DNA from: a virus
Direction: 5' to 3' (one strand)
DNA: 33,791 bases
Virus record (IMG/VR): IMGVR_UViG_3300020169_000058
Coordinates: 1 to 33,791 of that record
Shown here: positions 1 to 33,791 of the stretch, piece after piece
Layout of the letters: each line of letters starts with the position of its first letter
How positions within the stretch are numbered: position 1 is the stretch's first letter
Position numbers and translations under genes: made by a program
Notes under the pieces: generated by a model
The model's input: only the letters and a program-made list of their open reading frames with translations
Database searches by the model: none
What the model was told of the DNA's origin: nothing

Positions 1-9
1 TGTATGCGC

Positions 10-1503
10 TCATTTTATATCAACCTTTATCATTTTATATTTAAATTGCTCTTTCTCATATATTTTAACTCTCTCTATAGAGTGTAATAATGTATAGTTT
101 TTTCTACCCTTCCAATGTAGATCGTCAGCTACGTCATATAGAGTAGTGGTCTGACCATTATCTGATTTTCGTAATCCTCGTCCTATAGACTGAAGAACTT
201 TTATTTGACTTTTAGAAGGAGACGCAAATACAATATTATGTAGGTTACGTATATTAATACCAGTACTGAATGTACCTAGAGATGCTACAATGATTGAATT
301 GCTTTGCTTCTCTACTATCTTACGTATTGCTTCTCTATCTGATGTATCTACTTCTCCAGATACAAAGAATACTTTACGTCCTTCTTCTACCTTACTATTT
401 ATCAACTCATAGAGAGGTTTGCCATGAGCGTCCACACGGTTAAATAAGACAAGAGTATTTCCCTTAGCAGATAAAGCCAGATTAGAAATGAGCCTGTTAC
501 GCCCAGTATTTCCAATAATGAAGTCAATTTCCTCTTGATAAGTTTTCTTTCCAAAATCTTCTCTTACTTCTTTAGTATAGTTTAATAATAGTACTTTAAT
601 ATCTAGCGGTGCTAGTGTTTCGTTATCTTGTAATTTCTTTGTAGTAGTAACCTGATATACCGGACCAAATAATCCTTCAAGTACTAGCTTATGTGTCTGT
701 GTACCGTCTAATGTACCTGTGAACCCATACCTATATTTAGCTAGGGTAGCTTTGTTCATAATCGAGGAGAGAGACTTTGACTTAAATCCGTGACACTCAT
801 CTCCAAGTACCATACCAAACTGTTCAAACCATTTCCGAGGTAATTTATATATTGACTGCCAAGTACTAATGATAATAGCTTTGTTAGTTGACTTATCTCT
901 ACCTGAATAAATTTTATGTAATCCATGTTCGCTCATCCCATAATCTAAAAAATCTTGATGCATTTGTTCTACTAAAGACGTGGTAGGAACAATAACTAGA
1001 ATTCTACCTGCTTTAGGATAGCCTACGCCCTGTGCTATATAATGTAACCAGTATTTAGCTATAAGATAAATTATAAACGATTTACCAGAACCTGTAGGAG
1101 ATAACAATATTGCTCGAGATCGTGTTAGGGCTGTTTCAATGGCATCGTATTGGTAATCTCGAGGCTGAAATGGAAGCGCTTCGTCAGCAAGTAAATCAGG
1201 TATATGTTGAAGAGGTTCAGCTGCCGGAACCGGAAATCCAAAATCAGACTCTTCTGTGTCAACAGAATAAGATCGCTCAATTGCAAACTTTATTAAATAA
1301 GCATATAGCCCAGCAGGAAGCTCTCCGTTCATGCGATTAAAAAGTTTTATCTTTCCATCCCAGACGCGATTCTTATATGTCGGCATAAATTTATACCCAG
1401 GAACATAGAACGAGAAGTAATCAGATAGCTCAGCTGCATGTCCTGCTTCACAGTCTACATACAACATACTATAATCTTTTAATCGTACTGTAAAGTCAAC
1501 CAT
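10..1503 (-). CDS. uvsW: UvsW-type superfamily 2 DNA/RNA helicase
   Basis: 497 residues, close to T4 UvsW. In T4 this helicase unwinds R-loops and branched recombination intermediates and drives the switch from origin- to recombination-dependent replication. Visible helicase motifs: Walker A SPTGSGKS (Lys141), DECH box at 235-238, FTGT motif III, and an arginine-finger motif QSIGRGLRK near the C-terminus. The first ~110 residues match the small UvsW N-terminal domain (DYFSFYVPGYKFMP, then a VWDGKIKLF stretch). The ATG start overlaps the last codons of the nuclease gene upstream by 8 nt, with an AAAGAG Shine-Dalgarno, so the two are translationally coupled. The uvsY-nuclease-uvsW order gives a compact recombination operon. 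The gene is complete, with its stop at the left edge of the window. Confidence 0.95.
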   Translation of the reverse strand: MVDFTVRLKDYSMLYVDCEAGHAAELSDYFSFYVPGYKFMPTYKNRVWDGKIKLFNRMNGELPAGLYAYLIKFAIERSYSVDTEESDFGFPVPAAEPLQHIPDLLADEALPFQPRDYQYDAIETALTRSRAILLSPTGSGKSFIIYLIAKYWLHYIAQGVGYPKAGRILVIVPTTSLVEQMHQDFLDYGMSEHGLHKIYSGRDKSTNKAIIISTWQSIYKLPRKWFEQFGMVLGDECHGFKSKSLSSIMNKATLAKYRYGFTGTLDGTQTHKLVLEGLFGPVYQVTTTKKLQDNETLAPLDIKVLLLNYTKEVREDFGKKTYQEEIDFIIGNTGRNRLISNLALSAKGNTLVLFNRVDAHGKPLYELINSKVEEGRKVFFVSGEVDTSDREAIRKIVEKQSNSIIVASLGTFSTGINIRNLHNIVFASPSKSQIKVLQSIGRGLRKSDNGQTTTLYDVADDLHWKGRKNYTLLHSIERVKIYEKEQFKYKMIKVDIK

Positions 1504-2167
1504 TCTCTTTTAATTCTTTATACTTCTGTCTTACATCTAAAAACTGTTGTAAGTACTCATGGGTGTTAATCTTAAAGATCTGAGGTTCATTGTGATCCAC
1601 TGTGATAAGAATGACCCCTTGTCTGATAGGGACTCCCGTTCTCTCATAGAAGGCTGCAGCGTAGAACGATGCTTGTATAAAGTAGTTCGTTATCCACTCT
1701 ATCTTCTTAGGTTTACGAGATGTTTTGAAGTCAACAATAGATAACTCTCCATCAAACTCAGCTATACAGTCAACCTGACCAGCACATTTAAGTCTATCGC
1801 TATAGAGATATTCTTCTTGGAACCATACATTATCTAATCTTTTATCAATGATATCTTTTAGATGACTGAATGTGTATAGGTTATTAGGCATAGCCTTACC
1901 TTTCCAATCATCTACATTATCTATATAGTCCTCAGCTAACTTATGTACAGACGTACCTCTTGTAGCAGCTTGATGAGATATCTTATTAGCTTCTTCCTCA
2001 CCAACTCTTTTACGCCAACGCATGATAGAATCTACACTAAGAATATTCAATACTGTTGTGATAGAAGGATAAGCATTACCGTCTGGGGTAAAGTACTTAC
2101 GACCTTTCTCAGTAGTTTTTCTAGTCATTTTAGGTAGAGTGATACCATGATCAACGTGGGTAAACAT
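1496..2167 (-). CDS. PD-(D/E)XK superfamily exonuclease (MGME1/RecB-like)
   Basis: 223 residues. The nuclease core is visible in the second half: GQVDCIAEFDGELSIVDFKT gives the Asp ... (Asp)-Phe-Lys pair of the PD-(D/E)XK fold. It is followed by a Gln-containing helix (IQASFYAAAF), the usual RecB-type motif QxxxY-like position. An N-terminal stretch with PSITTVL resembles the MGME1/phage exonuclease group. Inferred role: single-strand exonuclease in phage recombination or DNA turnover. It lies between uvsY and uvsW with 2 nt to uvsY and an 8-nt overlap with uvsW, so a recombination role is likely. The ATG has an AGGTAAC-type ribosome site. T4 has no equivalent gene at this position; marine relatives often do (from memory). 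The exact polarity and substrate cannot be read from the sequence. Confidence 0.8.
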   Translation of the reverse strand: MFTHVDHGITLPKMTRKTTEKGRKYFTPDGNAYPSITTVLNILSVDSIMRWRKRVGEEEANKISHQAATRGTSVHKLAEDYIDNVDDWKGKAMPNNLYTFSHLKDIIDKRLDNVWFQEEYLYSDRLKCAGQVDCIAEFDGELSIVDFKTSRKPKKIEWITNYFIQASFYAAAFYERTGVPIRQGVILITVDHNEPQIFKINTHEYLQQFLDVRQKYKELKENG

Positions 2168-2169
2168 TA

Positions 2170-2613
2170 TTAGTTACCTGCCTCAAATTGTTTCCATTTT
2201 ATAATATTGCCGATAGTCTGATGTCGCCAATTTAGATTGTTTACTATCTCAGTAAGAGTTTCTATTACAGTCTTCCAATACTGAACTCTCTCTTCGCTTT
2301 GTTGGATCTCTGGATCACTATCATAGTAGTATTCCATCTCACCTTTCATAACCTTTAGTCCGTCAAACGGATCAGGTTCCCATCCAAGAGCTTCTATAGA
2401 CTCTCTATCCATCTTACCATTATAGTATAGCCATTTTTTCTTTAGTAACGTCTTCTGTTTAAACTCAGAACGTTTCTTAGCTAGCTTAGCCTCTGCTAGC
2501 CACTGTAGGTATTTAGCATGTAATGTAGGAGTAGCTCTCGACGTTTCGTCTAAAGCAGTTCTTTGTATAACACTATCATTCGCCCATTCTTCTAGAATGT
2601 TTTTCAAATCCAT
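2170..2613 (-). CDS. uvsY: UvsY recombination mediator
   Basis: 147 residues (T4 UvsY has 137). UvsY loads the UvsX recombinase onto gp32-coated single-stranded DNA. Recognised by its overall size, the basic central helix (AKLAKKRSEFKQKTLLKKK), the YYNGKMD segment equivalent to T4 YYSGRGD, the RVQYWKTVIETL segment matching T4 LQYWGILLDF, and the C-terminal WKQFEAGN that mirrors T4 RAFEAGK. The ATG is preceded by GAGG at good spacing. It is followed directly by the nuclease and uvsW. No uvsX is in the window, so the partner recombinase must lie elsewhere. Confidence 0.92.
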   Translation of the reverse strand: MDLKNILEEWANDSVIQRTALDETSRATPTLHAKYLQWLAEAKLAKKRSEFKQKTLLKKKWLYYNGKMDRESIEALGWEPDPFDGLKVMKGEMEYYYDSDPEIQQSEERVQYWKTVIETLTEIVNNLNWRHQTIGNIIKWKQFEAGN

Positions 2614-2629
2614 AATATAACCTCATTAT

Positions 2630-3190
2630 TTAATCTAATTCAAAGTAAGAGAACCTAAACGTAACTGGGAAAGTAATTGCAATAGTATCACCAGCAACAG
2701 CTGACATATCCATCTGACCTAAGCTTGTCGGTACACAATCTATATATCTGATCGTTCTAGTAACATTATTATGACTGCTCAACATCATCAGAGTTATATC
2801 TGTAGTTGTAGGTGGAGTAGTATCTGTTACAGATCTATTTAGTCTAGACTTCTCAGGCTTCTGTACCATTCTATGTAACCAATTGTACATCTCAGTATAC
2901 GAATTCATATTCTCGTCAACTACTATTATAGCTTCTAGTTCACCAAAAGTCAACTTGTCCCCAGGTATAGCAATATTACCAATACGTGAATAAGGTAATT
3001 CTGTAACTGGTACTGAGATATTAGGATGAGATACATTCTGACAAAAGAACTCTAGATTAGCAAAGTTCTTTCTATCTACAAGAAGTTTAAACGCAGTAGG
3101 TTGTAATAGATTAAGATTATTTAATCCAGTTGTTGTACCTGTAAGTGCTGTGTCTACATTGACAGTAGATGTTGGATCTAATGTTGGCAT
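2630..3190 (-). CDS. Tail-tube-fold virion protein (gp19-like paralogue)
   Basis: 186 residues from the ATG at 3190. A longer reading from a GTG at 3208 would swallow the AGGAGA Shine-Dalgarno that sits 6 nt before this ATG, so the shorter start is chosen. The C-terminal pattern ITFPVTFRFSYFELD matches the last strand pair of T4-type tail-tube proteins (compare gp19 in this window: FTVEFQVQYWES). The mid-protein stretch NSYTEMYNWLHRM resembles the helix-strand element of the tube fold. It could be a tube cap or initiator (gp48/gp54-like role) or another baseplate tube subunit; which one cannot be decided. A perfect T4-type late promoter box stands 22 nt upstream of the start, supporting a structural role and late expression although the gene sits beside uvsY. 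Confidence 0.6.
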   Translation of the reverse strand: MPTLDPTSTVNVDTALTGTTTGLNNLNLLQPTAFKLLVDRKNFANLEFFCQNVSHPNISVPVTELPYSRIGNIAIPGDKLTFGELEAIIVVDENMNSYTEMYNWLHRMVQKPEKSRLNRSVTDTTPPTTTDITLMMLSSHNNVTRTIRYIDCVPTSLGQMDMSAVAGDTIAITFPVTFRFSYFELD

Positions 3191-3211
3191 TATATGTCTC
3201 CTATTCACGTG

Positions 3212-3219
3212 TATTTATA
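3212..3219 (-). promoter_or_regulatory. T4-type late promoter box for the tail-tube-like gene
   Basis: A perfect TATAAATA on the minus strand, the T4 late promoter consensus read by gp55 sigma with gp33/gp45. It lies 22-29 nt before the ATG at 3190 in a 62-nt divergent intergenic gap. The position directly upstream of a virion-type gene supports function. uvsY and uvsW downstream would also be read from it. Confidence 0.7.
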
Positions 3220-3221
3220 TA

Positions 3222-3229
3222 GATAAATA
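3222..3229 (+). promoter_or_regulatory. Possible late-promoter-like box for the plus-strand orphan gene
   Basis: GATAAATA, one mismatch from the TATAAATA late consensus, 23 nt before the plus-strand start at 3253. It almost abuts the minus-strand late box, so the short divergent gap may hold back-to-back promoters. One mismatch in the first base and the AT-rich background keep confidence low. Confidence 0.3.
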
Positions 3230-3252
3230 ACCTAGTTATTATGGAGAGTAAA

Positions 3253-3999
3253 ATGAAAAGTCAATATGAAATTGTCGCTCCTTTCTATCAACAACAAGAA
3301 TCTAATGAACCTAAACTGTACTCTGCAGAAGACGGTCATAGATATGCTATGTTTGTAAAAGGAAATGATCATCTAATCAATGGTAGAACATATTGTTTTA
3401 AAGATGAAGATGGTAATTATGTTAGCTCATTTGTTAGTCAGTATTCAGATATTATAGAAGACAATCTAGAGCCTGGTATAAAAGCTGGAGTAAGAGCCTT
3501 ACATAAGAAAGGATATCTAACCTTTACTTCTTGTCAAGGTCATGATGATTCTAAGCACAGATATATCGGTGTACTTTTTAATAATAAAGAACAAAAAGAA
3601 ACATTTATATCAGAAGTAAATAAACTAAAATGTGACACATATTGGTACGACAATGTTATTAATACAGTTGAAAGACCTTGTCATGAAGTACCTTGGTGGT
3701 CTGAAGGTGGTATTACATTACATATAGTTTATGATGATCAGTTATATCATCAATCTTCTCAACAGCGACGTAGACAAAAACCATATACAGATTTAGAATT
3801 AACTAAGTTCTGGAATATACAAACTAACCGTAACTATCAACACTATGAATGTGTAGTGCTGTCGTTTGGATATCCTATGTTAGAGAAGAGCATATGGGAA
3901 CGAGCACATAAGTCTCTATTCTATAATCATTATAAAGTTACTAGTGCTTATCATGAGTTTGTTTCTAAAGCTCACAACCTACCAGAGTATTTGGCATAA
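3253..3999 (+). CDS. Conserved-looking phage protein of unknown function
   Basis: 248 residues from the ATG at 3253. An ATG at 3241 is in frame, but the GGAGAG inside its first codons is the natural Shine-Dalgarno for 3253, 6 nt away. I do not recognise the family. It is soluble, with no signal peptide or membrane segment. A motif TFTSCQGHDD near residue 95 resembles the Ser-Cys-x-Gly-His element of several uncharacterised small bacterial and phage proteins, and a second half rich in Trp, Tyr and His (EVPWWSEGGITLHIVYDD) follows. Cys and His could bind a metal, but this is only inference. It is the only plus-strand gene in the left half of the window, wedged between the tail-tube-like gene and the capsid gene, and its stop codon lies in the A-run of the capsid terminator. 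Confidence 0.75.
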   Translation: MKSQYEIVAPFYQQQESNEPKLYSAEDGHRYAMFVKGNDHLINGRTYCFKDEDGNYVSSFVSQYSDIIEDNLEPGIKAGVRALHKKGYLTFTSCQGHDDSKHRYIGVLFNNKEQKETFISEVNKLKCDTYWYDNVINTVERPCHEVPWWSEGGITLHIVYDDQLYHQSSQQRRRQKPYTDLELTKFWNIQTNRNYQHYECVVLSFGYPMLEKSIWERAHKSLFYNHYKVTSAYHEFVSKAHNLPEYLA

Positions 4000-4022
4000 A
4001 AAAAGGGCGGCCGAAGCCGCCC
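3998..4022 (-). terminator. Rho-independent terminator of the capsid gene (UUCG loop)
   Basis: On the minus strand a perfect 7-bp stem GGGCGGC/GCCGCCC closes a UUCG tetraloop in the very stable C(UUCG)G context, followed at once by seven T. It lies 23 nt after the gp23 stop codon. The T-run is shared with the stop codon of the opposing gene. Read on the plus strand the same hairpin is followed only by AAGTTATTTT, so it may also work, more weakly, for the plus-strand orphan gene. Confidence 0.93.
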
Positions 4023-4045
4023 AAGTTATTTTCCGTATCTAAGCC

Positions 4046-5365
4046 CTATGCTGGGTTTAAGATATTGTCTACGCGGAAGATTCTGTAGTACTGGTTAGCA
4101 CGTGCTGTACCAATATCATCGCCAGGTGTTGCGCCTACGAATGGGTTTGCAACCATACCGTAACGAGTTTTAAACCCGATGCGTGGTTGGAAATCATTCT
4201 CGCCAACTGCACGAACCATTGTTAATGGTACGTATGGGCAATAGAAGATACCTGCGTCATATGCGTTTGTACCTTTGTATCCAACTGTGATATAATCAGC
4301 AGTTGCATATGGGTCGATGTATACTTTCATACGACCGTTTAAAGTACCAGCAAATGTGTTACCTGTGTCATCTACATTTAACGCAGTGTTCATTGCAGGT
4401 GTATAGTCTAGCATACCTGATGCTGACAATGCTGTTGCAACGTCTGAAGAACAGATAACGATGTTACCTTTTCCTCTACGAGTGTCTTTTGCGATTTGGT
4501 TAGCTTCACGATCAAGCTGTACAACTAGACCTTTGAATTTCTCAGCTGACCAACGACCATCTGCATCTGTTGATAGATCAAAGATACCATTTTTAGTTGC
4601 GTTAGCAGTTGTGAAACCAGTTTTAGCACGAGAGTTGATTGTACGAATCACTTCACGGTTAATTTCAGCTAAGATTTCTGTTGACAAGATGTTTGCCAAT
4701 TCTGTCTCAGCGTCTAAACCATGAATCGCTTTCAAGTCTTGAGCTAGCTCTAGTGTGTATTCAGCTTTCAAAGCACGTGACTTAGCTGTCACAGTTGCTT
4801 TTTCAATGGTGAAACCCATTTCAGCGAAAGAAGACTCACCAGTTGTACCAAGTTGCTCAGCATTCGCAGTTGACATACCGCCACCGAATGTTGGGATAGC
4901 ACCAGCTGAATCAACGTTAGCTAATCCACCTACACCTGAACCATCAGCGCCTTGTGAAGCTGATGAATCGCCTGAGAAGCCACTTACTGCTTCTGGGAAC
5001 AATGCTTCATCACCTGATGTAGCGCCTGCACGTGTTGTTTTGTACTTTGACTTCATTGCGAAGATCAAGCCTGTTGGACCTGACATTGGCTGAACACCAC
5101 ATACGTCATAAGCCATCATGTTTGGCATAGCACGACGTACTAGTGAGATTAGTACTGGGTTCCAGTTAGCTGCAACTGATGTGTTATTAGCTGCTGCATC
5201 TTCCGTCATCATTGAGGCTTGTTCGCCTTGCTCACGGATTGCTTTTTCTGTGTTCTCAAGAACAACAGCAGTAACGGCACGTTTGTGTGCGTCACCAATG
5301 TTTCCGGCTGACTCTTCGTTCAATACCGGAGACCATTTCTCTACGAGACGATCATAAGTTTCCAT
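4046..5365 (-). CDS. gp23: Major capsid protein
   Basis: 439 residues; T4 gp23 has 521, and shorter versions are usual in marine relatives. It forms the hexamers of the prolate or isometric head. The N-terminus (ETYDRLVEKWSPVLNEE) and the NWNPVLISLVRRAMPNMMAYDVCGVQPMSGP segment, shown here only in part, are the classic gp23 signature, and the HK97-type fold continues to the C-terminal IFRVDNILNP. An N-terminal ~50-60 residue region rich in Glu and Ala is the expected propeptide removed by the gp21 protease; the exact cleavage site is not certain from the sequence. Start: ATG with AGGAG 8 nt upstream. It follows gp22 by 19 nt and ends in a strong terminator. Codon use is richer in G+C than in the accessory genes, consistent with high expression. 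Confidence 0.97.
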   Translation of the reverse strand: METYDRLVEKWSPVLNEESAGNIGDAHKRAVTAVVLENTEKAIREQGEQASMMTEDAAANNTSVAANWNPVLISLVRRAMPNMMAYDVCGVQPMSGPTGLIFAMKSKYKTTRAGATSGDEALFPEAVSGFSGDSSASQGADGSGVGGLANVDSAGAIPTFGGGMSTANAEQLGTTGESSFAEMGFTIEKATVTAKSRALKAEYTLELAQDLKAIHGLDAETELANILSTEILAEINREVIRTINSRAKTGFTTANATKNGIFDLSTDADGRWSAEKFKGLVVQLDREANQIAKDTRRGKGNIVICSSDVATALSASGMLDYTPAMNTALNVDDTGNTFAGTLNGRMKVYIDPYATADYITVGYKGTNAYDAGIFYCPYVPLTMVRAVGENDFQPRIGFKTRYGMVANPFVGATPGDDIGTARANQYYRIFRVDNILNPA

Positions 5366-5384
5366 AATTGGATCTCCTAATTAC

Positions 5385-6314
5385 TTATTTGTGTTTGCGT
5401 AATGCGTTAATGTACTGTTCCATCATTGGAGATACTTCTACTTCATCTGAAGTGTCTGTTTCTTCTGTGATAATGGACTCAGCTGTTTTTGTTTTGCTGA
5501 AATATGATTCTTTCAACGTAGCAACTTTCTGTGAGAAAGCTTTTTCGTTTTCGAAATCAACTGATTCAGCAAGTGATGTTAGCTTTTCAACTTGTGTTTC
5601 TGCTAAGTCTTTTGACGCTTCACGGATAACCGCTGCACGCTTCAAAGATACTAGCTCTTCACTAATTGCTATAGCTTTTGCTGTAGCTTCGTTAACTTGA
5701 GCTTCTAACTCTTCGTTAGTTTCTGCTAATTCATCAACTAGGTCGATTTTGGAATCAGGAACAGTAATATAAGATTCTGTGAACACGTCTTTCAACTTGC
5801 TCATAAAGCCTTCTGCAATCTCGGTACGAAGACCTGTTTGGATTGCTACTTTGTTGTCTTCCATCCATGTTTCAACTACATAGTTAAGATAGCTGTCTAC
5901 TTTCTCTACAAGATCTGCTTTCGTTGTAGATACTTCTTCTGCTAATTGCTCAGCATATTCTGTTTCTAAACGATCGATCTCTTCAGAGATTTTTGACTTA
6001 ACCGCTGCTTCAAAAATTACCGCTGTTTTGGCTTTAAAGTCTTCGGACAGTGTTGCCTCAGATTCTACAAGCGCATTCAGGTCGTCACTAAAGTCTCCAT
6101 CAAAATCTACATCTTCGGCCTTCATTGCCTTGCCAGCAGCTTTTAATTCAGACGGTTGGCTGTTACTCTTGTCACCCTTGCGCTTTGGCGCTTTAGGTCC
6201 CTTCTTCTCAGCTGCATCTACAGATGCAATTGATTGAGCTTCAGCATTCTTCGGATCGTGAGCTTCTTCGATTTCCTCGTCGAGCACAACATCCTGGTCT
6301 ACTTGATCAGTCAT
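5385..6314 (-). CDS. gp22: Prohead core scaffold protein
   Basis: 309 residues (T4 gp22 has 269). It forms the internal core around which the prohead assembles and is then degraded by gp21. Visible features: an acidic N-terminus (DQDVVLDEEIEEAHD), a short basic Lys-rich linker (KKGPKAPKRKGDK), then a long Glu/Ala/Lys-rich region with heptad-like spacing typical of coiled coil, ending in PMMEQYINALRKHK, which matches the usual C-terminus of the family (MxxYxxAL). The Shine-Dalgarno AAGGAG is strong. It sits between the protease gp21 (10 nt) and the capsid gp23 (19 nt), the canonical order. Confidence 0.93.
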   Translation of the reverse strand: MTDQVDQDVVLDEEIEEAHDPKNAEAQSIASVDAAEKKGPKAPKRKGDKSNSQPSELKAAGKAMKAEDVDFDGDFSDDLNALVESEATLSEDFKAKTAVIFEAAVKSKISEEIDRLETEYAEQLAEEVSTTKADLVEKVDSYLNYVVETWMEDNKVAIQTGLRTEIAEGFMSKLKDVFTESYITVPDSKIDLVDELAETNEELEAQVNEATAKAIAISEELVSLKRAAVIREASKDLAETQVEKLTSLAESVDFENEKAFSQKVATLKESYFSKTKTAESIITEETDTSDEVEVSPMMEQYINALRKHK

Positions 6315-6324
6315 AATTGACTCC

Positions 6325-6984
6325 TTACAATTTAGTTTTCATTAACGAGAGGAAATTCTTAAACTCACGTGCCTGTGCCTCATAAAGGTCAGCACGTGGA
6401 GCCTTCTTAATTTCAGTCTCCATTTGTTCAATTACTTGAGGTTCAATAATGCCATTGTTCCAAACCCATTCTACACCTTCCATTATACCATTTACGAAAG
6501 CTGTTGGTGCAGAGGGATCTTGTACGATATCAACCGTATTAAGAACGAAGTCGTCTTTGACGAACATTATGCCATTTTTTTCCTCAAGGCTACCCATACC
6601 ACGAGTTGACACTCCTAGTTGAACACCACCTTCAAGTAATCCCTTAACGATATTACCCATTGGAGTATCCAATACTTGTGCCTTTCCTACAACATCATTC
6701 CCTTTCCAAGAAAGTTCTGTGATCTTGTGTGAAACTTTATCCAGATTTACAGTCGGTCCTTCTGGGTGATTCAATTCACCTACCGCTCTGTTCTGGGAAA
6801 CTTGTTCTGTAACGTACTTATCTACTGCGCCTTCCATTATGGCTTTTGGATAGATACGTCCATTTCTATTCTTTGCTTCGGACTGCATGAACACACCTTC
6901 TATAAAGTGGTTCTTTGTACCATCTTCTTTAGCTTCTACGATACATTCAATATTCTGTTCGTTATATTCTGCTATTAATTTCAT
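6325..6984 (-). CDS. gp21: Prohead maturation protease
   Basis: 219 residues from the ATG at 6984 (T4 gp21 has 212). A TTG at 6999 gives a longer frame, but the ATG forms a 4-nt ATGA overlap with the upstream gene's stop and gives the family's usual beginning. It is a serine protease that cleaves scaffold and capsid proteins during head maturation. Catalytic motifs are visible: GELNHPEGP with His73, and GVSTRGMGS with Ser126, in the order known for the U9/herpes-like prohead protease fold. The NRNGRIYPK segment is also conserved in the family. Genes 21, 22 and 23 follow without internal promoter boxes and are probably co-transcribed. Confidence 0.95.
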   Translation of the reverse strand: MKLIAEYNEQNIECIVEAKEDGTKNHFIEGVFMQSEAKNRNGRIYPKAIMEGAVDKYVTEQVSQNRAVGELNHPEGPTVNLDKVSHKITELSWKGNDVVGKAQVLDTPMGNIVKGLLEGGVQLGVSTRGMGSLEEKNGIMFVKDDFVLNTVDIVQDPSAPTAFVNGIMEGVEWVWNNGIIEPQVIEQMETEIKKAPRADLYEAQAREFKNFLSLMKTKL

Positions 6985-7199
6985 GCTCTTGCGTCCCAAT
7001 ATGTTTTACTAATCTCTCCGTGATCGACATTACCGCTACCTACTCTGCGACAACGTACATACACGGAATGACCATGTGAAGTTCTTATACCATTCGTTGA
7101 TTTCTGCCACAATGCGCGCATTGGGTGATTAACACCTGGATCTGGAGGAGCATTATCATACTCGTACTGATCGTTATTAGGTATTGCTACGAATGCCAT
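6981..7199 (-). CDS. Small prohead-region protein, function unknown
   Basis: 72 residues. Start ATG follows an AAAGG ribosome site and lies 2 nt after the stop of the 70-residue gene; its stop overlaps the gp21 start by 4 nt (ATGA), so translation is coupled to the protease. No Cys-pair, signal or membrane segment. Motifs seen: an acidic-aromatic N-terminus with DPGVNHPMRALWQKS and a basic, Gly-rich middle. T4 carries gp67 and gp68 (prohead core proteins) in the 20-21 interval, so a minor core or head role is plausible, but I see no sequence match to gp68. Confidence 0.8.
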   Translation of the reverse strand: MAFVAIPNNDQYEYDNAPPDPGVNHPMRALWQKSTNGIRTSHGHSVYVRCRRVGSGNVDHGEISKTYWDARA

Positions 7200-7201
7200 T
7201 T

Positions 7202-7414
7202 TTAACCTTTATATGTCTTAACAAACTGTTTAGCCATTTTCTCTGCTTCACGCTGAGTTCTATAACTGTCTAGTCTATCACCATCTAAGTATACCACAAA
7301 CCCTGCTTTTTCTTTATGTATCATCACAGGTATGCGATCTATTTTTTTGTTAAAGACCATTTGACCTGAAGGATGTCTACCTAGCTTTTCTCTTAACTCA
7401 GTGAACGTTCTCAT
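7202..7414 (-). CDS. Small conserved protein in the gp20-gp21 interval
   Basis: 70 residues, start ATG with AAGG/GGA upstream and its own perfect late promoter box 28 nt before it. The N-terminal third is basic (KLGRHPSGQMVFNKKIDRIP). The rest looks like a compact alpha/beta domain (VMIHKEKAGFVVYLDGDRLD, then an amphipathic helix ending QFVKTYKG). The position suggests a prohead core component comparable to T4 gp68, but identity is not shown by sequence. The dedicated late box and tight spacing to the next two genes argue for a real virion-assembly role. Confidence 0.8.
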   Translation of the reverse strand: MRTFTELREKLGRHPSGQMVFNKKIDRIPVMIHKEKAGFVVYLDGDRLDSYRTQREAEKMAKQFVKTYKG

Positions 7415-7441
7415 TCCAACTGCCTTGTCATGTTTATGGTT

Positions 7442-7449
7442 TATTTATA
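7442..7449 (-). promoter_or_regulatory. T4-type late promoter box before the 70-residue gene and gp21-22-23
   Basis: Perfect TATAAATA on the minus strand, in the 43-nt gap between the gp67-like gene and the 70-residue gene, 28 nt before the next ATG. It is the last visible late box before gp21, gp22 and gp23, so these probably depend on it and on upstream read-through. Confidence 0.72.
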
Positions 7450-7457
7450 ATAAAAGA

Positions 7458-7760
7458 TTATTCTAGATCTTCTTCTTCATCTTCTTGATAATCTTCATCA
7501 TCGTCTAATTCCATAGCTTCTTCAGCACCAGCATCAAGCTCTTCTTCTGTCTCTTCTTCTGCATCTAAGTCTAGCTCATACACATCAGGTTCTGTTTGTG
7601 CTTCAGATCCAACTCCATTAAACATCTGATCAGCAATCTTAACCTTCTCTTGTTCAAGAGATTGGTTCATTACATCACCCATGATATCTTTAAAAGTAGG
7701 AGCCGCTGATGCGAAATCCTGATCTAATACTTGGTCAATAAAATCTGATACTTCTACCAT
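7458..7760 (-). CDS. gp67: Acidic prohead core protein (gp67-like)
   Basis: 100 residues from the ATG at 7760, which overlies the end of the gp20 gene spacing-wise by 1 nt and has an AGAGGAAG ribosome site inside the last gp20 codons. A start further upstream at 7790 would only add residues read out of frame from gp20. The second half is almost purely acidic (runs of Glu and Asp ending EDEEEDLE), the hallmark of T4 gp67, the prohead core protein that is cut into internal peptides. The N-terminal ~50 residues are helical with DFIDQVLDQDF. Position directly after gp20 agrees with T4. The assignment rests on composition and place rather than on close sequence identity. Confidence 0.72.
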   Translation of the reverse strand: MVEVSDFIDQVLDQDFASAAPTFKDIMGDVMNQSLEQEKVKIADQMFNGVGSEAQTEPDVYELDLDAEEETEEELDAGAEEAMELDDDEDYQEDEEEDLE

Positions 7761-7761
7761 T

Positions 7762-9264
7762 TTATTCTTCCTCTTCTGTTTCAATTTCACCAGATGCTAC
7801 TTCATCTGCTATTTGCTTCTTCATATCGTCCATTTGAGAGTCATCCATAAATAAAACACTCTTCATGACATATTCTTTAGAGAAGAACTCTCCAACATAC
7901 TGTTGCATCATATCAAGAGTTTGTAATCTCTCTCTTAAAAGTTCTGCTTCTTTTAGTTCTGTAAAGTGACTATCACGTACATACTCTACAGAAATATCTT
8001 CTTTCCAGTTTTCCCAATCTTCTTCTGTAATAATACCTTTAAGAATTAATTGCTTCTTAACAATATTATAGAATAGATTATCAAAACGAGCTCTTAGTCT
8101 ATCAATAAACTTCTGAAACTTAAGTTCATCTCTTGTAATCTCTGTTGATCTACCTAACGAGAACTGAGATTCTTGCTCAAGTCTATTGATAGGTACATTC
8201 AATGATCTATATAGACGTTTCTGAAAGTATATAATATCGTCAATTTGTCCAAGGTTCTCTCCACCTGGTAATGTAGATATCTCTGTACCTCTACCACCTT
8301 CACGTCTAGGAAGCCAGAAGTCTTCTAGCATAGACATATGCTTACGATCATCTCTGATAGCACCTGTGTTAGCATCATATACTAACTTATTACGGTACTT
8401 AGTCATGATGTTCTTCATATACTCTTCTGATTTACCTTTAGGAAGGTTACCTACATCAATATAGAATATACGACGCTCAGGAGCTCTAGCTAGTCTGTAA
8501 ATAACTAACGAGTCTTCCATCATACGTAATTGGTTAATTGGTTTTAGAGCTTTGTGAAGATGTGATACAACCTTCTTACGTGCTTCATCTAATAACCCAG
8601 ATGTAACATAAGAAACAGAATCAGGAGTAATCTTAATACCTTGATTGGTTGATCCAGCTTTCTCTTGATAGATGTAGAACTCATCTACACTCTCAATAAG
8701 AGTAGCACCTGTTTCAGGGTCTTTCTTCTTCTTAACTTGTTTAACCTTTTTAATCTTTGCAGCATCAATAGGTCTAATCTCTTGAATACCAGCTTTAAGA
8801 TTATTTTCGTCTAGTACTAAGTGATGGAACATACGTCCGTCAATATACCAACGCTTAAACAAATCATGTCCCATATCTCTAAAGTTAAGCATAGAGAGTA
8901 CATTAGTAAACTCTTCATCCATTGCTTTCTTTATTTGATCGCTAATACCTTCTACATTATCTAAATTTAATTTAACAGAAGCTTCTTCGAATGTAGAAGA
9001 GATAGCTTCGTTAGTAATATCTTCAACAGCAGCATCTACCTCAGGGTGATGAGATACAGAGCGATACTGTCTAATAAGTTGTTTTTCATCTTTAGACTTT
9101 TCACCGTCTAAATCTACGTAGGTGCCATAATGTGCACCTGCAGCCGTGACATAACCTGCACCATCTTCATCAACCGGAGGTACAATAGATTGTAACTTCT
9201 CCTGCTGTCGATTACGGGCCCGTTTAATCTCAAAGCCAAATAATTTAATACTGTCTTCAGCCAT
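7762..9264 (-). CDS. gp20: Portal vertex protein
   Basis: 500 residues (T4 gp20 has 524). It forms the dodecameric portal through which DNA is packaged and released and which nucleates head assembly. Family signatures: an N-terminal LFGFEIKRA, a PVDEDGAGYVTAAGAHYG segment, the conserved HPEVDAAVEDITNEAI region, YRLARAPERRIFYIDVGNLP (a diagnostic portal block), then SMLEDFWLPRREGGRGTEI and LGRSTEITRDELKFQKF. The C-terminus is acidic (ETEEEE). Start ATG with an AGGA ribosome site and a perfect late box 48 nt upstream. It follows the tail tube gene and precedes the gp67-like gene, as in T4. Confidence 0.97.
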   Translation of the reverse strand: MAEDSIKLFGFEIKRARNRQQEKLQSIVPPVDEDGAGYVTAAGAHYGTYVDLDGEKSKDEKQLIRQYRSVSHHPEVDAAVEDITNEAISSTFEEASVKLNLDNVEGISDQIKKAMDEEFTNVLSMLNFRDMGHDLFKRWYIDGRMFHHLVLDENNLKAGIQEIRPIDAAKIKKVKQVKKKKDPETGATLIESVDEFYIYQEKAGSTNQGIKITPDSVSYVTSGLLDEARKKVVSHLHKALKPINQLRMMEDSLVIYRLARAPERRIFYIDVGNLPKGKSEEYMKNIMTKYRNKLVYDANTGAIRDDRKHMSMLEDFWLPRREGGRGTEISTLPGGENLGQIDDIIYFQKRLYRSLNVPINRLEQESQFSLGRSTEITRDELKFQKFIDRLRARFDNLFYNIVKKQLILKGIITEEDWENWKEDISVEYVRDSHFTELKEAELLRERLQTLDMMQQYVGEFFSKEYVMKSVLFMDDSQMDDMKKQIADEVASGEIETEEEE

Positions 9265-9284
9265 GTTAATTCCTAATTAGAGTA

Positions 9285-9308
9285 AGAGGGACCATCTCTA
9301 GTCCCTCT
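9285..9308. terminator. Inverted repeat between gp19 and gp20 (possible weak terminator)
   Basis: A perfect 8-bp stem AGAGGGAC/GTCCCTCT with an 8-nt loop lies between the gp19 stop and the gp20 start, directly after the late box for gp20 in transcription order. There is no T-run on either strand, so it is not a classic terminator. It could attenuate read-through from the tail genes, protect an mRNA end, or lie in the 5' leader of the gp20 message. Confidence 0.5.
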
Positions 9309-9311
9309 ATC

Positions 9312-9319
9312 TATTTATA
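9312..9319 (-). promoter_or_regulatory. T4-type late promoter box for gp20
   Basis: Perfect TATAAATA on the minus strand, 48 nt before the gp20 ATG and just after the gp19 stop. The inverted repeat 9285-9308 would lie in the leader of the resulting transcript. Confidence 0.75.
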
Positions 9320-9325
9320 GTAGTC

Positions 9326-9853
9326 TTACGAAGTGGTATTTGATTCCCAGTACTGTACTTGGAACTCAACAGTGAATCGTTCAATCTCACTCTCTGAAGC
9401 ATAGCTCAGATCGATTGGTGATACAGCTGTTGGGAAACACCCTCGGAAGTTATATGTCTTAATTGTTGAGCCATCTTTATCTAATTGCTCTACAAGTAAG
9501 TCTGCTTCGTAATCAACAACGTTAGTTAAACCAGTATTAGCACTATGTGCATTCATACCATTCATCCAACGTTCCATTGAATCACGAATTACAAAATCCG
9601 TATCGTTTATGATTGTTGGAGTCCATGCTTCGAATGTACGGTCTCCAGACATTTTTAATTGTCTACCTCTGAATGGAACAATGATCGGACTGATCGTTGA
9701 ACCAGGTAGTTGTGCTGCCTCACAGAGGAAGGATGTTACTTCTACATCTCCACCTGCATATGCTGGGAAGTTAATCGTTGCTTTGAACAGATTTGGTCTA
9801 GCACCGCCACCTCTCAACTTGGCTTTAAAGTCATCTACTCCTAGAATAGCCAT
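9326..9853 (-). CDS. gp19: Tail tube protein
   Basis: 175 residues (T4 gp19 has 163). It stacks as hexameric rings into the inner tube of the contractile tail. Family marks: MAILGVDDFKAKL start, the RPNLFKATINFP strand, SFLCEAAQLPGSTI, VPFRGRQLKMSGDR and FEAWTPTIIND, and a closing strand RFTVEFQVQYWES. The ATG has an AGGAGA site 8 nt upstream and follows the sheath stop by 11 nt. Tube and sheath are in the canonical 18-19 order and share the late promoter in front of gp18. Confidence 0.96.
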   Translation of the reverse strand: MAILGVDDFKAKLRGGGARPNLFKATINFPAYAGGDVEVTSFLCEAAQLPGSTISPIIVPFRGRQLKMSGDRTFEAWTPTIINDTDFVIRDSMERWMNGMNAHSANTGLTNVVDYEADLLVEQLDKDGSTIKTYNFRGCFPTAVSPIDLSYASESEIERFTVEFQVQYWESNTTS

Positions 9854-9864
9854 CTATGTATCTC

Positions 9865-11586
9865 CTATACCGTGCCTGCGACTTCTTCGAAGTCAACACC
9901 AGTTCTAACAGCTACGAAGTTTAGTGTAACGTAGTTGATTGAACGTGCAGGCTTAACGAAGATATTCGCGATGAATTCATTACGGTCAATAACAGCTGCT
10001 CCATTGTTGGTTGCATCGCAAACAACTTTGAAGTCTGTAATACCGCGGCGACCTTGGATTTCTCTCAAGAATGGCTCTACAATGTTTACGAACTCTGCGC
10101 GAGTAAACTCGTCGTTGAATTCAAACATTACATTTCTAGCCGCTGCTGCAATTGCTCTCTCCATGACTAAGAACAATCTACGAACATTTACTCTGTCAAA
10201 TGCAGAAGGTCTGTTCAAGAATGTTTTGTCACCGAATAGAAGAATACCTTGGCCAGGAATGTTTGCTACTGGATTAATACCTGCTTTGTATAGTGTATCT
10301 CTTTCTGCCTTTGTAGGAGAATAAGATAAAGCTGTTACACCGAAGTACTGTCCGCGTCTCTGACCTGCTGGTGAGAACCATGGCGCAGCATTTGCGTCTG
10401 TAGCTGCCATAACACCGGCTGTTGTAGAAGCAGCAGGAATAAAGACATATTGATCGTTAAATTTGTCGTATACTTTTAAGTAGTTGTTATCTACAACAAC
10501 GTATGATGAACTATTAAATCCAGCTGCTGTTGTTACAGAAGATGTTACAGGAGTTGCATTGTTAACTACTGCTGCTCTGTCTGGTGATGTTACTACGATA
10601 CAATCTTTTCTTGTTGTTCCAGCAATACCTGCTAGATCGTTAACAACTGTTGCTTGATCAGATGCGTTAGCCATACCTGGTGCAATCAAGAAGTCAACTT
10701 GGATTGTATCTGTATCTTGATAAAGATCAAATCCTGTTGCTACTTCAGCTGTTGTTAGTGCTGCAGAATCTACACCACCTGTTAATGATTTAGAAATCGC
10801 TGCGCTTGGGTTACCAAATGAAGTGCCAACCGCTGCAGTACCTGCATTTGACATTGTAGATAGATCACCATCCCAATGTGCTAACCATACATACTCTGAT
10901 GTGCTATTAACCACATCTGCTGCATAGTTGTTTGTACCGTCTGCTGCTTTAGCATCTGAAGCCATAGATACGAATGCGAATCTTTCTAGCACAGAACCAA
11001 CTGTACCTGAAATATCTCCGTCTTCGTCTACCACTACGATGTGACACTCATCAGCTGCACCGCCTCTTGCAGATGCATATGCTGATGTTCCTGGAGCTGC
11101 GTCAAACTCTCCTTTATAAGCCCAAGATGCAAAGCCTGCTGCTGTACAAATTTCTGCTTTAAGTGAGTTGCCTAATGCTCCAGCCCATTTACCGATCCAT
11201 GCTCCAACGTTTGTATCGCCTGAGTCTGCACCGAATGCGCTTTTAACTTCATCCCAATGATCTCTGTTGTTAACGTTAGTTACAACTGTTGAGGATGATG
11301 TTGCGTTTTTTGCTGCTGATGTTAGTTCGCGTACGACGAACATAGCAGAAGAATATCTTAAGAATTGTGCTGCTGACAAAAAGTCTACAGCGCCTGTTGT
11401 TGTTGGGGATCCAAACTTTTCGGCAAGCGTAGCTTCTGTATCAACCAGTGTAGCTTTCTTGGCGGGACCCCATCGAAAATTCCCTACGAAGGCACCAGTA
11501 GTAGATTGGACGTTTGGGACAAAACCCGAAAGGTCTACTTCTTTTACTGTTATCGCAGGAGATTCAGAGGGACTAAATGCTGCCAT
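9865..11586 (-). CDS. gp18: Contractile tail sheath protein
   Basis: 573 residues (T4 gp18 has 659). It forms the contractile outer sheath of the tail. The family is recognised from the N-terminus (FSPSESPAITVKEVDLSG), the GAFVGNFRWGPAKKATLV segment, the C-terminal domain with PVANIPGQGILLFGDKTFL, and the RRLFLVMERAIAAAARNVMFEFN block that belongs to the sheath inter-subunit mesh. The middle ~200 residues (Ala/Thr/Ser-rich) correspond to the variable surface-exposed insertion. The start ATG has AAGGAAAAGAG upstream, and a perfect late box lies 59 nt before it. Antisense open frames over this gene are shadows of its Ala-rich codons. Confidence 0.96.
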   Translation of the reverse strand: MAAFSPSESPAITVKEVDLSGFVPNVQSTTGAFVGNFRWGPAKKATLVDTEATLAEKFGSPTTTGAVDFLSAAQFLRYSSAMFVVRELTSAAKNATSSSTVVTNVNNRDHWDEVKSAFGADSGDTNVGAWIGKWAGALGNSLKAEICTAAGFASWAYKGEFDAAPGTSAYASARGGAADECHIVVVDEDGDISGTVGSVLERFAFVSMASDAKAADGTNNYAADVVNSTSEYVWLAHWDGDLSTMSNAGTAAVGTSFGNPSAAISKSLTGGVDSAALTTAEVATGFDLYQDTDTIQVDFLIAPGMANASDQATVVNDLAGIAGTTRKDCIVVTSPDRAAVVNNATPVTSSVTTAAGFNSSSYVVVDNNYLKVYDKFNDQYVFIPAASTTAGVMAATDANAAPWFSPAGQRRGQYFGVTALSYSPTKAERDTLYKAGINPVANIPGQGILLFGDKTFLNRPSAFDRVNVRRLFLVMERAIAAAARNVMFEFNDEFTRAEFVNIVEPFLREIQGRRGITDFKVVCDATNNGAAVIDRNEFIANIFVKPARSINYVTLNFVAVRTGVDFEEVAGTV

Positions 11587-11644
11587 TTCTCTTTTCCTTT
11601 TGAGTTAATGATAAGATGTCATGATAAGGATGTTCAATTACCGT

Positions 11645-11652
11645 TATTTATA
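11645..11652 (-). promoter_or_regulatory. T4-type late promoter box for gp18-gp19
   Basis: Perfect TATAAATA on the minus strand in the 78-nt gap between the terminase and the sheath gene, 59 nt before the gp18 ATG. This is the largest gap inside the virion module and contains no other structure that I can see. Confidence 0.75.
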
Positions 11653-11664
11653 ATCTTTTTATTC

Positions 11665-13263
11665 TCAGTAATATTCCTCTACCCATGGCTTACCTCTACC
11701 GATATTCCATGGATCATCTGGTTCTGGTTCAGGAGTATCAGCTAAACCATCATCATGGTAGCCCCAATCCAGTATATCATTCTCTATCTCGTTCATTCTT
11801 TGTTTAAACATCATTTCTTTCATAGATATGTCTGTCATATCCATAAACCTATCACCAAGAGTAAAGTATCCAAACATTACTAGATTCATCATTAGATCAT
11901 CATGATTACCATCAGATGCTTCATATGACTGACCTTTAGCAACAAATGTAGACATCTCAATGATAGTATCTTGATCGTGTATAGTAAGTTTTCTACTTTC
12001 TACTATATCTTTAATTGTAGAACAACCAAGACGTTTTACTTTCTTATTCATCATAACACCTAAACCATTTGCTTTCAAAGCAGACTCTAGATGTAAATTC
12101 TCATACTCTAATTCATGATACAATCCATTACATACAATTGTACCTTGATCATTATTCTCTACTACAACATAAGCTTCGTTATAATTAAAACAGTACTTAT
12201 ATATGATATTAGGAAACAGTAAAGGTGATATACGATTGTTCTTATATACACATACCTGCTCAAATGGAGATACAGAAACGTCTATAATATTAAATGTACT
12301 ATAATCACCACCAACACCCTTTGCAACATCAACAGTACAGATATAGTTATGATCTTTCTCAGGTTCTTTATATACTAAGAGGTTTCCACCCTCTAATACT
12401 TTAATAGGATCCTTAGCCCTAAGCTCCATAAGGATAGAGCCGTCTATGAGTGTATCTCCAGTGCCAAAGAAGGTATTACCAAACTCTTGATCGAATTGCA
12501 AGAGAGAGGTGTTAGATATAGTCTGTTGTTTCCATTCTTCATCACGTCCTGGAACATCCCACCAATCAACTCTAAAAGGTATATAATCATTTGTACCTTG
12601 TACAGCACCTTCCCAAAGCTTATGAAACATATTGCCAACACCGTTAGCAGTAGATGTAATAATAACCTTAGTGTTAGTACCAGATGAAATAACAGGATAT
12701 GTTGATGTATAGAATGTAGCTGCATCATCAACGAACGCAAACTCGTCTAAGTATAGAAGGTTAACAGACATACCACGAATAGATGATCCTGAAGTAGCTG
12801 CAGCAACGATACGAGAGTTATTACTAAACTCTATTGATTTCTTATTGAGTGATTTACATCCTGGTTGTAGATAGAACGGTAGGTTCTCTAACATAAGAAT
12901 AACTCTACCAAGCATCTCCATAGATGTTGAGCCTTTGTTAGCTAAGATAGCAACAACCTTCTCAGGATGAAATACAGCAAACCAAAGTATATAAGCAACT
13001 GATGATATAGACTTACCAGATTGTCTACAAGCTAGAACAATAGAGAAACGTTCATTAGTAAAGTGTTCAAACATCTTACTCTGATAGTCATAGAGCTCAA
13101 AGTTAACCAACCCTTTGTCAAGGTGAATAATTTTACAGAATTTTGATGCAAAGTAAGAAGGATCTTTCATACACTTCTTGTATTCTTCTACTTCGAATAC
13201 ATTGAATTGTGTAGTTACTCCGTCACGTTTTACATTAGGATTACCTAAATATGTATCATTCAT
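11665..13263 (-). CDS. gp17: Terminase large subunit (packaging ATPase and nuclease)
   Basis: 532 residues (T4 gp17 has 610). It is the motor that packages DNA into the head and cuts the concatemer. ATPase domain: adenine-binding YDYQ at 58-61, Walker A ACRQSGKS with Lys84, Walker B LLYLDEFAFV with the catalytic Glu, and a motif III region IITSTANG. Nuclease domain: CTVDVAKGVGGDYSTF with the first catalytic Asp, VVVENNDQG with the second acidic residue, and DGNHDDLMMNL with the third. The start overlaps the end of gp16 by 8 nt. The C-terminus (WNIGRGKPWVEEYY) is complete. Confidence 0.97.
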   Translation of the reverse strand: MNDTYLGNPNVKRDGVTTQFNVFEVEEYKKCMKDPSYFASKFCKIIHLDKGLVNFELYDYQSKMFEHFTNERFSIVLACRQSGKSISSVAYILWFAVFHPEKVVAILANKGSTSMEMLGRVILMLENLPFYLQPGCKSLNKKSIEFSNNSRIVAAATSGSSIRGMSVNLLYLDEFAFVDDAATFYTSTYPVISSGTNTKVIITSTANGVGNMFHKLWEGAVQGTNDYIPFRVDWWDVPGRDEEWKQQTISNTSLLQFDQEFGNTFFGTGDTLIDGSILMELRAKDPIKVLEGGNLLVYKEPEKDHNYICTVDVAKGVGGDYSTFNIIDVSVSPFEQVCVYKNNRISPLLFPNIIYKYCFNYNEAYVVVENNDQGTIVCNGLYHELEYENLHLESALKANGLGVMMNKKVKRLGCSTIKDIVESRKLTIHDQDTIIEMSTFVAKGQSYEASDGNHDDLMMNLVMFGYFTLGDRFMDMTDISMKEMMFKQRMNEIENDILDWGYHDDGLADTPEPEPDDPWNIGRGKPWVEEYY

Positions 13264-13591
13264 CTTCGTGTTCTATTGCTTCCACATCTTTCATCAACAT
13301 ACGTTGCAGATCAGTAGTTGATCCGACAAAAACATTATTATTAGTTGTTGGAAGAGCAGGAACTTCTTTCTTTTCCATATCATGTTTCTTCTTATGAATA
13401 TCAATAAGAGAATCACCAGCGTCTGATACATTTTTTAACATACCAGAAAGAACTTCATAAGCTCTAGGATGCTCTGTAGCACGAGCAACCTGAATCATAT
13501 CTTCTAAGGCTTCTTCACCTTTTATGAGAAGTCCATGCTTAATTCTTCGTACTAGTTCAAAATCATTTTCTTTATTATCATTCGTGCTCAT
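13256..13591 (-). CDS. gp16: Terminase small subunit
   Basis: 111 residues from the ATG at 13591, with GGAAG upstream inside gp15; the frame is open further but those codons lie well within gp15. The T4 protein has 164 residues, so this is a short version. It recognises DNA and regulates gp17. The family is seen from the central helices (FELVRRIKHGLLIKGEEAL, ARATEHPRAYEVLSGMLKN), the KKKHDMEKKE linker and the VFVGSTTDLQRML C-terminal motif that contacts gp17. It overlaps gp15 by 14 nt and gp17 by 8 nt, giving a tightly coupled gp15-16-17 cluster. Confidence 0.92.
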   Translation of the reverse strand: MSTNDNKENDFELVRRIKHGLLIKGEEALEDMIQVARATEHPRAYEVLSGMLKNVSDAGDSLIDIHKKKHDMEKKEVPALPTTNNNVFVGSTTDLQRMLMKDVEAIEHEDE

Positions 13592-14348
13592 AATTGTAAA
13601 CTTCCGAGAATCCATAATCACTGTCTGCACTAACACCAGGAGGTGTAGGAGTTATTGTAATAGTTAAGTAGTCACTATCAGCTAAACCATCATTCTCTAA
13701 ATCAATCTTAGGTATAGCTTTTGTAATAACATTCTTATCAGCAATAGGTCCGTAGAAGTTTGCTTTCATTTCGAATGTAAGAGTATATATAATAGTTCTT
13801 CTGGTTGCAACATCACCTTCAAAGTCATCAGCAAAGTCAACTGACTGAAGAGTGATAGGTACATCTTCCTTTAAATTTGGATAAGCAGCTAGAGGAGACA
13901 TTGTAAGGTTATACTGAGGAGCAAAGTAAGGCATAATTTGCTCTACTATCTGTAGCGCATCGTCTTGAGTCTTAGCATATACGTTTAACTGAAACGTAAT
14001 ATTGTATGGTACGTATGTATTAATTTTAGCTCTTTGATCAGCTGTAGCCCCAGTCTGCATAAAGTTAGATGTCTTTTGCAATTGTCTTGTTGGATCATAT
14101 GTATAAGATACAATCTCAAAAGACATTCTAGGAAGCTTAAGAGCTACTCGTTGTCCTGAGATTAAATCAGACTGCTCTCTAATACGGTCAATAAATTTAT
14201 TTTTAGGAGCATATGATAGAGGTACTTTTACAGTACTAATTACTGATCCTGCTGAGTTCTTTCTTAGTACATAGATATCATTAAACACCCTACCAAAGAT
14301 GGCTACTGATCGTCTAATACGTTCGTGATAGAAATAATTACCAAACAT
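13578..14348 (-). CDS. gp15: Tail sheath stabiliser / tail completion protein
   Basis: 256 residues (T4 gp15 has 272). A hexameric ring that caps the tail tube and sheath and joins the tail to the neck. Recognised from the N-terminus (FGNYFYHERIRRSVAIFGRVFNDI), the RMSFEIVSYTYDPTRQLQK block and the PYNITFQLNVYAKTQDDALQIVEQI stretch, shown here in part, which is the family's most conserved part. It begins on the gp14 stop codon (TAATG overlap) and its last codons contain the gp16 start. Confidence 0.93.
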   Translation of the reverse strand: MFGNYFYHERIRRSVAIFGRVFNDIYVLRKNSAGSVISTVKVPLSYAPKNKFIDRIREQSDLISGQRVALKLPRMSFEIVSYTYDPTRQLQKTSNFMQTGATADQRAKINTYVPYNITFQLNVYAKTQDDALQIVEQIMPYFAPQYNLTMSPLAAYPNLKEDVPITLQSVDFADDFEGDVATRRTIIYTLTFEMKANFYGPIADKNVITKAIPKIDLENDGLADSDYLTITITPTPPGVSADSDYGFSEVYNYEHE

Positions 14349-15247
14349 TAACTAGGCTCTCCAAATGGGTTCGATTCACTAAAGTCTAAGAAGTCAGTTA
14401 ATGTATCAAAGTATTCGTTTTGTTCGTTAGCAGCTATTTGATTATCTTCTGTTACTGCTGTAACTAATGCAATAGAGAATACGCTATTAACTCCAGGATC
14501 ATGATCCTTTGTACCAACTATCTGCAGACCTGTAGTAAAGTTATGGAACTTACCGTCATTCGCACCTGCATGTATAACTCCTAATGTATTAGTATCAGGG
14601 TTATAAGATGCGACTTCACCAGACATTATAGTACCATCTGCTAGAGTTTGATTAACTGTTTCTCCGACTTCAAATCCACGTGAGTCACTATCAAGTACAA
14701 GGTTAAACTTATATGCATAGTCTTGTTCAATATCATCTATAGCATCTACACCTGTATCTAGATCCTCATCGTTGTATTCGAAGAGCTCACAGCGCAACTT
14801 GTATGTTGGAAGATTAGCTAACTGATAGAAAGGCTGTTCATGCTCTACATGAGTGATCTGAAATAGTTTAGATGAGAATGGAATATAGAGCAAATCACCT
14901 TCAGCAGGTCTTGCAATAGTTATCTCATTATCATGTCTATGAGTTGTTTGCATCCATCTGCGTTTTGATACAACAAACGTTGCTTGGTCTCGTATCTCTA
15001 CTCCAAACTTTGTAAATAGATCTCCCTCACCGTCAAACCCATCTACATTCTCAATCCACATCTCAATCTTATAGGATGAGTTAAATCTAGAAGGAACATC
15101 ATCACCTAAAACTCTATCTTCATTAACAATATCTCTAGGCAGATAATAAATATCTTGCCCATACATCTTTAAGGACTCTATTACGATATCTTCGTATAGA
15201 CTCTGCTCTGATCTTACTGCTTGACTGAAATATGGATTAGTTGCCAT
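14348..15247 (-). CDS. gp14: Neck protein
   Basis: 299 residues (T4 gp14 has 256). It works with gp13 to seal the filled head and create the tail-docking site. Family marks: NPYFSQAVRSEQSLYEDIVIE at the N-terminus, GQDIYYLPRDIVNEDRVLGD, the KIEMWIENVDGFDGEGDLFTKFG block (given in part) and RPAEGDLLYIPFSSKLFQI. An extra ~50 residues near 190-250 (NQTLADGTIMSGEVASYNP) look like an added small beta domain that the T4 protein lacks. The gene starts 3 nt after gp13 and shares its final base with the gp15 start. Confidence 0.94.
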   Translation of the reverse strand: MATNPYFSQAVRSEQSLYEDIVIESLKMYGQDIYYLPRDIVNEDRVLGDDVPSRFNSSYKIEMWIENVDGFDGEGDLFTKFGVEIRDQATFVVSKRRWMQTTHRHDNEITIARPAEGDLLYIPFSSKLFQITHVEHEQPFYQLANLPTYKLRCELFEYNDEDLDTGVDAIDDIEQDYAYKFNLVLDSDSRGFEVGETVNQTLADGTIMSGEVASYNPDTNTLGVIHAGANDGKFHNFTTGLQIVGTKDHDPGVNSVFSIALVTAVTEDNQIAANEQNEYFDTLTDFLDFSESNPFGEPS

Positions 15248-15250
15248 TGT

Positions 15251-16003
15251 TTATCCTACAAAGAAATCTGCGGGCATCTCGTGTTCTAGTCTGATTGATT
15301 CTCTCAGACGATCAATATCACCTTGAGCATCATCATATAATTGCCGACCGTTTATCATAACTCCTCCAGGTAATTGCATACCTTCAAACTTCATAAGGTT
15401 TTGACCCCATTGCATTTTTATAAGAGCTGTAGTATATTCTTTTAACCACATATCGTTATATACTTTAGTATGAGTATCAGCATCAATAACTTCATAGATT
15501 TCAATGATAATATAATCACCTTGTTTGATATCTTTGTTAGCGAACTCACCGTGAATATAAAGTCTATTCTGTTTACGTATAAAGTTAACCTGAGGGTTAC
15601 CATTCATTCTCATATCAAGTAATGATAGGTACTGCTGCATTTGCTCATAGTATGCAAGGTCACCAATATAACTATGCATATTAGCAATATCGTTTAGATG
15701 TAACTGATACTTAACATCAAAGAAGTTTCTTGTCATAGTACCACCATCAACAGAGAACATTCTAGCGACAAACTGAACACTGTCACTCAGAGTAATATAC
15801 TCATTAGTAACATCGTCTGCTGTAACTTGATGCTTAAGAAATGTTCTCATAGTAGCATCTGAGTGAAACTCTTGATAGTATTGTATTGCTTCGTCTACCC
15901 GATCTTCTTGCTGATCAGGATCAACGTTAATCTCAATAACAGGGTCACCTAATCTACGTAAACAGTAATCTATTAGAGTAGCTCTTGAATTTGGAATAGC
16001 CAT
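15251..16003 (-). CDS. gp13: Neck protein
   Basis: 250 residues (T4 gp13 has 309). It is the head-completion/neck partner of gp14. Recognised from IPNSRATLIDYCLRRLGDPVIEINV at the N-terminus (quoted in part), DRVDEAIQYYQEFHSDAT, the WLKEYTTALIKMQWGQNLMKFEGMQLPGG region and the C-terminal EHEMPADFFVG. A perfect late promoter box is 31 nt before the ATG; the Shine-Dalgarno (GGATG) is weak. It opens the minus-strand virion module that runs without a break down to gp23. Confidence 0.94.
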   Translation of the reverse strand: MAIPNSRATLIDYCLRRLGDPVIEINVDPDQQEDRVDEAIQYYQEFHSDATMRTFLKHQVTADDVTNEYITLSDSVQFVARMFSVDGGTMTRNFFDVKYQLHLNDIANMHSYIGDLAYYEQMQQYLSLLDMRMNGNPQVNFIRKQNRLYIHGEFANKDIKQGDYIIIEIYEVIDADTHTKVYNDMWLKEYTTALIKMQWGQNLMKFEGMQLPGGVMINGRQLYDDAQGDIDRLRESIRLEHEMPADFFVG

Positions 16004-16033
16004 AAATTATCATCCATATGTAATAGTTACGTC

Positions 16034-16041
16034 TATTTATA
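16034..16041 (-). promoter_or_regulatory. T4-type late promoter box for gp13 and following genes
   Basis: Perfect TATAAATA on the minus strand, ending right at the stop codon of the glycosyltransferase-hydroxylase gene and 31 nt before the gp13 ATG. It is the rightmost intergenic late box in the window. Confidence 0.75.
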
Positions 16042-17967
16042 CTAGTTTACATCTCCAGGATAGCGTTGAGTCCACATTGTGAAAGAATATTTTACACCTT
16101 CTTTTAACTCAGTGCATTCATGTCCGTGAGTTACTAATCCAGGGAATAAAAGCATCTTACCACAAGGTATATCATCATTTGTAATGCCTTGCCTAGGATA
16201 TACTAGAGATGCTCCTTTATAATCATCATTAAGTTTTACTGAGCCTGTTACAAGAGATGCGTCATTATGTAACGGTAAACTCTTTTGAGTATCTACAGAG
16301 TAGCGCATAACAAATGCATCTCTCATACCATACATCTCAATTGGCTTCCAATACTTCTCAACAATAGGTACAACATGTTCTTGCCAATGAGCACTCATCT
16401 CATCCCATAAACCTAATTCTTTTACTCTAATCTCATATGCAGGAAACTTATCTTCTGGCATAGGAGCCCATTTACCATGGTTATCTCCCATCTCTATTAA
16501 TCGTTCACATTGACTCTGAGTCATAAAGTCAATAATAAACATATCTCTATTTACTATATCAATCTTACCTTGATGAGGAATAAACATAGGTGATGCTGGT
16601 TTAGTTACAAGGTTTTTAGGTGTTGGTAATTCACTCATATATTTCGCATAAACAGTTTGCCATAACTCTAAAAATAATACTTTAGCCTCAGGTCCTCCGT
16701 TACCATGATATAAGCAAGGTACAGTATGAGTAATAGGATTATATAATTCGTTATGAACTGTGCATGCAGGTTCATGAGTTTGGAAAATATATTGTTCGTA
16801 GTCTAAACCTACAGAAAATTTAGTGGTGTCATTTAACCACACTCTCTGCATATACAGTTGATCATCATCTTCATCATTTAATCGCTCAGCAAAGAAGTCT
16901 TTTAAGGCTCCTACTCTACCAATGTATTGTCCGCTATTTAAGAACCTATATTTAGATATGCCAGGATCAGGATGTTTACTTTCCATACTCTCTTGAGGCC
17001 AACACGACGCTTCTGATCCAAATAGAATCTCTACAGAAGCATCCATCCAACGTTTAGTAATCTCTTGTAAGCCATTTATAAAGAATACATCATATGCATC
17101 TGTAAATAATACAACATCATTCTCAGGCAATTCATCTAGAAAATTTCTAACTAGATTTACTTTATGTCCTCCTCCTGGCCCTTCCATATCTGTACCATGC
17201 CAATCAACATTAGTACCTAAGTTCTTTACACTAAAGCCATGCAGAGCCGCGCTGTCATTAAGTGCAGCACATTTAGATCTATCTGTACCTACTGTAATAG
17301 CATGCACTTTAAAGTCTTGAAACCAATCATCATGACTTTGAGGTTCAATATCTGACCCCATTACTGCTCTGCTCTCTTGTATAACAGCTTCTGTTTCAAG
17401 TGCTTGTACGTTATGAGTTAAACCCTTACCAGCAACAACTTCATCTACCGGAATAATTTCAGTATGAAACCCTGTATTGAGTAATTCATTAGCCATGTGT
17501 ACAGTAAGAATATAAGCATGTAAGTTATATGGATAGCCTGGTTTAACTAATCCTGGTAAAGCACCTTCTTTTCTAGCTCCATATTCGTTTTCATTATGAC
17601 CTAGATATAAAACGTCAATATCATGTTCTTGTATCCATTCGCCCCAATCATTTTCTTTCCATAAACTTTGATCAATGACTGCATCATCTTCAAATATGAT
17701 ACAAGGTTTGCCATGCTGTACAACTTGTTGCCATGCTTTATAATGAGATAAGAAACAACCTACTTCACCTTTTGTGATACGTCTATTCTTAAATGGATCT
17801 CTCCACTTATGGTTAATACCAAACTCGTTCTTTTGCATTTGAGCATGGTCAATTGTGTTACCATCAATCGCTTCTAATACATCATAGTCTTCTAACCACT
17901 GATGCTTTGCTTTAAAATTAGCTAGTCTATCATGACGCTTTTTTAAATTTATAACTATCTTTTTCAT
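16042..17967 (-). CDS. Trifunctional GT25 - PLOD-type glycosyltransferase - lysyl hydroxylase fusion
   Basis: 641 residues with three catalytic modules. Residues 1-200: GT25-type glycosyltransferase (VINLKKRHDRL, then GEVGCFLSHYKAW, and IIFEDDAV with EDD at 93-95), the family of LPS galactosyltransferases and animal collagen COLGALT. Residues ~217-440: a glycosyltransferase like the LH3/PLOD N-terminal domain, with LFTDAYDVFF carrying the D290xxD293 motif known from LH3, and RFLNSGQYIG. Residues ~470-641: a 2-oxoglutarate/Fe(II) dioxygenase with H567-x-D569, H616 and K626 (His+10); THGHECTELKEGVKYSF aligns residue for residue with the PLOD motif THxHEGLPxxxGxRY, with Lys in place of Arg as in prolyl 4-hydroxylases. 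Inferred role: hydroxylate lysine, then add two sugars, most likely on the Gly-x-Lys repeats of the collagen-like fibre at 32860-33791. AAAGGG ribosome site; 11 nt after the next oxygenase. Confidence 0.88.
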   Translation of the reverse strand: MKKIVINLKKRHDRLANFKAKHQWLEDYDVLEAIDGNTIDHAQMQKNEFGINHKWRDPFKNRRITKGEVGCFLSHYKAWQQVVQHGKPCIIFEDDAVIDQSLWKENDWGEWIQEHDIDVLYLGHNENEYGARKEGALPGLVKPGYPYNLHAYILTVHMANELLNTGFHTEIIPVDEVVAGKGLTHNVQALETEAVIQESRAVMGSDIEPQSHDDWFQDFKVHAITVGTDRSKCAALNDSAALHGFSVKNLGTNVDWHGTDMEGPGGGHKVNLVRNFLDELPENDVVLFTDAYDVFFINGLQEITKRWMDASVEILFGSEASCWPQESMESKHPDPGISKYRFLNSGQYIGRVGALKDFFAERLNDEDDDQLYMQRVWLNDTTKFSVGLDYEQYIFQTHEPACTVHNELYNPITHTVPCLYHGNGGPEAKVLFLELWQTVYAKYMSELPTPKNLVTKPASPMFIPHQGKIDIVNRDMFIIDFMTQSQCERLIEMGDNHGKWAPMPEDKFPAYEIRVKELGLWDEMSAHWQEHVVPIVEKYWKPIEMYGMRDAFVMRYSVDTQKSLPLHNDASLVTGSVKLNDDYKGASLVYPRQGITNDDIPCGKMLLFPGLVTHGHECTELKEGVKYSFTMWTQRYPGDVN

Positions 17968-17978
17968 AATTTATCCCT

Positions 17979-18542
17979 TTATTGTCTGTTAAGAAACAGA
18001 TCTACTGGTACGCATATTCTTAGCTCTGAGAAGAATGGATTAACGTAATGATATGTGAAACTAGGAAAGATCATAAAGTCTCCTGTTTCCGGAGTATGTA
18101 TATGATCTTTAAACATTGGTTTAAAATAAGGATCATAACCTCTGTTACAATTTGATCTAGGATCAGAGAATACTATCTCACCTCCAGAGGTTTGTTCTTC
18201 TGCTAGTATATAAAATACTCCAGATAATTGACACCCAGCATGATTGTGTTTAGCCATACTGTAATGTTTACCTTGTCCAGTAATCCATCCTTTAAAGCTA
18301 TAGTTATCCCAATCACTAATAGATCGATCTATTGATTTAGTTAAGTATGAATCAAAGCAGTTATAAATAGTCTTATTAAACTTCTTTATTACTTCACTGT
18401 CGTCATCTAGTATATTATATCCGCCGAGATCATTCGGAGGATTATTCATATCATGATGCATAAATATATGTTCTACTAACCCGGTAGTATCAAACTTACC
18501 TTTACCCATCTTTGTAGGCCATAAGTCATCAATTAAAACCAT
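17979..18542 (-). CDS. 2-oxoglutarate/Fe(II) oxygenase, marine-phage type
   Basis: 187 residues. It belongs to the short 2OG-Fe(II) oxygenase group common in marine T4-like phages (TIGR02466-like, from memory). Visible features: KHNHAGCQLSGVFYI with the first metal ligand(s) at His99/His101, a Gly-Gly-Glu-Ile-Val-Phe turn, TGDFMIFPSFTYHYVNP with His165, and Arg175 exactly ten residues later, the usual 2-oxoglutarate anchor. The HxD aspartate is replaced (H-N-H), as in other members of this group. Substrate unknown; a virion protein is plausible because the next gene downstream is the lysyl hydroxylase fusion and the block leads into gp13. Start ATG with GAGG 9 nt upstream. Confidence 0.8.
   Translation of the reverse strand: MVLIDDLWPTKMGKGKFDTTGLVEHIFMHHDMNNPPNDLGGYNILDDDSEVIKKFNKTIYNCFDSYLTKSIDRSISDWDNYSFKGWITGQGKHYSMAKHNHAGCQLSGVFYILAEEQTSGGEIVFSDPRSNCNRGYDPYFKPMFKDHIHTPETGDFMIFPSFTYHYVNPFFSELRICVPVDLFLNRQ
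18362..18369 (+). promoter_or_regulatory. Late-box match upstream of the plus-strand operon (uncertain)
   Basis: Perfect TATAAATA on the plus strand inside the minus-strand oxygenase gene, 240 nt before the cupin start. It is the only exact plus-strand match I noticed ahead of the radical SAM operon. In AT-rich DNA a few chance matches are expected, so it may be fortuitous. Confidence 0.2.
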
Positions 18543-18608
18543 TTCACATTCCTCATATTATACCTGTATATATAATATACTTAACTCATACAAAGTGCAA
18601 GGACTATT
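18543..18608. promoter_or_regulatory. Divergent intergenic region with probable sigma70-like promoters
   Basis: The 66-nt gap separates the minus-strand oxygenase from the plus-strand radical SAM operon. On the minus strand TTGCAC (18598-18593), a 17-nt spacer and TATTAT form a good sigma70-like promoter for the oxygenase and fusion genes. On the plus strand TATAAT at 18571-18576 could be a -10 element for the cupin-radical SAM operon, but no convincing -35 is seen. A palindromic GTATAT-ATA-ATATAC overlaps both. No perfect late box occurs in the gap, so early or middle expression is possible. Confidence 0.4.
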
Positions 18609-19079
18609 ATGAACTCATTTGATGATTTTTATGAATTTCTGTTATCAGAAGATTGTTTCGAAAAATGCTTGGTGTCTTTTATAGATGAACATCAACGACA
18701 ACGATATATAGAGCAAACAGATATCTGGGCCTATAGAGGCAAGATAACTGATCTGTGGATGAGTGGTGATGATACTATTAAGGTAGAAGGCTATGAGCAA
18801 TTTAAGTATATCTCAAGCGGCACTATACATATATTTTATTCACCAGCAGGAGGACCTACTTTCCCCTTGCACTCTGACCCAGTTAATGTTATAATAGAAG
18901 TTATAGACGGATCCAAATGTATTGAAACATTCAATGGAGAATACCACATGAGCTCAGGTCAAAACATGTTTTTGAGAGCTGGTGTTGAACACAGAGCGAT
19001 AAATTATGAGAAGGCATTAACATACAGTTATGGCATTAACGACCCAAACACACTCAGTAGTATACGTAAAGACAACTGA
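18609..19079 (+). CDS. Cupin-fold protein, probable non-haem iron oxygenase-like
   Basis: 156 residues. The second half is a cupin/JmjC-like double-stranded beta helix: FPLHSDPVNVIIEVIDG with His88-x-Asp90 as first metal ligands, a Lys (103) in the strand that often anchors 2-oxoglutarate, SSGQNMFLRAGVEHRA with the distal His128, and a closing strand. The N-terminal ~50 residues are helical and acidic. This fits a small Fe(II) oxygenase or a metal-binding cupin; chemistry and substrate are not known. Start ATG with AAGGA 5 nt upstream. It opens the plus-strand operon and overlaps the first radical SAM gene by 50 nt, so it is probably part of the same modification pathway. Confidence 0.68.
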   Translation: MNSFDDFYEFLLSEDCFEKCLVSFIDEHQRQRYIEQTDIWAYRGKITDLWMSGDDTIKVEGYEQFKYISSGTIHIFYSPAGGPTFPLHSDPVNVIIEVIDGSKCIETFNGEYHMSSGQNMFLRAGVEHRAINYEKALTYSYGINDPNTLSSIRKDN

Positions 19080-20061
19080 GACTTGTAATCTAAACTGCTC
19101 ACATTGTTTTACTTCTGGTATGAATGGTAGAAAGATCTACTTCGATCATATTAAGACAGCTAATTGGTGTAATGAATTAGATACAGGTGATAATCTTATA
19201 CATCTAGAATATCATGGTGGAGAGCCTATGCTAGCTCCCATGAAAAGTCTGCGTGAATTTCACGATATAACAAAAGCACAATGGGGTGATAGAGCTACTC
19301 ACGGTATAACTACTAACCTTGTATTTAAACTTACAGAAGAAAAGCTAGCGTTCTTTAATGAAGTTATTACAGGTGGTAATATAGGTACATCATGGGATCC
19401 TAATATACGTTTTACTAATGAACATCAAAGGAAGATGTGGGAGAATAATGTTAAGCATCTTACATCGCTTGGTCATTCTCTAAAATGTTTTATATCTGTA
19501 TCTAAAGACGTTATAAAATTACAACCTATAGAGATTGCAGACTATATGCACTCATTAGGTATACGAGAGATATCATATGAGAGATTAACTCATGATGGCA
19601 ATGCTACAATCAATACAGATATCTTTCCTCATAATAAAGAGTTAGATGATTGGTGGATGTTAATGCATGAGCAGACTGAGAACCATCCAGTTGAAAATGG
19701 TTTCATGCATTCTGTATATGAGAAGTTTAGTAAAGGTCAATTCAGAATGGGTACGTTCTGTCGTGATTGTGAGCAGAAGATACATACTATAAATGCAGAT
19801 GGTACAGTAGCAGGTTGTCCTAATACAGCTCCTACTATGCATTACGGGCATATAGATACTCCAGCAAAGGAAGTAAGACTAAGTCCTAAGCGTATGGAAA
19901 TTATATCTTGTGAACAGCATGAGAGAGATCCGAGATGTTATTCTTGTCCTGTGTTTATGTATTGCCATTCAGACTGTCATCAGCTAGTATGGATGGATGA
20001 TGTATGTCCTGCCCCTAAAACTTTAATGATGAAACTTGCGAGAGAAAAAGAATGGATCTAA
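19030..20061 (+). CDS. Radical SAM protein with full SPASM domain (A)
   Basis: 343 residues. The radical SAM cluster motif CNLNCSHC gives Cys19, Cys23 and Cys26; YHGGEPML is the canonical SAM-binding GGE motif. The C-terminus is a full SPASM domain: C-x10-G-x4-C (CEQKIHTINADGTVAGC), then C-x2-C-x5-C-x3-C (CYSCPVFMYCHSDC), and a last Cys in DDVCPAP. SPASM enzymes carry two auxiliary Fe-S clusters and mostly modify peptides or proteins (anaerobic sulfatase maturases, PqqE, RiPP maturases). The ATG at 19030 lies 50 nt inside the cupin gene and is the only reasonable start before the Cys motif. Substrate unknown; partner of the three other radical SAM genes in the operon. Confidence 0.9.
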   Translation: MALTTQTHSVVYVKTTETCNLNCSHCFTSGMNGRKIYFDHIKTANWCNELDTGDNLIHLEYHGGEPMLAPMKSLREFHDITKAQWGDRATHGITTNLVFKLTEEKLAFFNEVITGGNIGTSWDPNIRFTNEHQRKMWENNVKHLTSLGHSLKCFISVSKDVIKLQPIEIADYMHSLGIREISYERLTHDGNATINTDIFPHNKELDDWWMLMHEQTENHPVENGFMHSVYEKFSKGQFRMGTFCRDCEQKIHTINADGTVAGCPNTAPTMHYGHIDTPAKEVRLSPKRMEIISCEQHERDPRCYSCPVFMYCHSDCHQLVWMDDVCPAPKTLMMKLAREKEWI

Positions 20062-21089
20062 TTGTAAAACCAACAGAGGCTTGTAACTTCAAATGTACTT
20101 TCTGTTCGTCTACTGATATCGATCCTAATGAGGTTGGTTTATTAGACTTAAACTATATCTACAAGTTTCTTGAGAGATGGCCTGACTGTAATACTATTAT
20201 TGTTAATGGTGGTGATCCTCTTATGGTTAAACCAGAATGGTATCAAGAATTAATCGATCACTTAGATGAACATGATTACAAAGCATCTATATCATTCACA
20301 TCTAACCTATGGCCTTTCTTAATGCGTCCTGAGAAATGGCTTCCTATATTTCAGAATAAAAGGTTTGGCTGTGCTACGTCATTTCAATATGGTGGTGGTA
20401 GATTAAAAGGTGATTATTCAGAGTTTACTGAGAGTGACTTCTGGATGGTGTCTAATGCTATGCTTAAGCATACAGGTGAACGACCTGACTTCATAGCAGT
20501 TATAACAGATGAGAACGAACATCTTGCTATTAAGAATGTTGAGTTAGCAAAAGAGATGGGTGTAGAATGTAAGTTAAATTATGCTATGGCTTCTGGTGTA
20601 CAAGGTACTACATATCAACTATCTAAGATATATGAAACTTATATTAAGATATATGATATGGGCTTAGCTGATTATGAGTTTAATACTAGACAGATGATGA
20701 AACGTTTAGGAGGTTCTGCAACTACTTGTCCTCAGAATAGATTATGTGATACTGGTATTAGAGCTATGAACCCAGGAGGAGATTATTACTCTTGCGGGTC
20801 TTTCGGAGATGATATGGATTATCCTATTGACTTTGAGACTGAAATGAATGGGGAGATGCAGACGCCTCTTCAAGATGATCCTAATATACAGACTATGAAA
20901 ATGTCTTGTTATACTTGTCCTATGTTTGAGATATGTAATGGCTGTAAGAAGACTGTGCGAGATATGAAGAGAGAGGGTATAGTAGAATCTCATTGTAGAC
21001 AGATGAAAACATTAGCACCTCGCATACTTGAGATAAACGGAATGAGTCCTGATGGAGTAACACCTTATGTCGATGAATCTATCAATTAA
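20052..21089 (+). CDS. Radical SAM protein with SPASM-like domain (B)
   Basis: 345 residues. The motif CNFKCTFC gives Cys11, Cys15 and Cys18, very near the N-terminus; VNGGDPLM is the GGE-type motif with Asp in place of Glu. The C-terminal part has C-x10-G-x4-C (CDTGIRAMNPGGDYYSC), then CYTCPMFEICNGC (C-x2-C-x5-C-x2-C, one residue tighter than standard SPASM) and a last Cys in ESHC. It probably binds auxiliary clusters and acts on a peptide or protein. The start overlaps gene A by 10 nt and the end overlaps gene C by 23 nt, pointing to coupled translation and a shared complex or pathway. Exact reaction unknown. Confidence 0.9.
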   Translation: MDLIVKPTEACNFKCTFCSSTDIDPNEVGLLDLNYIYKFLERWPDCNTIIVNGGDPLMVKPEWYQELIDHLDEHDYKASISFTSNLWPFLMRPEKWLPIFQNKRFGCATSFQYGGGRLKGDYSEFTESDFWMVSNAMLKHTGERPDFIAVITDENEHLAIKNVELAKEMGVECKLNYAMASGVQGTTYQLSKIYETYIKIYDMGLADYEFNTRQMMKRLGGSATTCPQNRLCDTGIRAMNPGGDYYSCGSFGDDMDYPIDFETEMNGEMQTPLQDDPNIQTMKMSCYTCPMFEICNGCKKTVRDMKREGIVESHCRQMKTLAPRILEINGMSPDGVTPYVDESIN

Positions 21090-21981
21090 CCCGACATACT
21101 ATTGCAACTTCAGATGTGACTTTTGCTATCTAACTAAAGAACAACTAGGAGATAGACATAAGATATCTCCTGAGCTATTACAGAGTTCTATAGAGCAAAT
21201 AAATGAACCTATATCTCATATAGATTTATATGGAGGTGAAATAGGATTACTGACGTCTGATTACTATTACTCTATTAAAGATATCATACGTAAACGTTAT
21301 GATGGTAATATTCATATCAATACAAACCTCTCAGCATTTCCAGATTTCTTTAGAGATGAAGATGTGACTTTGTCAGTATCATACGATTTTAGTGCACGAG
21401 AAAAAGAACAGTTTGTACTAAATAATATGATGAATGCTAATAAGGATTTAGCTGTACTCATCTTAGCATCACCTAAAGTGTTAGAGATGGATGTAGAGTT
21501 TATGATCTTTACTCTCAATATGGTATCTAATGTTAAATCTGTTGAAATCAAACCCTACTCTATTAATCAAGCAAATGCTCATCCAGTCACTCATAAAGAC
21601 TTCGAAGACTTTGTTATAAGGTTTGACGAAGCTAAGACAGAAAAGAACTTTGACTTTCAAAACATTCATAACATCTATAGAAGTATAGATAAAGAGTATA
21701 ACGCATTCTCATCTGATCATGTGTATATAACACCGTCAGGTAAGTTTGGAGTGTTGGAGTTCGATAAAGATGATAAAGAATATTTTAAAGAGTATAACAC
21801 CTACCATGAATACAAAGAATGGGCAGAGAATGAAGTACGGGATAATCTTAGTCCTATATGTCATAATTGCTCTTACTTTGGCCATTGTCTCACCGAACAT
21901 TACAGGTATGTTTTGGATTTAGATAATAGTTGTAACGGATATAAAGGGCTATTAGATTATTATGCAAGAATGGAAAGCTAG
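21067..21981 (+). CDS. Radical SAM protein with reduced C-terminal cluster domain (C)
   Basis: 304 residues, the shortest of the four plus-strand enzymes. The cluster motif CNFRCDFC gives Cys13, Cys17 and Cys20; LYGGEIGL is the SAM-binding motif. The C-terminus keeps C-x2-C-x5-C (CHNCSYFGHC) and a last Cys about 18 residues later, but lacks the first Cys pair of SPASM, so a single auxiliary cluster or a twitch-like domain is likely. The segment VYITPSGKFGVLEF stands where SPASM would place its first Cys. GGAG precedes the first ATG by 9 nt. It overlaps B by 23 nt and the next gene by 20 nt. Confidence 0.87.
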   Translation: MSMNLSINPTYYCNFRCDFCYLTKEQLGDRHKISPELLQSSIEQINEPISHIDLYGGEIGLLTSDYYYSIKDIIRKRYDGNIHINTNLSAFPDFFRDEDVTLSVSYDFSAREKEQFVLNNMMNANKDLAVLILASPKVLEMDVEFMIFTLNMVSNVKSVEIKPYSINQANAHPVTHKDFEDFVIRFDEAKTEKNFDFQNIHNIYRSIDKEYNAFSSDHVYITPSGKFGVLEFDKDDKEYFKEYNTYHEYKEWAENEVRDNLSPICHNCSYFGHCLTEHYRYVLDLDNSCNGYKGLLDYYARMES

Positions 21982-22363
21982 ACAGAAAGCATACCACATG
22001 ACACAGTCCCTCTTCAGAGATGATTTGAACGAGGTTGATATCAGGTGGGAACCTGACAATATAGTTGATCTTGCTCTTATGCATTTTAAAGAGTATGTTG
22101 ATGAATGGATCTATCCTGCTAAGTCATATGTTGTTGCAATATGCTATGCTAAATGGATTAGTCAAGACTTCAATGAATTTTTCTATGATGTTTTAAATGA
22201 TAAAGAGTTGTTATTTGGTAATGATCCACACTTTGTTCCTTACTTTAAAAGCAAAGAGATATATGATGATATATTAGATCAATTAAACTTTGATATGGAG
22301 CTAGGAATGGTTCCAGACATATATCAATACTATAAAGAGGAAATGTTGATTGGACAACTTTGA
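21962..22363 (+). CDS. 133-residue protein of unknown function in the radical SAM operon
   Basis: Acidic, aromatic-rich and mostly helical; only one Cys, so it is not an Fe-S protein. I do not recognise the family. Features: a Trp/Tyr-rich middle (EYVDEWIYPAKSYVVAICYAKW), FNEFFYDVLNDKELLFGNDPHF followed by VPYF (quoted in pieces), and an acidic C-terminus. It overlaps genes C and D by 20 and 14 nt, so it is made together with them. It could be a partner, chaperone or peptide-recognition subunit for the radical SAM enzymes; no winged-helix RRE/PqqD pattern is evident to me. Confidence 0.75.
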   Translation: MQEWKARQKAYHMTQSLFRDDLNEVDIRWEPDNIVDLALMHFKEYVDEWIYPAKSYVVAICYAKWISQDFNEFFYDVLNDKELLFGNDPHFVPYFKSKEIYDDILDQLNFDMELGMVPDIYQYYKEEMLIGQL

Positions 22364-23432
22364 TTTTACCAAACAACTACTGGAAGATAAACGTCCAGAT
22401 ATAGCTGAGATTGAGATGACTCTCTTTGAGAACTGTCATCTTAACTGCTCTTTTTGTCATCATGATAAGAAGTCTACTGTAGGATTGTCTCGTGAAGAGA
22501 TATTCTCTAAGATACCTTTAGTTGAAGAGCATGTCATAAAGATGAAAGGCCGCGCTGATATAATTCAGATTAATATGCTCGGTGGTGAGTTGTTTCAAGA
22601 TAGAATATCTGAATGGGCTTATGAAGTATACTATGACTTCTTAGTAGAGATTAAAAAGATATATGATGAACATAAACAAAAGATTAAAGTTGTTTGGGTA
22701 ACCTCTTTTCAATTTACTAAACGAGATAGAGTTCAAAAGTTACTTGATGATCTTAATGCTGTAGATATACCCTCTTATATTATTTGCTCATATGACTTTG
22801 ATGGTAGACCTGTCAAAGGTCCTTATGCTAAGAATATAGAATACTTTGCTGACTATATTACATCTATTAATATGGTTGCTACTACTATCTCTATAAAGAA
22901 GTTTATGGCAGATGAAGATGAGTACTTTCATTATCTGTATGAGAAGTTTGATAACTTCTACTTTGATGATTATATTCCTGATCGTGGTTATGATTATATG
23001 ATTCCATCTGATAGTGAATATCTTGAGTTCTTAAAGTTTGTATATCATAACTACCCTGATATCAATCCTATAAAAGACCTTATCTATAATGAGAGTAATC
23101 ATATGCATTGCTTGGCTCTTAATAAGGTTACTATCTTCCCAGATAACTCTACATCAAATTGTAGATGGGATAGATATGATCAGAGAGACTTCAATACAAA
23201 GTATGAACGTAAAGATAATGCTGGTATGATGCAGGCATATATGGACGAGAACGGTTGCCTGTCTTGTAAGTGGTGGAACAAATGTGGCTTCAGATGCTAT
23301 ACACAATGGGATTGGAAGAACCGTGAAAGAGATTTACCAGATTGTATTATGAGAATGTGGTTTAACTATATGGATAAAACTGGACAGAATCTAATCACAG
23401 GGTTTGATTATATGGAAACAGACACTCAGTAA
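22350..23432 (+). CDS. Radical SAM protein with full SPASM domain (D), TTG start
   Basis: 360 residues. The cluster motif CHLNCSFC gives Cys29, Cys33 and Cys36; NMLGGELF is the SAM-binding motif. The SPASM part shows a first Cys pair (CLALNKVTIFPDNSTSNC), then C-x2-C-x5-C-x3-C (CLSCKWWNKCGFRC) and a last Cys in LPDC. Start: TTG at 22350 with AAAGAGG 9 nt upstream; the nearby ATG at 22343 belongs to the frame of the preceding gene, and the next in-frame ATG would leave only six residues before the first cluster Cys. The end overlaps the convergent radical SAM gene E by 38 bp, with a long inverted repeat there. Confidence 0.88.
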   Translation: MDNFDFTKQLLEDKRPDIAEIEMTLFENCHLNCSFCHHDKKSTVGLSREEIFSKIPLVEEHVIKMKGRADIIQINMLGGELFQDRISEWAYEVYYDFLVEIKKIYDEHKQKIKVVWVTSFQFTKRDRVQKLLDDLNAVDIPSYIICSYDFDGRPVKGPYAKNIEYFADYITSINMVATTISIKKFMADEDEYFHYLYEKFDNFYFDDYIPDRGYDYMIPSDSEYLEFLKFVYHNYPDINPIKDLIYNESNHMHCLALNKVTIFPDNSTSNCRWDRYDQRDFNTKYERKDNAGMMQAYMDENGCLSCKWWNKCGFRCYTQWDWKNRERDLPDCIMRMWFNYMDKTGQNLITGFDYMETDTQ

Positions 23433-24414
23433 TAGAGTGATGCTCCATATAAGACTGAACGCCTTTATCAATACAAGTCATCATCTTAGGACAAGTGCTG
23501 CAGCTATTTGTCTTCTCTGTATATGCTATTTGTGACATAAAGTTATTATCTTTAGCTGCCATCCAAGAACTGATATCACTTTCATCTTGTACTCTAAATT
23601 GATCTGTACCTATTAGTACAATATCATATACAAATGGAGTCCAGAAAAATCTATTATTACAGAATGTATAGTTGAGTTCAAGCGAACCACCCTGCGCTCT
23701 ATCGACTATTGTTTTAGGATATAAGTCATCTGAGTAGTCATAATTCTTCCATTTGTTTATTAGATGTTTATGCACTTTAGATTTAGGTGCACGTAAGAAA
23801 GAAGGGTTAAGCTGTATTATAGTATCAAAGCGAAGATCAGCTAGGTAGTTCATTGCCAGAACTTCACTGTTATACTCATCATCGTTACCCATATTATATA
23901 CAAAATAATAATTTAGATCATCTTTAAAGTCATTTAATAACTCTAATCTTTCTTCCATCCTATCCCAATCAACAGGAGGTTGAAGAGCTATATTACAATC
24001 GTACATGAAACCTTCTGCTTTAGGTATTTCATTTAGCATTTTTATTACTTGATGATTAATATTCTCAAGAGTAGTAACAAACTGTATAGTAGAAACTTTA
24101 GATAGACATTCTCTAAATGTTTCATTCTCTAGTAAACTTACTATATTGTTATTACCAAATAGGTCAGTAGGTCCAATATTAATTGTTGACACTCTATAAC
24201 CTTGATTATTAAATAAGTCAATAGCATCATTTAGTTTATCAAACTCACCTACATTACTTCCTAACTTATTTACAAAGCAACCTTTACATTTAAATTCACA
24301 TCCAGACAATATCTCACAATTGAACTGTACTTTAACTTCATGCCCTTTTCTAAAGGTTAAGTCAAAGTCTTTGTCAGCTTGTGCTGCTGATTTATTATTA
24401 GTTATAATACCCAT
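23395..24414 (-). CDS. Radical SAM protein, GPTD family (E)
   Basis: 339 residues. The cluster motif GCEFKCKGCF gives Cys39, Cys43 and Cys46. In place of the GGE motif stands IGPTDLF (81-84), shared by all six minus-strand radical SAM proteins. Other family marks: LNPSFLRAPKSK, then a FFWTPFVY motif and a C-terminal C-x2-C-x5-C-x16-C set (Cys305, 308, 314, 331) that could hold one auxiliary Fe-S cluster, shorter than a full SPASM. It is the last gene of the minus-strand run and starts on the stop codon of its closest paralogue F (TAATG), indicating tandem duplication. Substrate inferred, not shown: the Cys-His-x-Ser tail proteins of the same run. Confidence 0.88.
   Translation of the reverse strand: MGIITNNKSAAQADKDFDLTFRKGHEVKVQFNCEILSGCEFKCKGCFVNKLGSNVGEFDKLNDAIDLFNNQGYRVSTINIGPTDLFGNNNIVSLLENETFRECLSKVSTIQFVTTLENINHQVIKMLNEIPKAEGFMYDCNIALQPPVDWDRMEERLELLNDFKDDLNYYFVYNMGNDDEYNSEVLAMNYLADLRFDTIIQLNPSFLRAPKSKVHKHLINKWKNYDYSDDLYPKTIVDRAQGGSLELNYTFCNNRFFWTPFVYDIVLIGTDQFRVQDESDISSWMAAKDNNFMSQIAYTEKTNSCSTCPKMMTCIDKGVQSYMEHHSITECLFPYNQTL
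23408..23452. terminator. Inverted repeat at the convergent gene junction (possible bidirectional terminator)
   Basis: A 9-bp outer stem TTATATGGA/TCCATATAA (23408-23416 with 23444-23452) encloses a 5-bp inner stem CACTC/GAGTG (23423-23427 with 23435-23439) and a 7-nt loop. It covers the last codons of both convergent genes D and E. No T-run follows on either side, so intrinsic termination would be inefficient; it may act as a bidirectional stop or limit RNA decay and antisense. Confidence 0.5.
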
Positions 24415-25529
24415 TAGCTAGCCTTGAACTCAAACCCTGTTACTAAAGAAACTTCTTTATTATTAGATACACTCTTTAGATCTTTAGATGGGTATACACA
24501 GTCGGTTAACATATGATGTTCCATGTAGCTTAAAACACCTTTATCAATACATGTGAGTATATTATCACACCCACTACACTCACTAGTTAGATTTGAATAT
24601 GTTAATTGTTTTAAGAATTGATCTTCTTTAACTTGTGTCCAAGAATTAATATCATTCTCATCTTGTACTTTATATTCATCTGTACCTATCATAACTATAT
24701 TATATACAAACGGTGTCCAGAAGAAGTTCTCATTACAGTATGTGAAGTTAAGTTCTAACGAACCTCCTTGTGCTTGATCAGCTATAGTAAGAGGAAAGAC
24801 TTCAGTATGATTATCAGTCCATTCTTCTTTTAATGTCTTACTCCATTTCTCTATAAGCTGTTTATGAGTTTTACTCTTTCTAGCTCTAAAGAAACTAGGA
24901 TTAAGTATGAATATAGAATCAAACTCATCCTCTACTATGTAACACATTTCTACAATACGTTTATTAATCTTATCATCATTACCCATATTCATTTGTATAT
25001 GATAATCAGCATCATGAGTAAATAAGTTTATTTTATTAATCGCTTCTTTTAACCAAGATCTGTATTGATCATTATCAACAAACTTATATGGGTCTATTAT
25101 AACATTTATATCATACATAAAACCATCTATCTTAGGTATGGTATTAAGTAGTTCTATTACTTCCTCATCTACATTCTCTAATGTAGTAGCGAACTCTATG
25201 GTAGAGCACTTAGATAACGCTTCTCTGAATACGTCATCATTCAATAACTGCTTTATATTATTATTACCGAATAGATCAGAAGGACCTATATTGATAGTAG
25301 ATACTCTATATCCACTATTGTTAAATAAATCAATAGCGTTATTCAATCTTTCAAATGATCCAATATTACTACCAGCTTTATTTACAAAACATCCCTTGCA
25401 CTTAAACTCACATCCAGATAGTATTTCGCAATTGAATAGGACTTTTATCTCATGTCCATCTCCAACTCCCACATCAAAGTCTTTGTGATAGTTTACAGCT
25501 TGTTGTCTGTTATCTTTAACTACTCCCAC
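24414..25529 (-). CDS. Radical SAM protein, GPTD family (F), GTG start
   Basis: 371 residues from a GTG at 25529. ATGAGG lies 6 nt before it, and this start gives MGVVKDN, in register with MGIITNN of paralogue E; an ATG at 25541 in the same frame has no ribosome site. Cluster motif GCEFKCKGCF (Cys40, 44, 47), IGPSDLF (Thr of the family motif replaced by Ser), LNPSFFRARKSK and a C-terminal C-x2-C-x5-C-x16-C set. Compared with E it has an insertion of about 20-25 residues in the middle and a longer C-terminal tail. It overlaps gene G by 14 nt. E and F are clearly recent tandem duplicates. Confidence 0.86.
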   Translation of the reverse strand: MGVVKDNRQQAVNYHKDFDVGVGDGHEIKVLFNCEILSGCEFKCKGCFVNKAGSNIGSFERLNNAIDLFNNSGYRVSTINIGPSDLFGNNNIKQLLNDDVFREALSKCSTIEFATTLENVDEEVIELLNTIPKIDGFMYDINVIIDPYKFVDNDQYRSWLKEAINKINLFTHDADYHIQMNMGNDDKINKRIVEMCYIVEDEFDSIFILNPSFFRARKSKTHKQLIEKWSKTLKEEWTDNHTEVFPLTIADQAQGGSLELNFTYCNENFFWTPFVYNIVMIGTDEYKVQDENDINSWTQVKEDQFLKQLTYSNLTSECSGCDNILTCIDKGVLSYMEHHMLTDCVYPSKDLKSVSNNKEVSLVTGFEFKAS

Positions 25530-26667
25530 GGTATACCTCATCGTCAAATAGTGCTATAACTTCTTTATTTAGAATACATTCTGATCTACCTTTGAATACA
25601 GTGTCTATAGTCATAGGGATTAGTCTATGTGAGCATATATTTAAATACTTACATTCACCACATTCTTTATCAGAGCTGTTCTTTACTTGATTGATAACAG
25701 CTTTATTCTTATAGGTCATTATAGAGTTTACAACAGACTCTTCTTTATCAATTTTGTAAGCTTCTTTATATATTTGAGCATTCTCATATATGAACGGAGC
25801 CATATACATTTTACCTTGATGTATATTAACAACAGAATAGTTTATAGCTTTATGAGATATATCTCCTTGTAAGAAATGAAACTTACCTTTAAACCTTTTT
25901 GTATCTATTGAGAGTTTACTAAGCATATCATTCCATTCGAATAGCTTTTCACCGTGCTTAGAACTATGATCAAAAGATCTAACTACAGAAGGTAATATCT
26001 CTATTACTGTATGATATCTATCACGTATAAAATCAATAGCGTCATATATTATATCTTCTACACCGTCTACTATATTAGTTGCCATAGACACTTCGAAGTT
26101 AAGAGATGATGCTTTAAACGTTTCTATTCTATCATCTAGCGCTTTTAGATACAGAGGGTCATTTAATAACCTTACAGTATCGATAGCTATCTGTACATCC
26201 CAGGCTTCAGTAGCTTTTCCTAGAGGCGATTGTTCTATAAGTTTAATCTTAGAATCTATATCTTTCTCAGATAAAGAGCCTAGTATAGAACAATTGTGTT
26301 GTATGTTTTTATTACCTGTAGGCATCATACTAATAGCTTCTGCTAATAGTGGATTATTAATTATATCAACTAAGTTTTCTGCACCATAGAAATCAGTAGG
26401 ACCTATTACAAGATCATCTAATACAATATCTGTTCTATCTTTCAACTCAGCTGCTAGTTTGTGGAATAGTGATATAGACTCAGGGTTCCAATTGCCTCGT
26501 CTTTTAACAAAGCAACCTGGACACATATAAGAGCAGCCCTCAAGAACTTCTAGAGCAATCTGAATCTTATACTGACTCATAGCAGCAATTGATGTAAACT
26601 CTTCTAACTTATTTCCATCTACTACTATCTTCTTCCACTCATCATTTAACACTAGTCTGTTTCCCAC
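25516..26667 (-). CDS. Radical SAM protein, GPTD family (G)
   Basis: 383 residues from a GTG at 26667; AGGA lies only 3 nt before it, so a nearby GTG at 26652 (TAGTG with the preceding stop) is an alternative. Cluster motif GCSYMCPGCF gives Cys45, 49 and 52, followed by VKRRGN. The family motif reads VIGPTDFYGAENL. Then ILPSVVRSFDHSSK, a QGKMYMAPFIYENAQIY stretch and a C-terminal C-x2-C-x5-C-x18-C set, two residues longer in the last gap than its relatives. Resembles H more than E/F (both have CPGCFV-x-RRGN). Overlaps the 65-residue gene and F. Confidence 0.87.
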   Translation of the reverse strand: MGNRLVLNDEWKKIVVDGNKLEEFTSIAAMSQYKIQIALEVLEGCSYMCPGCFVKRRGNWNPESISLFHKLAAELKDRTDIVLDDLVIGPTDFYGAENLVDIINNPLLAEAISMMPTGNKNIQHNCSILGSLSEKDIDSKIKLIEQSPLGKATEAWDVQIAIDTVRLLNDPLYLKALDDRIETFKASSLNFEVSMATNIVDGVEDIIYDAIDFIRDRYHTVIEILPSVVRSFDHSSKHGEKLFEWNDMLSKLSIDTKRFKGKFHFLQGDISHKAINYSVVNIHQGKMYMAPFIYENAQIYKEAYKIDKEESVVNSIMTYKNKAVINQVKNSSDKECGECKYLNICSHRLIPMTIDTVFKGRSECILNKEVIALFDDEVYRGSS

Positions 26668-26849
26668 ATCCTACATTGGAAGTTAATACCTGCGTCTGCT
26701 ATCTCATGTGGAGGGTAGCCTTCATCAATTAACCATTTCTTTAGTTTAAAGTTCTTACCTTCTTTTGGAATAAGAGGTAACATTTTAGGAAAGCCATATC
26801 TCCAACCGTTAGGAGGATCAATCATTACTCGTTTAGGTTTAACTAACAT
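26652..26849 (-). CDS. 65-residue protein of unknown function
   Basis: A small compact protein: IDPPNGWRYGFPKMLPL, then a Lys-rich turn, KKWLIDEGYPPHEI and a terminal FQCRMWETD. Small proteins with this IDPP-GW-YGFPK pattern and a C-terminal CRxW occur in marine T4-like phages as hypotheticals (from memory). It overlaps H by 11 nt and G by 16 nt, so it belongs to the radical SAM run. One Cys; no leader-core architecture is evident, so it is unlikely to be a modified peptide itself. It could be an accessory factor or an unrelated gene carried along. Confidence 0.78.
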   Translation of the reverse strand: MLVKPKRVMIDPPNGWRYGFPKMLPLIPKEGKNFKLKKWLIDEGYPPHEIADAGINFQCRMWETD

Positions 26850-27996
26850 AGGATATATTCCTTATACGTTCTAGTTCAGGGTCATCATCTTCGGTTACTA
26901 GAAATCTTTTTCTGTAACCTTTCTTATCATTCTCTACAGAGTAACCATCCCATTCATACATAGTCTGAGCAGGTCCGTTATAGTTATGTATATTGTTTAG
27001 CATATTCTCTTTAGGAGCTATACATCTATCTACTCCAAGATAGTCTCTCAAAGCTATAATCTTTCTATTATAGCAAGAGAAGAATAAAGGACATTCTTCA
27101 CATTCAGTACCTTTAGCTCTATCTATCTGCTCTTCTGTTATTCTAATAGCATCATCAAATGTTTTTACTTTAAACATATCATCATAGATAGCCATGTTCT
27201 CATACATAAACGGGCTAAGATACCAGTCACCTCTCTTATAGTTAAGTACTGTATAGTTCATACCTGCATGAGAATGATCTACCATAATATTGTTTAACTT
27301 AGACTCGCGATGCCATGTGCTAAAGTATTCATTAAATTCATCAAGTGTTTTTAATATTATATTTGCTTTGTGAGAACGAGATACAGAAGGAATAAAATCA
27401 AGTATAGTATCAAAACGTTTTACTGCTTGATCATGTAATGCTTCATAATCTAGTCCATAGTCTTTAATGTTAACAACAAACGTATATGTTACCTCATGTT
27501 GTAAATTCTTATCGATGTACTTTAAGATTTCTGATACGTGTTGTATATAATCTTCATTAAAGAATTTGTGTGGGTTAGTCGCAATACCTATTTCAATTTC
27601 TGTATCGAAGTTTATATTATCAGTAATGTATTTACAAAATCTTTCGATATCTCCATCTATAAGAGTAGATACAAATGCTAGAATAGGGCTATTCTCATTT
27701 ATTATATCTACTAGGTGAGGCATAACTTCATAGAAGTTTTCTGAAGCTAAGAAGTCAGTAGGACCGATAAGCATCTCATCAACGAGTATACCTTGATCTG
27801 TAATGCTTCTTATAAAGTCTTTTGCTTTATTTAATTGATGTTCATCACTAGCATTACCTCGACGGTGCACAAAACAACCAGGACATTTGTGATGACATCC
27901 ATCTAACACATCAAGCTGAATCTTTACTGCTGATACAGGCTTAGTCTGAGTCTCTGTAGTTAGCTCGTAGTATAGGTTATTTTTAATCAGAGGCAT
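26839..27996 (-). CDS. Radical SAM protein, GPTD family (H)
   Basis: 385 residues, ATG start with a weak GAAAGAG site, overlapping gene I by 14 nt. Cluster motif GCHHKCPGCF gives Cys34, 38 and 41, followed by VHRRGN. Family marks: MLIGPTDFLASENF, FIPSVSRSHKAN, DWYLSPFMYENMAIYDD and the C-terminal set CEECPLFFSC with a last Cys 16 residues on (C-x2-C-x5-C-x16-C). A further ~55 residues rich in Tyr, Asp and Arg follow the last Cys and have no counterpart in the relatives. Role inferred as protein/peptide maturase together with G, I and J. Confidence 0.88.
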   Translation of the reverse strand: MPLIKNNLYYELTTETQTKPVSAVKIQLDVLDGCHHKCPGCFVHRRGNASDEHQLNKAKDFIRSITDQGILVDEMLIGPTDFLASENFYEVMPHLVDIINENSPILAFVSTLIDGDIERFCKYITDNINFDTEIEIGIATNPHKFFNEDYIQHVSEILKYIDKNLQHEVTYTFVVNIKDYGLDYEALHDQAVKRFDTILDFIPSVSRSHKANIILKTLDEFNEYFSTWHRESKLNNIMVDHSHAGMNYTVLNYKRGDWYLSPFMYENMAIYDDMFKVKTFDDAIRITEEQIDRAKGTECEECPLFFSCYNRKIIALRDYLGVDRCIAPKENMLNNIHNYNGPAQTMYEWDGYSVENDKKGYRKRFLVTEDDDPELERIRNISYVS

Positions 27997-29008
27997 ACAT
28001 ATACTCTTTCAAGGCAACACAACTGTTCAACTTCCTTGACTTCATATATGTGTGTACGTTTCTCTCTGCGCAGCTCATAATAAACTCACAATCAGAACAA
28101 TCATCAACAGTCTTTGCGTATTCTAAATTATCGGGTAACCAATCCTTATCCATACTTGTTTCAAACTCAGGGGTTCTTTGTATTATAGCATCATATAAGA
28201 ATGGGTTAACATATAGCTTTCCGTTATAGAAGCTATAGTTCTGACATCCAAAACCGTTAAATCTAGCATTAAAGAATGTATAAAGATTTCTCCATTCACC
28301 ATCTATATCTTGCTCAAATAAATCTTTTCTAAACATCTTAAGAAACTTATCAACTTTACCTCGTGCGTTTCTATCCGTTAAGAACGATGGAGTTACAACA
28401 ATAGGTGCATTGAAATCTTCTTTTACTCTAGCGCATAACTCATTGTATGATATATTATTAAATAAGTCTTCTGTATAGTTTACTCTAAACTGAACTGATC
28501 CTATAGCAAACATCTTTATGTTTTCTAGGAAGTTAGGATCTAAATCGTTATCTAAATATGCTTCTACATCAAGCACTATCTTAAAGTCAATGTCAGGTAT
28601 TCTATTAATATTAGTATACAGTTTCCATATTATATCAAGCTTAGGTTTAACTATTTTTGGATCTTGTAATAGTGTTGATGTAAAGCCAACACCACTAATA
28701 CTATACAGATCTTTCATAGATGGATGATTCATTATCTCATCAAAGTTTTGAGCATCAAATATGTCTGTAGGACCTATAGTAATCTCATCTGGATAGAACT
28801 CACCCTCTATTAAAAGGTTATATAGTCCTGTCATGTGATCAGCTGATGTTAAGTTCTTTCTAGGAATAAAACAACCAGGACACATCTGATCACACCCATG
28901 AAGTATGTCCAGATTAATCTCAGTACGTAAGAAATCTATATTAGTAGGACTAACACCATGTACGTAATTATAATATCCTGCTGGAGTTTTATTAAGTTTT
29001 GTTATCAT
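27983..29008 (-). CDS. Radical SAM protein, GPTD family (I)
   Basis: 341 residues. Cluster motif GCDQMCPGCF gives Cys39, 43 and 46, followed by IPRKN. Family marks: ITIGPTDIFDAQNF, VTPSFLTDRNARGK (here the Arg of the PSxxR motif is replaced by Thr), LYVNPFLYDAII and CSDCEFIMSC with the last Cys 16 residues on. It starts within the last codons of the 251-residue unknown gene (17-nt overlap) without a clear Shine-Dalgarno, so its translation probably depends on coupling. It ends on SCVALKEYM, close to J (GCVLPKEIL) and H (RCIAPKENM). Confidence 0.87.
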   Translation of the reverse strand: MITKLNKTPAGYYNYVHGVSPTNIDFLRTEINLDILHGCDQMCPGCFIPRKNLTSADHMTGLYNLLIEGEFYPDEITIGPTDIFDAQNFDEIMNHPSMKDLYSISGVGFTSTLLQDPKIVKPKLDIIWKLYTNINRIPDIDFKIVLDVEAYLDNDLDPNFLENIKMFAIGSVQFRVNYTEDLFNNISYNELCARVKEDFNAPIVVTPSFLTDRNARGKVDKFLKMFRKDLFEQDIDGEWRNLYTFFNARFNGFGCQNYSFYNGKLYVNPFLYDAIIQRTPEFETSMDKDWLPDNLEYAKTVDDCSDCEFIMSCAERNVHTYMKSRKLNSCVALKEYMYASD

Positions 29009-29747
29009 CGGTCAATAACAAGTCATCTGGGAAGAACTGAACTATCTGACTTGTGAGATTAGTCTCACATAAAATATGATAAAGGTCTTTACCAAAGTAT
29101 TTTGGAGAATCATTATAGGTTTGCTTATTAAACTCTCTGGATAATCCTTCTTTACTAAGTATTAGTAGTAAAGCATCATAGCCTGTAGTAAGTAGCCTAG
29201 CTATATTAGGTCCACAAGCAGCGGGCTTGTCATGTATGGTTATATCATTAACAAGCTCAGCTAAGTTAACTTCCTTTGCTTTCATAGCATCATCAAAACC
29301 TTCATATAGTTTATATAGTGCAAAAGGTACAGATGAAGCAACAGACTCAATTAAATCTTCTACTAATTGTTTGTGGTCTTCTATAAACTTAAATATAAGC
29401 TTAGGAGGAAACATCCATAGTAATTGGCTCTCTTGTTCAGTAATATCATACCTATAATAAAACTTAATAATAAGAACAACCACCCTAGACAGTAAGGGAC
29501 AATCAACCATAAAGTCTGATTTGATATAAGCCAGAATTAAGTCTTCATCTATACCAGAGAAGGTTGTCTTAAAGTTTGTATTAGCTAGATAGATTATAAT
29601 GTGATTTGCAGATAGTTTTTCTTTACTCTTAGCATAATCAACCCAAAGGACATAATCCTCTAGTGTTGCTTTATCTTTGTATATCTGTACAAGATGTTGA
29701 GGAGAGAGTGGCAACTCATAACATGAGTTTATATCAGGTATTGTCAT
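28992..29747 (-). CDS. 251-residue protein of unknown function in the radical SAM run
   Basis: I do not recognise this family. It is acidic and mostly helical, with repeated hydrophobic helices (ALYKLYEGFDDAMKAKEVNL, YDALLLILSKEGLSREF) that could form a helical-repeat scaffold. Four scattered Cys, no CxxxCxxC. A hydrophobic segment LLSRVVVLIIKFYYRY is not long enough to be a convincing membrane helix. AGAGGAAAA ribosome site 8 nt or so before the ATG. It lies between the 367-residue unknown and gene I. Possible partner or docking protein for the maturases, or a virion protein; nothing in the sequence decides. Confidence 0.78.
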   Translation of the reverse strand: MTIPDINSCYELPLSPQHLVQIYKDKATLEDYVLWVDYAKSKEKLSANHIIIYLANTNFKTTFSGIDEDLILAYIKSDFMVDCPLLSRVVVLIIKFYYRYDITEQESQLLWMFPPKLIFKFIEDHKQLVEDLIESVASSVPFALYKLYEGFDDAMKAKEVNLAELVNDITIHDKPAACGPNIARLLTTGYDALLLILSKEGLSREFNKQTYNDSPKYFGKDLYHILCETNLTSQIVQFFPDDLLLTDDNKT

Positions 29748-29761
29748 AATAAATTTTCCTC

Positions 29762-30865
29762 TTACAGTGGATATTTGTGAATAAGATAAGGAATGCGGTT
29801 TTGTCTCTTAGAGAAGAACTGAACATCTGTATTAATTAATTTAAGATCAGTTGTTAGGTTATCCATATCAAAGTCGTTTTGTAATACTTTACGAACGATA
29901 GGAAATACGTTCTTAAACTCTGTGTACAAGTCCATATATTCCCAACCTGTTGCATCACTATCAGCTTTACTTTGATGTGCTAGAATAAATGCAGCATCAT
30001 CTTTAACTAGGTTCCATAACTCTTCTAACTTATAAAAAGCAGCTGTGTAGTTACCAGCGTTTGCTTTTACAACATAACAATCTTGAATCCAAGCAGTCTT
30101 ATCTGTAGCATACTGAGAATTGCGAGATATATTAGCGTTCATCCAATCAATAACAGAAAGAATATATGCTAAGTAATGACGTCTTGATGTAAAGTGTTCC
30201 ATCACATCTTGTGCCATAGTAGATTGATGCACAGTAAACTTCTCTTTTATAAGTGATTGTACAGAAGCAGTTCTATGATAATCATTTAACCAGAATAAAA
30301 GATCATAACTAAAGTTCTTACCATTCTGATAAATTACAGTATAAGGAGTTACTGCGCCACCTCCTGAGTCTGTGGAGAATAGTGTATCTACATGATTTGA
30401 TACGTCATTAAACTCCTCATTAGCTAATACCATAGTCATCATAACATCCATAGAGAATATTTTCTCAAGAAATGCTCCAACCATGGATGTGATATTAGTA
30501 TTATCAGGATAAAAATTAGAAGCTGTTAACAATCCATGAGTATATCTTGCAAACACTTTAATCATATCAGCTGCTGTTGCGAATAAGAGTATACGCTTAT
30601 CACTATTCTGTATATAGTCTATATTATCTACATCATCAAAGTCCATGTAAGAAAGATATGAAGAAGCGCCTGATCTTACACCTTCAGCAATAAGGTTATA
30701 TTGACCTTCAACCATAAATCCACCTGTAGATGGTCTAACAATGATAATATTTCTAGCAGTTTCGTTATGGTAGTATGAATTTAACTCACCAACTACAGTA
30801 CCTAAATTATCCATTGTTGTGATGTACTTAGTGTTATTTAAGTAATTAAGATTTTGACCTATCAT
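29762..30865 (-). CDS. 367-residue protein of unknown function in the radical SAM run
   Basis: Not recognised. Ser/Thr/Tyr/Asn-rich first half (NIIIVRPSTGGFMVEGQYNL, VRSGASSYLSYMDFDDVDN) followed by a mainly helical second half rich in Trp, Tyr and Phe (AAFYKLEELWNLVKDDAAFIL). A single Cys, so not an Fe-S protein. No signal peptide or membrane segment. GGAG lies 7 nt before the ATG, and the start is 2 nt after the stop of radical SAM gene J. Its composition would suit a virion or baseplate-associated protein as well as a substrate-binding partner of the maturases. Confidence 0.8.
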   Translation of the reverse strand: MIGQNLNYLNNTKYITTMDNLGTVVGELNSYYHNETARNIIIVRPSTGGFMVEGQYNLIAEGVRSGASSYLSYMDFDDVDNIDYIQNSDKRILLFATAADMIKVFARYTHGLLTASNFYPDNTNITSMVGAFLEKIFSMDVMMTMVLANEEFNDVSNHVDTLFSTDSGGGAVTPYTVIYQNGKNFSYDLLFWLNDYHRTASVQSLIKEKFTVHQSTMAQDVMEHFTSRRHYLAYILSVIDWMNANISRNSQYATDKTAWIQDCYVVKANAGNYTAAFYKLEELWNLVKDDAAFILAHQSKADSDATGWEYMDLYTEFKNVFPIVRKVLQNDFDMDNLTTDLKLINTDVQFFSKRQNRIPYLIHKYPL

Positions 30866-30867
30866 GG

Positions 30868-32046
30868 TTACGCTCCGTCTTTCATTTTATATTGAGTTGC
30901 ATCATCATTCCAAGTAAAGTCGAATGGATTATAGTACTTCAAGATTTCTTTAGGTAGTACACACCCGTCTATGTTTAAGCTTTCTTGTGCTTCAAATACT
31001 AATCTGTTAGCACAAGCAATAGCAAATTTACAATCAGAGCAATCTTTTACCTTACTAGATCTATTTATACCTTTTGTTATAAGTTCGTTCTTACGCTGTA
31101 AGATCTCTTCAAAAGATAGTCCAGTCACATCTAAGTTCTTATTAGATAAGAAGAATGCTTGTTCATGAAGCATTACATTAAGATGCGTTGTTGGTCCATG
31201 CTCACCAGGTACAATAGTTATACCTACAAAGTTAATTGAGTTACAGTAAAGATTAGCCATTGACATAACAGCTTGTTTACTATTCTCTTCATCGATAACT
31301 GACTCTAAAAATCTATTCCAAGCAAATAAGTTATTACGTTGAATAATCTGATTAGGTGCTCTTGCAAATGCTGGATTCATCTCTACGATTGTTCCATAGT
31401 CATTGTAAGAACGATCAGTTAGTCTGTCATACTTTTCTTTATCTATTTGCTTTCCTACTACATTAGAAGCTTGTAGAGTCCAAGACCAATCCATCATCTT
31501 AGGAGTTTCGTTTTTAAAGAACTCTATCTTCTCCATAACAGAGTTATAATACTCATCGTCGTCTAACATTTCATTAATACGACCAATAGGCATAATAAAC
31601 TCAATAACCATATCGCGTCTATATGCATCAAGGTCATCTAGTATAGCAAATATCTCTCTAACTTTCTCCATAGAAGCTTTATCAAACTTAGCAGGAGAAG
31701 CAATACGTGCTCCTGTATGTTCTCTCATTATAGCTTGTACTGTAGGATTAGTCAAGATATCTTTTGTATTTTTTGCTGAAAATAAATCGGTAGGTCCAAT
31801 AACAAACTCTCTTAGGTTACCTCCTACACGCTTTACACCATCAGCTAACTCTTTAGCTCGATCAATAATCTGTTGATTAACTTCTGGATCAATAGCTTTA
31901 TCAACAAAACATCCAAGACACCCTTGCTCACAACCAGACAATACTTCCATCTGGATTAGCACATCAAACTTAGTTGCATCAGATGGTGCTAGACTTTCCG
32001 GTCCAGAATATCTCATCTGTTTACAATATGATTTTTGCATAGTCAT
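30868..32046 (-). CDS. Radical SAM protein, GPTD family (J), next to the CHxS proteins
   Basis: 392 residues from the ATG at 32046, which overlaps the preceding stop (TAATG) and has AGAGGA 9 nt upstream; a longer reading to 32097 would lie inside the CHxS gene. Cluster motif GCEQGCLGCF gives Cys39, 43 and 46. Family marks: FVIGPTDLFSAKNT, MNPAFARAPNQ and CSDCKFAIAC with the last Cys 16 residues on. Its PF-x-YE region is diverged, so J is the outlying member. It is the enzyme gene directly coupled to the two CHxS proteins and therefore the first candidate for their maturase. An internal TATAAATA (31062-31069) could start a transcript for the genes behind it. Confidence 0.88.
   Translation of the reverse strand: MTMQKSYCKQMRYSGPESLAPSDATKFDVLIQMEVLSGCEQGCLGCFVDKAIDPEVNQQIIDRAKELADGVKRVGGNLREFVIGPTDLFSAKNTKDILTNPTVQAIMREHTGARIASPAKFDKASMEKVREIFAILDDLDAYRRDMVIEFIMPIGRINEMLDDDEYYNSVMEKIEFFKNETPKMMDWSWTLQASNVVGKQIDKEKYDRLTDRSYNDYGTIVEMNPAFARAPNQIIQRNNLFAWNRFLESVIDEENSKQAVMSMANLYCNSINFVGITIVPGEHGPTTHLNVMLHEQAFFLSNKNLDVTGLSFEEILQRKNELITKGINRSSKVKDCSDCKFAIACANRLVFEAQESLNIDGCVLPKEILKYYNPFDFTWNDDATQYKMKDGA
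31062..31069 (-). promoter_or_regulatory. Late-box match inside radical SAM gene J (uncertain)
   Basis: Perfect TATAAATA on the minus strand within the coding sequence of J, 197 nt before the start of the 367-residue gene. It encodes part of Gly-Ile-Asn-Arg, so it may be chance. If used, it would give late expression of the genes from 30865 down to gene E. Confidence 0.22.
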
Positions 32047-32435
32047 TAGCGTCTTCCTCTCGATGAATGGCAGCTTGTGTGGCAACTTGTATGGCATAAT
32101 ACAGCAGATATAGATCTATCCGTCATTCGCCCTTCAATTAGATCAACAGTTCTTCTTACTCCATCCTCTAACGTGTCTACAATATCTTGTGAATAAATTC
32201 TTGAACCAGCACTTACTCCTCCATCAATATAGTTATCAAATAAGCTATTAGCAGCTCCAGTATACTCAAATCTATGGCTAGTAGTATTAGATGTAGTTTG
32301 ACCTACTGCTACTCCAGCATCTAACCCGATGTATACAGTTGTAGTTATACTAATAGTTTTATCAAATGTACGGAGCTTTGCGCCAGCATAAGTTTGCATA
32401 TAACTATCTAAACTATCTCGAGTTAAATTACCCAT
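32046..32435 (-). CDS. CHxS-tail protein 1, probable radical SAM substrate
   Basis: 129 residues. A ~110-residue body without any Cys is followed by the tail CHTSCHTSCHSSRGRR, with Cys114, 118 and 122 and His115, 119 and 123. The body shares LRTFDKT, RFEYTGAANSLFDNY, GSRIYSQ and RTVDLIEGR with its neighbour, so the two are paralogues. All Cys and the His-x-Ser repeats are confined to the last 16 residues, as in leader-core RiPP precursors; His-x-Ser repeats are known targets of a bacterial radical SAM system (HxsA with HxsB/HxsC). Alternatively the tail binds a metal at the tip of a trimeric fibre, as HxH motifs do in phage fibres and spikes. TAATG overlaps on both sides; no haem or signal peptide. 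Confidence 0.82.
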   Translation of the reverse strand: MGNLTRDSLDSYMQTYAGAKLRTFDKTISITTTVYIGLDAGVAVGQTTSNTTSHRFEYTGAANSLFDNYIDGGVSAGSRIYSQDIVDTLEDGVRRTVDLIEGRMTDRSISAVLCHTSCHTSCHSSRGRR

Positions 32436-32857
32436 TACCTACGACCTCTCGATGTATGACAGCTTGTATGACAAGAGTTATGACAAAGCAAACCATTAAT
32501 AGATCTATTTCCAATTCTGCCTTCTATCTGATCTACTGTTCTTTGCATAGTATCACTTATTGAATTAATAACGTGCTGTGAATACATACGCGAACCTGTA
32601 TAGATATTACCGTTTAAGTAATTATTATATAATGAATTAGCAGCACCTGTATATTCAAATCGTTCACTTCTAGCTTGAGTAGATGTAGCACTACGGAATG
32701 CAGTAGAGTATGATGTGCCACCTGGGTATTGGTTTGTACCACCTGTACTTTCATATATATAAGCTGTTACATTAAAGTTAACTGTCTTATCAAAAGTTCT
32801 AAGCTGACTTCCAGCTTGAGATTGTAAACTACTATTATTTTGTGCATATGTTGGCAT
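32435..32857 (-). CDS. CHxS-tail protein 2, probable radical SAM substrate
   Basis: 140 residues, paralogue of CHxS protein 1. The body (LRTFDKT, RFEYTGAANSLYNNY, GSRMYSQ, RTVDQIEGR) contains no Cys; the tail is LLCHNSCHTSCHTSRGRR with Cys125, 129 and 133. An extra Gly/Tyr/Thr-rich loop (STGGTNQYPGGTSYS) near residue 40 separates it from paralogue 1. The gene begins 2 nt after the collagen-like fibre gene and ends in a TAATG overlap with paralogue 1; the AGAGGTCGTAGG codons for its Arg-Gly-Arg-Arg end supply the ribosome site for the next gene. Linkage to a fibre suggests a small virion protein that is modified after translation. Confidence 0.83.
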   Translation of the reverse strand: MPTYAQNNSSLQSQAGSQLRTFDKTVNFNVTAYIYESTGGTNQYPGGTSYSTAFRSATSTQARSERFEYTGAANSLYNNYLNGNIYTGSRMYSQHVINSISDTMQRTVDQIEGRIGNRSINGLLCHNSCHTSCHTSRGRR

Positions 32858-32859
32858 TA

Positions 32860-33791
32860 CTAAACTTTAACCTCAATTATTCCTTCACCGTCTTCTAGAG
32901 CTACTCCAACTAGTTCTAAGAAGTTTATCTCTGCAGATCTAGTTCCAGGAATTGCTTTACATTTACCGTCTGCATCTGCTACTATATAGTCACCCTTTTT
33001 AGCAGCTCCATTTATCTTACATGGGATACGTCCTTTAAGAGCAATGAATGGCCATAGCGGATCCTCTTTATTTTCTTCAGATACGTTCATTCTAAGCCCA
33101 GGCAATGTAGATATAACACCAGCAATAGCCATGCCAGGTTGCCACATAGTAACTTCTTCATCACCACCAATACCTAATAGATCACCTGGTTCATATACCG
33201 TATCAGCTAAATATTTCTCCGCAAGGTCAGACCAGTTAGCAGATGCTGCAGTACCTTGATAGATACCTGAGTTATCAACATACGATACATCGGAGTTGTT
33301 TCTTCTAAACTGAACAATTCTGTTTGAAGATGAGTCTGCAACAATATACCATCTATTTGAGTGGTATTGAATTTTACCTTTTGTGCCCGGATCACCAGTC
33401 CAGTTAGATGAAGCATTAGAGAAAAGACCACCGTTAGTAATATCAAGGTTTCCTCCACCAAATACACCAATCTCACCTTTCTGACCTTTAGAGCCTGTAC
33501 TACCAATCTCACCCTTTTGACCTTTAGATCCTGTACTACCAGTTGATCCAGTTGAGCCAGTATTACCTGTATTACCAGTTTGGCCTTTCTGACCTTTTTG
33601 ACCTTTAGCGCCTGTAGAACCTGTACTACCAGTTGATCCGGTTGAGCCAGTAGATCCGGTTGAGCCCACTTCCCCTTTTTGGCCTTTCTGTCCAGTTGAT
33701 CCAGTATTACCTGTATTACCGGTTTGGCCTTTTTGACCTTTCTGGCCTACTTCGCCCTTCTGGCCTTTCTGTCCCTTTTCACCTTTCTGGC
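32860..33791 (-). CDS. Collagen-like fibre protein (partial, N-terminus off window)
   Basis: The last 309 residues; the Gly-x-y frame runs unbroken through the right edge, so the GTG at 33669 is internal and not the start. The visible repeat region has over 30 Gly-x-y triplets, largely GST, GNT, GQT, GQK, GSK, GEI and GEV, with 15 Lys, all in the Y position followed by Gly (x-Lys-Gly, the site used by lysyl hydroxylases). After GVFGGG comes a ~200-residue C-terminal domain ([66 protein letters not shown]), a type of fibre end domain common in marine T4-like phages. Inferred role: host-recognition or neck/tail fibre, trimeric, and likely target of the hydroxylase-glycosyltransferase fusion at 16042-17967. 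Confidence 0.88.
33469..33791 (-). repeat. Collagen-like Gly-x-y coding repeat
   Basis: Degenerate 9-nt-unit repetition coding for Gly-x-y triplets, continuing past the window edge. Two alternating blocks are seen: Lys-rich (GQK/GEK/GSK with GEV/GEI) and Thr-rich (GST/GNT/GQT). The block order Lys-Thr-Lys-Thr-Lys repeats almost exactly, so the region has probably grown by unequal exchange of ~100-nt units. It is protein-coding, not a DNA-level array. Confidence 0.9.

Follow-up and report, generated by a model that had tools for sequence, protein, structure and literature searches.

A widespread family of phage proteins with a conserved (CHxS)3-RGRR tail as candidate substrates of radical SAM enzymes encoded beside virion genes

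Repeats of the form His-x-Ser next to radical SAM enzymes are known from the bacterial His-Xaa-Ser (Hxs) system HxsA/B/C/D (Haft and Basu 2011, as cited in PMC9062424). The phage proteins described here resemble the Hxs system in that they have His-x-Ser repeats (three per protein) and are encoded beside radical SAM enzymes, but they differ from it by a Cys before every His, a period of four residues, exactly three repeats, an Arg-Gly-Arg-Arg (RGRR) end and their location in phages. The maturases of three-residue cyclophanes (XyeB, FxsB, DarE, DynA, AmcB and others) are radical SAM/SPASM enzymes of the same type as the phage enzyme that we call rS1, and their aromatic-x-residue target spacing is like that of His-x-Ser, whereas the putative phage substrate is large and has three repeats. 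The maturases of ranthipeptides and sactipeptides (PapB, CteB) share with the phage system a Cys-rich repeated target; of all models rS1 matches that of PapB best, and one of the solved structures nearest to it is CteB, but the phage tail lacks a Cys-x3-Asp or Cys-x3-Glu pattern. As in the precursors of ribosomally synthesized and modified peptides (RiPPs) generally, a conserved core-like part is paired with an adjacent gene for a candidate modifying enzyme. The logic of substrate and enzyme is known; the substrate, its partners and the setting are new.

Phages have been noted before in which several radical SAM genes lie within structural or host-recognition regions, a feature shared with the locus studied here. 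Aeromonas phage 332-Vera has eight of them inside its structural gene cluster, an arrangement called "highly unusual" (PMC12390700), and several are present in phages FLC6 (PMC8066314) and SURPRISE13 (PMC11898562) and in the host-recognition region of pelagimyophages, in which radical SAM cassettes vary within the host-recognition cluster (PMC7029224). The portions of these reports available to us propose neither a substrate nor a function. Both FLC6 and SURPRISE13 carry the tail described below, as found by tblastn. A description of this tail was not found in the open-access literature, and in that literature the remark of an earlier note on this DNA, that a His-x-Ser variant with an added Cys has no described function, holds.

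The DNA analysed here, referred to as the window, is a linear IMG/VR fragment of 33,791 bases that belongs to a T4-like myovirus, as indicated by strong matches to PHROG families of the major head protein, head protease, portal, tube, sheath, terminase and connector. The genes of its cassette are as follows.

17979..18542, minus strand: 2OG-Fe(II) oxygenase (PF13759, E 4e-13), recurs in cassettes
18609..19079, plus strand: cupin/JmjC-like protein just upstream of rS1 (Cupin_2, E 3e-5; 2e-9 in phage DT01)
19030..20061, plus strand: rS1, radical SAM/SPASM enzyme (CNLNCSHC), constant enzyme partner of the tail
20052..21089, plus strand: rS3, radical SAM enzyme with a weak SPASM match (CNFKCTFC; Pfam Radical_SAM, E 2e-7)
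21067..21981, plus strand: rS4, radical SAM enzyme (CNFRCDFC; Pfam Radical_SAM, E 7e-8)
21962..22363, plus strand: s133, small cassette protein
22350..23432, plus strand: rS2, radical SAM enzyme (CHLNCSFC; PHROG 1802, E 2e-19)
23395..24414, minus strand: radical SAM enzyme (CEFKCKGC)
24414..25547, minus strand: radical SAM enzyme (CEFKCKGC)
25516..26667, minus strand: radical SAM enzyme (CSYMCPGC) with a SPASM-like C-terminus
26839..27996, minus strand: radical SAM enzyme (CHHKCPGC; Radical_SAM, E 5e-4)
27983..29008, minus strand: radical SAM enzyme (CDQMCPGC)
28992..29747, minus strand: p251, constant partner of the tail (PHROG 20767)
29762..30865, minus strand: p367, function not assigned, found in two-copy (type A) loci (54 loci)
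30868..32046, minus strand: J, radical SAM enzyme (CEQGCLGC), start ATG overlapping the stop of A, specific to the two-copy architecture
32046..32435, minus strand: CHxS protein A, 129 aa, paralogue of B (51% identical)
32049..32096, minus strand: tail of A, CHTSCHTSCHSSRGRR
32435..32857, minus strand: CHxS protein B, 140 aa, its exact C-terminus being the tail, body without Cys
32438..32485, minus strand: tail of B, CHNSCHTSCHTSRGRR, with C, H and R columns invariant in the alignment
32860..33669, minus strand: 3' part of a collagen-like tail-fibre gene, immediately upstream of the two CHxS genes and running towards the edge of the window

Proteins A and B both end with the same 16-residue arrangement, three Cys-His-x-Ser repeats followed by Arg-Gly-Arg-Arg, or (CHxS)3-RGRR, and their bodies contain no Cys and one His each. 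The two tails are identical at 14 of 16 positions in protein but only at 34 of 48 in DNA, which means that selection acts on the protein. The picture of two paralogues with diverged, Cys-free bodies and nearly identical tails, drawn earlier from the letters alone, was thus reproduced (51% identity overall versus 14/16 in the tails), as was the direct stop-start coupling to J: stop and start overlap as TAATG between B and A and again between A and J, whose ATG lies at 32046. The AlphaFold2 model of protein B is of moderate confidence (pLDDT 78, lower in the tail), and a fold search with it returned no matches at E <= 0.001 and no known virion fold.

The segment 23395-29008 of the minus strand holds, in series, five radical SAM genes in addition to J that are related to each other and to J. 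Ten radical SAM genes in a window with one type of tail are too many for a single reaction, and some of them may act elsewhere. Another gene of the minus strand (16042-17967) encodes a fusion of a glycosyltransferase of family 25 with a PLOD-type glycosyltransferase domain (E 3.6e-45) and a weak 2OG-oxygenase match. This fusion resembles collagen lysyl hydroxylase/glycosyltransferases, and the same phage has a collagen-like GQKGQKG tail fibre; a full-length homologue of the fibre gene at the window edge (locus L004, 8934-10001) matches both Collagen and tail fibre. From these domain matches, the fusion could be an enzyme that modifies the collagen-like fibre.

Profile searches over 228 loci revealed a recurrent gene order: fibre gene, cupin, rS1, CHxS protein, p251, one or two radical SAM genes (B_rS2, rS2), rS3, rS4, s133 and 2OG-Fe(II) oxygenases. 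The window and its relatives have a divided cassette, with the duplicated tail gene beside the fibre gene and J, and with the block cupin-rS1-rS3-rS4-s133-rS2 located about 12 kb away on the opposite strand. Radical SAM genes adjoin almost every tail gene that has enough flanking sequence. Of 82 single-copy loci, 69 have rS1 as the gene directly upstream of the tail gene, the median gap being 5 bases. The earlier note pointed to the coupling with J, but the constant partners are rS1 and p251. J as the key enzyme was rejected, since it has no close-neighbour role in single-copy loci and is local to the two-copy architecture.

The association of the tail with rS1 and p251 was followed in both directions. 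A tail conserved in phages with no radical SAM genes, which the earlier note had named as the observation that would speak against a radical SAM substrate, was not encountered. Among 50 tail-bearing IMG/VR records, p251 is encoded in all 50 and the rS1 family in 47; the three others are short fragments (18, 31 and 37 kb) in which other radical SAM genes are present, and in two of them (L106 and L128) the contig starts at the tail gene, so that the usual position of rS1 is missing. In the reverse direction, the tail was found in 27 of 38 rS1-bearing records. The remaining 11 break off 2 to 10,913 bases past rS1, which is less than the distance in the window, where the tail starts 11,985 bases downstream of this gene. 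A search of 50,697 phage records with rS1 gave seven matches, all seven of which encode the tail. Six of these were already known from tail matches, and the seventh is Sinorhizobium phage Phosso, where the presence of a tail was predicted from rS1 before the adjacent gene was read; this gene ends with CHTSCHASCHSSRSRR. Some rS1 matches (in G012, G046 and G051) have in-frame TAA codons inside the matched range, which is probably due to the match overrunning the natural stop.

The tail is found far beyond the window. Searching with protein B by tblastn produced matches confined to the tail in phages of Agrobacterium, Burkholderia and Pseudomonas, the bodies being otherwise dissimilar. A degenerate DNA pattern of the tail with 15 fixed bases, scanned against IMG/VR and 257 Gb of cellular genomes, is present in at least 119 IMG/VR stretches, in at least 116 of which the tail is the exact end of a reading frame. 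The same pattern read backwards has no matches in 38 records, and the occurrence of the tail exceeds chance. In the cellular genomes, 19 stretches have the pattern and 12 of them an exact C-terminal tail, all 12 in contigs titled MAG, bin or bacterium isolate. A host-encoded tail was rejected on the grounds that there are just 12 true tails per 257 Gb of genome contigs and that their surroundings are mostly viral-cassette-like. The isolate phages with the tail are six: Burkholderia phages FLC6, FLC8 and SURPRISE13, Agrobacterium phage Atu_ph07, Sinorhizobium phage Phosso and Pseudomonas phage SNUABM_DT01. The number of repeats is three in all 190 tail copies found, a count to be read with the fact that the pattern itself demands three repeats and would miss shorter tails; two-repeat tails were not seen in the loci fetched via rS1.

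In contrast to the tail, the bodies are diverse. Comparison of homologues, proposed earlier as a check, gave for 78 diverse members a mean pairwise identity of 0.853 (85%) in the tail versus 0.225 (22%) in the bodies. Throughout the alignment of these members and among 142 unique proteins, every Cys and His and all three Arg of the tail are invariant. The Ser is invariant in the first repeat of the alignment and nearly so in the second and third. The bodies are 110-290 aa long, differ from lineage to lineage and contain no Cys in 101 of 136 cases; BLAST comparison of these 142 proteins, among the matches listed, yielded two large groups along with two pairs and five singletons. At the level of sequence, a leader/core-like contrast between body and tail, together with a tie to radical SAM enzymes, is strongly supported.

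What is known about the constant partners comes from their conserved residues and from profile and fold searches. In 21 diverse members of the rS1 family the invariant cysteines are C19, C23 and C26, which form the CxxxCxxC motif, and C263, C303, C306, C312, C316 and C326, with a SPASM pattern C-x2-C-x5-C-x3-C and one further Cys. The enzyme passes the SPASM domain model TIGR04085 (29 bits versus a cut-off of 27). Its best models are those of peptide maturases such as PapB, DarE and DynA, all of which it matches below the cut-off, and the nearest solved structures by profile are the radical SAM protein 8vpo, CteB, ChlB and anaerobic sulfatase maturases. At the level of the curated models, membership of rS1 in the PapB family (44.1 bits versus a cut-off of 340) was rejected, as was its membership in any named cyclophane maturase family (DarE, DynA, AmcB, XyeB and YhhB, 20-43 bits versus cut-offs of 425-650; for DarE, 35 bits versus 650). 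The Hxs system, to which the tail had been likened earlier, fared similarly: rS1 scores 31.1 bits against the HxsB cut-off of 370, rS3 (20052-21089) scores 23.4 against 267.9 for HxsC, and neither tail protein matches an Hxs model among NCBIfam results at E <= 0.1, so that membership was rejected and what stands of the likeness is the His-x-Ser repeat itself, with a Cys added to each. For p251, a confident AlphaFold2 model (pLDDT 91) matched no PDB fold, and its fold matches below E 0.001 among viral proteins are uncharacterised proteins of other cassette phages, including Atu_ph07 and Ralstonia phage RSF1. Profile searches of the PDB with p251 and with the tail family returned matches at chance level only. 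No PqqD Pfam match, which would mark a RiPP recognition domain, was present among the cassette proteins scanned, and rS1 has no N-terminal extension able to hold such a domain.

Several observations connect the tail protein with the virion. In all four lineages examined the cassette is preceded directly by tail-fibre or virion structural genes. In Agrobacterium phage Atu_ph07 the tail protein is gp170, flanked by p251 (gp169) and rS1 (gp171). According to the report on this phage, ESI-MS/MS of virions placed most virion proteins in three clusters, one of which is CDS 170-215 (PMC6102473). RefSeq uses the same numbering (portal gp198, prohead core gp204, capsid gp215), and gp170 thus opens this cluster, which the detected capsid protein gp215 closes; judging by the published cluster boundary, gp170 was probably itself detected in Atu_ph07 virions. 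A further hint comes from two independent contigs in which a Gly_rich_2 domain (PF21722, E 1.8e-10) is joined to the initial 46 residues of the body and the rest of the protein, tail included, follows as a separate gene (L014, 4204-5569; L076, 2264-3629). The domain that splits the body is glycine-rich and adhesin-like. This arrangement suggests that the N-terminus of the body may be an interchangeable docking module of an appendage. Location of the tail protein in the virion is strongly suggested, and we think it likely that the protein stays there.

We propose that the CHxS proteins are a widespread phage family of virion-associated appendage proteins, whose variable bodies would dock on the tail-fibre or baseplate region and whose (CHxS)3-RGRR tails would serve as the substrate of rS1 acting together with p251, joined in most phages by more radical SAM enzymes, a cupin and 2OG-Fe(II) oxygenases. 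Taken as a whole, this explanation is in our view reasonably probable; that the tail is modified is, of its parts, very likely. The spacing of His-x-Ser is that of three-residue cyclophanes, and Cys offers thioether chemistry. The likeliest chemistry would be one intramolecular cross-link per repeat, either a carbon-carbon bond within His-x-Ser, of the three-residue cyclophane type, or a Cys thioether, and cross-linking of some kind has about an even chance of being the reaction. The infecting particle would in this way carry a tip that is rigid and resistant to chemicals, with a role in adsorption. RGRR is the probable recognition site of the enzyme, that is, a C-terminal follower instead of a leader; we infer this because the bodies are too variable to contain a common leader and the Arg residues are invariant.

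Other explanations have to be weighed against this one. HxH motifs bind iron or zinc in some phage fibres and spikes, and the tail may be an unmodified metal-binding tip, with Cys and His residues from the repeats of several chains holding iron or zinc and with other fibre proteins as the targets of the radical SAM and 2OG enzymes. The invariance of every repeat Cys and His, the lack of Cys in most bodies and the adjoining fibre genes, one of them collagen-like with a PLOD-type enzyme near, are what one would expect of such a tip; it leaves unexplained, however, the nearly perfect co-occurrence with rS1 and p251 as well as the conservation of Ser in all three repeats and of the terminal Arg, and we hold it rather unlikely. 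The tail may also be the core of an ordinary RiPP precursor, modified, cleaved off and released as a peptide against the host or competitors, as the leader/core-like contrast and the series of maturase-like radical SAM genes would allow. Yet neither a protease nor an exporter was recognised in the cassette of the window, bodies of this length are long for leaders and vary with the lineage, and both the gene position and the Atu_ph07 cluster indicate virions, which makes release of a peptide unlikely. The earlier reading of the tail proteins as RiPP-type substrates consequently stands in two respects, the leader/core-like contrast and the tie to radical SAM enzymes, while the context favours a virion appendage with a predicted modified tail over a released RiPP.

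The excess of enzymes over what a short tail needs may be accounted for if the tail acts as a tag by which rS1, p251 and the other enzymes find the appendage, the modified residues being on other fibre proteins. A nearly invariant sequence, as expected for a binding site, and the adjacent fibre genes fit with a guide of this kind, but repeated reactive Cys, His and Ser residues are the usual target of SPASM enzymes and not a docking motif, and we consider a mere tag quite improbable. It is, finally, conceivable that rS1 oxidises the Cys or Ser of the repeats to formylglycine, whose aldehydes would bond to amines of the host surface. Almost the whole of the rS1 profile can be aligned with anaerobic sulfatase maturases (4k37, 1.3e-7) and there are weak matches to TIGR03942; CteB and other peptide maturases, however, match equally well or better, and the CxPxR or SxPxR motif of sulfatases is absent from the tail, making formylglycine highly improbable.

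The preferred explanation, an appendage protein of the virion with a tail modified by rS1, p251 and further oxidative enzymes, has a bearing that goes beyond the window. Unrelated T4-like and jumbo phages may share a dedicated machine, composed of rS1, p251, the cupin and additional enzymes of the radical SAM and 2OG types, from which the C-terminus of a virion appendage protein receives a covalent structure, probably a cross-linked one. The CHxS proteins would then be a new class of radical-SAM-modified proteins in which an RGRR follower replaces the leader, a proposition for which we see the chances as evenly balanced. A candidate substrate can now be named for the radical SAM clusters of phages, and the same enzyme family is found across T4-like, Rak2-like and phiKZ-like phages. 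Several of the phages with the tail are in culture, and virion proteomes that already exist can therefore be used to test the question. Should the modification prove real, phages build a part of the infecting particle by radical chemistry, and the genes for it lie in a region tied to host recognition. This would be new biology, and it would supply new enzymes for peptide modification together with a tag that is short and portable.
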